Part shown: positions 1 through 50,698 of the stretch, one piece after another | Position numbering within the stretch: the stretch's first letter is position 1 | Layout: every line of letters starts with the position of its first letter | DNA from: Devosia sp. | Lineage (GTDB): Bacteria; Pseudomonadota; Alphaproteobacteria; Rhizobiales; Devosiaceae | Length of the DNA: 50,698 bases | NCBI GenBank assembly: GCA_026126125.1 | Contig: JAHCJW010000009.1 | Location: 1 to 50,698 of the forward strand | Direction: 5' to 3' | Notes under the pieces: model-generated | The model's database searches: none | What the model was told of the DNA's origin: nothing | The model's input: the letters and a program-made list of their open reading frames with translations, nothing else | Made by a program: the position numbers and the translations under genes

Positions 1-811
1 TGACCTGAATGGTGGGAGATACGATGCGAAACGCTCGCAGATGCGGCGAGCGCTCGACCACAACCGAGGCGGCCGACCAAGGCAGGATGGTGCTTCCCAG
101 GCCAGCGGCAACAGCCAGGCCGATCATGGGAATGGACTCGATCTCTGCCACCACACGGGGTTCGTCGCCGGTGCGGCGGAAGGTGAGGTCGGCAGCCTGC
201 CGGACGGTGTTGATGCGGCGGGGCATGATCAGCTCGAGCGGCGCGACTTGCTTGAACTCGATGGTTTCCGTGTTGCAGCGGTCCGGCAGAACGTCAGGTT
301 TGCAGATCAGATAAAGATCTTCGCTGAGGATTGGCTGGAACTCGACGCCGCGCATTTCGCCGGGATCATGGATAAACGCGATGTCGAGCTGGCCCGACAT
401 GATCAATTCGCTGATGATGCCGCCGATGTTTTCATGGACCTGCAAGACGATGTGCGGAAAGCGTTCTCGAACGGTCTTAAGCAGCGGGACGGCCAGGGTG
501 CTGGCCGTGCTGAGTGGGGCGAGGCCAATGGCCACTTGCCCGCTTATCGTTTCGCCATCGATGCGGATGTCGGCCTCCGCCGCGTCGAGCTGCCGCAGCA
601 TGATCTGAGCGTGCTTGTAAAGGAGCTTGCCTGCGTCGGTGGGTTGGACGCCGGTCTTGGAGCGCACAAGCAGCTTGCGACGGAAATGGGTTTCGAGCGC
701 CGCGACCTGCTGGCTAAGAGCGGGCTGGGCAATGTGGAGAATGGCGGCTGCCCTTGTGAAGCTGCCGATGTCGACGATCTTGATGAAGGCGCGAAGGCGA
801 CGCGTGTCCAG
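1..811 (-). CDS. LysR-family transcriptional regulator (partial, C-terminus beyond left edge)
   Basis: A LysR-type DNA-binding regulator, divergent from pxpB and probably its controller. The minus frame begins LDTRRLRAFIKIVDIGSF and carries a full winged-helix region (FTRAAAILHIAQPALSQQVAAL) followed by the start of the substrate-binding domain. About 270 residues are visible of a usual ~300, with no stop before the edge. There is no ATG, GTG or TTG in frame that keeps the helix-turn-helix. A CTG at 811-809 preceded by GGAG at a 9-base spacing is the best start, and the frame is closed by a TGA just upstream of it. The closest relative in the window is the LysR gene at 16806-17732, which has a TTG at the equivalent codon. 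The family call is firm; the CTG start is inferred. Confidence 0.82.
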   Translation of the reverse strand, partial: MDTRRLRAFIKIVDIGSFTRAAAILHIAQPALSQQVAALETHFRRKLLVRSKTGVQPTDAGKLLYKHAQIMLRQLDAAEADIRIDGETISGQVAIGLAPLSTASTLAVPLLKTVRERFPHIVLQVHENIGGIISELIMSGQLDIAFIHDPGEMRGVEFQPILSEDLYLICKPDVLPDRCNTETIEFKQVAPLELIMPRRINTVRQAADLTFRRTGDEPRVVAEIESIPMIGLAVAAGLGSTILPWSAASVVVERSPHLRAFRIVSPTIQV

Positions 812-999
812 TGCTCTATACTCCGTTTTGTTCCACCATCATGACGCATTGGTTTGACGGTCACTTCATTAAATCAAGCTCTCACGTCATTGCGAGTCCC
901 TCTGACCGAACCAGCGCGGCGCTGTGTTACATTGGGTTGGTCGGAAATGGGCGGCCAGCCTTCGCGTCATCATGAAATGCCAGCGCGACTGCCAAACGG

Positions 1000-1017
1000 A
1001 TCACCGGAAACGGTGAT
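1000..1017. promoter_or_regulatory. Stem-loop with GAAA tetraloop in the leader of pxpB
   Basis: The sequence ATCACCG-GAAA-CGGTGAT forms a perfect 7-bp stem with a GNRA-type loop, 53 bases before the pxpB start. A short T-rich stretch (gctttttgcc) follows 7 bases later, so it could act as an attenuator or a leader structure. The rest of 812-1070 is the divergent lysR/pxpB control region. It contains one CATC-N6-TGC match (967-981) to the box seen at other operons in this window, and I could not place a convincing sigma-70 promoter in it. Confidence 0.4.
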
Positions 1018-1070
1018 GACCGTTGCTTTTTGCCATCCTGATTCCCGACGGCCGGTAGGAGAGCTGAAAT

Positions 1071-1751
1071 ATGGATACGGCGCCCGGGCAGGCACTGGAA
1101 ACGTTGACTGCCTTCAGCCTTTTGGGCACATCGGCGTGCCTCTTTGCGCCGGCGACGGACTTCGACGTCACGACGCAACGCCGTATTCTGGCACTTGCCG
1201 CCTTGGCCGCGCATTGGCCAGGTATTCAGGAAGCCGTGCCGGGCGTCACCAATCTGATGCTGCTGTTCTCCTCTCCACCCCGTGATCCCGCAGCGCTGGC
1301 GACGCGTCTGGAAGAGGCCTGGGCCGCTACCCCTCCAGCCGAAATTGTCGGCCGTCATATCGAGGTGCCGGTTGTCTATGGCGGTGCCGGCGGACCGCAT
1401 CTCGATGATGTTGTGCGCCATACCGGTTTGTCGGTGGATGAGGTCATCGCCATCCATACCGCTCCGGTCTACACGGTCTTCGCGCTCGGCAGTCATCCCG
1501 GCTATTGCTATCTGGGCGGGATGGACGCGCGGCTTTTCGTTCCGCGGCGCGAAGTACCTCTGCTCAGCATTCCCAAGGGGTCGCTCTCCGTTGCCGGCAT
1601 GCAGACCGGGGTCGCCGCCTCGGCGGGTCCCAGCGGTTGGCACACAATCGGCCTTGTCGACATGGATTTCTTTGACCCCCGCCAAATGCCGCCTTCGCTG
1701 TTCACGCCCGGAGATACGCTGCGTTTCGTTGTTGAGCGGGTGATCCGTTGA
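1071..1751 (+). CDS. pxpB: 5-oxoprolinase subunit B-like (PxpB/KipI family)
   Basis: A carboxyltransferase-domain (allophanate hydrolase subunit 1/KipI) protein of 226 residues, normal for PxpB. In the known E. coli and B. subtilis complex PxpB and PxpC activate 5-oxoproline with ATP and PxpA opens the ring. Visible marks are GVTNLMLLF near residue 60, IEVPVVYGG near 105, the family loop as SHPGYCYLGGMD near 141-152 and the C-terminal GDTLRFVVERV. The start has AGGAGA about 9 bases upstream. It is followed 51 bases later by pxpA, but no pxpC lies in this operon, which is unusual because PxpB normally pairs with PxpC. Actual substrate is unknown; a lactam or cyclic amide is the reasonable inference. 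Confidence 0.88.
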   Translation: MDTAPGQALETLTAFSLLGTSACLFAPATDFDVTTQRRILALAALAAHWPGIQEAVPGVTNLMLLFSSPPRDPAALATRLEEAWAATPPAEIVGRHIEVPVVYGGAGGPHLDDVVRHTGLSVDEVIAIHTAPVYTVFALGSHPGYCYLGGMDARLFVPRREVPLLSIPKGSLSVAGMQTGVAASAGPSGWHTIGLVDMDFFDPRQMPPSLFTPGDTLRFVVERVIR

Positions 1752-1802
1752 TCGGCTGGAGGTCGATATTTTCCCGGTATCCTGGATAGTGGAGGACTGC
1801 TG

Positions 1803-2579
1803 ATGCAGATCGATATCAATGCTGACCTGGGCGAGGGTTTTGGCGCCTATCGGATCGCTGAAGACGAGGCGCTGTTTCCGTTGCTGACTTCGGCAAATGT
1901 TGCCTGCGGCTTTCACGCCGGAGATCCGACGACGATGGATCGGACAATCGGTCTGGCCAAGGACCATGATGTCGCCCTCGGCGCGCATGTGGGTTATGCC
2001 GACCGACAGGGCTTTGGTCGCCGCCGCATGGAGGTCGCCGCCGCCGATCTGCGCAATGATATCCTCTACCAGCTGGGCGCATTGTTTGCTTTGGCTGCGG
2101 CACGCGGCGTGCGTGTGACCCATATGAGTGCGCATGGTGCCCTGGGCAATGTGTCGGCGGAAAGCCGAGCTGTAGCAGAGGCGGTCGTGGAGGCGGGACG
2201 GGCCTTTGATCCCGACATGGTTTTCCTGGTCATGGGCGGCTCGGCACTTGACCTTGTGGCGCGCGAGGCCGGCAACCAGACGATTTCCAACTTTATTGCC
2301 GATCGGGCCTATGAGGCCAGTGGCTTGCTGGTGTCGCGCGCGCGGCCCGATGCCGTGATCAAGGATCTTGCAAAGGTAAAGGCGCGCGTGGTGCGAGCCG
2401 CGCGCGAGGGCGTGATCGACGCTGTCGACGGGACGCCTCTCAAGGTCACCGCGCGTTCTGTGCTCGTGCATTCCGATACGGCCAATGCGGTGGCGATAGC
2501 ACAGGCCGTACACGCCGCCGTTGCGGAAGCGGGCGGCACACCGACATCGCTGCCGAAATTGCTTGGCCAAATCCAGTAA
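1803..2579 (+). CDS. pxpA: 5-oxoprolinase subunit A-like (PxpA, LamB/YcsF family)
   Basis: Ring-opening or hydrolytic subunit of the 5-oxoprolinase-type complex, 258 residues, full family length. It shows DINADLGEGFGAY at the N-terminus, NVACGFHAGDP near 30-41, a GAHVGYADRQGFGRR segment, FIADRAYE and VHSDT. The motif that I recall as KPHGALYN in classical PxpA reads MSAHGALGN here: the His is kept but Lys, Pro and Tyr are lost, hinting at a substrate other than free 5-oxoproline. The gene follows pxpB and precedes an SDR gene by 12 bases, so one transcript is likely. Confidence 0.9.
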   Translation: MQIDINADLGEGFGAYRIAEDEALFPLLTSANVACGFHAGDPTTMDRTIGLAKDHDVALGAHVGYADRQGFGRRRMEVAAADLRNDILYQLGALFALAAARGVRVTHMSAHGALGNVSAESRAVAEAVVEAGRAFDPDMVFLVMGGSALDLVAREAGNQTISNFIADRAYEASGLLVSRARPDAVIKDLAKVKARVVRAAREGVIDAVDGTPLKVTARSVLVHSDTANAVAIAQAVHAAVAEAGGTPTSLPKLLGQIQ

Positions 2580-2591
2580 GGGAACAGAACA

Positions 2592-3344
2592 ATGCCATTG
2601 TCAGATTATCGCACGGCGCTGGTGACGGGCGCTTCGTCAGGCATGGGCCGTGCCATTGCCGAGCGGCTGGCTGCGGCCGGGATCGAGGTTCATGCGGTGG
2701 CGCGCAATGCTTCCGCCTTGGCAGAGGTGAAGGGCTGCGTGCAGCATGTTGTCGATGTCAGCGACACGGCGGCGCTGGAAGCCCTGGCCGCCGAACTGGA
2801 AATCGATATTCTGGTCAACAATGCCGGGGTGTCGCGGCCGGGCAATATCGTAGGGGCGCAACGCTTCGACATTGACGAGCAGGTCGATGTCAATCTGCGC
2901 GCGGCGCTGCACCTGATCCGGCTGCTGCTGCCGGGCATGCTGGCGCGTGATCGCGGTCACATCGTCAACATCACCTCCATTGCCGGTCACTATGAGTTCG
3001 GCGGTCATACGGCCTATCATGCGACCAAGGCAGCAATGCATACGGTGTCGCGGCAATTGCGTGTCGATGCCTATGGTCGCAATGTGCGCGTGACCGAAAT
3101 CTGCCCCGGCCGCGTCGCCACCGACATATTCGCCAAGGTCCACGGGCTCTCCGCGGAGGCTGCGCGGGAGCAGTATCTTGAAGGCTATGAACTGCCCACG
3201 GCGGACGACATTGCCGATGCCATTGAGTATGCCCTGGGGACGCCTCTGCAGGTCAATGTCGGGCTGATCGAAATCATGCCGACCTTGCAAGTGCCCGGCG
3301 GCCTGCGCACGGCGCGCCGCGATGAGCGGTCGTCCGGCGCCTGA
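2592..3344 (+). CDS. SDR-family NAD(P)-dependent oxidoreductase
   Basis: Classical short-chain dehydrogenase of 250 residues. The cofactor motif TGASSGMG is at about 11-18, NNAG near 77, the catalytic Ser in NITSIAG and the Tyr-Lys pair in YHATK. A C-terminal ICPGRVATDIF loop resembles the YdfG group (serine/3-hydroxy acid dehydrogenases), so a hydroxy acid or polyol substrate is plausible, but specificity cannot be read from sequence. It is the third gene of the pxpB-pxpA operon, and a good terminator follows 29 bases after its stop. Confidence 0.88.
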   Translation: MPLSDYRTALVTGASSGMGRAIAERLAAAGIEVHAVARNASALAEVKGCVQHVVDVSDTAALEALAAELEIDILVNNAGVSRPGNIVGAQRFDIDEQVDVNLRAALHLIRLLLPGMLARDRGHIVNITSIAGHYEFGGHTAYHATKAAMHTVSRQLRVDAYGRNVRVTEICPGRVATDIFAKVHGLSAEAAREQYLEGYELPTADDIADAIEYALGTPLQVNVGLIEIMPTLQVPGGLRTARRDERSSGA

Positions 3345-3373
3345 TCCTCTGCCTGAAATCGTCAACCCAGATG

Positions 3374-3410
3374 GCCCGGTCATGCAGTGACCGGGCTATT
3401 TCGTTTTATT
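3374..3410 (+). terminator. Rho-independent terminator after the pxpBA-SDR operon
   Basis: A 9-bp perfect stem (GCCCGGTCA / TGACCGGGC, 3374-3382 and 3388-3396) with a 5-base loop is followed by TATTTCGTTTTATT. It separates this operon from the TRAP operon downstream. Confidence 0.85.
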
Positions 3411-3479
3411 CTCAACAAATTGGTTGGGTGTCACATGGCGGCCAAGATGGAGCGCGAGAATAAAAGTTTTGCCTTCGAT

Positions 3480-3512
3480 CCATAGGGTTTTGCTTTCGAG
3501 TCATACCGACTC
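3480..3512 (+). promoter_or_regulatory. LysR-like box and adjacent dyad upstream of dctP
   Basis: CCATAGGGTTTTGCT (3480-3494) matches the CATA-N6-TGCT box found at other operons in this window. It is followed directly by a GAGTC-N5-GACTC dyad (3498-3512). Both lie in the 256-base gap before the TRAP operon. The region is likely the operator and promoter of dctPQM; the regulator is inferred, not shown. Confidence 0.45.
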
Positions 3513-3600
3513 ATTCTTGGTCATGGCGGCGATGAGTTTGCTAGCCTGTTGGTCATAGGAGATGGCGTTTCGCAATCTTCTGAGGGCAAGGGGAGAAATC

Positions 3601-4617
3601 ATGACTTTTACAATCAATCGTCGAAAATTCATTCAGGCCAGTGCCGCAGTCGGTGCAGGGGTCGCCACAATGTGGCCAATGGCTGCGCATGCAGCCACCG
3701 TTCTCGACTTGTCCGAAGTTCTGCCCGAGGAAAACTGGCAGACGATCGAGATCCGCAAGTTTGCGGCCGCACTCCGGGAAGCGACGTCAGGTGAAATTGA
3801 TATCCGCATTCATTCGGGCGGCGCTTTGGGCTTCAAGGGACCGGAGCATTTGCGCACGGTGGGTGGCGGCCTGGTGCCGATGGCCGACCTTCTCGGTTCC
3901 CAGCAGGTTGGCGAAGAGCCTCTGTTCAAGCTGGAAAACCTGCCCTTCCTGGTGCGCAGCCAGGACGACCTGCTAGCGCTTCACAAGTACTGGCGCCCGG
4001 AGATCGACCGCATTGCCAGCGAGCGCTTCAACCAGAAGTTCCTCACGGCCATGCCGTCGCCGATCAACTGTATCTATCTCAACGTCAAGACCGACGACAT
4101 CAACGCTTTCCACAACATCCGCGTCCGCGGTGCTGCCCAGATCGACGTGGAAATCTTCGACCATATCGGTTTTGCCGGTATCCAAATTCCGTGGGGCGAA
4201 CTGATCCCGGCACTGGCGTCGGGCCGTGTCGATGGCGTGGGCACCTCGCCGACTTCTGCCGTCGACGGCAAATTCTGGGAATTCATGAAGTATATCTACC
4301 CAACCAACCATGTGTGGGCGAGCAACTTCATTTCCATCAACCTCGACACCTGGAATGGACTGTCCGCAGTCAATCAGGAAATCATGCTGGGGTTGGCCGA
4401 AGAATATCAGCCTCAATTCTGGATGACGTCCAAGAACCTGGGCGACAAGGCGTTCGAGACGCTTCAGTCCAACGGCATGGAACTGATCGATATGTCCGAT
4501 GATATGCGTCAGGCCATGCAGGAGCGCACCCAGCCCTTGATCGATGCCTACGTTGCCGAGGTTCCGGCCGCAGGGCCGATCATCGAGGCTTATCTGAAGG
4601 ATGTGGGTCGCGCCTGA
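3601..4617 (+). CDS. dctP: TRAP transporter substrate-binding protein DctP (copy 1)
   Basis: Periplasmic solute receptor for a tripartite ATP-independent transporter, 338 residues. The N-terminus reads MTFTINRRKFIQASAAVG, a twin-arginine-type signal ending at about AHA-AT. Family marks include the acidic-ligand Arg region (NIRVRGAAQ), PWGELIPALASGRVDG and TSAVDGKFWEF. The ATG at 3601 is chosen because it has AAGGGGAG about 5 bases upstream and opens directly into the signal. It heads dctP-dctQ-dctM. Copy 2 at 13776 is a clear paralogue with the same PWGEL-ALASGRVD block but a different ligand-facing segment, so the two may bind related but distinct acids. Confidence 0.92.
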   Translation: MTFTINRRKFIQASAAVGAGVATMWPMAAHAATVLDLSEVLPEENWQTIEIRKFAAALREATSGEIDIRIHSGGALGFKGPEHLRTVGGGLVPMADLLGSQQVGEEPLFKLENLPFLVRSQDDLLALHKYWRPEIDRIASERFNQKFLTAMPSPINCIYLNVKTDDINAFHNIRVRGAAQIDVEIFDHIGFAGIQIPWGELIPALASGRVDGVGTSPTSAVDGKFWEFMKYIYPTNHVWASNFISINLDTWNGLSAVNQEIMLGLAEEYQPQFWMTSKNLGDKAFETLQSNGMELIDMSDDMRQAMQERTQPLIDAYVAEVPAAGPIIEAYLKDVGRA

Positions 4618-4640
4618 AGACTTGACCGGGAGCTGCCAAG

Positions 4641-5225
4641 ATGTCCGACATGACCGTGCCAAATCGAAAGAATTCTGCTGTTGATGGCTTCATCCGTGTG
4701 GTGGACGTCCTGGCAATTGCCGCGACTTGGGCGGCCGGTGGGTGCCTTGTGGCACTCACCGGCCTGATGCTCGCCCAGGTCGGCGTCGCCACCATTTCAC
4801 GATTCATTCCCGCAGTGCGGGGCGATATCCCGATTGTCTGGGAATATGGCACCTATCTGATGGGCTTTACCTTCATGCTGGGTCTGGCCATGACGCTGCG
4901 GGCAGGGCGTCATATTCGCCTTGCCATGCTGACGGAAAACAAGAGGCAGGGCTTTCAGCGGGGTGTCGACCTGCTCAACAGCGTTGTCGCCCTGATCCTT
5001 GTCGGCTTTTTGACCTACAGCATGGGGCGCGGTGCCTTCACCGCGATGTTGGCAGGCAGTACATCGATTGCGAGCCGGACGCCGCTCTGGATTCCCTTGT
5101 CGGTCTTTACTCTTGGATGCTGCTTGCTGTCGCTGCAACTCGTCGCGCGGATCGTCGCCAATCTTGCCGGCCGACCGCTCGAAGACCTGTCGCTGCGTGC
5201 TGAAGCGTCCCAGATCGACGAATAG
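4641..5225 (+). CDS. dctQ: TRAP transporter small permease DctQ (copy 1)
   Basis: Small membrane subunit of a TRAP transporter, 194 residues with four hydrophobic segments (roughly 15-40, 60-85, 100-120 and 145-165). The second contains the usual WEYGTYLMG motif before FMLGLAMTLRAGRHIR. It lies 23 bases after dctP and 35 before dctM, with a GGGAG ribosome site. With DctM it forms the sodium-coupled channel for the ligand delivered by DctP. Confidence 0.9.
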   Translation: MSDMTVPNRKNSAVDGFIRVVDVLAIAATWAAGGCLVALTGLMLAQVGVATISRFIPAVRGDIPIVWEYGTYLMGFTFMLGLAMTLRAGRHIRLAMLTENKRQGFQRGVDLLNSVVALILVGFLTYSMGRGAFTAMLAGSTSIASRTPLWIPLSVFTLGCCLLSLQLVARIVANLAGRPLEDLSLRAEASQIDE

Positions 5226-5260
5226 CCGCATCTAAATACATTCAAACATTCGAGGGCGGC

Positions 5261-6565
5261 ATGGAAATCGTTAGCCTGACTCTTGTCGTACTGCTGTTCG
5301 GCCTGTTGGCCTCTGGCCTGTGGATCGGCCTGGCATTGATCGTCGTTGGCGTTTTGATGGCGCTGTTGTTCAGCGGCATTCCCGTCGACCGTCTGTTGCC
5401 GCAATATACCTATAATATCTATACGACCTCCGACCTGATCTCTCTGCCGCTCTATATCCTGATGGGCGAGATCCTGTTCCGGACAAAACTGTCATCCGCG
5501 CTGTTTTCGGGTCTGGCGCCATGGACCGGAAAGTTGCCGGGTCGTCTGCTGCATCTGAACGTGCTGGCATCGACCATGTTTGCGTCAATTTCGGGCTCCT
5601 CCGCCGCAACTACGCAGGTGGTGGGCAAGATGTCCCTGATGGAACTGTTGCGGCGGGGATATGCGCCCGGCATTGCCATGGGCAGCCTGGCCGGTGCAGG
5701 TACTTTGGGATTTCTGATCCCGCCGAGTACCGTCATGATCCTTTATGGCGTCCTCGCCAATGAATCGATCCTTCGCCTGTTTGCCGCCGGCCTTATTCCC
5801 GGACTGTTGCTGGCGGCCTGTTTCATGGGCTGGATCATGATCCACGCGACCATCAGGCCCGAAGTTGTCCCAGAGTCGGAACGCGCCTTGAGCCGTGCAC
5901 CCTTGCGCGAACGCGTGGCGGCCCTGCGTGATTTGTTGCCGGTGATGTTTCTGATCCTATGCGTTCTCGGCTCCATGTATGGTGGTCTGGCCACGCCATC
6001 GGAAGCCGCGGCCTTGGGAGTTGCCGGCGCGCTGTTGATCTCCGCCCTTCAGGGCATGCTCAACATGAGGGTGTTGCGTGAAGTGGTGCTGGGTTCTGTG
6101 CAGACGGCAAGCGTTCTGGGGCTCATCATTCTGGGCGCCACCATCCTGGGTAATATCAATTCGTTCCTCGGCATCACCGACTATGTGACCACCTTCTTTG
6201 GTGGCTTGAACCTTTCGCCCATGATGCTGATCCTGGTCCTGCTGATCCTCTATATCGCCCTGGGGACGGTGCTTGAGGGCTTCTCGATCATCGTCACGAC
6301 CTTGCCGGTGGTGCTGCCGCTGGTTGTCAATGCAGGGTTCGATCCGATCTGGTTCGGCGTGTTCCTGGTCATCGTCGTGGAGATGGCGCAGATCACCCCA
6401 CCCGTAGCGTTCAACTTCCTGGTCATCCAGTCCATGACCGGAGCCACCAGCACTCAGCTGACGATCGCGACCATTCCCTACTTCCTGATCATGGCAGCCT
6501 TCGTTTTTCTGCTCGCCGCGTTTCCGGCCATCGTCCTGTGGCTGCCCTCGGCGCTCTACGGCTAG
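5261..6565 (+). CDS. dctM: TRAP transporter large permease DctM (copy 1)
   Basis: Large channel subunit of 434 residues, the normal length, hydrophobic throughout with about twelve membrane segments. It shows the family blocks FASISGSSAATTQVVG near 108-123, GTLGFLIPPSTVMILYG near 150 and PVAFNFLVIQSMTG towards the C-terminus. It completes the dctPQM operon. A strong GC stem-loop follows 13 bases after the stop. Confidence 0.94.
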   Translation: MEIVSLTLVVLLFGLLASGLWIGLALIVVGVLMALLFSGIPVDRLLPQYTYNIYTTSDLISLPLYILMGEILFRTKLSSALFSGLAPWTGKLPGRLLHLNVLASTMFASISGSSAATTQVVGKMSLMELLRRGYAPGIAMGSLAGAGTLGFLIPPSTVMILYGVLANESILRLFAAGLIPGLLLAACFMGWIMIHATIRPEVVPESERALSRAPLRERVAALRDLLPVMFLILCVLGSMYGGLATPSEAAALGVAGALLISALQGMLNMRVLREVVLGSVQTASVLGLIILGATILGNINSFLGITDYVTTFFGGLNLSPMMLILVLLILYIALGTVLEGFSIIVTTLPVVLPLVVNAGFDPIWFGVFLVIVVEMAQITPPVAFNFLVIQSMTGATSTQLTIATIPYFLIMAAFVFLLAAFPAIVLWLPSALYG

Positions 6566-6577
6566 CATGCACCACTT

Positions 6578-6599
6578 CCGGTCGCCCTGGGGTGACCGG
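6578..6599 (+). terminator. GC-rich stem-loop after dctM (terminator or attenuator)
   Basis: CCGGTCGCCC pairs with GGGTGACCGG (one G-U pair, very small loop). It sits between dctM and the next operon and directly abuts the regulatory box at 6600. No clear T-run follows, so it may only partly terminate and let some transcript reach the aminotransferase. Confidence 0.5.
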
Positions 6600-6614
6600 T
6601 CATACCCCTTTGCT
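6600..6614 (+). promoter_or_regulatory. LysR-like box upstream of the aminotransferase operon
   Basis: TCATACCCCTTTGCT, extended as CATACCCCTTTGCTATG, gives ATA-N9-TAT and T-N11-A, the classical geometry of a LysR recognition site. It lies 79 bases before the aminotransferase start and matches the boxes at 3480, 13605 and 26435. Confidence 0.5.
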
Positions 6615-6692
6615 ATGACGCCAGAGTGCGTTGCCGACTACGGGCGTCATGCAATCGGGGCTAACCAAGATCAGTCTTTCAAGGGGGCTCAA

Positions 6693-7913
6693 ATGCCAGA
6701 ACTCGCCGTACCGTTCCGTCGCGCCGACAGATTGAAGCGGATTGCCATTTCCGCGTCGGCGGCCATGTCGGACAAGGCGCGTGAGCTCAAGGCCGCCGGC
6801 ATCAATGTCATCTCGCTGTCCTCCGGCGAGCCGGATTTCGCGACGCCCTCCCATGCCATGGAAGCTGCGCACAAGGCCGCACTTGCCGGCGACACCAAAT
6901 ATCCGCCCCAGACCGGCAGCGTCGCTCTTCTCAAGGCGGTCCAGCGCAAGTTCTCCCGCGAGAACGGCCTCGATTATGCTCTCGATGAAATCCTGACGGG
7001 CAATGGCGCCAAGCAGATCATCTTCGATGCGATCGTTTCGACCTGCAATGCGGGCGATGAAGTGATTATTCCGACGCCGGGTTGGATCACTTATGCCGAT
7101 ATCGTCAATCTTGCCGAAGCGACGCCTGTGTCGGTGGCATGTCGTGCCGAATATGGCTTCCAGCTGCGGGCAGAGGATCTTGAAGAAGCGATCACGCCCA
7201 AGACGCGCTGGCTGATTCTCAATTTTCCCAATAATCCGAGCGGTACAACGGGCGATGAAGCGCAATTGCGCGCCATTGCCGATGTTCTGCTACGTCATCC
7301 GCATGTCTGGGTGCTCACCGACGACATCTACGAGCATCTCACCTATGACGACACCAAATTCGTCACCATAGCCCAGCTCGAGCCAGCGCTGAAAAACCGC
7401 ACATTGACGGTCAATGGCGTATCCAAGGCCTATGCGATGACCGGCTGGCGCGTCGGCTATTGCGGTGGTCCGCGCGAGCTGATCTCGGCGATGAACGTGG
7501 TGCAGCTGCAGGCAACGGGTGGCATCGCCACCGTGGCGCAGGCCGCTGCCGTGGCTGTGCTCGATGGTCCGCAGGGCCTGCTGCGCGAACAGGCCGAGAT
7601 CTATCGTGGCCGCCGCGATTTGGTGCTGAAATTGCTTGGCGGCGCGCGCGGCATCGAATGCCACCGACCGTCCGGAGCCTTCTATGTCTATGCCAATGTG
7701 TCCGGCACGATCGGTCGCACGACGGCGGGCGGCACCAAGATCAACAATGACGTGGATTTCGTTACGGCATTGCTGGGTGAAAAGCATGTCGCGGCTGTTC
7801 AGGGGGCTGCCTATGGGATGAGCCCCTATGTCCGGCTGTCTTATGCGACGGATACGGAATCCCTGCGCGAGGCCTGTTCGCGCATTGTCGATTTCTGCAA
7901 CACGATGGTCTGA
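6693..7913 (+). CDS. Class I/II PLP-dependent aminotransferase (AspC-like)
   Basis: Fold-type I aminotransferase of 406 residues, usual family length. The start at 6693 (MPELAVPFRRADRL) has AGGGGG upstream and matches family N-termini better than longer in-frame options. Visible catalytic features are FPNNPSG near 178, DDIYEH near 209 (PLP-binding Asp and Tyr), NGVSKAYAMTGWRVGY with the Schiff-base Lys near 244, and the substrate-carboxylate Arg in YVRLSYAT near the C-terminus. It resembles aspartate/broad-range aminotransferases. Its place at the head of a sugar-type operon behind a TRAP transporter suggests that the imported compound or an intermediate carries an amino group, though the exact substrate is unknown. 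Confidence 0.9.
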   Translation: MPELAVPFRRADRLKRIAISASAAMSDKARELKAAGINVISLSSGEPDFATPSHAMEAAHKAALAGDTKYPPQTGSVALLKAVQRKFSRENGLDYALDEILTGNGAKQIIFDAIVSTCNAGDEVIIPTPGWITYADIVNLAEATPVSVACRAEYGFQLRAEDLEEAITPKTRWLILNFPNNPSGTTGDEAQLRAIADVLLRHPHVWVLTDDIYEHLTYDDTKFVTIAQLEPALKNRTLTVNGVSKAYAMTGWRVGYCGGPRELISAMNVVQLQATGGIATVAQAAAVAVLDGPQGLLREQAEIYRGRRDLVLKLLGGARGIECHRPSGAFYVYANVSGTIGRTTAGGTKINNDVDFVTALLGEKHVAAVQGAAYGMSPYVRLSYATDTESLREACSRIVDFCNTMV

Positions 7914-7927
7914 AGCGGGCTGATATC

Positions 7928-8617
7928 ATGAATGCGCCAAGCCTCGCTTCTGCCGTCCTCGATGCCAATCTCGCCATTGTGCGGCAAGGCCTCGTCCTGT
8001 CGACCTTTGGCAATGTCAGTGGCGTCGACCGGCAGGCCGGGCGTATTCTGATCAAGCCCAGCGGGGTGCCCTATGACGCCCTATCAGCCGAAGATATGGT
8101 GGAATGCGACCTTGACGGTCGCGCCACGGGTAATCGCCTGCGGCCATCCTCCGATATCATGACGCATGCGGTGCTCTATGCGGCATTTCCCGCGATCGGG
8201 GCGGTGGTTCATACGCATTCCACCTTCGCCACGATCATGGCCCAGGCCATGTGCCCCATTCCGGTCTTCGGCACGACCCATGCGGATTATTTTCATGGCA
8301 CCATTCCGGTCACCCGACCGCTTGGGGCTCATGAGGTGGGCGATGACTATGTCGCCAATACCGGCCGTGTCATCGTCGAGGCATTCGAGGGGATAGATCA
8401 GCTTTCCATCCCAGCTGTTCTGGTTGCTGGGCACGGGCCCTTCGCCTGGGGGCGCGATACGGCGGAAGCCGTGCATAATGCAGTCATCCTAGAGGAAGTA
8501 GCGCGCATGGCCTGGCACGCACTGGCGCTGGCGCCTGGCCTGCAGCCGATCTCACGCGCCCTGCTCGACCGGCACTATCTGCGCAAACACGGTGCTTCGG
8601 CCACCTACGGACAATGA
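7928..8617 (+). CDS. araD: Class II aldolase/L-ribulose-5-phosphate 4-epimerase family protein
   Basis: AraD/UlaF-type metal enzyme of 229 residues. The diagnostic stretches are STFGNVSGVDR near 25-35, KPSGVPYD near 43, the zinc ligands in HTHSTFATIMAQA near 96, GTTHADYFHG near 115, GHGPFAWG near 167 and the C-terminal DRHYLRKHG. This pattern fits L-ribulose-5-phosphate 4-epimerase better than fuculose aldolase. It lies 14 bases after the aminotransferase and just before an AraB-like kinase, so a phosphorylated ketopentose is the likely substrate. A tetronate-phosphate decarboxylase role (OtnC type, same fold) is the main alternative. Confidence 0.82.
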   Translation: MNAPSLASAVLDANLAIVRQGLVLSTFGNVSGVDRQAGRILIKPSGVPYDALSAEDMVECDLDGRATGNRLRPSSDIMTHAVLYAAFPAIGAVVHTHSTFATIMAQAMCPIPVFGTTHADYFHGTIPVTRPLGAHEVGDDYVANTGRVIVEAFEGIDQLSIPAVLVAGHGPFAWGRDTAEAVHNAVILEEVARMAWHALALAPGLQPISRALLDRHYLRKHGASATYGQ

Positions 8618-8645
8618 ACGTCAGGACGAGGGGGATGGCGCAGTC

Positions 8646-10238
8646 ATGATCGTCGCCGGGGTGGATTTCGGCACGCTGAGCGTGCGTGTGACCTGTGTGG
8701 ACACCGAGAGCGGCGCTGTGTTGGCCCGAGCAAGCGCGCCTTATGAACTCAAGCGTAGCGCCGATGATCCATTGCTGGGCGGGCAGGCGCATGACGACCA
8801 TATGTCCGCATTGGTCATCGCCACCCGCCAGGCGTGCCGCGATGGCGCCATTGATGGACGGCAGATCGCGGCGTTGGCCTGTGATACGACAGGCTCCAGC
8901 GTGGTGATGGTCGATGCCGACCTCAAGCCACTCGCGGACTATTATCTTTGGTGCGATCATCGAGCTCATCGCGAGGCGGCCGAGATAACGGTATTGGGCC
9001 AGGCTGAGGGCCTTGAGGCGCTTCGCTGGTGTGGTGGCACCTATTCGCACGAATGGGGCTACGCCAAGGTCCTGCATTTCCTGCGTAATAATCCGTCATC
9101 GCGCCAGAGGTTTGCTACAGCACTCGAGCATTGCGACATGGTCGCGGCAACGCTGTGCGGTATTCGTGACTTTGACGAGTTGCCGCGTAGCCTCTGCGCC
9201 GCCGGGCATAAATGGATGTATGGCGCGGCCTGGGGCGGGCTTCCCCCACAAGAGTTTCTGTCGCGGGTCGATCCGCTCTTCGATGGCATCAATGACAAGC
9301 TTCGCGGACGTTGGCTGGCGTCGGACGCCATTGCCGGACACCTGTCGCCGGAATGGGCGGAAAAGCTTGGCCTCAGTGCTGGTATTCCGGTGCCAGTGGG
9401 CGCCTTCGATGCCCATTGGGATGCCGTCGGCTCCGGTGCGTTGCCCGGCGATGTGGTCAATGTCGTTGGCACATCCACCTGCATCATCGCCATGGCCGAG
9501 GATGGGTATGAGCCTGTTCCCGGGCTTTGCGGCGTGGTTCCGGGAAGCGTAGTGCCGGGATGGACCGGCATAGAGGCCGGACAATCGGCGACGGGAGATG
9601 TGTTCGAAGCCATCGCGCGCCGTGGCGGGCTCGACCTGGGAGATGCTATGGCAGGTTACGGCTCCCTGCCACCGGGAGGCACCGGCCTATTGCGGGTCAA
9701 TTGGGACAATGGAGACCGCACCGTCCTGGTCCGCTCCGATCTCGGCGCCCTGACGCTAGGCTGGGATCTCAATCACTCCGCCAGCGACGAAGTCCATGCG
9801 GCTATCGAGGGCATGGCGATGCATGTGCGGATCATCATTGACCGCATCGCTTCGGGCGGAATGACTATAGGGCGCATCATCAATGCCGGGGGCGTGTCGC
9901 AGCGCAGCGACCTGCTCAACCAGGTCTATGCCGATGTGCTGGATCGTCCGGTCTACGTTCCTCAGGAATCGCCGGTCGGCCTGGGTTCGTGCGTCTTTGC
10001 CGCAATGGCGGCGGGCGCTTTTGCGACAATTGCAGACGCGCAGCAAAGGCTGTGTCCGCCACTGCGCGTCTTTGCGCCACGCGCCTCGCATCGTGCCGGA
10101 TATGAAACGCTGTTTGCGCTGTTTGCCGATGTCTATTTCGGTTTCGGTGAAGGCCGTTTCTTCGATGCCAGGGCGATCCTGCCGCAATTGCGCGAGATGC
10201 GATTGTCGGCCGCCCATTCACGGGGTGCCTCGCATTGA
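8646..10238 (+). CDS. araB: FGGY-family carbohydrate kinase, L-ribulokinase-like
   Basis: ATP-dependent sugar kinase of 530 residues, slightly short for AraB. The N-terminal phosphate loop is VAGVDFGTLSVR. AraB-like blocks are AGHKWMYG..WGGLPP near 185, VGAFDAHWDAVGSG near 250, NVVGTSTCII and SVVPGWTGIEAGQSATGD. The C-terminal half has the ADENKQ-type INAGGVSQRSDLLNQVYADV. The likely reaction is L-ribulose (or a related ketose) to its 5-phosphate, feeding the AraD-like enzyme encoded just before it. No isomerase AraA is present; the two TIM-barrel proteins downstream may supply the ketose. Confidence 0.85.
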   Translation: MIVAGVDFGTLSVRVTCVDTESGAVLARASAPYELKRSADDPLLGGQAHDDHMSALVIATRQACRDGAIDGRQIAALACDTTGSSVVMVDADLKPLADYYLWCDHRAHREAAEITVLGQAEGLEALRWCGGTYSHEWGYAKVLHFLRNNPSSRQRFATALEHCDMVAATLCGIRDFDELPRSLCAAGHKWMYGAAWGGLPPQEFLSRVDPLFDGINDKLRGRWLASDAIAGHLSPEWAEKLGLSAGIPVPVGAFDAHWDAVGSGALPGDVVNVVGTSTCIIAMAEDGYEPVPGLCGVVPGSVVPGWTGIEAGQSATGDVFEAIARRGGLDLGDAMAGYGSLPPGGTGLLRVNWDNGDRTVLVRSDLGALTLGWDLNHSASDEVHAAIEGMAMHVRIIIDRIASGGMTIGRIINAGGVSQRSDLLNQVYADVLDRPVYVPQESPVGLGSCVFAAMAAGAFATIADAQQRLCPPLRVFAPRASHRAGYETLFALFADVYFGFGEGRFFDARAILPQLREMRLSAAHSRGASH

Positions 10239-10287
10239 TGGGGGAGCCCGTTGAAATATCCTTCATTTCTTCACAGGAATTGGCTTA

Positions 10288-11121
10288 TTGCACATGACAA
10301 TATCAATTGGCTGCCACGGTTCGACCTGGGATCTGGATTATGATCGGCAGTCCGATCGTCTGGACGATGTTCTTGATGTCATCGCGGCCAATGGCTTCGA
10401 GGGGCTTGATGCGCAGATCGCCCTTCTGGGTCGCTATCGCACCCAGCCCGAACGCCTGAAGGAGAGCATGGATCGTCGCGGACTGCGCCTGGCCGCGCTG
10501 ACCGTGCCGTTCACCTGGCCGGCAGATGTGGAAACGCCGGAAGAGCGGGCGCTGGCGGACGAGTTCATCGCCTTTGTACAACACTTCCCGGGCGCACTGC
10601 TGAACATTCCCCCTCGCACCGGTCCCGATCGCGACGATCTTCTGGCGCGCCAGAAGGCCATCATGAACAGCGCCAATGCCTTGGCGCGGCGCTCGGCCGA
10701 TCAGGGTGTTGTATCGTCGTTCCATCCTAGTTCGCCCGCCACCTCCTATTTCCGCACCAGCGACGACTATCGGGTGATGTTCGATTTGATCGATGCCGAC
10801 CATCTGGGCTGGACGCCCGATCTGGGGCACATCGCCCGAGGCGGTATGGATGCCGTGGACGAAGTCATGGCGCACCGGGCTTTCGTCAAACATGTCCATA
10901 TCAAGGATCACAGCAGCCATCCCGAGCCGGCCTGGCGCAAGATGGGCACCGGCGATGTCGATTTCGTGCGGCTGGCCCGAGAGCTGCGCGCCAGCGACTA
11001 CCATGGCTGGATCATGGTGGAAGAGGAAACCGAGCAATCGGCCGCCAATCCGGACGAGGCCGTGCGCGATATCGGTGAATATGTTTCCAGCCTGTTGCGG
11101 CCTGCGGCAGAGGGGAAATAA
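10288..11121 (+). CDS. Sugar phosphate isomerase/epimerase family TIM barrel (1)
   Basis: Xylose-isomerase-like TIM-barrel protein of 277 residues. Likely metal ligands are visible in SFHPSS near 150, WTPDLGHIARGG near 181, VKHVHIKDH near 205 and MVEEETEQ near 241. The His in the first position where many relatives have Glu is notable. The start is uncertain: TTG at 10288 has AGGA 10 bases upstream, while the ATG at 10294 is further from it. It stands between the AraB-like kinase and a second barrel protein, three bases from the latter. A role in ketose epimerisation or isomerisation is inferred from context. Confidence 0.8.
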   Translation: MHMTISIGCHGSTWDLDYDRQSDRLDDVLDVIAANGFEGLDAQIALLGRYRTQPERLKESMDRRGLRLAALTVPFTWPADVETPEERALADEFIAFVQHFPGALLNIPPRTGPDRDDLLARQKAIMNSANALARRSADQGVVSSFHPSSPATSYFRTSDDYRVMFDLIDADHLGWTPDLGHIARGGMDAVDEVMAHRAFVKHVHIKDHSSHPEPAWRKMGTGDVDFVRLARELRASDYHGWIMVEEETEQSAANPDEAVRDIGEYVSSLLRPAAEGK

Positions 11122-11123
11122 TC

Positions 11124-12047
11124 ATGCCATTGCCTTCTTTCATTCTGCCTTCACTCCTGGTTCCCGAGGTCTATGGCCCATGGAAGGCCCAGAAAGGCTT
11201 CGTGCCCGCCCAGATCGAGGCGGCGATCAAGGATGGATTTTATCGCTCCATCGAGATCAGCCCTGTCTATGACGCAGACGATCGGGCAGCCGTCCGGCGT
11301 CTGACCAGCGAGAACGATCTCTATCTTTCGTGCTGGCTGACTGAAGTGCTCGATGTCGAAAAGCTGGACCTGACGTCGCTGGACGAACCGTTGCGCGCGC
11401 ACTCGGTCGAGGCGATCAAGCAGCGGCTGCCCGCTGCCGTCGAAACCGGGGCGCGCACCGTGGCCTTTATCGGTGGTGCCGATCCAGGGCCAGACTTGCG
11501 CGAACGTGGTTATGACGCCTTCTACCGCAGCCTTTCCGCTATTTCGGCGGAAGCGTCCAATCTGGGCCTGACGGTCATGTTCGAACCGCTGGACCGGTTC
11601 GCGCACAAGAAGCGCCTGATTGGTCCGACCGCCGAAATTGTGGACGCCTTTGCCCGGGTCAGGGCCGAGCATCCCGATTTCGGCCTGGCTTTCGACACCG
11701 CTCATGCTGCGCTCAATGAAGAGGACATCGCCGCTTCCTTGACGCTGGCAAAAAGTCAGATCGTAAATATCCACCTGTCCAATGCAGTGCTCGACAACCG
11801 CAGCCCGCTCTATGGCGACCACCATATGGCGCCCGGCGCCCCCGGCTTCCTGACCGTGGAGCGTGCTGCGGCAATCGTCGTTCAGGCTGCGAGGGATGGA
11901 ATGGGACGCCACCAGGGCCTTCCCGTCTCCGTCGAGGCGCGCGCTCGTCCCGCTGATGCTGACCAGGCCATGGCCATTCTCACCCGAACCTTCCTCGAAG
12001 AAGTTCTCATCGAAGCGGCGCGCCTGCTCGACGGGCAGCCTGGCTGA
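11124..12047 (+). CDS. Sugar phosphate isomerase/epimerase family TIM barrel (2)
   Basis: Second AP-endonuclease-2-type barrel, 307 residues, only distantly like its neighbour. The expected metal ligands are in VMFEPLDRF near 152 (Glu), LAFDTAHAAL near 191 (Asp and His), NIHLSN near 215 and PVSVEARAR near 275. The loop DHHMAPGAPG suits the last metal-binding strand. It closes the aminotransferase-araD-araB-barrel-barrel operon. Function is probably a keto-sugar or inosose-type isomerase, epimerase or dehydratase; the sequence does not decide. Confidence 0.8.
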   Translation: MPLPSFILPSLLVPEVYGPWKAQKGFVPAQIEAAIKDGFYRSIEISPVYDADDRAAVRRLTSENDLYLSCWLTEVLDVEKLDLTSLDEPLRAHSVEAIKQRLPAAVETGARTVAFIGGADPGPDLRERGYDAFYRSLSAISAEASNLGLTVMFEPLDRFAHKKRLIGPTAEIVDAFARVRAEHPDFGLAFDTAHAALNEEDIAASLTLAKSQIVNIHLSNAVLDNRSPLYGDHHMAPGAPGFLTVERAAAIVVQAARDGMGRHQGLPVSVEARARPADADQAMAILTRTFLEEVLIEAARLLDGQPG

Positions 12048-12404
12048 ACCCACACGCATCGTCTCTCCAGCCAGTGATGGCGGCGTATGCCCGATGCGCT
12101 GGCTGAAGACCTTGCCCGCGCCGCACGAAATAGGAAAGTCCGTTGCCCTCCGAACCCAATCCCGATGATGGGAGCGATACCTTGCAGATTGTGACCAGCC
12201 AGCGGCAGGATCTGGCCCATATGGCCGCATTGTGCTCGAAGAACGGTCGTTGGCCCCCGAGACGACCACTCCCACCCGACAGGCACGGAGCACAAGGGGA
12301 GGCACTGGTGCTTAACCGTTGGAGAGGTGCGGACACAATTATCCGCTCTGATCGGCGCCATCGAGGGCAAAATAGCGGTCAGGCGACGGATTGAGGTGGA
12401 AACG
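12048..12404 (-). pseudogene. Gene-poor stretch with a possible degraded AraC-family C-terminus
   Basis: No intact gene is seen over 357 bases. On the minus strand between about 12070 and 12200 the frame IAPIIGIGFGGQRTFLFRA, continued in a second frame by AGKVFSQRIGHTPPS, resembles the second helix-turn-helix of AraC-type regulators with one frameshift. This is a weak match made by eye. A GCGGA-N8-TCCGC dyad (12329-12346) lies 59 bases before the next gene and could be an operator. Confidence 0.25.
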
Positions 12405-12779
12405 GTGAAAACGTCCGGTTGGCGTGAAGACTATGAAGCTGTGACGCGATTGATGCGGGAACATCGGATCGGATATCTGCGTCTGCGACAGGGTGGGCGC
12501 ACCATCGAAATGTCAATGGCGATGGCGGCTGCTGCACCTCGTCAGACGGCAAGCGTCTCCAGCCCATCAGACGGCACCTTCCTGTGCCAGCATCCCTGCC
12601 AGTCGGCGCCATTTGTAGAGGAGGGGGCTCAGGTCAAGGCGGGCGATATGTTGGCTCTGCTGGGCCAAGGGCCGCTGTTCTCGGTTATTCGCGCGCCGCG
12701 CGGTGGTATCGTGTCCCGTATTCTCGCCAGGCACGGCGAGGCAGTTACGGTCGGAGCGCCGCTCCTTCATCTCGCTTAG
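12405..12779 (+). CDS. AccB-like biotinyl-domain protein lacking the biotin lysine
   Basis: A 124-residue protein organised like AccB. It has an N-terminal helix-strand motif (REDYEAVTRLMREHRIGYLRLRQGG, given here as residues about 7-31), a variable linker (35-52) and a C-terminal biotinyl-type barrel (about 53-124). Aligned on the family, the EAMKV stretch of the accB at 26597 (Lys96) corresponds to GQGPL here, with Pro90 at the biotin position. It therefore cannot be biotinylated in the usual way. The GTG at 12405 has GAGG 8 bases upstream. It may be a structural or regulatory partner in a Pxp/Acc complex, and is probably co-transcribed with the SDR that follows. Confidence 0.7.
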   Translation: MKTSGWREDYEAVTRLMREHRIGYLRLRQGGRTIEMSMAMAAAAPRQTASVSSPSDGTFLCQHPCQSAPFVEEGAQVKAGDMLALLGQGPLFSVIRAPRGGIVSRILARHGEAVTVGAPLLHLA

Positions 12780-12899
12780 TCGCTATTGCTTGATCTTATA
12801 CCCGAAGACCAAGTCCGTCTGACCACTTTGTCTGGGCGGCTGGCTAGCCTGACGACATCGGGCGACAGGGTCGCCCAGCCAGTAAAGAGGGTTTGGCCA

Positions 12900-13592
12900 A
12901 TGCTGACAGCTGACGGACGTGTGGTGATGATCTCCGGCGCATCCCGTGGAGTGGGAAGGGCGGTAACGGACCGGCTCCTGGCGTCCGGTTTCAAGGTGTC
13001 TGGTGGCATGCGCGATCCGTCAAAACTGCCCGGCAGCGACGATGTGCTCTCGTGCCGTTTCGAGGCAGAAGAGACCGGTTCTGCCGAGGCCTGGGTGGCT
13101 CAGACCGTCGAGCGTTTCGGTCGCATCGATGCCATCGTCAATGCCGCCGGCATCAATCCCAAGGTCAAGGTTCTGGACCAAGGTGAAGACGAACTCGACC
13201 AGATGTGGCGCGTCAACGTCAAAGGGCCCTTGCGCGTGATCCGGGCAGCCTATCCCCATCTCGCTCAATCCGGTAACGGCCGAGTGGTGAATATGGGTTC
13301 CCTCTCGTCCAAGAGGGTGGCGTCCAATGTCGGCTATGCCATGAGCAAATTCGCCGTGCTCGCCCTTACTCACGGTATTCGGCGGGAGGGACGGGATGTC
13401 GGCATCCGCGCCACGGTTCTGTGTCCCGGCTATGTTGCGACCGACATGACAGTGGGAGAAACGGAAATTCCGAGGCACGAAATGAGCCAGCCAGAAGACA
13501 TCGCCGTGCTTGTCGAAACGCTGATCAATCTGCCGAATAATGCAGCAATTTCAGAGATGTTAGTGCATTGCCAATACGAGGCGATGCTATAG
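12900..13592 (+). CDS. SDR-family NAD(P)-dependent oxidoreductase
   Basis: Short-chain dehydrogenase of 230 residues starting at ATG 12900 (MLTADGRVVMISGASRG), preceded by AGAGGG. An earlier in-frame start at 12786 would add an unrelated 38-residue head and is rejected. Motifs are SGASRGVG at about 11-18, NAAG near 80, the Ser in NMGSLSS and YAMSK as the catalytic Tyr-Lys pair. The final segment is shorter than in many SDRs. It lies between the BCCP-like gene and the second TRAP operon. Substrate is unknown; a hydroxy acid or keto sugar acid is likely. Confidence 0.85.
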   Translation: MLTADGRVVMISGASRGVGRAVTDRLLASGFKVSGGMRDPSKLPGSDDVLSCRFEAEETGSAEAWVAQTVERFGRIDAIVNAAGINPKVKVLDQGEDELDQMWRVNVKGPLRVIRAAYPHLAQSGNGRVVNMGSLSSKRVASNVGYAMSKFAVLALTHGIRREGRDVGIRATVLCPGYVATDMTVGETEIPRHEMSQPEDIAVLVETLINLPNNAAISEMLVHCQYEAML

Positions 13593-13604
13593 GTTCACGA
13601 TCAA

Positions 13605-13619
13605 AGCAATCGCTTATGC
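13605..13619 (-). promoter_or_regulatory. LysR-like box upstream of the second dctP
   Basis: On the minus strand this reads GCATAAGCGATTGCT, matching the CATA-N6-TGCT box at 11 of 15 positions against the site at 26435. It lies 157 bases before dctP copy 2 in a 183-base gap. Confidence 0.4.
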
Positions 13620-13775
13620 CCCAAGCTTGTTTTTCTCTTGGCGGCAAAAATTCGTCACCCATACCGTCACGATGCGACGCGGTTTTCTCAAGATCGTGAC
13701 AACAGGGCAGCTCGAAGACAGAGGGGTCTTGAGCTGCCAGAGGAAGCGGGCTGTGCCCCGCGAAGGGAGTATTCA

Positions 13776-14780
13776 ATGAACATTACCCGTAGGCTCGCGA
13801 TGGCCATCGTTGCCGGAACGGCGTTCGTGGCCGCCAATATCGTGCCGACGATGGCACAATCGGTCACGCTCAATCTTGCCGAGCCGCTGCCCGACGGCAA
13901 TTTCATGGTGGCGGCCAACAAGCAGTTCGCCGATGCCGTCGCTGCCGCCACCAATGACGAGGTAAAGATCGTTATTCACGCCGGTGGCGGCCTGGGTTTC
14001 AATGGGCCCGACCTGCTGCGCTCGGTGCGTGACGGCCTGGTGCCGATGGCCAATATGGCGGGCGTCCAGCAGAACGGCGAAGACTCCATTTTCGACGTGG
14101 AAGGCCTGCCATTCCTGGTCAACAATCAGGAAGAGCTGGCAAAACTGCACGGCCATCTGCGCCCGGCGCTCGGTGAGGTGGCGGCACGCTACAATCAAAA
14201 GTTCCTCTATTTTGTGCCCACTCCGGCCCAGTATCTCTATACCAAGATCGAGGTCGATACGCTCGATGGTCTGGCCGGGCTCCAGACCCGGGGCGGCGAC
14301 AAGAGCACTGTCGATGTGGTGACGGCGTTGGGTATGGCAGGCATCTTCCTGCCCTGGGGCGAACTGGTTCCCGCACTCGCCTCGGGCCGCGTCGACGCGG
14401 TGGTGACCTCGGCCACTTCAGCGGTGGATGGCCGGTTCTGGGAATTCCTCAAGTACATTTACGTCGTCAATGGCACAGGCCTCAGCCACATCGTCAGCAT
14501 CAATCTGGACAGCTGGAACCAGATCTCACCGGAGAACCAGGCCAAGATCGAAGAGCTCGCAGCGACGATGCAGCCTGAATTCTGGGCCCTGTCCAAGGCC
14601 CAGGGCGACAATGCCGTGAAGGTTCTGCAGGATAATGGCATGGTCCTGATCGACTATCCGCAGGCAATGCGCGACGATATCCTGACGCGGACCCGTCCGC
14701 TGCTTGATGGCAAGCTGGCTCAGATGCCCGAAGCGAACAAGACCATCGTGGGCACCTATCTGAGCGAAGTGGGTCGGTAA
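13776..14780 (+). CDS. dctP: TRAP transporter substrate-binding protein DctP (copy 2)
   Basis: Periplasmic receptor of a second TRAP transporter, 334 residues. It has a Sec-type signal (MNITRRLAMAIVAGTAFVAA, cleavage near MAQ-S) rather than the Tat-like signal of copy 1. It shares with copy 1 the blocks IHAGGGLGFNGPDLLRS, PWGELVPALASGRVDAV, SAVDGRFWEFLKYIY and the C-terminal YLSEVGR, so the two arose by duplication. The acid-binding Arg lies in LQTRGGDK. The ATG at 13776 has AAGGGAG upstream. Confidence 0.92.
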   Translation: MNITRRLAMAIVAGTAFVAANIVPTMAQSVTLNLAEPLPDGNFMVAANKQFADAVAAATNDEVKIVIHAGGGLGFNGPDLLRSVRDGLVPMANMAGVQQNGEDSIFDVEGLPFLVNNQEELAKLHGHLRPALGEVAARYNQKFLYFVPTPAQYLYTKIEVDTLDGLAGLQTRGGDKSTVDVVTALGMAGIFLPWGELVPALASGRVDAVVTSATSAVDGRFWEFLKYIYVVNGTGLSHIVSINLDSWNQISPENQAKIEELAATMQPEFWALSKAQGDNAVKVLQDNGMVLIDYPQAMRDDILTRTRPLLDGKLAQMPEANKTIVGTYLSEVGR

Positions 14781-14781
14781 C

Positions 14782-15387
14782 ATGACCGATGAGAAGCAGG
14801 TAACGCATCAGTCGGCCTCCGGGCCGACTGCAGTTCTGACACGGTTTGCCATCCCCGTTGAACGTTTCGGGGAAAAGCTGGCCCTGCTCGGCGAAATCCT
14901 GGCCGTCATCTCTCTGTGCGCCCTGATTCTCATCGTCGTCGTGCAGACAATAATGAGCATGCTGGCCTCGTATTTTCCCGCGGCAACCAGCGCCATGTCG
15001 GTTTCCTGGGAATATGCGGGCTATCTGATGGGTACGGCCTTCATGTTCGGCTTGTCGCAAACCTTGCGGCTGGGCGGGCATATCCGCGTCAATCTGATTT
15101 TTGACGGGCTCAGGCCCGCCCATCAGCGGATCATGGACCTCGTGGCTACCGTCTGTTCCATCACCGTGATGGTGATCCTCGCACAGGCGCTCACCGTCAT
15201 GACCATTCGCTCGATCACCAATAACAGCCTGTCCACCGCGAGCCTCACCCCGCTCTGGATTCCGCAGGGCGCCTTTGCCTTCGCGTCCTGGCTGTTCGCC
15301 CTGCAACTCGTTATCCGGGCGGTGTCGCTGATGGCGGGACGGCCGCCGGAACAGCCGCGCGAATATGTCGGGGCCTCTGCGGAATAG
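14782..15387 (+). CDS. dctQ: TRAP transporter small permease DctQ (copy 2)
   Basis: Small TRAP membrane subunit of 201 residues with four hydrophobic segments. The N-terminal cytoplasmic tail (about 30 residues) is longer than in copy 1. The motif WEYAGYLMGTAFMFGLSQTL is at about 75-94. It starts one base after the dctP stop codon, so translation is probably coupled. Confidence 0.9.
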   Translation: MTDEKQVTHQSASGPTAVLTRFAIPVERFGEKLALLGEILAVISLCALILIVVVQTIMSMLASYFPAATSAMSVSWEYAGYLMGTAFMFGLSQTLRLGGHIRVNLIFDGLRPAHQRIMDLVATVCSITVMVILAQALTVMTIRSITNNSLSTASLTPLWIPQGAFAFASWLFALQLVIRAVSLMAGRPPEQPREYVGASAE

Positions 15388-15435
15388 CGGCGCATCCGTC
15401 ATGTCCACGTCAACACCAATTTAGAGGGTAGGCAA

Positions 15436-16740
15436 TTGGATCTCTCCGCCATCGCCTTTCTTGCAATCGTCTTTGCCACCCTGCTCATGGGCATTTGGGT
15501 GGGGCTGGCCCTGCTGGTCAGCGCTGCGATTGTCGTCATGCTCTATACGAGCATTCCGATCGGGCCGCTGATGGCCCAGTACACGATGAACATCCTCACC
15601 ACGCCCGACCTCGTGGCCCTGCCCTTGTTCATCATCATGGGTGAATTTTTGTTCCGTACGCGGCTATCCGAGCGTCTGTTCTCGGGCCTTGCGCCCTGGG
15701 CCGGGTTGATGCCGGGTCGGCTCATCCATGTCAATGTGATCGCCTCCACCATCTTTGCCTCGATCTCTGGCTCCTCCGCCGCCACAACGCAGGTGGTCGG
15801 GCGCATGTCGCTCACCGAACTGTTGCGTCGCGGTTATGGCCGCGGCATTTCTGTGGGCAGCCTTGCCGGCGCCGGCACTTTGGGCCTGCTCATCCCGCCC
15901 AGTTCCATCATGATCATTTATGGTGTTCTGGCGCAGGAGTCGGTTTTGCGCCTGTTCGCTGCGGGTGTCTTCCCCGGGCTTCTGCTGGCAACGCTTTTTG
16001 TGCTCTACATCGTGGTTTGCGCGCTCATCAAGCCGGACCTGGTTCCTGAAAGCGAGCGCAAGCTCAGCGCCATGCCGATGCGTGATCGCCTGGCGGCGAC
16101 GGTCCATCTGCTGCCAGTTCTCGGACTCGTCATCCTCGTCATGGGGTCGATGTATGCGGGCTTTGCCACGCCAACGGAGGCCGCGGCATTTGGTGTTTTG
16201 GGTGCGGCACTGGTCGCCAAATTGGATGGAACCCTGAACCGGCAAAGTCTGCGGGAGATCGCCAAGGGCTCGGTGCAGACCTGTTCGATGATGGGCCTCA
16301 TCTTGGTGGGGGCGACCATTCTGAGCTTTGCCACCACTATTCTGGGCTATCCGCAGGCGCTCAACAACTGGGTCGCCACGATGGACCTGTCGCCACTGAT
16401 GCTCATCGCCATGATGCTGGTTGTCTATCTCCTCATGGGAACGTTCATGGACGGTTTTTCCATGATCGTGACGACGCTGCCGATCTTCCTGCCTCTGGCA
16501 GTGGCGGCCGGGTTCGACCCGATCTGGTTCGGTATCTTCATCATCGTGACCGTTGAGATGTCCAATGTCACACCGCCGGTGGGGTTCAATCTCTTCGTCA
16601 TCAACAAGCTGACCGGCGACAGCGTTGCCTATATCACCAAGCACACGATGCCATTCCTGCTGCTGATGTGTGCGATCGTCTTCATCCTGGTGTGGTTCCC
16701 ACAGATCGCCACCTGGCTGCCCTCGGCGCTGTATGGCTAA
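15436..16740 (+). CDS. dctM: TRAP transporter large permease DctM (copy 2)
   Basis: Large channel subunit of 434 residues, exactly the length of copy 1 and strongly similar along its length (FASISGSSAATTQVVG, GTLGLLIPPSSIMIIYG, PVGFNLFVINKLTG, ending LPSALYG in both). The start is TTG at 15436 with GAGGG at about 8 bases. It completes dctPQM copy 2 and is followed by a terminator facing the convergent lysR gene. Confidence 0.93.
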   Translation: MDLSAIAFLAIVFATLLMGIWVGLALLVSAAIVVMLYTSIPIGPLMAQYTMNILTTPDLVALPLFIIMGEFLFRTRLSERLFSGLAPWAGLMPGRLIHVNVIASTIFASISGSSAATTQVVGRMSLTELLRRGYGRGISVGSLAGAGTLGLLIPPSSIMIIYGVLAQESVLRLFAAGVFPGLLLATLFVLYIVVCALIKPDLVPESERKLSAMPMRDRLAATVHLLPVLGLVILVMGSMYAGFATPTEAAAFGVLGAALVAKLDGTLNRQSLREIAKGSVQTCSMMGLILVGATILSFATTILGYPQALNNWVATMDLSPLMLIAMMLVVYLLMGTFMDGFSMIVTTLPIFLPLAVAAGFDPIWFGIFIIVTVEMSNVTPPVGFNLFVINKLTGDSVAYITKHTMPFLLLMCAIVFILVWFPQIATWLPSALYG

Positions 16741-16765
16741 AAAGGCCATAAGCAGAAACTCCAGC

Positions 16766-16793
16766 AAGGAGGGGGCCATGTCCTCCTCCTTTT
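16766..16793. terminator. Bidirectional terminator between dctM and lysR
   Basis: AAGGAGG (16766-16772) pairs with CCTCCTT (16785-16791) and runs into TTTT. The reverse strand can form the same stem, which suits the convergent genes dctM and lysR. Confidence 0.7.
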
Positions 16794-16805
16794 TCGTTCC
16801 GGCAG

Positions 16806-17732
16806 TCAGGCTTTGGCGTCGAGGCTGGGGTGGGCTTCACGCACGAGGCCGAGAAGTACCTCGTGAACGGCGAAGGCCGCGTCGGTCAGGCCTGTGCTGT
16901 CGGGTATGCAGATCGAGACCGGCATGGACATTGTCGGCGTCAGGGTCCGCGTGACGAGATAGCCTCCCTCCTGCATGGAGGCGGCCAGGCTGGTGGGCAG
17001 AATTACCGCGCCCAGACTATCGCGCAGGGCTGCAGCGAGGAGGCCGCGCGATTGGACTTCGGCCACGACAGTCGTCGCCAGGCCCGCATTGCGGCAATGG
17101 CGATCCACCATCTGACGCAGGAAAGACTCTTTGGCAGGCAGGATCAGTGGAGTTTTTGACAGAGCAAGGGCGTCGACGGGTCCCGTGTCTTCACCAATGA
17201 TTTCAGTCGAGCCCAGAAGGCAGAAGTCTTCACGGTAAAGCGTTTTGTAATGAAGGCCTCGTGGCGGTGTGTCGCCATAAAGCAAGGCCAAATCGATCTT
17301 GCCGCGCAGGACCAGTTCGCTATAGGCGACGCCGAATATATCGCTGACCTGAATCAGGAGGCCCGGGTGAGTTTGCCTGATCCTGCGCAATAGCGCGGGG
17401 GCGAGGAGGGAGGCCGAACTCCAGGGCGCCAGACCGACTGCAACATTGCCACTCAGCTCGCCCGAAACATTCTTGATGTTTCGGCGTGCTTCCTCGAGCT
17501 GGCGATGAATAGTACTGGCGTAGCGATAGAGAACCAGTCCCGCTTCGGTCGGTGTGACACCGCGCGGGCTACGGACCAGCAATTTGGCGCCGAAGTCCTG
17601 TTCGAGCCCGGCAATCTGCTGGCTCAGTGCGGGCTGGGCCAGCCTCAGCACACCTGCGGCGCGCGTAACGCTCCCGAGGTCCACGACTTTAACAAAGGCA
17701 TCGAGGCGACGAATATCCAAGGCTTTCTCCAC
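16806..17732 (-). CDS. LysR-family transcriptional regulator
   Basis: LysR regulator of up to 308 residues. The HTH is RRLDAFVKVVDLGSVTRAAG followed by LRLAQPALSQQIAGLEQDFG, then a substrate-binding domain from about residue 92. It is a paralogue of the partial LysR at the left edge (KALDIRRLDAF against RALDTRRLRAF). GTG at 17732 gives the longest frame, but GGAG overlaps it and lies 6 bases before TTG 17720, which corresponds to the CTG start of the paralogue. TTG 17720 is therefore the better start. It is the last gene of the pxpB-pxpC-pxpA-lysR operon, 54 bases after pxpA, and probably autoregulated with it. Confidence 0.9.
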   Translation of the reverse strand: MEKALDIRRLDAFVKVVDLGSVTRAAGVLRLAQPALSQQIAGLEQDFGAKLLVRSPRGVTPTEAGLVLYRYASTIHRQLEEARRNIKNVSGELSGNVAVGLAPWSSASLLAPALLRRIRQTHPGLLIQVSDIFGVAYSELVLRGKIDLALLYGDTPPRGLHYKTLYREDFCLLGSTEIIGEDTGPVDALALSKTPLILPAKESFLRQMVDRHCRNAGLATTVVAEVQSRGLLAAALRDSLGAVILPTSLAASMQEGGYLVTRTLTPTMSMPVSICIPDSTGLTDAAFAVHEVLLGLVREAHPSLDAKA

Positions 17733-17786
17733 CCTTGGCCGCCTTATATCACTGCGGCCGGCCGTATGGATACCGGGGCAGGGCCG

Positions 17787-18554
17787 CTATTGTGCAAGTT
17801 CTGTTGCCGGAGCGATGCCGCCGCCGGCCTCCTTAACCGCCTCCCGCACGGCTCGGGCGATCAGGCTGGCGCCCGGCGTGTCGCTATGGACGAGAATAGA
17901 CTGAGCCCGCATGTCGAGTGAACCACCATCGGCCGTGCGCACCTTGCCCGAAGTGACGAAATGGGCGACGCGTGCCTTGACCTCGGCGAGATCCTTGATG
18001 ACAGCGCCGGGCTGACCACGCGGCACCAATGTGCCATCGGAGCGGTAGGCCCGATCTGCAAGAAACATCTGGATGGTCTTGAGGCCGGCGGCGCGTGCTG
18101 AAGCTTCAACTGCGGTATCTGGCATGGAAAAGACGATAAGGCTGGGGTCGATCGCGACGATTGCAGCTGTCATGACGTCGGCAAGCGCGCGATCGGCCAG
18201 GGCCATATTACCGAAGGCTGCATGATAGCTGACATGGGTAACGCGATGTCCGGCGACTTTTGCAAAGCCCTGCAAGGCGCCGATCTGATAGATCAGCAAG
18301 TCGCGCATGTCGCCGTTGCTGACGGCCATGGTGCGGCGGCCAAAGCCGACCAGATCGGGCAAGCCTGGATGGGCGCCAATACCGACGCCACGTTCCTTGG
18401 CCTTGAGCACCGTGCGCCCCATGATCGTGGGGTCGCCGGCGTGAAAGCCGCAGGCCACGTTGGCCGAGGTCACCGTTTCGAGAAGCGCCAGATCGTCGCC
18501 GACAACGTAATTGCCGAAGCCTTCGCCCATGTCCGAATTGATGTCGAGTTTCAT
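17787..18554 (-). CDS. pxpA: 5-oxoprolinase subunit A-like (PxpA, LamB/YcsF family)
   Basis: Hydrolytic subunit of 255 residues, full length. It begins MKLDINSDMGEGFGNY and carries NVACGFHAGDP, GAHPGLPDLVGFGRR, FLADRAYRSDG, PGAVIKD and VHSDT. The motif I recall as KPHGALYN in classical PxpA reads VSYHAAFGN, again keeping His but losing Lys and Tyr, as in the copy at 1803. Its ATG overlaps the pxpC stop by four bases (ATGA), so the two are translationally coupled. Confidence 0.9.
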   Translation of the reverse strand: MKLDINSDMGEGFGNYVVGDDLALLETVTSANVACGFHAGDPTIMGRTVLKAKERGVGIGAHPGLPDLVGFGRRTMAVSNGDMRDLLIYQIGALQGFAKVAGHRVTHVSYHAAFGNMALADRALADVMTAAIVAIDPSLIVFSMPDTAVEASARAAGLKTIQMFLADRAYRSDGTLVPRGQPGAVIKDLAEVKARVAHFVTSGKVRTADGGSLDMRAQSILVHSDTPGASLIARAVREAVKEAGGGIAPATELAQ

Positions 18555-19531
18555 GCCCCGGCTTGCTCCTGATTGGTTGTTGCCGCGACCGCTTCGGCAC
18601 ATGCCTGACGCAGCTCGGAAAGGAAATCTTCGATGTCCCGCTGGGCTGCCTGTGCGGTTTCAAAATCCGTCTGGCGAAAGCGGACCTTGCTGCCCGGCTG
18701 CGCCTGCCCCAGCTGGTGCAGATCGGCTTCGATCACGCCGCCCATGCGTGGATAACCCCCGGCTGTGTTGGCGTCGCTGAGTTGAACGATCGGTTGCCCC
18801 GATGGGGGAAGCTGGATGATGCCGGCAACCACGCCATAGGAGCGCATTTCCATGGGAGCAGGCAATTTCAGTTCGGGGCCGCGAAGCCTGTAGCCGCCTC
18901 GATCACTTTGCGCTGTGACCAGCCAGACGGCCGTCCAGAATTGGCGCTGCAGCTCCGTTGGCAGGATGTCGAGTTCCGCACCTGGAATAACGCGGACGTC
19001 TAGTGTTCCTTGGGCAGCGGCAAGACCCGATGGTATATTGGCGCCAATTTCGACACTGGAATAGGGAAGCGTCGTCGTGGTGAGACGATCACCGGCCCGC
19101 AGTGCGCGCCCCTCCAGCCCCCCGAACCCATTGCGCAGGCTGGTGCTGCGCGAACCAAGAGTGAGCGGCACGCCAATGCCGCCCGCAACGGCAATGTAGG
19201 ACCGGGCGCCAGTGCGCGGCTGGCCGATGCGCAGCGTCTGGCCCGGCTTGGCCGACATGCTCCACCATGGCGGAAGGGGCATGCCGTCAAGGTCGGCTGG
19301 CGCATCGGTGCCGGTGAGCGCAAAGCGGGTTTCTGTCTCGAAGCGCAGAGTAAAGGGATAGGTTTGTATCTCGATGGCGGCGAAATCGGCGCCATTGCCG
19401 ACCAGAATATTGCCCACGCGGAGCGCCACGCTGTCCATGGCTCCCGACGTGGTAATGCCGATCGATCGAAGGCCAAAACGGCCCAGATCCTGGATGGTGT
19501 TGAGTTTGCCGCATTCGAGAATGCTGATCAT
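18551..19531 (-). CDS. pxpC: 5-oxoprolinase subunit C-like (PxpC/KipA, biotin-dependent carboxyltransferase family)
   Basis: Carboxyltransferase-domain protein of 326 residues, homologous to the KipA half of urea carboxylase and allophanate hydrolase subunit 2. Visible marks are LNTIQDLGRFGLRSIGITTSGAMD near 10-33, LGSRSTSLRNGFGGLEGR near 124-141, SDRGGYRLRGPEL near 210, SYGVVAGIIQLPPSGQPIVQLSD (split here as about 232-254) and GGYPRMGGVIEADL. ATGA overlaps join it to both pxpB and pxpA, as expected for a stoichiometric complex. Confidence 0.9.
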   Translation of the reverse strand: MISILECGKLNTIQDLGRFGLRSIGITTSGAMDSVALRVGNILVGNGADFAAIEIQTYPFTLRFETETRFALTGTDAPADLDGMPLPPWWSMSAKPGQTLRIGQPRTGARSYIAVAGGIGVPLTLGSRSTSLRNGFGGLEGRALRAGDRLTTTTLPYSSVEIGANIPSGLAAAQGTLDVRVIPGAELDILPTELQRQFWTAVWLVTAQSDRGGYRLRGPELKLPAPMEMRSYGVVAGIIQLPPSGQPIVQLSDANTAGGYPRMGGVIEADLHQLGQAQPGSKVRFRQTDFETAQAAQRDIEDFLSELRQACAEAVAATTNQEQAGA

Positions 19532-20223
19532 AGCAGCACTCTTTCGGCGCGAAAGCGGACGTGGTCACCTGATTTGAGCATCGAAGGGTCCGCGGCAGTG
19601 GCGTCGAACAGGCGCATTTCCGAGAAACCGATGGCGTTCCAGCCGTTCGGCCCGGTGGTCACCGCGACACCGGTCAACATGCCGCCGATCGTCACCGAAC
19701 CGGCTGGCATGTTCAGCGATGGCGTCGTCTTGCGGGGCATGTGAATGCGATGATCGAGGCCATGAAGGTAGCCAAAGCCCGGGGAACTCGCGACCGTCAC
19801 CACGGTATAGCGTCCCTCTTCGTGAATGCGGATCACGTCGCTAGGGGTCAGCCCATTGCGTTTCGCGACGGCCTCGAGGTCGATTGCCGCTTCGCCACCA
19901 TAGGTCACTGGAATTTCGATCAAACGGCCGGCTATCGTCTTGGGAGGCAGGATTTGCCAGGCCTTCTGGATGCGGTCCGCCAGGGCCATCGCGTCGAGGC
20001 AGCCGGTCCGGGTGAGCACGACAAGAAGATTGGTGACGCCCGCGACGATTTCCTCGACCTCTGGCCAGTCGGAAATATGGTCGGCCAAACCCCAGATGCG
20101 CTGTTGCACCGAGATCTCGAACTCGCCCGGCGCATCAAACATCAGGGCGCGCGAGCCGATATGGCTTTGCGCCAGGCGGTCGGCAACGAGAGGGGCAATC
20201 AAATTGGGTGCTGAAATGTCCAT
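19528..20223 (-). CDS. pxpB: 5-oxoprolinase subunit B-like (PxpB/KipI family)
   Basis: KipI-type subunit of 231 residues, paralogous to the copy at 1071 (VAGVTNLLVVL, IEIPVTYGG, SSPGFGYLHGLD, GWNAIGFSEMRLFD). ATG 20223 (MDISAPN) is preferred; a TTG at 20280 would add a proline-rich head and has no good ribosome site. It is the first gene of the minus-strand pxpBCA-lysR operon, divergent from rraA across a 282-base control region. With PxpC it should form the ATP-dependent activating half. Confidence 0.88.
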   Translation of the reverse strand: MDISAPNLIAPLVADRLAQSHIGSRALMFDAPGEFEISVQQRIWGLADHISDWPEVEEIVAGVTNLLVVLTRTGCLDAMALADRIQKAWQILPPKTIAGRLIEIPVTYGGEAAIDLEAVAKRNGLTPSDVIRIHEEGRYTVVTVASSPGFGYLHGLDHRIHMPRKTTPSLNMPAGSVTIGGMLTGVAVTTGPNGWNAIGFSEMRLFDATAADPSMLKSGDHVRFRAERVLL

Positions 20224-20297
20224 GGCCAATCGCAGGGGCAAGAATGGCACGACAATAGGTAGCAGCGGGCCTAGCGACAAAGCGCGTCTGGCTCTGT

Positions 20298-20355
20298 GGT
20301 CATAAGCATCAGCGATAGCGTTTATGCCATGAAGCTATTGCATTTTAGTATGACC
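20298..20355. promoter_or_regulatory. Divergent control region with paired LysR-like boxes
   Basis: Within the pxpB/rraA gap, GGTCATA (20298-20304) and TATGACC (20349-20355) form an inverted pair 44 bases apart. Each contains a CATA-N6-(T/A)GC box: TCATAAGCATCAGCG on the plus strand (20300-20314) and TCATACTAAAATGCA on the minus strand (20339-20353), both with T-N11-A geometry. Paired, opposed sites suit a regulator that controls both operons. The remainder up to 20505 shows no other clear signal except the strong GGAGGAG before rraA. Confidence 0.45.
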
Positions 20356-20505
20356 CGATTTGCCCATGGATCACGCCAGATTGCCGCCAGTCGCGGGGGA
20401 GCCGTGGGCTGACTGATCGGCGTGCCGAATGTCGCTCGCGCGGTGGTTCTGAAACTTCTCCGCCCTGTTCATTGCCCGTCCCGGCGTCATTGGAGGAGAT
20501 ATTTC

Positions 20506-21174
20506 ATGGCCCATGTCATTCGCAATTTTACCCGCCCGTCGAAGGCCGATATCGAGGCCATCGGCAAGTTCAGCCCGGCCACGATTCATGAGGCGCAGGG
20601 CAAGCTGGGTGCGCTCGATCCGCGCATCAAGCCGATCCAGCCTGGTCTGCAGCTCGTTGGCCCGGCGATCACGGCCAAGTGCCATATCGGTGACAATCTG
20701 ATGATTTTCGAAGCCATCAATCTGGCGCAGCCGGGCGACGTTCTCGTGCTCAGCGCCGGCGACAATCCGGACCAGGGTGGCTTTGGCGACGTGCTCGCCG
20801 CTGCCTGTATCGGCAAGGGTATTGCCGGCCTGGTAATCGATGCGGGTGTGCGTGACGGACGCGGCCTGCGCCAGATCCGCTTGCCGGTGTTCTCGCTTGG
20901 CCTGTCCATCAAGGGTACGTCCAAGGACACGCTCGGCACCATCAACCATCCTGTTGTGGTCGGCGGAGAGTTGATCACGCCCGGCGACATCATCGTTGCC
21001 GACGACGATGGCGTAGTGGTTGTGCGTACCGATGATGTGGCCAAGCTCGCCAAGGCCTGCCAGGACCGCGAAGACAGCGAAGCCAAGCTGATCGAAATGC
21101 ACCGCAGCGGCCGTATGGAAATCGAGGACCGCTATGCCATGATGCGCTCGAAGGGTTGCGTTTGGTCGGACTGA
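20506..21174 (+). CDS. RraA-family protein (HMG/oxaloacetate aldolase-like)
   Basis: RraA-like protein of 222 residues. Many relatives are divalent-metal aldolases or decarboxylases acting on 4-hydroxy-4-methyl-2-oxoglutarate or oxaloacetate. The active-site stretch is LVIDAGVRDGRGL near 111-123, where the Arg-Asp pair binds pyruvate and metal in characterised members. GDNPDQGGFGDVLAAA near 86 is the usual second block. The start has GGAGGAG nearby. It opens the operon rraA-denD-SDR-idnO-idnK, so a sugar-acid aldolase or decarboxylase is more likely than an RNase E regulator. Confidence 0.85.
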   Translation: MAHVIRNFTRPSKADIEAIGKFSPATIHEAQGKLGALDPRIKPIQPGLQLVGPAITAKCHIGDNLMIFEAINLAQPGDVLVLSAGDNPDQGGFGDVLAAACIGKGIAGLVIDAGVRDGRGLRQIRLPVFSLGLSIKGTSKDTLGTINHPVVVGGELITPGDIIVADDDGVVVVRTDDVAKLAKACQDREDSEAKLIEMHRSGRMEIEDRYAMMRSKGCVWSD

Positions 21175-21206
21175 CCAAATCCCGTAGATATCGAGGGGGA
21201 TAGGTC

Positions 21207-22190
21207 ATGCATGTTCTCGTTGTGGGAGCGGCCGGGATGATCGGTCGCAAACTGGTCCAGAGGCTTGTCGGCGACGGGAAACTCAATGGCGACGATATCG
21301 GCAGGCTTACGCTTGCCGATATCGTGCCTGTCCCCGTTCCCGCCGGCACCGCCGATGTGGTGGTGGTGACCGCTGACCTGTCGCAGGGCGGCGAAGCGGA
21401 GCGCCTCATTGGCCTGCGTCCCGATATCATTTTCCACCTCGCTGCCGTGGTTTCAGGTGAGGCGGAAGCAGATTTCGACAAGGGCTACCAGATCAATCTC
21501 GATGGCACGCGATGTCTGTTCGAGGCGATCCGCCTCGAGGGACAGAAGGAGCCCTATTGCCCGCGCGTGGTGTTCTGTTCGTCGCTGGCCGTTTTTGGGC
21601 CCCCCTTCGCTTCACCGATCGACGATGATTTCCTCACTGCGCCTTTGACCAGCTATGGGACGCAGAAGGCGATGGCCGAACTGCTGCTGTCCGACTATAG
21701 CCGCCGCGGCTTCTTCGATGGTGTCGGTATTCGCCTTCCCACCATCTGCATCCGGCCTGGCAAGCCCAATGCCGCAGCGTCAGGCTTCTTTTCCAACATC
21801 CTGCGCGAGCCGCTGGTGGGGCAGGAGGCCGTGCTGCCGGTCGAGGAGGGCGTGCGTCACTGGTTTGCCAGCCCACGCGCGGCCATTTCATTCCTGATTC
21901 ATGCGGCAGGGATCGACCTTTCCGGGCTCGGTGCCCGGCGGAACCTGATCATGCCGGGGCTTTCGGCCACCGTGGCCGACCAGTTGGCCGCGCTTGAATC
22001 TGTAGCGGGGGCCGGGGCGAGACGGCTTGTGCGGCACGAGCCGGATGCGCGTATCCAGGCAATTGTCGACGGCTGGGCCTTCGACTACGCGCCCAGGCTC
22101 GCACTGTCGCTGGGATTTCGCGCCGAAACCACATTTGGCGAGATCATCGCCGCGCATATCGAAGACGAACTGGGAGGCAATCTACCGTGA
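21207..22190 (+). CDS. denD: D-erythronate dehydrogenase-like NAD-dependent epimerase/dehydratase (DenD)
   Basis: Extended SDR of 327 residues. The NAD loop is [11 protein letters not shown] at 6-16, with [17 protein letters not shown] near 77, SSLAVFG near 118 and [10 protein letters not shown] as the Tyr-Lys pair near 149. The combination and length match DenD, which oxidises D-erythronate at C2 in four-carbon acid-sugar pathways. The RraA-like neighbour and absence of an OtnK kinase mean that the exact acid is uncertain. It lies 32 bases after rraA. Confidence 0.78.
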
Positions 22191-22927
22191 CATCGATCGC
22201 TTTGGTCACCGGTGCCGGAACGGGAATCGGCAAGGCCATTTCACGCGCCCTGGTGGAGGCGGGTTTTTCGGTCGTGTTGACCGGAAGGCGCGTCGAGCTG
22301 CTTGATGCGGTCGCGGCGGAAATTGGCGGCGACACCCTCGTTCACGCTGCCGATATTGGTATTGAAAGCCAGGTCGACGCGCTTTTTGTCGCCATTGTGG
22401 AACGCTATGGGCGTCTTGATCTATTGGTGAACAATGCCGGCATGTCGACGCCTGCCGTAGCGATAGACGAGCTGGATGTCGCGCTTTGGCATCAGGTCGT
22501 GGCAGTCAATCTCACCGGCGCGTTCCTGTGCACGCGGGCCGCCTTCCGTCAGATGAAGGCGCAGACCCCGCAGGGCGGCCGCATCATCAACAATGGCTCC
22601 ATTTCGGCGACGACGCCACGCCCCCATTCGGCGCCTTATGCATCGACCAAGCACGCCATCACCGGATTGACCAAGTCTTCGGCCCTGGATGGGCGGGCAT
22701 TCAACATCGCCTGCGGCCAAATCGACCTGGGCAATATCACCTCCGATATGACCACCAATATGAGTGCCGGCGTATTGCAGGCCAATGGCACTTATGCGCC
22801 CGAGCCGACCATTGATGTGGCGCTGGTGGGCAAGGCTGTCGCCGATATGGCGCGGCTGCCGCTGGAAGCCAATGTGCTGACCATGACGCTGATGGCAACC
22901 GGCATGCCCTTTGTTGGGCGCGGCTAA
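22187..22927 (+). CDS. SDR-family oxidoreductase
   Basis: Classical SDR of 246 residues. TGAGTGIG is at 8-15, NNAG near 84, a Ser in NNGSISA and YASTK as the catalytic pair. The unusual tail [14 protein letters not shown] appears instead of the common PG-x-V loop. A GTG start overlaps the denD stop (GTGA), so the two are coupled. It likely oxidises or reduces a C3 or C4 position of the aldonate handled by DenD; specificity is not readable. Confidence 0.86.
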
Positions 22928-22952
22928 TACTGATCGAGTAGAGGGACATTTC

Positions 22953-23720
22953 ATGGCTGCAAGGCATTTCGATCTCACCGACCGGCTGTGTCTGGTGACG
23001 GGCTCGAGCCAGGGCATCGGGCTGGCTCTGGCGCGGGGGCTGGCTGAATATGGCGCGCGGATCGTGTTGAATGGCCGCGATCCGGACCGTCTGGCGCAGG
23101 CGGCCGAGATACTGCGCACCGAAGGCCGTGACGTCTATATGTCATCGTTCGATGTGACCTCATCCGATGAAGTCGCCGGTGCGGTCGAAAAGATCGAGCG
23201 CGATATCGGACCGATCGAGGTTCTGGTCAACAATGCGGGCATGCAGTTCCGCACGCCGCTTGAAGACTATCCAGCCGACCGTTGGGAGCAGTTGCTCGCG
23301 ACCAATATTTCCAGCGTTTTCTATGTAGGGCAGGCAGTGGCGCGTCACATGATTGCCCGTGAACACGGGAAAATCATCAATATTGCCTCGGTGCAGGCCG
23401 AACTGGCGCGTCCCGGCATTGCCCCCTACACGGCGACCAAGGGCGCCGTCCGCAACCTGACGCGCGGCATGTGTACCGACTGGGCCAGGCACGGGCTGCA
23501 GATCAATGCCATTGCACCGGGCTATTTCAAGACGCCGTTGAATCAGGCGCTTATCGATAGCGCCGAATTTTCCGCCTGGCTCGAAAAGCGGACGCCAGCA
23601 GGACGGTGGGGGAATGTCGAGGAACTGGTGGGCGCTGTGGTATTTTTGGCATCGGACGCGGCCAGCTTCGTCAATGGCCACACGCTCTATGTCGACGGCG
23701 GCATCACGGTTTCGCTCTGA
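22953..23720 (+). CDS. idnO: Gluconate 5-dehydrogenase-like SDR (IdnO)
   Basis: SDR of 255 residues with the features of 5-keto-D-gluconate reductase. FDLTDRLCLVTGSSQGIG opens the protein, NGRDPDRLAQAAEIL follows, and later come NNAGMQFRTPLEDY, NIASVQAELARPGIAPYTATKGA (here split as about 142-164) and the C-terminal VDGGITVSL. ATG 22953 has AGAGGGA upstream. It would convert 5-ketogluconate, the product of IdnD, into D-gluconate. It lies directly before the gluconokinase gene. Confidence 0.84.
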   Translation: MAARHFDLTDRLCLVTGSSQGIGLALARGLAEYGARIVLNGRDPDRLAQAAEILRTEGRDVYMSSFDVTSSDEVAGAVEKIERDIGPIEVLVNNAGMQFRTPLEDYPADRWEQLLATNISSVFYVGQAVARHMIAREHGKIINIASVQAELARPGIAPYTATKGAVRNLTRGMCTDWARHGLQINAIAPGYFKTPLNQALIDSAEFSAWLEKRTPAGRWGNVEELVGAVVFLASDAASFVNGHTLYVDGGITVSL

Positions 23721-23723
23721 CCG

Positions 23724-24227
23724 ATGATGCGGCGTGTCGTGGTCATGGGCGTCAGCGGATGCGGAAAGTCGACCCTGGGTGAGGCAATCGCCGATCATTG
23801 GGGCCTGCCCTTCATCGAAGGGGATAGCCTGCACTCAAGCGAGAGCGTCGCCAAGATGGCGGTCGGTGTCGCATTGGAAGACCGAGATCGCTGGCCATGG
23901 CTGGATCGGGTCGGCGCGGCATTGCGAGAAACGACGGCTGGTGGCGTTGCCAGTTGCTCGGCCCTGCGCCGAGTCTATCGCGACAGGCTGCGCAATGCCG
24001 TGGGTGCGGACGTTCGTTTCGTCATGCTGGACTTGCCCCGCGACGTTCTGGCGGAACGGATGAAGCATAGGCCGGGGCATTATATGCCGGCGGCCCTGCT
24101 CGACAGTCAGCTCCAGACGCTTGAGCGCCCCGATGGAGAAGGTGATGTGCTGGTCATCGATGGTACGCAAACCATAGAGGCGATGGTCCGCGCGGTGACC
24201 GTCTGGCCGATGATCTGGCGACGTTGA
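23724..24227 (+). CDS. idnK: Gluconokinase, GntK/IdnK family
   Basis: Small P-loop kinase of 167 residues. GVSGCGKST at 9-17 is the Walker A motif. GLPFIEGDSLHSSESVAKM near 28-46 is the gluconokinase substrate lid, and CSALRRVYRDRLR near 78-90 is diagnostic. HYMPAALLDSQLQTLE near 117 completes the family pattern. It phosphorylates D-gluconate to 6-phosphogluconate for the Entner-Doudoroff or pentose-phosphate route. The start lies 3 bases after the idnO stop. Confidence 0.93.
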   Translation: MMRRVVVMGVSGCGKSTLGEAIADHWGLPFIEGDSLHSSESVAKMAVGVALEDRDRWPWLDRVGAALRETTAGGVASCSALRRVYRDRLRNAVGADVRFVMLDLPRDVLAERMKHRPGHYMPAALLDSQLQTLERPDGEGDVLVIDGTQTIEAMVRAVTVWPMIWRR

Positions 24228-24262
24228 AAGAAATGCCGGTGCCCGGAGGCCTCGGCCTTAGC

Positions 24263-24295
24263 GCGGCGTGCGTTCTATCGAACGCAAATCGCCGC
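24263..24295. terminator. Two-tier hairpin between convergent idnK and idnD
   Basis: An outer stem GCGGCG/CGCCGC (24263-24268, 24290-24295) encloses an inner stem GCGTTC-TATC-GAACGC (24270-24285). It sits in the 134-base gap between convergent operons and is a likely bidirectional terminator, although it lacks a long T-run. Confidence 0.5.
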
Positions 24296-24361
24296 TCTCA
24301 TCCCGTGTTTAACCATCGGATGACCCAAAACCGTGAGGACAGTTTCGGGCCGATGCTTTAG

Positions 24362-25393
24362 TCATGCCATCTCGATCTGGACTTTCATCGCCTGTTCACG
24401 GTTGGACGCCAACTGGAAGGCCTCCAAAGCCTTGGCCATGGGCATGGTGTGGGTGATCAAGGGTTTTACGTCGATCAGTCCGCCCTGCATGAGTTTGACG
24501 GCGGTGGCGAATTCCTCGTGGAAACGGAACGAGCCCCTGAGGGAGAGTTCCTTGACGGTGATCGCCTGAACCGGCAGCGTCATGTCTCCGCCCATACCGA
24601 CCTGCACCAGCACACCCTGGGGACGAACGGCGGCAATGCCGCTGGCCAAGGCTGCGGGCGCGCCCGAGCATTCCAGGTGAATGTCGAAATAGCCCTTGCC
24701 GGTCTGGAACGCTGGCATGGCGTCCGTGTCTTTGGCGGTATTGATGGCGCGGTCGGCCCCGGCGGTCAGCGCATGGGTCAGGGTCTGGTCGGTGATGTCG
24801 GTCACGACGATTTCGGCGGCACCCGCGCGTCGCGCAGCCAGCGCGCAAAGAACACCAATCGGACCGCTACCCGTAATGAGAACCTTCTTGCCAAGGATTT
24901 CGCCCGCCTGTCGCACGCCATGAAGACAGACTGCGAGAGGTTCTGCCATGGCCGCTTCACCCGATGTGAGGCCATTGGCGGGAATGCACTGGGTCTGATC
25001 GGCGACCAGTTCCTGGCGGAAGGCGCCCTGATTGTGAGGGAAGGGCATGGCCGAACCATAGAAGCGCATATTGAGGCAGTGGTTCTGCTTTCCTTCCTGG
25101 CAATACTGGCAATGGCCGCAGGGTCTGGATGGGCTGACAGCGACGAGATCGCCGATCGTGAGGCCCGCTACGCCTTCGCCCAAGGCCGCGACTCGGCCGG
25201 AGACTTCGTGGCCAAGAATCATCGGCTCCCGGAGCCGTACCGCACCAAAGCCGCCGTGGTTGAAATAGTGCAGGTCCGATCCGCAAATGCCGCCTCGCTC
25301 GATGCGGACAAGCACCTGGCCTGCGCCTAGGGCTTCTATGTCCCGGTCTTCGATCCGCAAGTCCTTGGCGGCGTGTATGACGAGTGCGCGCAT
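24362..25393 (-). CDS. idnD: L-idonate 5-dehydrogenase (zinc alcohol dehydrogenase family)
   Basis: Zinc-dependent medium-chain dehydrogenase of 343 residues. Catalytic zinc ligands appear as Cys37 and His62-Glu63 (GGICGSD and GHE). The structural zinc site has Cys92, Cys95, Cys98 and Cys106. SGEAAMAEPLAVCLHG near 142 and the NAD loop GSGPIGVLCA follow. HYFNHGGFGAVRLREPMILGHE (about 42-63, split) is characteristic of IdnD. The ATG at 25393 (MRALVIHAAKD) is preferred over an upstream start that would overlap its neighbour. It oxidises L-idonate to 5-ketogluconate and pairs with idnO/idnK on the opposite strand. Confidence 0.9.
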   Translation of the reverse strand: MRALVIHAAKDLRIEDRDIEALGAGQVLVRIERGGICGSDLHYFNHGGFGAVRLREPMILGHEVSGRVAALGEGVAGLTIGDLVAVSPSRPCGHCQYCQEGKQNHCLNMRFYGSAMPFPHNQGAFRQELVADQTQCIPANGLTSGEAAMAEPLAVCLHGVRQAGEILGKKVLITGSGPIGVLCALAARRAGAAEIVVTDITDQTLTHALTAGADRAINTAKDTDAMPAFQTGKGYFDIHLECSGAPAALASGIAAVRPQGVLVQVGMGGDMTLPVQAITVKELSLRGSFRFHEEFATAVKLMQGGLIDVKPLITHTMPMAKALEAFQLASNREQAMKVQIEMA

Positions 25394-25400
25394 CAGAGCC

Positions 25401-26348
25401 TCACAGAACATGCGTTGGAAGAGGGCGGCCATCGAAGTGGGCCGAGAGGTTGTCGAGCATCAGCGCGCCCATGGCGCGGCGCGTTGCCTCGGTGGCCGAG
25501 CCGTGATGGGGCTGGAGCAACACATTGCTCAATCTGCGAAATCGCGGATCGAGCCTGGGTTCGCCTTCGAATACGTCAAGGGCCGCCGCGCCGAGCCGGC
25601 CGGTTTCGAGCGCATCGAGCAATGCAAGCTCATCGATATTTGAGGCGCGAGACACATTGACGAGCAGACCATTTGGCCCGAGGGCGTGGATGACGGATTC
25701 GTTGACGATATGGCGGGTCGCCGCGCCGCCCGTCAGTGTGACGAAGAGCACATCGCTCCATTCCGCCAGAGCCAGCGCATTGTCGATAAAGGTAAAATTG
25801 GGAGCGTCGTTTCGGGGGGAGCGGTTGGTATAGGCGATCTCCATATCGAAACCGACCAGACGCCGAGCCACTTCCATGCCGATACGGCCCATGCCCAGAA
25901 TGCCGACCTTCTGCCCGAAGGCGCGGCGCTGCAGCGACAGGGGACCCTTTTCGGCCCAGTTTCCTGTACGCACCCAGGCATCGCCGGCAACGATGCCGCG
26001 GGCCTGGGCCAGCATCATGGTGACGGCGAGATCGGCTACGTCCTTGGTCAGCACGTCCGGCGTATTGGTCACGCGAATGCCGCGCTCGCGGGCGGCGTCG
26101 AGATCGACCGCATCATAGCCAACGCCATAGACCGAAATGATTTCGAGATTTGGCAGCGCAGCGATCAGGTCGCGCTTGGCGCCGAGTTCGCCGCGTGTGG
26201 CGATGCCCCTGATTTCGTTGGCATGCTGACGAATGAAAGCCTCCTTGTCGGAGGCCTCGAAATAGCGGTGCATCGTGAATCTAGCGTCCAGCGCCCCAAC
26301 GTCCCATGCGGGGTAGGGGCCCATTTGCAGAATGTGAGGTTTGCTCAT
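25401..26348 (-). CDS. 2-hydroxyacid dehydrogenase (2-ketogluconate/glyoxylate reductase type)
   Basis: D-isomer-specific 2-hydroxyacid dehydrogenase of 315 residues. The NAD loop GILGMGRIG is at about 149-157. The catalytic triad is Arg234 (NVSRASN), Glu263 (FEGEP) and His281 or His282 (QPHHGSATEATR). It fits the GhrB-like group that reduces 2-ketogluconate, glyoxylate or hydroxypyruvate. It is the first gene of the minus-strand pair with idnD, 7 bases upstream. In context it would convert 2-ketogluconate or 2-keto-L-idonate-type acids to aldonates. Confidence 0.88.
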   Translation of the reverse strand: MSKPHILQMGPYPAWDVGALDARFTMHRYFEASDKEAFIRQHANEIRGIATRGELGAKRDLIAALPNLEIISVYGVGYDAVDLDAARERGIRVTNTPDVLTKDVADLAVTMMLAQARGIVAGDAWVRTGNWAEKGPLSLQRRAFGQKVGILGMGRIGMEVARRLVGFDMEIAYTNRSPRNDAPNFTFIDNALALAEWSDVLFVTLTGGAATRHIVNESVIHALGPNGLLVNVSRASNIDELALLDALETGRLGAAALDVFEGEPRLDPRFRRLSNVLLQPHHGSATEATRRAMGALMLDNLSAHFDGRPLPTHVL

Positions 26349-26434
26349 CGCCGGCTCGTCCAGATCAATACAATGCCCAACAAGCTAGCAAACCCATATG
26401 CGCGCGTGATCTGCTCGTGCCGCGATATGGCGAT

Positions 26435-26449
26435 AGCAAAGCCTTATGG
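26435..26449 (-). promoter_or_regulatory. LysR-like box between the hydroxyacid dehydrogenase and accB
   Basis: On the minus strand CCATAAGGCTTTGCT, extended by ATC, gives ATA-N9-TAT and T-N11-A. It matches the site at 3480 at 13 of 15 positions. It lies in the 248-base divergent gap, so it could control the hydroxyacid dehydrogenase-idnD pair, the accB operon, or both. Nothing else is evident in the gap. Confidence 0.48.
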
Positions 26450-26596
26450 TTGGGGGCCTTGTGGCGGTCTATCCATGGGCTGTTTCCAATGGACCCATTG
26501 CACAAAGTTCTGGCCCCATTCCGGCGATGGCGTGTTAGCCAATCACAAGGTGGCGGATAGATCCGTCTTTGGCAAACCACTGGACTTGGCGAACTC

Positions 26597-26989
26597 ATGG
26601 ACCTCGATCGTCTCAAGGAAATTCTGGACTGGATGGAGCGGTCTTCCGTTGCCGAACTGCAGATATCCGATGGCGATTTCGAGGTTCATCTGAAAAAGGC
26701 AGAGGGCGCGGTCGGTGCTCCGCCAATTGCGGCCGTTGTGCCCGAAAGGCCAGCCGGTCATGAGGTCGTTTCCACCAGTTTCGGTGTCATCCATCTGCGC
26801 CCCGCGCCCGATAGTCCGCCATTCGTGACCCTGGGGCAGACGGTCGTCGTGGGGCAGTCGCTCTGCACGATCGAAGCCATGAAAGTGTTCAGTCCGATCG
26901 AGGCTGAGCGTGCGGGCAAGATTGCGGCCATCCTGATTGAAGACGGCGCCGAAGTCGGCGCGGGTCACGCCCTGTTCCGGATCGAGTAG
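26597..26989 (+). CDS. accB: Biotin carboxyl carrier protein (AccB type)
   Basis: Carrier protein of 130 residues. The AccB N-terminal motif is LDRLKEILDWMERSSVAELQ (3-22), a linker spans about 35-58, and the biotinyl barrel follows with EAMKV, Lys96 being the biotin site. It is shorter than a typical housekeeping AccB because the linker is reduced. It lies 3 bases before accC and is followed by a pxpC-like gene, so it probably shuttles CO2 to a PxpC-type acceptor rather than to acetyl-CoA carboxyltransferase. The ribosome site is weak. Confidence 0.88.
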   Translation: MDLDRLKEILDWMERSSVAELQISDGDFEVHLKKAEGAVGAPPIAAVVPERPAGHEVVSTSFGVIHLRPAPDSPPFVTLGQTVVVGQSLCTIEAMKVFSPIEAERAGKIAAILIEDGAEVGAGHALFRIE

Positions 26990-26992
26990 GTC

Positions 26993-28360
26993 ATGTTCGA
27001 TACGCTGCTCATCGCCAATCGTGGCGAAATCGCCTTGCGCATCCAGCGCGCCGCCAAAGGGCTTGGTCTTAGGACCGTCTGCGTCTACTCCCAAGCCGAC
27101 GCTGGCGCGCCCTATCTTGAAATTGCCGACGAAGCGATCTGCATCGGGCCGGCGCCGGCGCGCAACAGCTATCTCAATGTCGATGCCATCGTGCTCGCCG
27201 CCTTGCAGACCGGGGCAGGCGCTATTCATCCGGGCTATGGTTTCCTGTCGGAAAATGCTGAGTTTGTCGATACGATTCAAGCAGCCGGACTAACCTTCGT
27301 GGGCCCCAGCGCCAAGTGCATCCGTACCATGGGCGACAAAGTTGCCGCCAAGCGCGCCATGATTGCCGCTGGCGTGCCCTGTGTTCCGGGCCCCGATAGT
27401 GCGCTTCCGGCCGATATCGCCTCGATCAAGGCGGTGGCCGATGAAATCGGCTATCCCGTTATTCTCAAGGCCGCCGGCGGCGGCGGCGGTCGTGGTATGC
27501 GCGTCGTGCGCAGCGGTGATGAATTGGCGGCGGCGGCGGCGTTGACCCGCGAGGAAGCACAGCGCTTCTTCAACAATCCCGACATCTATATCGAAAAATT
27601 CCTGCAAAATCCGCGGCATGTGGAGATTCAGGTGCTTTGCGACGCCCATGGCACCGCCCTTTGGTTGGGCGATCGGGATTGCTCCATGCAGCGGCGGCAC
27701 CAGAAAGTGATCGAAGAGGCGCCGGCGCCCGGCATCGACCGCTCACTGATCACCGAGGTTGGCGAGCGTTGCGCAAATGCCTGCCGTCAGATCGGCTATG
27801 TCGGCGCCGGCACATTTGAATTTCTTTATGAGGATGGAGAATTCTACTTCATCGAAATGAATACGCGGGTGCAGGTGGAACATCCGGTCACCGAAATGGT
27901 TACCGGGATCGACATTGTCACGCTGCAGATCCAGGTGGCGATGGGGCTTCCCCTCACTCTCTCGCAGTCGGATATCGTGACGCACGGACATTCAATCGAA
28001 TGCCGCATCAATGCCGAAGATCCCTATAGTTTCCTGCCCTCGCCGGGCACCGTGACGGGCATGGTCCTGCCGGCGGGGGAAGGGGTTAGGCTCGATACCC
28101 ATATCCGTTCTGGCTACACCATTCCCAGCCAGTACGACTCGATGATCGCCAAACTGATCGTGCATGGCGAGGATCGTCAGGAAGCGCTGGTGCGCATGCG
28201 GGCCGCTCTTGCCGCTTTCGAAGTGCAGGGCATAGTAACCAATATTGCGCTTCAGGCCGACCTCATGCGTGACGGTGGCTTCGTCGCAGGGGGCGTCAAC
28301 ATTCACTACCTTGAACATTGGCTGACTGCGCGTTCGGCCCAGTCGGGGGCGGCGGCATGA
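26993..28360 (+). CDS. accC: Biotin carboxylase (AccC type)
   Basis: ATP-grasp biotin carboxylase of 455 residues, normal length. It opens with LLIANRGEIALRI, has HPGYGFLSENAEF near 80, the glycine lid AAGGGGGRGMRV near 160-171, the RHQKVIEEAPAPG segment near 238 and the catalytic EMNTRVQVEHPVTE near 287. All expected catalytic residues appear intact. Its stop codon overlaps the start of the pxpC-like gene (ATGA). Inferred role: carboxylates the AccB biotin for a carboxyltransferase made with the PxpC-like protein. Confidence 0.93.
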   Translation: MFDTLLIANRGEIALRIQRAAKGLGLRTVCVYSQADAGAPYLEIADEAICIGPAPARNSYLNVDAIVLAALQTGAGAIHPGYGFLSENAEFVDTIQAAGLTFVGPSAKCIRTMGDKVAAKRAMIAAGVPCVPGPDSALPADIASIKAVADEIGYPVILKAAGGGGGRGMRVVRSGDELAAAAALTREEAQRFFNNPDIYIEKFLQNPRHVEIQVLCDAHGTALWLGDRDCSMQRRHQKVIEEAPAPGIDRSLITEVGERCANACRQIGYVGAGTFEFLYEDGEFYFIEMNTRVQVEHPVTEMVTGIDIVTLQIQVAMGLPLTLSQSDIVTHGHSIECRINAEDPYSFLPSPGTVTGMVLPAGEGVRLDTHIRSGYTIPSQYDSMIAKLIVHGEDRQEALVRMRAALAAFEVQGIVTNIALQADLMRDGGFVAGGVNIHYLEHWLTARSAQSGAAA

Positions 28361-29340
28361 TCGAGATCTTGAGCACTGCACCACTGTCCATGGTGCAGGA
28401 TACAGGGCGTGTCGGTTTTTACCGGGATGGCGTCGGGCGATGTGGCGCGATGGATACCATATCGCTTGCCCTGGGCAATCTGCTCCTCGCCAATGATCGC
28501 AATGCCGCGGCGATCGAAGTCCCCATTCTGCCCTTTTCCGTGCGGTTCTCCAAAGACGTGGATATCGCGGTCATGGGGGCGGATTGCGCGACACGCCTCG
28601 GCGATCTTGAATTGCCCCCTGACTGGGCTATTAGGGCGCAAGCCGGCGAGGTTCTGACCCTGTCGGCGCCGCGCTCCGGGTGCCGGGCCTATCTGTGCGT
28701 GGGTGGCGGCATAGATGTGCCGGAAGTGTTGGGATCGCGCAGTACGCAGTTGCGCGGCGAATTTGGCGGGCTCGACGGGCGCATGCTCAGGAAGGGCGAT
28801 CAGTTGTCAGCCGGGCGAGGCGAGACGCGCTTGCCCCCTGCGGGCATGGGCGTTGGGCCGGCGCTGGCGGCACTGCCGCTGGGGGAGGGCGGTGCCGTTC
28901 ATGTCCGCGTGCTGCCCGCTTCCGAATATGGCCTCTTTACCGTCGAGTCCCATGCCGCGCTCTGGGAGAGTGACTGGACCGTCACGCCGCAAAGCAATCG
29001 CTCCGGCTATCGGCTTTCGGGCAGCCAGCTGCGGATGGAAAGCCCCGTGGAACTGCGCTCGCATGGCGTGGTTCCCGGCGTCATTCAGGTGCCCGCAGGT
29101 GGGGCGCCGATCATTCAGCTTGCCGATGCGGCGACGATGGGAGGCTATCCCAAGATCGGCACCGTGATCGAGGCCGATCTGTGGCGTCTGGGGCAGGCAC
29201 GTCCGGGCGACATGCTGCGGTTTGTCCAGGCAAGCTATGACGATTCCCTGTTGGCGCTCGATCAGGTGGAAACCTACCTGAGATCGGTCGAAGCCATGGC
29301 AACACGTTTGCGCGGGGCTGCAGCGGGGTGGATCAGATGA
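28357..29340 (+). CDS. PxpC/KipA-like biotin-dependent carboxyltransferase family protein
   Basis: A 327-residue protein of the KipA/urea carboxylase carboxyltransferase half. It shows LSMVQDTGRVGFYRDGVGRCGAMD (about 8-31, split), LGSRSTQLRGEFGGLDGR near 125, QSNRSGYRLSGSQL near 212, SHGVVPGVIQVP near 235 and MGGYPKIGTVIEADLWRL. No pxpB or pxpA adjoins it. Instead it is coupled by ATGA overlaps to accC upstream and to a lysine-less AccB-like gene downstream, which argues for a biotin-dependent rather than purely ATP-dependent reaction. A PxpB partner could come from 1071 or 19528. Confidence 0.86.
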   Translation: MIEILSTAPLSMVQDTGRVGFYRDGVGRCGAMDTISLALGNLLLANDRNAAAIEVPILPFSVRFSKDVDIAVMGADCATRLGDLELPPDWAIRAQAGEVLTLSAPRSGCRAYLCVGGGIDVPEVLGSRSTQLRGEFGGLDGRMLRKGDQLSAGRGETRLPPAGMGVGPALAALPLGEGGAVHVRVLPASEYGLFTVESHAALWESDWTVTPQSNRSGYRLSGSQLRMESPVELRSHGVVPGVIQVPAGGAPIIQLADAATMGGYPKIGTVIEADLWRLGQARPGDMLRFVQASYDDSLLALDQVETYLRSVEAMATRLRGAAAGWIR

Positions 29341-29711
29341 TCACAGTCGACGATCTCGATCGCATGCTGGCCCTTATGGGCGAACATGGCCTGCAGATGC
29401 TGGACGTGCGGGAAGGCGAGACGCGCGTCCGGATCGTTCTGGGGCGGGGGCCGCCAGAACCCGTCAAGATGAGCGTGAAAACCATCATTAAGACTGAGGC
29501 AATAGGCACTTTTGTCCCGACTCATCCGCGTTTGGCGGTGCCAATGGTGGCTGTGGGCGACAAGGTGATGGAGCGTGAGATCGTTGGCTTCCTGGCGTCG
29601 GGGGCAGTGCTAATGCCGATCCGTGCAAGCGCTTCTGGCCACGTGACAAGCATTCATGCGAGGCCGGGTGAACTGCTCGGCTTTGGGGCACCAGTGCTAA
29701 GTCTGGCTTAG
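29337..29711 (+). CDS. AccB-like biotinyl-domain protein lacking the biotin lysine
   Basis: A 124-residue AccB-shaped protein. The N-terminal motif VDDLDRMLALMGEHGLQMLD is at 4-23, followed by a basic linker and a biotinyl-type barrel from about 56. Aligned with the accB in the same operon, the EAMKV biotin site corresponds to ASGAV, so Lys96 is replaced by Ala90. ATG 29337 overlaps the upstream stop (ATGA), giving an exact coupling, and is preferred to GTG 29328. It ends accB-accC-pxpC-accB'. A structural, lipoyl/biotinyl-like docking or regulatory role is inferred. Confidence 0.78.
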   Translation: MITVDDLDRMLALMGEHGLQMLDVREGETRVRIVLGRGPPEPVKMSVKTIIKTEAIGTFVPTHPRLAVPMVAVGDKVMEREIVGFLASGAVLMPIRASASGHVTSIHARPGELLGFGAPVLSLA

Positions 29712-30079
29712 TTGTTTAGTGCCGGCATTTGGCGGCTGGGATCGATGGTGAACCGCTCCGGCCGTGAAGGCCGGCTCCATCCGTAGCAATTCCTCGAACA
29801 CCACCAGCGCCTTCAGGCCGCTTCTGAGCGCCGTCACCCGGTCCTTGGTCCGCAGCGACAAGCGCACAACGTCGCTTTCCACCCGCCCGGTCCAGGCGCG
29901 GGGAATTCATTTGCGCACGTCATAGATCGCACCGACCTTTTCCACACAGGCGCCCTTGGCCGCCATGCTCGTCTTCGCCTCCAGAGCCAATCGGCCGGAG
30001 AACGGACCGACACGTGCAGATGCATGTGTCTCGAAGATTCTTCGGGAGCCTAAGTCGTTGAAAATACTGGATTTCAGGA
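29712..30079 (-). pseudogene. Broken minus-strand reading frame next to the tRNA-Ser 3' end
   Basis: No intact gene fills this stretch. On the minus strand one frame runs GPFSGRLALEAKTSMAAKG through VEKVGAIYDVRK to a TGA. It then continues in the same frame as RVESDVVRLSLRTKDRVTALRSG and on to a stop near 29707. It looks like one coding frame interrupted by a stop. I do not recognise the family; an integration-related remnant is possible given its position at a tRNA 3' end. A CCGGCC-GTGAA-GGCCGG hairpin lies at 29758-29774. Confidence 0.3.
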
Positions 30080-30082
30080 AGC

Positions 30083-30172
30083 TGGCGGAGAGAAAGGGAT
30101 TCGAACCCTTGAGACGGTTCCCCGCCTACACACTTTCCAGGCGTGCGCCTTCGACCACTCGGCCACCTCTCC
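30083..30172 (-). tRNA. tRNA-Ser (anticodon GGA)
   Basis: Class II tRNA with a long variable arm, read on the minus strand from GGAGAGGTGGCCGAGTGG to CTCTCCGCCA. The anticodon loop is CTGGAAA with anticodon GGA (reads UCC and UCU). The T-arm is GGTTCGAATCC, and CCA is encoded. The acceptor ends pair. Serine tRNAs are frequent integration targets, and its 3' end faces the accessory region on the left. Confidence 0.97.
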
Positions 30173-30184
30173 GCATCGCCGGGA

Positions 30185-30268
30185 AGCGATCCGCTGGCGG
30201 ATCGCTCAAGCCGCTTGGAAGGCGGCTGCGAGCGTGGCGCAATATACTCATGATCGTTGCCGGCGCAA
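30185..30268 (-). promoter_or_regulatory. tRNA-Ser promoter and structured leader
   Basis: On the minus strand TTGCGC (30268-30263) and TATATT (30246-30241) are separated by 16 bases, a good sigma-70-like promoter. Between the expected start near 30234 and the tRNA lie two stem-loops: a 6-bp stem AGCCGC/GCGGCT (30209-30227) and a 10-bp perfect stem AGCGATCCGC-TG-GCGGATCGCT (30185-30206). The plus strand from 30269 to 30403 shows nothing else. Confidence 0.5.
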
Positions 30269-30403
30269 GGGATCTTCGCCACTCTGTCACCATTGTTTTT
30301 TGCCGGGCTCTGCCATCTTGTGAGACGGCCGCCGAACATGCCACAAGGATAGACAGGCCAAAGACGCAGGCGGCGGTTCCCTGGCCAAGTACGGAAAAGG
30401 TGA

Positions 30404-30727
30404 ATGCGGCTAGCCTTGAGACTATTGGGCACCTGGCTCATCGGCCTGGCGATGGTTTTGCTTGTCATCGACGGAACAAGGTCGCTCGCGGCCAATCACC
30501 TGGTCCTGTCGAGTTTGGGCAAGACATGGGCAGGTCTGCACGAGCCCAGTCTTGTGGCGGTGCGCGGGTTTTTCGATAGCCGTTTCTTTGCCGATCTGCT
30601 TGCCTCGCTCTTTGAAATCGTTCTGACCTATCCTGCCTTCGCGGTGATCGGCGTGCCCGGAATCGTACTGGCGCTGCTGGGCCGGCGCCGGCGTCCCGAG
30701 CGTTTTCTGCGCCAGGATGAAATCTGA
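30404..30727 (+). CDS. Small conserved-type membrane protein of unknown function
   Basis: A 107-residue protein with two strong hydrophobic segments (about 5-24 and 70-93) and a highly basic tail ([12 protein letters not shown]). There is no signal cleavage site, so it is probably an inner-membrane protein with both ends in the cytoplasm. The ATG has AAAAGG a few bases upstream. It lies 53 bases before msrA. I do not recognise a functional family. Confidence 0.7.
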
Positions 30728-30780
30728 CCCTGTCGAAAACCGCTCCGGCACCCCATATTGGGGCGCGAAAGGAGACCGTC

Positions 30781-31437
30781 ATGTTCTTCCGCAGCAAACC
30801 ATCGACATTGCCTTCCGCCGCCGAGGCCCTGCCGGGCCGGACGACGCCAATGCCTGTTGCCCCCGATCATTTCGTCAATGGCAGCCCGCTCAAGGGGCCT
30901 TATCCCGAAGGCGCCCAGACGATCTATTTCGGCCTGGGCTGTTTCTGGGGCGCCGAGCGCCTGTTCTGGCAATTGCCCGGCGTCATCGTCACCGCTGTCG
31001 GCTATCAGGGCGGGCACACGCCCAATCCGAGCTATGAAGAGGCCTGTTCGGGCCTGACCGGACACACCGAAAGCGTCAAGGTCGTCTACGATCCCAAGCG
31101 CATCTCGCTCGAAACCCTGCTCAGGACCTTCTGGGAAGAGCATGACCCGACCCAGGGCATGCGCCAGGGCAATGATGTGGGCACGCAATATCGCTCGGCC
31201 ATCTATACCACCACGCCGGAACAGGCCCAGATCGTCGCGCAGAGCCGCGCCGCCTATGAGGGGGCGCTGCGCGCGCAGGGGCTTGGCCCCATCACCACCG
31301 AGATCGCCGCGGCCGGCCCCTTCTATTATGCCGAAACCTATCACCAGCAATATCTGGCCAAGAACCCCACTGGCTATTGCGGGCTCAACGGCACCGGGGT
31401 GAGCTGCCCCATCGGCCTCGGCGTTGCGGCCCGATAG
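30781..31437 (+). CDS. msrA: Peptide-methionine (S)-S-oxide reductase MsrA
   Basis: Reduces methionine S-sulfoxide in damaged proteins. The 218-residue protein has the active-site GCFWGAER with Cys54, [22 protein letters not shown] (about 78-99, split), [21 protein letters not shown] and the C-terminal resolving-cysteine region [18 protein letters not shown]. The N-terminal 45-residue extension is typical of alphaproteobacterial cytosolic MsrA. The ribosome site is AAAGGAGA. It overlaps the next gene slightly. Confidence 0.95.
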
Positions 31438-31807
31438 CCATGGCGCCGTGCCGACGCTGTTCGGCCGCGACGGTTTTGAAGCCTTCGTGCTGCGCCTGCC
31501 CGCCACGACCCTGGTGCGGCAATGGCACGATGATTCGGTGGCCAAGCTCGGCGGCAAGATTTTCGCTCTGCTCGATAAGGAGCAGGGCGAGGTCTGGCTC
31601 AAAGTGCCGGAAATGAGCTTCTCCCTGCTGTGCGAATTGCCGTTCATCCGGCCGGCGCCCTATTTTGCCCGCGCCTCCTGGGTGGCCATCGCGCCGCAGA
31701 GCCCGCTGCGCGAGGATGAGGTCGGCGCCTATCTGGTCGAAGCCCACCGTCTGGTCGCGCTGCGTCTCACCCGCAAGCTGCGCCGCGAGCTGGGGCTGTG
31801 TGGTTGA
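31424..31807 (+). CDS. YjbR/MmcQ-like protein
   Basis: A protein of 127 residues or fewer resembling the YjbR/MmcQ fold: [22 protein letters not shown] (about 13-34, split), [18 protein letters not shown] and a C-terminal [16 protein letters not shown] helix. Start is unsure: TTG 31424 overlaps msrA by 14 bases, while GTG 31448 would give a start next to TLFGRDGF. Neither has a strong ribosome site. Family members are of unknown or DNA-binding-like function. Confidence 0.65.
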
Positions 31808-31849
31808 GCGGCATTGGAGGGCGGCAAAGGCGGGCCTTTCCGGTTTTTG

Positions 31850-31871
31850 TTGCGAATGATTTGCAATTGCA
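31850..31871. promoter_or_regulatory. Fur-family (Mur-like) operator upstream of sitABCD
   Basis: TTGCGAATGATTTGCAA (31850-31866) is a near-perfect 17-bp palindrome (TTGC-n-AAT-n-ATT-n-GCAA), overlapped by the perfect palindrome TGCAATTGCA (31862-31871). This resembles Mur/Fur boxes of Rhizobiales sit operons and lies 37 bases before sitA. Repression by manganese- or iron-loaded Fur/Mur is the likely control. Confidence 0.72.
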
Positions 31872-31907
31872 TTATCGTCCGGACAATGATCTCGTCCGGA
31901 GACCGTC

Positions 31908-32798
31908 ATGCATCGCCGCCTGCTCCTTGCTCTAACCCTCTTGGCCCCCCTTGCTCTGGGCGGGCCCGTCGCCGCTGAGGACCGGCTCAAGGCGGTGACC
32001 AGCTTCACCATTCTGGCGGATATGGCGCGCAACGTCGCCGGGGAGGCGATCGAGGTGGTGTCGATCACCAAGCCGGGCGCCGAAATCCACAATTACCAGC
32101 CCACGCCCGGCGATCTGGTTGCGGCTCAGGATGCCGATCTCATCTTGTGGAACGGGCTCAATCTCGAGCAGTGGTTTTCCCGGTTTCTCGACAATCTGCC
32201 CGACGTGCCCAATGCGGTGCTGACCGAAGGCATCGAGCCGATCGGCATCGGCGAGGGGCCCTATGCGGGCAAGCCCAATCCGCATGCCTGGATGTCGCCC
32301 ACCGACGCCTTGGTCTATGTCGACAATATCCGCGCCGCTTTCGCCGCGCTCGACCCGGCCAATGCCGATCTCTATGCCGCCAATGCCGCCGCCTATGCCG
32401 ACCGGATCACCGCCAGCGTGGCGCCGATTCGCGCGGCGCTGGCGAATATTGCCGAGGACAGGCGCTGGCTCGTCACTTCGGAAGGCGCCTTTTCCTACCT
32501 GACGCGCGATTTCGGGCTCAAGGAACTCTATCTCTGGCCGATCAACGCCGATCAGCAGGGCACGCCGCGCCAGGTGCGCGAGGTGATCGACGCGGTGCGC
32601 GCGCACGATATCGGCGTTATTTTTTCCGAATCGACCATTTCCCCGCGCCCGGCCGAGCAGGTGGCGCGCGAAACCGGCATCGCCTATGGCGGCGTGCTCT
32701 ATGTCGATTCGCTCTCGGAAAGCGACGGACCTGTACCGACCTATCTCGACCTGTTGAAAGTGACCACCTCGACCATTGCCGCAGGCCTGTCCCGATGA
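31908..32798 (+). CDS. sitA: Manganese/iron ABC transporter substrate-binding protein SitA
   Basis: Periplasmic cluster A-I metal-binding protein of 296 residues. It has a Sec signal ([19 protein letters not shown], cleavage near VAAED). The metal ligands are His61 (EIHNYQ), His126 (NPHAWMS), Glu192 (SEGAFSYL) and Asp267 (YVDSLSE). Two His with Glu and Asp, and no His-rich loop, point to manganese or iron rather than zinc. It is the first gene of sitABCD, with ATGA overlap to sitB. Confidence 0.93.
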
Positions 32799-33664
32799 GC
32801 GTTTCCTCCGGCATCGCCGTCAACGACATCACCGTCGCCTATCGCAACGGCACCACCGCCCTCAAACGGGCGAGCTTTTCCAGCCCGCGCGGCTCGATAA
32901 CGGCGCTGGTCGGCGTCAATGGCGCCGGAAAATCGACCATTTTCAAGGCCATTATGGGGTTCGTGCCGGTGGTGTCCGGCTCGATTTCCATTCTCGGGCA
33001 GGAGGGGCGCCAGGCGCAGCGCAACAATCTGGTCGCCTATGTGCCGCAATCGGAAGAGGTCGACTGGAATTTCCCTGTCCTGGTCGAGGACGTGGTGATG
33101 ATGGGGCGTTTCGGCCATATGAACCTGTTCCGCATTCCGCGCCCCCTCGATAGGGAGAAGGTGGCGGCGGCGCTGGCCCGGGTCGACATGACCGAATTCG
33201 CCAGGCGCCAGATCGGCGAATTGTCCGGCGGGCAGAAAAAACGTGTCTTTCTCGCCCGCGCCCTAGCCCAGGAAGGCGAGGTGATCCTGCTCGACGAACC
33301 GTTCACCGGCGTCGACGTCAAGACCGAGGATGCCATCATCGCCCTGCTGCGCGCCCTGCGCGACGAGGGCAAGGTCATCCTCGTCTCCACCCACAATCTC
33401 GGTTCAGTGCCCGAATTCTGCGACCGCACCGTCTTGGTCAAGGGCACGGTGCTCGCTTATGGGCCGACGGCGGAAATCTTCACCCGCGAGCGGCTCGAAG
33501 AGGCCTTTGGCGGCGTCTTGCGCCATTTCGTGCTGGCGGGGGCCGGGCTGCATGACGATGACGATCCGCGCCATCTCTCGGTGCTGAGTGATGATGAGCG
33601 GCCGCTGGTGCTTTATGGCGAAAAGGGCCGGATGAGCCATCAGCAATCGAGCGGCGAGAAATGA
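32795..33664 (+). CDS. sitB: Manganese/iron ABC transporter ATP-binding protein SitB
   Basis: ATPase of 289 residues. Walker A is [10 protein letters not shown] near 38-47, the Q-loop is [10 protein letters not shown], the signature is [16 protein letters not shown] near 140, Walker B is [13 protein letters not shown] and the switch His is in STHNLGS. An acidic C-terminal extension ([18 protein letters not shown]) is noticeable. It starts at ATG 32795 inside the sitA stop and overlaps sitC by four bases. Confidence 0.94.
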
Positions 33665-34515
33665 TCGAAACCCTGCTTGAGCCGTTTTCCTATCACTACA
33701 TGATCAACGCCATGTGGGTATCGGCGCTGGTGGGCGGCATCTGCGCCTTTCTTTCCGCCTATCTGATGCTCAAGGGCTGGTCGCTGATCGGCGATGCGCT
33801 TTCCCACTCCATCGTGCCCGGCGTCGCCGGCGCCTATATGCTGGGCCTGCCGTTTTCGCTCGGCGCCTTTCTTTCGGGCGGCATGGCGGCGGGGGCGATG
33901 CTGTTTCTGTCCCAGCGCACCAAGCTGCGCGAGGACGCGGTGATCGGGCTGATCTTTTCGAGCTTTTTTGGCCTGGGACTGTTCATGGTCTCGCTCTCGC
34001 CCACCCCCATCGACATCCAGACCATCGTGCTGGGCAATATCCTCGCCATCACCCCCGATGACACGCTACAACTGGTGATCATCTCGGCGGTGACCTTCCT
34101 GGTCATGCTGGTGATCTGGAAGGATCTGATGGTGACCTTTTTCGACGAGAGCCATGCCCGCTCCATCGGCCTCCGGACCACCTGGCTCAAGGTGATCTTT
34201 TTCACCCTGTTGAGCGCGGCGACCGTGGCGGCGATGCAGACCGTCGGCGCCTTCCTCGTCATCGCCATGGTCGTCACCCCGGGCGCGACGGCCTATCTTC
34301 TTGCCGACCGCTTTGGGCGTCTCATCGTCATCGCCATCGTCGTCGGCGTCTCGTCGAGCTTTTTCGGGGCCTATCTGAGCTATTTCCTCGATGGCGCCAC
34401 CGGCGGGGTCATCGTTGTGCTGCAGACGCTGGTGTTCCTCGCTGCCTTCTTTTTCGCGCCCCGGCACGGCCTGCTGGCAACGCGGCGGCGCATCGCCAGG
34501 GAGAGCGCGAAATGA
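33661..34515 (+). CDS. sitC: Metal ABC transporter permease SitC
   Basis: ABC-3 family permease of 284 residues with eight or so membrane segments. The block [24 protein letters not shown] (about 37-60, split) and [19 protein letters not shown] near 197 are typical. The overlaps with sitB and sitD are four bases each. With SitD it forms the membrane channel of the metal importer. Confidence 0.94.
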
Positions 34516-35357
34516 GCGCCGCCTCCGTTCCCTTTCAGGACCTGGCGCTATGGCCGTTCCAGTTTCCCTTCATGGTGCAGGCGATGATCATCGCCGTGCT
34601 GGTGGCGGTGCCCACCGCGCTCCTTTCCTGTTTCCTCGTGCTCAAGGGCTGGTCGCTGATGGGCGACGCCATCTCCCACGCCGTGCTGCCCGGGGTGGTG
34701 CTGGCCTATCTCGTCGGCCTTCCGCTCGGCGTCGGCGCTTTTCTTGCCGGCATGGTCTGCGCGCTCAGCGTCGGCTTTTTGAAGGAAAACAGCCGCATCA
34801 AGGAGGACACGGTGATGGGCGTGGTGTTTTCCGGCCTCTTCGGTCTTGGCATCGTGCTGTTCGCCGCCATCCGCACCGATGTGCATCTCGACCATATCCT
34901 GTTCGGCAATATTCTGGGCGTCGGGCAGGGCGATCTGATTCAGGCCGGCGCCATCGGCCTGCTGGTGAGCGGGGTGGTGCTGGCCAAGTGGCGCGACCTG
35001 ATGCTGTTCATCTTCGATCCGCAACAGGCCGGCGCCATCGGGCTTTCGGTGCGCCTGCTGCACTATGGGCTGCTGGCGTTGATCGCCCTGACCATTGTCG
35101 GCGCCCTGCAGGCGGTGGGCATCGTGCTGGTCATCGCCCTGCTGATCGCGCCGGGGGCGATCGCCTTTCTTCTGACGCGACGGTTCGGCGTCATGTTGGT
35201 GCTGGCGGTGGCGATCTCGGTGTCGTGCAGCCTTTTGGGCGTCTATCTCAGTTTCTTCATCGACAGCGCCCCGGCGCCCACCATCGTCCTGCTGATGAGC
35301 GCCAGCTTCGTTGTGACCCTGGTGCTGACGCGGCGGCGCACCACGGCGATGGTCTGA
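34512..35357 (+). CDS. sitD: Metal ABC transporter permease SitD
   Basis: Second ABC-3 permease, 281 residues, clearly paralogous to SitC (LKGWSLMGDAISHAVLPGVV, GIVLVIALLIAPGAIAFLL). It is the last gene of sitABCD. No obvious terminator follows in the 31-base gap to the convergent lysR gene. Confidence 0.94.
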   Translation: MSAASVPFQDLALWPFQFPFMVQAMIIAVLVAVPTALLSCFLVLKGWSLMGDAISHAVLPGVVLAYLVGLPLGVGAFLAGMVCALSVGFLKENSRIKEDTVMGVVFSGLFGLGIVLFAAIRTDVHLDHILFGNILGVGQGDLIQAGAIGLLVSGVVLAKWRDLMLFIFDPQQAGAIGLSVRLLHYGLLALIALTIVGALQAVGIVLVIALLIAPGAIAFLLTRRFGVMLVLAVAISVSCSLLGVYLSFFIDSAPAPTIVLLMSASFVVTLVLTRRRTTAMV

Positions 35358-35388
35358 CGCCCTGTTGCCCCGATTTTCCGGCGGTCTC

Positions 35389-36318
35389 TCAGGCCGATTT
35401 CTGCGCCTCGGTCATGCGATTGTCGAGAATGATGCCGACGCGGGTGCATTCGCTGACGATCTCGTTGACGAAATCGGCCAGCATCGGGCGCTCCAGCGCC
35501 GCCAGCGAGCGCACCACCATGGCCGTGTCGCGATGCAGCGGCTCGAAATCGACCGGGGCGATTTCAACCAGGCGTCCCGCCGCGACATCGTCGGCGACGG
35601 CGGAATTGACGAAATAGCCCAGCCCCTCGCCCTTGATGGCCAGGCGGCGGCCAGGGCCCGTGGGCAGTTCGACGCTGGTGCGCGCCTTGCGGGCCAGCGC
35701 CGCCGCCGTCTCGGGATCGGCCTGCCACCAGCGCAGCGAAATGACCCGCGGCACCAGCGCCAGCACCTCTTCGATGCTCGGCTCGCTCGATAGCCTCGAG
35801 GCGATATCGGCCGAAACCACCAGCGGCACCCGCTCGCGCATGATCACCAGCGGCACCAGATCGACGATCAGCGGGTCGAGATTGGGCCAGCACAAAATGC
35901 CCATCTCGACCTCCCGCTCATGCAGCATGGCGGCGATCTGGGCCTGCCGGCCTTCATTGACCACCACGTCGACCGATGGATATCTCTGCTGAAAGCGCAG
36001 CAGGCTTTCGGTGACCAGCGGCGAAACCAGGCTGCGCAGCGAGGCGATGGCGATGCGCCCGCGCTCGACCCGGCGCAGCGCCTCGCGCGCCTCCTGCGCC
36101 GTGCCGATGATGCGGCGGGCAAAGGGCAGGAAGCTCATGCCCTGATCGGTGAGGCTCACCGTGCGGCCGCGCACGAACAGGCTCACCCCCAGCAATTGCT
36201 CCAGCGCCCTTATGCGCATCGAGGCGGTGGCCTGGGTGATGTTGAGATAGGCGGCCGCCTTGGTGAAGCTCTGATCGCGAACGATGCGGTCGAACGTGCG
36301 GAGTTGATCGAGGTCCAT
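35389..36318 (-). CDS. LysR-family transcriptional regulator
   Basis: LysR regulator of 309 residues. The HTH is MDLDQLRTFDRIVRDQSF, then TKAAAYLNITQATASMRIRAL, with Thr where many LysR proteins have Pro-Ser. A substrate-binding domain starts near 90. It is not a close relative of the two LysR proteins of the left region. It lies convergent to sitD and next to trhO on the same strand, and its target is unknown. Confidence 0.9.
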   Translation of the reverse strand: MDLDQLRTFDRIVRDQSFTKAAAYLNITQATASMRIRALEQLLGVSLFVRGRTVSLTDQGMSFLPFARRIIGTAQEAREALRRVERGRIAIASLRSLVSPLVTESLLRFQQRYPSVDVVVNEGRQAQIAAMLHEREVEMGILCWPNLDPLIVDLVPLVIMRERVPLVVSADIASRLSSEPSIEEVLALVPRVISLRWWQADPETAAALARKARTSVELPTGPGRRLAIKGEGLGYFVNSAVADDVAAGRLVEIAPVDFEPLHRDTAMVVRSLAALERPMLADFVNEIVSECTRVGIILDNRMTEAQKSA

Positions 36319-36392
36319 AAAAAACGCTTATCGAACTGACGAAAGAATGCCCCCAGGCTTGTCTAGCATCGGTTTTGTCGATCGAGAAGGCG

Positions 36393-37448
36393 TCAGTCCG
36401 GTTTTGCGTTCGCCTGGCGCGAGAGTTCGGCCTCGTGCTTCTTGCGCGCGCGGCTTTGTTGCGCCTCGGCCGATACCGCATCGCCCAGATGGGCGCCCCC
36501 GCGTTGTCTGGCCAGCGCCATCTGGCGCTGCCGTTCGGCCGCCGCCCGGTGCTTTGCCGCGTCCTCGGCGCAATGGGGGCAGGAAATATTCTCGACATAG
36601 TCCGCGTGCCGGCGGTCTTGCGGCGTCAGCGGGCGGCGGCAGGCGCGGCACAGCGTCGCCGTGCCCAGCTCCAGCCCGTGCCCGACCGAAACGCGCTCGT
36701 CGAAAACGAAGCACTCGCCCTGAAAACGGCTCTCCTCGGGCGGCACCACCTCGAGATATTTCAAAATGCCGCCCTTGAGGTGAAACACCTCCTCAAACCC
36801 CTGGCTCAACAGATAGCTCGAGGCTTTTTCGCAGCGGATACCGCCGGTGCAGAACATGGCGACCTTCTTGTCGCGCTGCGCATCGAGGTTTTTCGCCACG
36901 TAATCCTTGAATTCGACGAAACTGGCGGTGGCCGGATCGAGGGCGCGCTGGAACGTGCCCAGCCCCACTTCATAGTCGTTGCGCGTATCGACCAGCACCA
37001 CGTCGTTGCGCTCGATGAGGCGGTTCCAGTCCTCCGGCTCGACATAGGTGCCGACCTGTCTCGAGGGATCGGCCTCGGGCGCGCGCAGGGTGACGATCTC
37101 GGGCTTGAGCCGCACCTTCATGCGCAGGAAGGGCGCCGCGTCGGCAAAGGAATATTTCACCTCGGCGCCCTCAAGGCGCTGGCCGAAGGGGCCGCTGGCA
37201 AAAAGATAATCGGCGAGCGCGTCGATGGCCTCGGCGCTGCCGGCCACGGTGCCGTTGATACCCTCGGGCGCGAGGATGAGCGTGCCCTTGATGGCGTGGC
37301 CGCAGCAAAAACTGGCCAGCGGGTTCTTGAGCGCTTCGGCGTCGGGCAGGGCGGCGAATTTGTAGATCGCCATCACCTTGTATGGATGCATGGGCTGGGG
37401 CACAGTGGGGGTGGTTTCGGCGTCGATCGGTTTCATCGCGCCGCTCAT
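36393..37448 (-). CDS. trhO: tRNA uridine 5-hydroxylase TrhO (rhodanese-like)
   Basis: Rhodanese-domain protein, about 351 residues from ATG 37448; an upstream GTG at 37472 is also in frame. The N-terminal ferredoxin-like domain has IKGTLILAPEGINGTVAGS (about 53-71). The rhodanese loop is FCTGGIRCEKASSYLL near 198, containing the catalytic Cys. Two CxxC pairs follow (CRACRRPL and CPHCAED), and the C-terminus is basic and charged. TrhO hydroxylates U34 of certain tRNAs with oxygen. Confidence 0.92.
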   Translation of the reverse strand: MSGAMKPIDAETTPTVPQPMHPYKVMAIYKFAALPDAEALKNPLASFCCGHAIKGTLILAPEGINGTVAGSAEAIDALADYLFASGPFGQRLEGAEVKYSFADAAPFLRMKVRLKPEIVTLRAPEADPSRQVGTYVEPEDWNRLIERNDVVLVDTRNDYEVGLGTFQRALDPATASFVEFKDYVAKNLDAQRDKKVAMFCTGGIRCEKASSYLLSQGFEEVFHLKGGILKYLEVVPPEESRFQGECFVFDERVSVGHGLELGTATLCRACRRPLTPQDRRHADYVENISCPHCAEDAAKHRAAAERQRQMALARQRGGAHLGDAVSAEAQQSRARKKHEAELSRQANAKPD

Positions 37449-37508
37449 AGCATTGGCGGAACCCGGCGTCACGGGCCGCTATAAGCAAGACATCGGGAGC
37501 ATTAATTC

Positions 37509-38546
37509 ATGACCTACCGGGCCGATCCCGCACGCTATGACAGCATGGTCTATCGCCGCTCGGGCCGCTCGGGCCTGAAGCTGCCGGCGATCAGCCTGGG
37601 GCTGTGGCAGAATTTCGGCGGAACACGCGACTATCCCTCCGCCATGGAGATCTTGGGCTATGCCTTCGACCGGGGCATCACCCATTTCGATCTGGCCAAT
37701 AATTACGGCCCCCCGGCCGGCTCGTCCGAGGAATTGTTCGGCACGGTGATGGCGCGCGATTTCCGTCCCTATCGCGACGAGATGATCATTTCGACCAAGG
37801 CCGGCTACAATATGTGGCCCGGTCCCTATGGCGAATGGGGGAGCCGCAAATATCTGCTGTCGAGCCTCGACCAGAGCCTCAAGCGTCTCGGGCTCGATTA
37901 TGTCGATATTTTCTATTCCCACCGCTTCGATCCCGACACCCCGCTCGAGGAAACCATGGGGGCGCTGGCCCATGCGGTGCAGTCGGGCAAGGCCCTCTAT
38001 GTGGGCATCTCCTCCTATCCCGAGCAGCAAACCCGCGAGGCGCACCGCATTCTCCAGCAGATGGGCGTCGCCACCACCATCCATCAGCCCAGCTATTCGG
38101 TGCTCAATCGCTGGATCGAGAATGACCGCACCATCGATGCCTGCGGCGAGCTGGGCATCGGCATCATCGCCTTCTCGCCGCTGGCGCAGGGCGTGCTTTC
38201 GGGCAAATATTCCTCCGGTGACAAGGAGGGAACGCGCGGCGCCAATCCCAATGGCTCCCTGCGCGCCAGCCATATCGAGCCGCGCGTGCTCCAGGCGGTC
38301 GATCGGCTCGGCGACATCGCCGCGTCGCGCGGCCAGACGCTGGTGCAACTGGCGCTGGCCTGGGTGCTGCGCCGGCCTGAAATGACCTCGGCGCTGATCG
38401 GGGTGCGCACGATCGAGCAGCTCAAGGACAATCTCGGCGCGCTCGACAATCTCGATTTCTCCGCCGAGGAGATTGCCGCCATCGATGCGGCCACCAGGGA
38501 CGGGCAGATGGAGTTGCAGCCCCGCCCGCAGGGCTGGCTGCGCTGA
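37509..38546 (+). CDS. Aldo/keto reductase (YghZ/L-glyceraldehyde-3-phosphate reductase-like)
   Basis: NADPH-dependent aldo/keto reductase of 345 residues. The catalytic set is visible: Asp and Tyr in FDLANNYGPPAGSSEE near 60, Lys in ISTKAGYNMWPGPYGEWGSRK (about 96-116, split) and His in YSHRFDPDTPLEE. The N-terminus YRRSGRSGLKLPAISLGLWQ (about 15-34) and the C-terminal cofactor block SALIGVRTIEQLKDN are those of YghZ-type enzymes. A 30-bp palindrome follows 15 bases after the stop. Confidence 0.92.
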   Translation: MTYRADPARYDSMVYRRSGRSGLKLPAISLGLWQNFGGTRDYPSAMEILGYAFDRGITHFDLANNYGPPAGSSEELFGTVMARDFRPYRDEMIISTKAGYNMWPGPYGEWGSRKYLLSSLDQSLKRLGLDYVDIFYSHRFDPDTPLEETMGALAHAVQSGKALYVGISSYPEQQTREAHRILQQMGVATTIHQPSYSVLNRWIENDRTIDACGELGIGIIAFSPLAQGVLSGKYSSGDKEGTRGANPNGSLRASHIEPRVLQAVDRLGDIAASRGQTLVQLALAWVLRRPEMTSALIGVRTIEQLKDNLGALDNLDFSAEEIAAIDAATRDGQMELQPRPQGWLR

Positions 38547-38561
38547 TCCTGCCGCCCATGA

Positions 38562-38591
38562 TGGCAGGCGCGCCGGCCGGCGCGCCTGCCA
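38562..38591. repeat. 30-bp perfect palindrome without spacer
   Basis: The half-sequence TGGCAGGCGCGCCGG (38562-38576) is followed at once by its exact reverse complement (38577-38591). As RNA it would form a very stable GC hairpin after the aldo/keto reductase gene, so a terminator without T-run is the simplest reading. It could also bind a dimeric protein. Confidence 0.85.
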
Positions 38592-38658
38592 ATCCATGGT
38601 TTCCCCTGGCGGCGTTCTGCTTTAGGCTTTGTCCGCGACACGTTCTAAGGAGGCCGTC

Positions 38659-39261
38659 ATGCGCAGCTTGAGCCTTGCCCTGTTGATCACGCTTGCGGGT
38701 CTTGTTCCCGCGCAGGCCTTCGCCCCGCAAACCCAGGCGGCGCTCGCTTCGCTCAAGCGCGGCAAGCTGGTGCCGGTCGAGGCGGTGGCCGTGCTGATGC
38801 GCACCTCCGAGCGCTGGTGCTATTTTGAAGCCGAGGGGCTGTGCTCATGGTCCGACATCTATCTCGAGGTGAGTGAGGAGGGCGCGCGCTACGAGATCGG
38901 CCATGCCTGGAACGACGAATACGATATCGTCTTTGTCGATCAGGGCGTGTTCCGGGACGGGCGCTATATCTGCGAGAGCGGCCATGATTGGCAACCCTCG
39001 ATGCGCGCCCTTGCCCGGGCCGATGGGCGCGCGGTGGGTGGGCGCGAGCTGGAGGCGCTCAAAAACGATGTCGCGAGCTATATGAACCTCGATAGACAGG
39101 ACTGTTTCGACTATGTGCTCGAGGGCATCGATGCCGATGCAGAGGTCGTGAGGCTGCTGCAGCGTCAATATGTCGATGGCGTCATCACCCCCGGCGCCGA
39201 CGCGCCGGTCACCCTGCATTTCGACGCCGCCAGCGCGGCGTCTCTGGGCTGGTCCTATTGA
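38659..39261 (+). CDS. Secreted protein of unknown function
   Basis: A 200-residue protein with a clear Sec signal (MRSLSLALLITLAGLVPAQA, cleavage near QAFA). The mature part is acidic, with five Cys-containing spots (WCYFEAEGLCSW, YICESGHDW, DCFDYV) that may form disulfides in the periplasm. AAGGAGG stands 5 bases before the ATG. I do not recognise a family. Its end overlaps the convergent DUF2793 gene by seven bases. Confidence 0.72.
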   Translation: MRSLSLALLITLAGLVPAQAFAPQTQAALASLKRGKLVPVEAVAVLMRTSERWCYFEAEGLCSWSDIYLEVSEEGARYEIGHAWNDEYDIVFVDQGVFRDGRYICESGHDWQPSMRALARADGRAVGGRELEALKNDVASYMNLDRQDCFDYVLEGIDADAEVVRLLQRQYVDGVITPGADAPVTLHFDAASAASLGWSY

Positions 39262-40319
39262 CGCAGCGGCGATGATCCTGGCGCCAGCCCTGCCTCGAGG
39301 GCCGCGAAGCGGGCGGCCAGCGTCTGGACGGCGGCGATCAGCGGCGCGATGAACTGATCATAGCGCAGCGCCTGATCGCTGTCGGGATCGGCCGGATCGG
39401 CCAGGACATGGCCGCCAAAGCTGGCAGTGCCGCACAAGGCCAGCGCCTCGAGCACGTCTTGGGCCAGAAGCCCGTAGTGATCTCCGGGGGCCGCGCCGTC
39501 GCTCCAGCGAAAACGCACCGGCCGCAGGGCGGTGATGAAATCGAGACCCAGATCGCTGGGGGCGATATCGCGCTTGCGCCGGACATCGGAGGTCTGGATG
39601 GTGCCGGTGGCCGACCAGACCGCGGACCAGCGCGCCGTCCCGCTCCCGAGGCTCCGCGCATTATCGGCCGCCGGAAACAGGGCGCCCGCCACGCTCACCG
39701 CCGCATCCGCCGGGTTGATGGCGATGGCGTCGCGCCAGATCGACCCGTCGGCGCTGACCTTGATGCGCCAGAGCGTGTCGCCCATCAGTCCCATTTCCGC
39801 GTGGCCGGTCCAATTGCTCTGGAACAGCAGGCTGGCCGTTTCGCCGCCGCCCGCCTTGTTGAGCTTGAGCTGGTGCCCGCCCCCCGCATGGGTGAACAAG
39901 CTGGCATCGCTGGCGACGGCCAGCCGGTTGGTGTCGTCGGCGCTGGTATTGACCCCCAATTGCGGCAGGCCCGCGCCGATGGCGGCAATTGCGACCCAGG
40001 CCGCGCCCGAAAACACCAGCACGGCCCCGCCGGTCCTGTCGAACACCTGCCAGCCCGGCGCGGGATCGTAGAACCGCCAGGCGCCGGACTGGAAGGCGGC
40101 GATTTCATCGCCATGGCCGGCCCAGGCTCCCTCGGCGCCCGCCGGCACGATCCAGGCTTCGCCGGGCAGGGGTGTCGCCGGCGGCGTCGTCACCGCGCGC
40201 GCCTCCACCACCGGCTGCACCAGCATGTCGAGCCGCTCCAGCGCCTCGTTATGCGTGATATATTTGAGCGCCTGGCCCGAAAGGATATAGGGCAGGTCGA
40301 GGCGGGCGGTCTGGTCCAT
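39255..40319 (-). CDS. DUF2793 protein with C-terminal S74-type intramolecular chaperone
   Basis: A 354-residue phage-tail-like protein. The N-terminal part ([23 protein letters not shown], about 8-30, split; then [21 protein letters not shown]) is DUF2793, found in tail and gene-transfer-agent-associated proteins. The C-terminal part ([20 protein letters not shown] near 265, then [13 protein letters not shown] near 302) is the peptidase S74 chaperone of tail spikes, with the usual Ser-Asp and Lys-Arg motif. ATG 40319 has AAAGGAAAG upstream. No other phage gene lies nearby. Confidence 0.85.
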
Positions 40320-40402
40320 CTGGGCTTTCCTTTGTTGAGAAAGCCGCAGTGTGGCGCCGGCCGCCGTCACGGGGACAAACGGCACCGGCGTCTTGCCTTT
40401 GC

Positions 40403-40624
40403 TCAGAAATCGCTGGTCAGGCCCTTGATTTCCCAGTCGCCATAGCGGCCCGGCTCGAGCCCGCCGCGACCGCCCTTTTCCTTCGGGGCCATGGCCGTGG
40501 CGGCATCGATTGCCTGGCGGCGCGCCTCGGCTTCGGCCAGGGCCCGCTGCGCCGCCGGGGGCAGGGGGCGCGCCGGCGCCGCGTTTGGCTCGTCGGTCAT
40601 TTTCTCGGGTTCGGTGTCGGTCAT
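40403..40624 (-). CDS. SDHAF4-like protein (DUF1674)
   Basis: A 73-residue protein starting [17 protein letters not shown] and ending [22 protein letters not shown]. The C-terminal proline/glycine/Arg-Tyr-Gly-Asp-Trp-Glu stretch is the signature of DUF1674, the bacterial relative of succinate dehydrogenase assembly factor 4. It would help flavinylation or assembly of SdhA. It is encoded on the minus strand, divergent from htpX across 93 bases. Confidence 0.8.
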
Positions 40625-40717
40625 CGGACTTTCTCGCGTTACAATGTCGGCAAAGCTTGCGCGGAACCATTCGGCTCCCAACATAATTGCGCAAGTCCAG
40701 CAACCCAAGGGGTCGAG

Positions 40718-41701
40718 ATGTTCAACACCTTCCGCACCTTCGTCCTGCTCGCCGCCATGACGGCGCTGTTCATGGTCGTGGGGTATTTTTTGGGCGGCAC
40801 CAGCGGCATGCTTTTGGCGTTCGCCTTCGCGGCGGCGACCAATCTCTTCGCCTTCTGGAATTCGGACAAGCTCGTGCTGCGCATGCAGAACGCCGTGCCG
40901 GTCGAGCGCAGCCGCGTGCCCGAGCTTTACGACATGGTCGATACGCTCTCGCGCCGCGCCGGCATTCCCACCCCGGCGGTCTATGTCATCCAGTCCGACC
41001 AGCCCAATGCCTTCGCCACCGGCCGCGATCCCAACAATGCCGCCGTGGCCGTCTCCACCGGCCTCCTGCGCCAGCTCGATACGCGCGAGGTGGCCGGCGT
41101 CGTGGCGCATGAGCTGGCCCATATCAAGAGCCGCGACACGCTGACCATGACCATGACGGCGACCCTGGCCGGTGCCATTTCGGCCCTGGCGCAGTTCGGC
41201 CTGTTCTTCGGCGGCGGCAATAATCGCGACAATCCGCTGGGCGGCATCGGCACGCTGCTGATGGTGTTTCTCGCGCCTTTGGCGGCGATGATCGTGCAGA
41301 TGGCGGTCAGCCGCACCCGCGAATATGAGGCCGACAAGCTCGGGGCGGAAATCGCCGGCGATCCGCTGGGCCTGGCCTCGGCCCTGAACAAGATCGCCAC
41401 GCTGGCTGCCCGTCAGGTCAATGTCGCGGCCGAGCGCAACCCGGCCATGGCCCATATGTACATCATCAACCCGCTCTCGGGCGCCCGCATGGACAACCTG
41501 TTTTCCACCCATCCCGATACGGCCAACCGCATCGATGCGTTGCGCAGGCTTGCGGCGACGATGGAGGTGGACGATAAGGGCCGCAGACCACAGCCCCGCC
41601 CCACGCCCGCCTCCAGCGGCCGCGACAATGGCGGGGGCTGGCGGGTTCCGACCGCCGGCGGCGCCGAAAGCGACAGCGGCACGCGCGGTCCCTGGGGGTA
41701 G
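40718..41701 (+). CDS. htpX: Protease HtpX (membrane zinc metallopeptidase)
   Basis: Membrane-bound M48 peptidase for quality control of membrane proteins, 327 residues. Two N-terminal membrane segments (about 5-47) precede the catalytic HELAH (131-135) in [14 protein letters not shown]. Two more segments (about 145-200) follow, and then the third zinc ligand in [11 protein letters not shown] glycine-rich charged tail ([14 protein letters not shown]) follows. AAGGGG lies about 6 bases before the ATG. The next gene, rsmB, is 45 bases downstream. Confidence 0.95.
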
Positions 41702-41746
41702 TGAACGCGGCGCGGCTTTGCCCGCCGCACTGACAAGGCTGGCAGC

Positions 41747-43048
41747 GTGACGAGCAAACACGATCCCGCGGGGCTGAAGCTCCGCCTTGCCGCCGCCCAG
41801 CGGCTTCGCGCCGTTCTGGGTGGCGAGCATTTTTCTCCCTTGAGCGAAAAGGATCTCGCCAATGGGCGCGACCGGGCGCTGGCCAATCGTCTGGTGACCA
41901 CGGCGCTGGTGCGCCAGGGCCAGATCGACGCCATGCTGGTCGAGTTGCTCGAAAAAGGCCTGCCGCCGCGCTCGGGCACGTTCGAGGCGGTTCTGCGCCT
42001 GTCGCTGGCGCAGCTGGTGTTCCTGCCCGATATCGGCGCCCATAGCGCCCTGTTTCTCGCCGTCGAGGCGGTCAAGCGCGACCCCAAGGCGCGCCACCTC
42101 TCGGGCCTGATGAATGCGGTGCTGCGCCGCGCCCAGTCCAATTCCGCCCGCTTCGGCCTGATGGACGACACCCTGCTGATCCCCGAGCAGTTCCGCGCGA
42201 TCTGGACCAAGGCCTATGGCGCCGAGGCGGTGGAGAGTTTTGCCGAGGCGCTCGTCGAGGGCGCCCCGCTCGACCTCACCCTCAAGGACGACGAGCCGGA
42301 GCTGATTGCCGCGCTCGGGGCGCAAAGGCTCCTCCATGATTCGGTGCGCCTGTTGACGCGCGACCGCCCCGTCGATGCGCTGCCCTTTTACGCCGAGGGG
42401 CGCTGGTGGGTGCAGGATGCGGCCTCGGCGCTGCCGGCACGGCTGCTGGCCGCTGCGCCGGGCAGCGCCGTGCTCGATCTTTGCGCCGCGCCGGGCGGCA
42501 AGACCGCACAATTGCTCAAGGCCGGCTACGAGGTCACCGCGCTCGACAACGACGCGTCCCGTCTTGAGCGCTTGCGCGCCAATATGACCCGGCTCGGCTA
42601 TGCGCCGCAGGTCGTGCTGGCCGATGCCGCCAATTATGAGCCCGCCCAGGCCTTTGCCGGCATCGTGCTCGATGCGCCCTGTTCGGCCACCGGCACGTTC
42701 CGCCGCCATCCCGAAGTGCTCTGGCGCCGCCAGCCCGCCGATATCGCCGGCCGCGCCCGGCTGCAGCAGGCCCTCCTGACCAATGCGCTGCGCTGCCTCG
42801 CCCCCGGGGGGAGCCTTGTCTATTGCGTTTGCTCCCTCGAGCCCGAGGAAGGCGAGGCGCAGGTCGACTGGGCCCTTGCCGCCCTGCCGGGGCTCGAGCT
42901 CGATCCGGTTCGGGCCGAAGAGCTGCCGGGCCTTGAACAGGCGGTGACGAGCCGGGGCCTCGTGCGCACCCATCCCGGGATGGCGCCGGGCGGGGTTGCC
43001 GGCGGCATGGATGGTTTCTTCGTCGCCCGCTTCCGGCGCGCGGAGTGA
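41747..43048 (+). CDS. rsmB: 16S rRNA (cytosine-967-C5)-methyltransferase RsmB family
   Basis: RsmB/NOP2 methyltransferase of 433 residues. The N-terminal NusB-like helical domain spans about 1-140. The SAM-binding block is VLDLCAAPGGKTAQLLKAGY near 240. The catalytic DAPCSATGTFRRHPEVLW near 305 and VYCVCSLEPEEGE near 360 supply the two conserved cysteines. The start is GTG. It is followed by a heparinase-family gene and purH. Confidence 0.93.
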   Translation: MTSKHDPAGLKLRLAAAQRLRAVLGGEHFSPLSEKDLANGRDRALANRLVTTALVRQGQIDAMLVELLEKGLPPRSGTFEAVLRLSLAQLVFLPDIGAHSALFLAVEAVKRDPKARHLSGLMNAVLRRAQSNSARFGLMDDTLLIPEQFRAIWTKAYGAEAVESFAEALVEGAPLDLTLKDDEPELIAALGAQRLLHDSVRLLTRDRPVDALPFYAEGRWWVQDAASALPARLLAAAPGSAVLDLCAAPGGKTAQLLKAGYEVTALDNDASRLERLRANMTRLGYAPQVVLADAANYEPAQAFAGIVLDAPCSATGTFRRHPEVLWRRQPADIAGRARLQQALLTNALRCLAPGGSLVYCVCSLEPEEGEAQVDWALAALPGLELDPVRAEELPGLEQAVTSRGLVRTHPGMAPGGVAGGMDGFFVARFRRAE

Positions 43049-43132
43049 GGGCGAAGGGTTTTCCCGGTTAAAAAACCCTTGCCGCCCTCGCAATTCGCTT
43101 TCGTTCTGTTCAAATCAGGGTGAAGTCTTTAG

Positions 43133-43156
43133 ACCGCTCTGCGTGACGCAAGCGGT
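43133..43156. promoter_or_regulatory. Strong hairpin upstream of the heparinase-family gene
   Basis: ACCGCT-C-TGCG-TGA-CGCA-AGCGGT forms a ten-pair stem with one bulged C. It lies between rsmB and the heparinase gene in a 200-base gap and has no T-run, so it could end rsmB transcription poorly or form a leader structure. Confidence 0.35.
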
Positions 43157-43248
43157 CCCAAGCGGCGATCGCAGGGATTTTTGGACGTGGTTGGTATCTG
43201 GGGCAGCATTGGCACTGCCCGCGTTGCAAAAAGACGCGGAGGGCGGGA

Positions 43249-44871
43249 ATGAGCGGTCAGCTCCTCTATGCGGCCCGCCGGCTATGCGCGCGCCTCGCCG
43301 ATGGCCTCGTCACCACCAGTCTCACCCGCTGGACCTGGCAGGGCCTGGCCGAGCAGGGCTATAAGGGCGATCTGCCCGATTTCCGCCCGCCCGACCGCGA
43401 CGCCGTGCGCGAAATGATGTCGGGCCGCTATCTTCTCGCCTCCAAGCTCATCGAGACCGGCGGCACCTCGCCCTTTGCCGTCGATGTCGAGCACCCCGAT
43501 TGGTGGAACAATCTGCAGGGCTTTTCCTGGCTCCGGCATTTTCGCGACGTGCGCGATCCCGGCGAGCGCTTGTTCGCGCGCACTCTGGTGCTCGACTGGA
43601 TCGGACGCGAGGGGAAATTCGATCCCGAGAGCTGGTCGCTGACCCTGACGGCCCAGCGCGTGCTCAACTGGCTCAGGCACCTGACGCTGCTGCTCGATGG
43701 GGCGACGCCCGACCAGGCCAAGACCATCCAGCGCAGCCTGGGCACCCAGGTGCAGAGCCTGCGCGTGCGCTCGAGCCTTGCCACCGAACCGGTCGAGGCG
43801 CTGTTCGCCGCCATCGGCCTGCTCGGCGCCGAATTGTGCGAGCCCGACGACAAGTCCAATGTCGATCTGCGCCTCGCCAAGCTCGATGCGCTCCTGGCGC
43901 GCCAGCTCGACGAAGAGGGCCTGCACCTCAGCCGCAATCCGCGCGTGCAATTGTCGCTGCTGGTCGAGCTGGCAAGCCTCAGGCGCGCCGCCGCCAGCCA
44001 TGGCAGCCCCGCTCAGGCGGCCCTGTCCGACCGCATCGACCGCATGCACGAAGCGCTCGACGCCTTGACCCTGTCGAGCGGCGAGCCGGTCTATTTCAAT
44101 GGCTGCGGACAGGTGCCGCACGACGTGCTGGTCGCCGTGCAGGCCAATGGCCCGACCGTGTCGCGCCGCTCGCGCATTCTGGGTGGCTACGGCATTCTGC
44201 GCAGCGGCCAGACGGTGATCGTCGCCGATTCCGGCCTGCGTCCGCCGCCCGGTTTCGATGGCGAAGCCCATGCCGGCGCCCTGGCCTTCGAGTTTTCCCA
44301 CGGCAGCGAGCTGATCCTGGGCTCCTGCGGCCCGGCGCCGCTCGACATGCCCGAAACCCGCGATCTGTTCCGCCAGGCCATCGCCCATTCCTCGCCCACC
44401 ATCGATGGCGAGGATGCCGCGCCGGCAAGCGGCAAGGGGGCGGCAAAGCGCCTTGTGCCGCCGCAAATGCAGCTCGATGCCTCAGAGCATATGCTGCTGC
44501 TGGCCAGCGCCGGCTATGCGCCCCGTTTCGGCGTCGAAATCGAGCGGCGGCTGACTTTGCTCGGCGATGGCCAGACCCTGGTCGGCCAGGATCGCCTCGT
44601 CGGCGCCGGCGAGCCCAATGGGCATCTGGCGATCCGCTTTCACCTGGCCCCCGGCGTCGCCGTGCACGCGCCGGTCGGCGAAGGCATGCGCCGGCTCACC
44701 TTGCCCAATGGCGAGGTGTGGAGCTTTCTGTGGGAGGGCGCCGATCTGCACGAGGACGACAGCGTGCGCCAGTCCGCCTATCTCGGCTTTCACCGCACCA
44801 CCCAGCTGGTGCTGGAGGCCGATGCCGTGCCGGGGCTGGAAATCGGCTGGATTCTCACCCGCGAGCAGTAA
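43249..44871 (+). CDS. Heparinase II/III family protein
   Basis: A 540-residue protein with an alpha/alpha-barrel N-terminal half ([42 protein letters not shown]) and a beta-rich C-terminal half ([49 protein letters not shown]). This is the arrangement of heparinase II/III-like proteins commonly encoded beside rsmB and purH in Rhizobiales. No signal peptide is seen, so a cytoplasmic or membrane-associated role is more likely than secreted lyase action. Activity is unproved. Confidence 0.85.
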
Positions 44872-44957
44872 ACTCTGTCCGCCTGCCTTGGCCTCGGCCC
44901 CGCTTCATGCTAGCGGAGCGCGCAATTCTCCACACGCAACATGGCGAGACGCTTTTC

Positions 44958-46541
44958 ATGAGCAAGACGGTGACGGTCGGGCGGGCACTGCTTTCTGTTT
45001 TCGACAAATCGGGCATGGCGGATTTCGCCCGTGGGCTTTCCGAGGCCGGGGTCGAGCTGGTCTCGACCGGCGGCACGCACAAGCTGATCGCCGAAACCGG
45101 CCTGCCGGTTCGCGAGATTTCCGAGTTGACCGGGTTTCCCGAAATGATGGATGGACGGGTCAAGACGCTCCATCCCAAGGTGCATGGGGGGCTCCTGGCG
45201 GTGCGCGACAATCCCGCGCACAAAAACGCCATGGATACGCATGAGATCGGCCCGATCGACCTCGTCGCGGTCAATCTCTACCCGTTCGAGAAGACCGTCG
45301 CGTCCGGCGCCTCTTACGACGAAATCATCGAGAACATCGATATCGGCGGCCCGGCCATGGTGCGCTCCGCCGCCAAGAACCACGCTTTTGTCACCGTCAT
45401 CGTCGATCCGGCCGACTATCCGGCAGTGCTCGACGCCATCAAAGCGGGCGGCATTCCGTTCGAACTGCGCCAAAGGCTGGCCGCCAAGGCCTATGCCCGC
45501 ACCGCCGCCTATGACAGCGCCATTTCGAGCTGGTTCGCCCGCGAGATCGATTTTGCCGACGTCTCCTATCGCAGCTTTGCCGGCACCTTGCGCGAAGTGA
45601 TGCGCTATGGCGAAAACCCGCATCAATGGGCGGCCTTCTACGCCAATGGCGACAACCGTCCCGGCGTCGCCACCGCCACCCAGGTGCAGGGCAAGACGCT
45701 CTCTTACAACAATATCAACGATACCGACGCCGCCTTCGAGCTGGTCAGCGAATTCGATCCGGCCCAGACCGCTGCCGTCGCCATCATCAAGCACGCCAAT
45801 CCCTGCGGCGTCGCCACCGCCGCGACGCTGGTCGAGGCTTATGCCAAGGCCCTGCGTACCGATCCGGTTTCCGCCTTTGGCGGCATCGTCGCCACCAATC
45901 GCCAGATCGACGCCGAAACCGCGACGGAAATCGTCAAGGTGTTCACCGAGGTGATCGTCGCTCCCTCCGCCACCGAAGAGGCGCAGGCGATCATCGCCGC
46001 CAAGAAAAATCTCCGCCTCTTGCTCACCGGTGGCCTCGCCGATCCCAAGGCCGAGGGCCTTCTGGTCAAGTCGGTCGCCGGCGGCCTGCTGGTGCAGGGC
46101 CGCGACAATCGCAATGTCGATGATTGCGAGCTCAAGGTCGTCACCAGGCGCCAGCCGACCGAGCAGGAACTGGTCGACCTCAAGCTGGCGGCCAAGGTGG
46201 CAAAGCACGTCAAGTCCAACGCCATCGTCTACGTCAAGGACGGCGCCACCGCCGGCATCGGCGCCGGGCAGATGAGCCGCGTCGATTCCGCCCGCGTTGC
46301 CCATCGTAAATCCATCGACGCCGCTCAGGCCGCCGGGATCGAGGGCGCGCTCACCCAGGGCTCGGTCGTGGCCTCGGACGCCTTCTTCCCCTTCGCCGAC
46401 GGGCTCGAGGCTTTGGTCGCCGCCGGCGCCACCGCCGTCATCCAGCCCGGCGGCTCGATGCGCGACGATGAAGTGATCGCCGCCGCCGACGCCGCCGGCA
46501 TCGCCATGGTCATGACCGGCATGCGCCATTTCCGCCATTAA
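44958..46541 (+). CDS. purH: Bifunctional AICAR formyltransferase/IMP cyclohydrolase PurH
   Basis: Last two steps of purine synthesis in one protein of 527 residues. The MGS-like IMP cyclohydrolase domain (about 1-190) has [26 protein letters not shown] and [13 protein letters not shown]. The AICAR transformylase domain follows with [20 protein letters not shown] (catalytic Lys-His) and [10 protein letters not shown]. The ATG at 44958 gives the standard N-terminus; no strong ribosome site is present. Confidence 0.97.
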
Positions 46542-46597
46542 GTAGCGTTTTGCGGGGCCATCGCCTGTCGGGTGCGCCCTCAGCCTGCATCCCCTCC

Positions 46598-46620
46598 ATT
46601 GCCCGGCGCGTCCGGGCAAT
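46598..46620 (+). terminator. Hairpin terminator candidate after purH
   Basis: ATTGCCCGG-CGCGT-CCGGGCAAT is a perfect 9-bp stem-loop 57 bases after the purH stop, in a gene-free gap. It lacks a long T-run. Confidence 0.6.
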
Positions 46621-46684
46621 CCATCTTGCCTCCGCATGGACCACTGGGATCGCCCCGGTAAGACCTTCTTGACGCCCCTCTGTC

Positions 46685-48073
46685 ATGTTTGGGCCTCATG
46701 CCGAGGCCTTCATGCGACTTGCCCTTCCTTCCGATCTCAGTGCCCTTCTCTCGACCGGTCTGCTGCGCTCGGTCGGATCGCTCGGCATCAAGGTGGCAAC
46801 GGCTGGCCTGACCTATCTCACCTATGTGGTGCTCGCCCGCACCATGAGCGAGGATGAATATGGTCGCTTCGCCTTCGGCCTGGCGCTGGCCACCATGCTG
46901 GCCATTCTCGCCGGCATGGGCCAATCGACCGCCGTTCTGCGCCTCTGGCCGCAATTGCGCGGGCAGGGCGAAAGCGAAAGCGCCAGCACGACGCTCGCCG
47001 CCGGCGCCTCCATCACCATCGCCGCCAGCCTGGTGACCGCGGCGCTGCTGTGCCTTGTCGCCCTGGCTATCGCGCCCTTCCTGCCCGCCGGCGAAACCGC
47101 CAATCATTTCATCGGCGCCGCCTTCCTGATCCTGCCCATGGCGCTGGCCGAATATAATTCCTCGGCCCTTCGGGCGCAGGGCTCGCTGTGGACGGCGCTG
47201 CTGCCGCGCGACATTTTCTGGCGCGTCGCCCTGCCGCTTTCCGTGCTGGCGCTGTTCTCCCTGGGCGTGGTGCTCAGCGGCCCCGATGCGCTGACCCTTT
47301 CAGCCGCCCTGCTCATCGGCATGCTGCTGGCCCAGGTGCAACTGGCGCGGCGGCGCGGCTATGTCGTGCTGCCGGCCCTGTCCCTGGCCCCCGTCGCCGC
47401 CCATTGGCAACGCTGGGGAAAACTGAGCAAATGGCTGCTGCTCGGCGCCCTGATCGAGACTTTTACCCTCAATGCCGACGTCATCCTGGTCGGGCTGATG
47501 CTCGATCTCGAAAGCTCGGGGCTGTATTTCAACGCCTTCCGCACCGCCGGGCTGATGACGCTGTTCACCTTCGCCATCGAACTGGTCATCGCCCCGATGG
47601 TGGCCGAACATTTCCATGCCGGGGCGATGCGCAAGGCGCAGGCCATCACGGCGCTCTGTGCCTGGGCCGGCTTTCTGTTCTCGCTGGTCGTGTTTGCCCT
47701 CTTCGCCGTTTCGGGCGACTTCGTGCTTTCGCTTTTCGGCCCCTCCTATGCCGGCGGCGCGCTGGTGCTGGTGCTGCTCGCCTTCGGCCTTCTGTTCGAT
47801 GCCGCCACCGGCCCGTCCAAGATCGTCATGATGATGACCGGACATGAGCGCGCCTATGTCGCCCTTTTCGGCGCCATCATGGGTCTGGGCTTTCTGGTTC
47901 AGATTGTCGTGATCCCTTTTTGGGGCGTGGTCGGCGCGGCGGCGGTGAATATGGGGGCGCGCATCCTCGCCCAGATCGCCATTGCCCTGTGGTGCCGCTA
48001 CCGTATCGGCCTCGACACCAGCCTGTTGGGCGTCTTCGCCCTGCGCGCCGCGCCGCAGGCGGCATCCGGCTGA
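46685..48073 (+). CDS. Polysaccharide flippase-like membrane protein (MOP superfamily)
   Basis: A 462-residue integral membrane protein with about twelve hydrophobic helices and the Wzx/RfbX-like N-terminus (GSLGIKVATAGLTYLTYVVL, then ARTMSEDEYGRFAFGLALAT). It probably flips lipid-linked saccharides or exports a polysaccharide. The start at 46685 is unsure; ATG 46712 (MRLALPSDL) is a good alternative. No glycosyltransferase genes adjoin, so it is an orphan flippase. Confidence 0.82.
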   Translation: MFGPHAEAFMRLALPSDLSALLSTGLLRSVGSLGIKVATAGLTYLTYVVLARTMSEDEYGRFAFGLALATMLAILAGMGQSTAVLRLWPQLRGQGESESASTTLAAGASITIAASLVTAALLCLVALAIAPFLPAGETANHFIGAAFLILPMALAEYNSSALRAQGSLWTALLPRDIFWRVALPLSVLALFSLGVVLSGPDALTLSAALLIGMLLAQVQLARRRGYVVLPALSLAPVAAHWQRWGKLSKWLLLGALIETFTLNADVILVGLMLDLESSGLYFNAFRTAGLMTLFTFAIELVIAPMVAEHFHAGAMRKAQAITALCAWAGFLFSLVVFALFAVSGDFVLSLFGPSYAGGALVLVLLAFGLLFDAATGPSKIVMMMTGHERAYVALFGAIMGLGFLVQIVVIPFWGVVGAAAVNMGARILAQIAIALWCRYRIGLDTSLLGVFALRAAPQAASG

Positions 48074-48074
48074 G

Positions 48075-48128
48075 CCGTACCACCGAGTACGGTTGTGCTT
48101 GACCCAAAACCCCGCTTGGGCTTAGAAC
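48075..48128 (+). promoter_or_regulatory. Hairpin then promoter for leuC
   Basis: CCGTAC-CACCGA-GTACGG (48075-48092) may terminate the flippase transcript. It is followed by TTGACC (48099-48104) and TAGAAC (48123-48128) with an 18-base spacer, a reasonable sigma-70-type promoter 43 bases before leuC. Confidence 0.5.
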
Positions 48129-48170
48129 CAATCCAAACTTCCATTCCCGCCCCTCGGAACGACACCAAGA

Positions 48171-49577
48171 ATGACCAAGGCTCGCACGCTTTACGACAAG
48201 ATCTGGGACGACCATCTGGTTCAGAACAATGCCGATGGCACGAGCCTGCTCTATATCGACCGGCACCTGGTGCACGAAGTGACCAGCCCGCAGGCTTTCG
48301 AGGGCCTGCGCATGAACAATCGCAAGGTGCGCCATCCCGAGCGCACTCTGGCCGTGGTCGATCACAACGTGCCCACCACCGATCGGTCCCTGCCCAATCC
48401 GGACCCGGAAAGCGCCACCCAGATCGCGGCCCTGGCCGAGAACACGCGCGATTTCGGCATCGAATATTACGACGCCTTCGACAAGCGTCAGGGCATCGTG
48501 CACATCGTCGGCCCGGAGAACGGCACCACCCTGCCCGGCATGACCGTGGTGTGCGGCGACAGCCACACCTCCACCCACGGCGCCTTCGGCGCGCTGGCCC
48601 ACGGCATCGGCACCTCCGAGGTCGAGCACGTGCTGGCGACGCAGACGCTGATCCAGCAAAAGGCCAAGAACATGCTGGTGCGCGTCGATGGGCAGCTGCC
48701 CCCCGGCGTCACCGCCAAGGACATCGTGCTCGCCATCATCGGCAAGATCGGCACCGCCGGCGGCACCGGCTACGCCATCGAGTTCGGCGGCGAGGCCATC
48801 CGCGCCCTTTCGATGGAAGGCCGCATGACGGTCTGCAACATGACCATCGAAGGCGGCGCCCGCGCCGGCCTCATCGCGCCGGACGAAAAGACCTTCGCCT
48901 ATGTCAAGGATCGTCCGCGCGCTCCCAAGGGCGAGGCCTATGACATGGCCGTCGATTATTGGAAGACGCTCTATACCGACGAAGGCGCCCATTTCGACAA
49001 GGTCGTGGTGCTCGACGCGGCCAAACTGCCGCCCATCGTCTCCTGGGGCTCCTCGCCCGAGGACGTGATCTCGGTGCAGGGCGTGGTGCCCAATCCCGAC
49101 GATATCGCCGACGAGACCAAGCGGGCCTCCAAGTGGCGCGCCCTTGACTATATGGGTTTGAAGCCCGGCACCAAGATTACCGACATCAAGCTCGATCGCG
49201 TCTTTGTCGGCTCCTGCACCAATGGCCGCATCGAAGACCTGCGCGCCGCCGCCGCCGTCATCGGCGACCGCAAGGTGGCCAGCCATGTCTCGGCCATGGT
49301 CGTGCCGGGCTCGGGCCTGGTCAAGGAACAGGCGGAAGCCGAAGGTCTTGATCTCATCTTCAAGAATGCCGGGTTTGAATGGCGCGAGCCGGGCTGCTCG
49401 ATGTGCCTGGCCATGAATCCGGACAAGTTGAAGCCCGAGGAGCGTTGCGCCTCCACCTCCAACCGCAATTTCGAAGGCCGCCAGGGCTTCAAGGGTCGCA
49501 CGCATCTGGTGTCGCCCGCCATGGCCGCCGCCGCCGCCATTGCCGGCCACTTCGTCGATATCCGCGAGTGGCAGTAA
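48171..49577 (+). CDS. leuC: 3-isopropylmalate dehydratase large subunit LeuC
   Basis: Aconitase-family enzyme of leucine synthesis, 468 residues, full length. [17 protein letters not shown] opens the protein. [20 protein letters not shown] is near 126. The iron-sulfur cysteines are seen in [12 protein letters not shown] near 346 and GCSMCLAMN near 408. It needs LeuD, which is not in this window. Its stop overlaps the start of the next gene by 10 bases. Confidence 0.97.
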
Positions 49578-49999
49578 GAAAGACCGACTGGTCGGGGTTT
49601 TATGCCCCGACCCTCGACGATTTCGAGGCCCTGGCGGCAGAGGCTCTGGCCGCGCTGCCCGAGCCCTTCAAGTCGCTGGCCGCCGATGTCAGCTGTTCGG
49701 TGGCTGAATTTGCCGAGGACGAGGTGCTCGAAGGCTTCGGCATGGAAAGCCCGTTCGAATTGATGGGGCTGTTCACCGGCATCGGCCTCACCGAAGACGG
49801 CGCCGTGCCCCAGACCGGGCAATTGCCCAACACCGTCTTTCTCTATCGCCGCGCCATTCTCGATTATTGGGCCGAACACGAAGAGGACACACTGGGCGAG
49901 ATCGTCACCCATGTGCTGATCCACGAACTCGGTCACCATTTCGGCTTTTCCGACGACGATATGGAAGCCATCGAAGCCCGCGCCGACGCCGAAGAATAG
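49568..49999 (+). CDS. Small zincin-like metallopeptidase family protein
   Basis: A 143-residue acidic protein of the minimal metalloprotease type (DUF1025 family). The zinc motif [13 protein letters not shown] is near 119-131. [13 protein letters not shown] and [14 protein letters not shown] are typical. GTG 49568 overlaps leuC by ten bases, so translation is likely coupled. Members are widespread and mostly uncharacterised. Confidence 0.86.
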
Positions 50000-50168
50000 G
50001 CCAAGCGCCCTCCGATCCTGCGAGCCAATCGCCCCGCAGAACCAGGTAACGGCCCACACGCCTTACGAGGGAAGGTGTTTCAGCTGACGCGATTGCGAAA
50101 AGGAAACGCGCCCTCGCCCTCGGCTCGGGGGCAGGGCCATGAACCCGGCAGCGCCCAGGCCCGAAAGA

Positions 50169-50698
50169 TCAGCTCTCCACCACCACCTGCGGCGCCGAGG
50201 GCGCCTCGGCCTCCGGCGCGTATTTGTTGAGCAGCGGCAGCTGGCTCATCGAGAACAGCACGGTCAGCGGCATCACGCCCCAGACCTTGAAAGCGACCCA
50301 GAAATCGGTGGAAAAATTGCGCCACAGCACTTCGTTGATCAGCGCGAGCACGAAGAAGAACAGGCCCCAATTCAGCGTTAGCTTCCACCAGCCCTCGGGC
50401 TTGAGCTTGTAGACCTCGCCGAAGACATATTTGAGCAGCGATTGCCCGAACAAAAGCCCGCCCAGCAACACCGAGCCGAACAGCACATTGGTGATGGTGG
50501 GCTTGATCTTGATGAAGGTATCGTCCTGCAGCCACAGCGTCAGCCCGCCAAACACCAGCACGACGACGCCGGTGACCAGCGGCATGATCGGGATTTTTTT
50601 CAGGACCAGCCAGGAGAGGGCCAGCGACAGGGTCATCGCGCCCATGAACCAGGCTGTCGCCACGAAGATATCGGCCCGTGCATTGGCGATGAAGACCA
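50169..50698 (-). CDS. yciB: Septation protein A/YciB-type inner membrane protein (partial, N-terminus beyond right edge)
   Basis: Inner-membrane protein with five hydrophobic helices visible. [42 protein letters not shown] (split) and [25 protein letters not shown] (about the last third) are the YciB/IspZ pattern. The frame is open to the right edge ([19 protein letters not shown]), so the first part lies outside. The 169-base gap between it and the zincin gene shows no gene. Confidence 0.9.

Follow-up and report, generated by a model that had tools for sequence, protein, structure and literature searches.

A biotin carboxylase operon joined to 5-oxoprolinase-type genes in Devosia sp., a candidate system for lactam opening

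Why should an intact biotin carboxylase and its biotin carrier be encoded in one operon with a PxpC-type carboxyltransferase subunit? A search of the open-access literature revealed no functional study of this operon, and its function was left unassigned in the papers found. Based on sequence comparisons, we propose at about even odds (0.5) that it represents a six-gene biotin-linked Pxp system, which would open a lactam at the expense of ATP and feed a catabolic pathway; more generally, the gene cluster probably helps to break down a cyclic amide.

The four-gene operon and its genomic setting

The window, i.e., the whole analysed stretch of 50,698 nucleotides, harbors accB, accC, pxpC, and accB' as intact ORFs (Table 1), so that the intact biotin carboxylase and the Lys96 carrier described in the earlier note beside pxpC were found as claimed. 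Tight ATGA coupling, also claimed, was seen at two of the three junctions (accC/pxpC and pxpC/accB'), while accB and accC are separated by 3 bases.

Table 1. Features of the window discussed in the text
Feature	Position	Strand	Remarks
pxpB (pxpB1)	1071-1751	+	apparently separated from the rest of the six-gene operon; best matched by pxpB of class I operons
pxpA (pxpA1)	1803-2579	+	apparently displaced from the six-gene operon
SDR oxidoreductase	2592-3344	+	recurs alongside class I operons
TRAP transporter	3562-6565	+	DctP from a model match; DctQ and DctM assigned by inspection
AspB-like aminotransferase	6567-7913	+	start uncertain, about 6693; nearest model PRK06107, 489 bits, below cut-off of 617
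Second accB'-type protein	12327-12779	+	without biotin lysine
Nac-like LysR regulator	16806-17732	-	271 bits, model cut-off 309
pxpA, second pxp set	17787-18602	-	
pxpC, second pxp set	18551-19531	-	
pxpB, second pxp set	19528-20280	-	
RraA-family protein	20422-21174	+	passes 4-carboxy-4-hydroxy-2-oxoadipate aldolase/oxaloacetate decarboxylase model
Two SDRs, kinase, alcohol dehydrogenase, 2-hydroxyacid dehydrogenase	22187-26348		partly collinear with the congener's cluster
accB	26597-26989	+	biotin carboxyl carrier, 130 aa, Lys96 in IEAMKVF
accC	26993-28360	+	biotin carboxylase, 455 aa, active-site residues kept
pxpC (KipA-type, CT_A_B), class I	28357-29340	+	327 aa
accB'	29337-29711	+	carrier family without biotin lysine; 124 aa from ATG 29337; translation could also begin at GTG 29328

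Both carriers matched PF00364. AccC scored 648 bits against TIGR00514 (cut-off 626.5), passing this acetyl-CoA carboxylase equivalog, and PxpC scored 327 bits against TIGR00724 (cut-off 230.2), while AccB stayed below the acetyl-CoA BCCP cut-off (95.7 vs 115.2). In the alignments displayed, AccC aligned without gaps to two solved bacterial biotin carboxylases, and all 15 active-site positions checked hold the residues of E. coli biotin carboxylase. Judged from the sequence alone, the parts of a biotin-dependent carboxylase are present, namely the carrier Lys96, an intact biotin carboxylase, and a linked carboxyltransferase-type subunit.

Since the operon accB-accC-pxpB-pxpC-accB'-pxpA is intact in a congener (G338) and all six gene families lie together on another contig of the same genome (C112), the four genes appear to be what is left of a six-gene operon. 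The apparently displaced pxpB and pxpA, located 24 kb away at 1071-2579, pass TIGR00370 (174 vs 145.6) and the subfamily model NF003814 (305.7 vs 226), respectively, and the best matches of accB, accC, the operon's pxpC (pxpC2), pxpB1, and pxpA1 all belong to class I operons. From 22.2 to 29.4 kb, the window is collinear with the congener in four blocks. The operon belongs to a larger set of genes in the window, which also includes the second accB'-type gene at 12327-12779 and a second pxpABC set spanning 17787-20280. The kinase of the 22187-26348 region was named gluconokinase by reading and had no Pfam match at 1e-10.

AccB and AccC could be extra copies of the usual acetyl-CoA carboxylase subunits, encoded next to a 5-oxoprolinase gene by accident, as suggested by the equivalog score of AccC and by public annotation, which in Paracoccus sp. 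MA, R. leguminosarum UPM791, and B. pyrrocinia BX1 names both genes acetyl-CoA carboxylase. We consider this hardly credible, since the carrier misses the equivalog, the linkage recurs in Alpha- and Betaproteobacteria, and acetyl-CoA carboxylase genes were located elsewhere in the genome: an accB-accC pair on C94 (with the apparent end of that accC on C54), and accA and accD above cut-off only on C263 and C231, respectively. PF01039 matches were restricted to C277, C263, and C231, and no acetyl-CoA carboxyltransferase was found on the operon's own contig, in agreement with the earlier note. The reading that the operon holds the only acetyl-CoA carboxylase copies of the genome, which would have told against a dedicated carboxylase, was thus rejected.

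Recurrence of the operon and its neighbours

With partly changed gene order, the operon was also found in rhizobia, Paracoccus, Variovorax, and Burkholderia; the association of AccB and AccC with Pxp subunits, put forward from this locus, was supported. The survey of gene neighbourhoods likewise revealed recurrent co-occurrence with pxpA and pxpB: among the best 80 PxpC loci of the matches listed, accC was present in 19, all six families in 18, and the order accB-accC-pxpB-pxpC-accB'-pxpA in 14. Within a sample of 98 unfused PxpC loci, each taken with 8 kb on either side (every place with an open frame below 900 aa, excluding 3 places of the genome itself, 3 fragments, and, by our count, 38 long chains), a biotin carboxylase gene lay at most 3.7 kb from PxpC in 23, in three architectures, compared to about 2 of 98 expected by chance according to an arithmetic based on the genome's six biotin carboxylase genes, so that a chance neighbourhood was rejected. 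In class III, biotin carboxylase and BCCP form a single chain in 12/12 and PxpB and PxpC in 11/12, and these chains are adjacent.

Counted at thresholds of our choice with the window genes as queries, in loci of unequal length and after relabelling (L043 and L054 as E, L103 as plain, L069 and L070 as 'B'), an aminotransferase was near in 22/25 class I loci, 13/13 loci of the enterobacterial branch E, and 1/121 plain pxpABC loci; the corresponding numbers were 18/25, 4/13, and 0/121 for RraA, 18/25, 12/13, and 0/121 for SDR, and 18/25, 13/13, and 0/121 for LysR. A 2-hydroxyacid dehydrogenase was near in 3/25 class I loci, and the TRAP transporter was no marker of this class. L148 was kept in the class I counts by rule, though its second carrier is not accB'-like and its PxpC groups with plain PxpC (quick tree, no bootstrap). 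L069 and L070 harbor accB and accB', but accC is not near.

The E branch, consisting of Enterobacterales, falls inside class I (quick tree, no bootstrap). It keeps accB' and the pathway genes, while accB and accC are not nearby; apart from fused urea carboxylases, 7/9 E genomes revealed at most one accC, apparently the housekeeping copy.

Residues, proposed mechanism, and alternatives

For the carboxyltransferase of urea carboxylase, the general base is given as most likely Lys1605 in the available text of PMC5770610. At the aligned PxpB position, Lys was found in 22/22 urea carboxylases and in 5/5 rows of biotin-linked class II (5 of its 6 loci, as L119 gave no PxpB row; L118 was counted as plain), while Arg occupies it in 25/25 class I and 122/123 plain PxpB. 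Class I PxpB also revealed Arg155 and Gln174 (25/25 each), as in most plain PxpB. The 14 rows labelled 'E' are mixed, comprising ten enterobacterial ones, the second pxpB of the window, L069, L070, and L103. Row L023:782-1268 of alignment A2 was left out because of a wrong frame. At the chosen thresholds, no PxpB or PxpC column separated biotin-linked from plain sequences except PxpC 279, which is mostly Gly in the former and Ala in 80% of the latter. With plain-type residues in class I, PxpB/PxpC residues failed as markers of biotin use for this class.

The earlier note had regarded the operon as a split urea carboxylase with a new acceptor. Indeed, AccB and AccC are tied to Pxp modules, and the operon shares biotin carboxylase, carrier, and KipA/KipI-type carboxyltransferase modules with urea carboxylase (TIGR02712), but its chains are separate (486.8 bits for AccC, 174.4 for PxpC, and 27.3 for AccB, with a cut-off of 1303.85), and the general-base Lys is replaced by Arg in class I, for which latter reason the split reading found no support in the form proposed. 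A split enzyme acting on urea itself or a close analogue, with an allophanate-like product, would fit the scores of both AccC and PxpC on TIGR02712, and the genome (assembly 91% complete) shows no fused urea carboxylase, since its three CT_A_B matches are all unfused. Apart from the Arg, however, the 91% complete genome has no allophanate hydrolase above cut-off (two matches lie below it), pxpA, transaminase, and RraA genes were found instead, and 8/9 E genomes encode chains as long as fused urea carboxylases, which altogether makes urea as the acceptor quite improbable.

More far-reaching, and with less confidence than for the system as a whole, we consider it somewhat less likely than not that a 5-oxoproline-type lactam is activated on PxpB/PxpC by carboxybiotin instead of phosphate and then hydrolysed by PxpA, with AccB' as a dedicated biotin-dead subunit and relatives in three architectures. 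In the proposed system, AccC would use ATP and bicarbonate to carboxylate the biotin on AccB, PxpB/PxpC would accept the carboxyl group and activate the 5-oxoproline-like lactam, and PxpA would open the ring with loss of the carboxyl group. Transamination of the resulting amino acid may then fall to the AspB-like enzyme, and the RraA-type enzyme would cleave the 2-oxo acid or decarboxylate it. As a guess, the substrate could be a 4-hydroxylated 5-oxoproline, which fits a transaminase and an aldolase, though this is weakened by the low numbers of RraA in E and of 2-hydroxyacid dehydrogenase in class I.

Against the carboxybiotin mechanism count the Arg at the general-base position in class I, the lack of PxpB or PxpC columns other than PxpC 279 that set biotin-linked sequences apart, the E branch, which keeps accB' and pathway genes without accB/accC nearby, and the loci L069 and L070. 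Both the plain-type Arg155 and Gln174 and the E gene set would suit PxpB/PxpC that keep an ATP-phosphorylating chemistry, with AccB/AccC as accessory proteins that might, for instance, provide activated bicarbonate or carboxylate an intermediate further along the same pathway. In the available parts of the sources, it is assumed that 5-oxoproline is phosphorylated by PxpB/PxpC (PMC13274462), and one of the mechanisms considered for caprolactamase is activation through carboxyphosphate (PMC8453981). Nevertheless, the linkage of biotin carboxylase to PxpC in three architectures, the adjacent chains of class III, and the urea-carboxylase Lys of class II PxpB speak against such an accessory role, which we regard as less likely though not remote.

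Relation to known systems and the lysine-less carrier

Like the prokaryotic 5-oxoprolinase PxpABC, the six-gene system comprises the PxpA, PxpB, and PxpC families with plain-type PxpB residues; unlike it, its PxpC stays below the equivalog NF045499 (299.5 vs 500), and the operon class adds AccB, AccC, and AccB' as well as the transaminase/RraA/SDR/LysR set, whose recurrence narrows the search for the substrate. If true, biotin-dependent lactam opening would be a new substrate class for biotin carboxylases, and a function would be gained for operons annotated as acetyl-CoA carboxylase plus 5-oxoprolinase in rhizobia, Paracoccus, and Burkholderia, with a related type in P. aeruginosa. The latter, PA0493-PA0496, is presumably class II-like without accB'. 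In the accessible text of PMC6249292, PMC8768829, and PMC5521831, it is a named operon for a biotin-requiring enzyme and an acyl-CoA carboxylase-like subunit, both stated to be of unknown function, and two listed allophanate hydrolases. Similar kinds of genes occur in Lactiplantibacillus pentosus, with an extra BCCP and BC copy and pxpB/pxpC, and in a three-gene cluster of SAR11, and were read in the available excerpts of the genome papers as an extra acetyl-CoA carboxylase and an incomplete 5-oxoprolinase or as possibly urea-degrading, no link being drawn there for L. pentosus between the two gene pairs (PMC12427679, PMC10308929). The biotin carboxylases listed in the accessible part of PMC3199775 act on acyl-CoAs, pyruvate, and urea.

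Why should such an operon keep a carrier that is unable to carry biotin? AccB' may lack a catalytic role and act instead as a docking or scaffold subunit within the Pxp part. Among 180 annotated loci, accB' was never found fused to another subunit. As Lys at the biotin site was present in 0/41 AccB' sequences, the family lacks this residue and a pseudogene was rejected; as a weak test, [HY]P occurred somewhere in 41/41.

Composition and conservation of the operon

The four genes described in the earlier note as an accB-accC-pxpC-accB' operon are all present in the window with intact reading frames (see table). The biotin carboxylase and the carrier are indeed intact: AccC scored above the cut-off of its model, aligned without gaps to two solved bacterial enzymes and carries the active-site residues of the E. 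coli enzyme at 15 positions, while AccB retains its biotin lysine. Coupling by ATGA overlaps holds for accC/pxpC and pxpC/accB', but accB and accC are 3 bases apart.

Features of the window
Feature	Position	Strand	Remark
pxpB-pxpA	1071-2579
TRAP transporter set	3562-6565
AraD-like gene	7928
Ribulokinase-like gene	8592
Two TIM-barrel isomerase-like genes	10288-12047
Second lysine-less carrier	12327-12779
TRAP transporter set	13638-16740
pxpA-pxpC-pxpB	17787-20280
accB	26597-26989		biotin lysine at 96
accC	26993-28360		TIGR00514, 648 bits, above cut-off
pxpC	28357-29340
accB'	29337-29711		biotin lysine absent
tRNA-Ser(gga)	30083-30172	-	directly past operon, at GC border

Overall, the operon is real, conserved and broader than first proposed. 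Among the best 80 PxpC loci of the matches listed, accC occurred in 19 and all six families in 18, so that the suggested survey did reveal co-occurrence with pxpA and pxpB. The order accB-accC-pxpB-pxpC-accB'-pxpA was found in 14 of these 80 loci, while L045, L055 and L071 are arranged differently and L037 and L051 are truncated where a contig or locus ends. Loci with accC among these 80 come from, among others, Neorhizobium, Bradyrhizobium, Variovorax, Roseococcus, Aureimonas and Sinirhodobacter; 14 more had accB' without accC, namely 12 from Enterobacterales as well as L069 and L070, both with accB.

The congener G338 harbors an intact operon with pxpB between accC and pxpC and pxpA after accB', and is collinear with window positions 22197-29424 in four DNA blocks (68-75% identity). 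We therefore infer that pxpB and pxpA of the window were probably relocated 24 kb away. Best matches of accB, accC, pxpC (28357), pxpB (1071) and pxpA (1803) were class I operons, i.e., those linking biotin carboxylase with accB', and the next-best match of this pxpA was enterobacterial. The pxpA/B/C set at 17787-20280 had best matches including L055, the accBC-less set of L051 and Enterobacterales. Contig C112 of the same assembly carries aminotransferase-accB-pxpB-pxpC-accB'-pxpA-accC on a single strand. Though all 36 congeners had a CT_A_B (KipA-type) match, accB' clearly exceeded the carrier background only in G338 (104.6 bits; next 51). The congeners' CT_A_B matches were mostly of a lower-scoring, plain-looking type, which was not seen among the only three high-scoring copies of this genome, perhaps through incompleteness.

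In the assembly (302 contigs, 91% complete), six places encode biotin carboxylase. Another accB-accC pair lies on C94, with the end of that accC apparently on C54, and accA (C263) and accD (C231), both above cut-off, are located off the window contig. Thus, the operon genes are not the only acetyl-CoA carboxylase copies, and no carboxyltransferase gene for acetyl-CoA is nearby, as had been noted. A further accB-accC pair on C238 precedes a 488-aa protein resembling, by eye, a pyruvate carboxylase B/HMGL-type carboxyltransferase.

Architectures and a possible role of biotin

CT_A_B was detected in 102 of 299 genomes of the phylum, and biotin carboxylase was found near 23 of 98 unfused PxpC places, at most 3.6 kb from PxpC. 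Five of these 23 loci belong to class I (L148 being doubtful) and six to class II (L119, L120, L123, L128, L131, L155), ordered pxpA-accB-accC-pxpB-pxpC; pxpA lies at a distance in L155, and none was seen in L123, which is truncated by a contig end. In class III (L135, L142, L144, L151, L152, L156, L157, L158, L162, L168, L170, L178), BC-BCCP is fused in 12/12 and the adjoining PxpB-PxpC in 11/12 loci, and pxpA is present. In a FastTree phylogeny of 180 PxpC rows, class III formed one clade (shuffled mean 11.7 changes), with 5 changes for class I (shuffled mean 26.4) and 2 for class II (6.0).

A biotin lysine was present in 0/41 AccB' and 32/33 AccB sequences. In an alignment of 20 AccB' sequences an HP pair shows (almost) no variation; where AMK would be expected, AccB' frequently has a G-x-[LIV]-x-x-P-like pattern. 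Since accB' is also kept where accBC is absent, its product may serve the Pxp components as a subunit for docking or structure.

The operon had been regarded as a split urea carboxylase. In urea carboxylase, the general base is most likely Lys1605 (PMC5770610). We located this position in the solved chain and aligned it to PxpB rows. Lys occupies it in urea carboxylases (22/22) and class II (5/5), whereas Arg replaces it in class I (25/25); Arg was also found in class III (12/12), plain pxpABC loci (122/123) and a mixed, largely enterobacterial set (14/14). Class II, which keeps this Lys, may be closer to a true split carboxyltransferase. At PxpC position 279, urea carboxylase and the biotin-linked classes mostly have Gly, and 80% of plain rows have Ala. 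In a quick tree, the Enterobacterales branch, with accBC absent nearby, sits within class I, and 7/9 genomes of this type had one apparently housekeeping accC and otherwise only fused chains of urea-carboxylase length. These residues and accBC losses speak against a mechanism simply like that of urea carboxylase; the conserved biotin carboxylase linkage argues for some role of biotin. A biotin-linked lactam-opening system would best explain the operon, with a probability of about 0.5; its main rival, in which PxpB/PxpC work without any transfer from biotin, is possible but rather less probable.

Neighboring genes and genomic setting

Homologs of window genes were counted at 25 class I, 13 Enterobacterales-type (L040, L042, L043, L046-L050, L052-L054, L057, L132; accB' and pxpABC, no accBC nearby), 121 plain, 6 class II and 12 class III loci. 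In the first three sets, respectively, we found an aminotransferase in 22, 13 and 1, RraA in 18, 4 and 0, an SDR in 18, 12 and 0 and a Nac-like LysR regulator in 18, 13 and 0; none of these four occurred in class II or III. The 2-hydroxyacid dehydrogenase (3/25 class I), kinase (2/25) and TRAP genes (1/25 vs. 11/121 plain) are not class markers. The window RraA protein scores 214.5 bits against the 4-carboxy-4-hydroxy-2-oxoadipate aldolase/oxaloacetate decarboxylase model, above the cut-off of 179. In public records, aminotransferase and SDR genes adjoin the operon in Paracoccus sp. MA, R. leguminosarum UPM791 (pRlvE) and B. pyrrocinia BX1; the Paracoccus and B. pyrrocinia records also show an RraA-family gene. 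These recurrent neighbors of class I make a pathway acting on an amino-acid-like lactam more likely than simple salvage of 5-oxoproline. L047, the one Enterobacterales-type locus examined for this, harbors an amino-acid ABC transporter.

The genes are publicly named acetyl-CoA carboxylase subunits, biotin carboxyl carrier protein, biotin-dependent carboxyltransferase family protein, hypothetical protein and 5-oxoprolinase subunits, and no functional study of such an operon was found in searches of an open-access library. As far as the accessible text of each source goes, PA0493/PA0494 are stated to be of unknown function (PMC6249292), genome papers mention genes of this kind as additional acetyl-CoA carboxylase or as perhaps degrading urea (PMC12427679, PMC10308929), and a 2011 paper pointed out genes resembling a split urea carboxylase with no function given (PMC3199775).

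The GC content of the window lies at 0.59-0.625 over the first 30 kb and at 0.63-0.68 thereafter. This step and the tRNA-Ser at the border suggest an acquired island. The 59.7 kb congener stretch compared contained no tRNA and did not match window positions 29701-50698. Apart from that, the two TRAP sets are related (DctM 66% DNA identity over 940 bases), with sugar genes between them.
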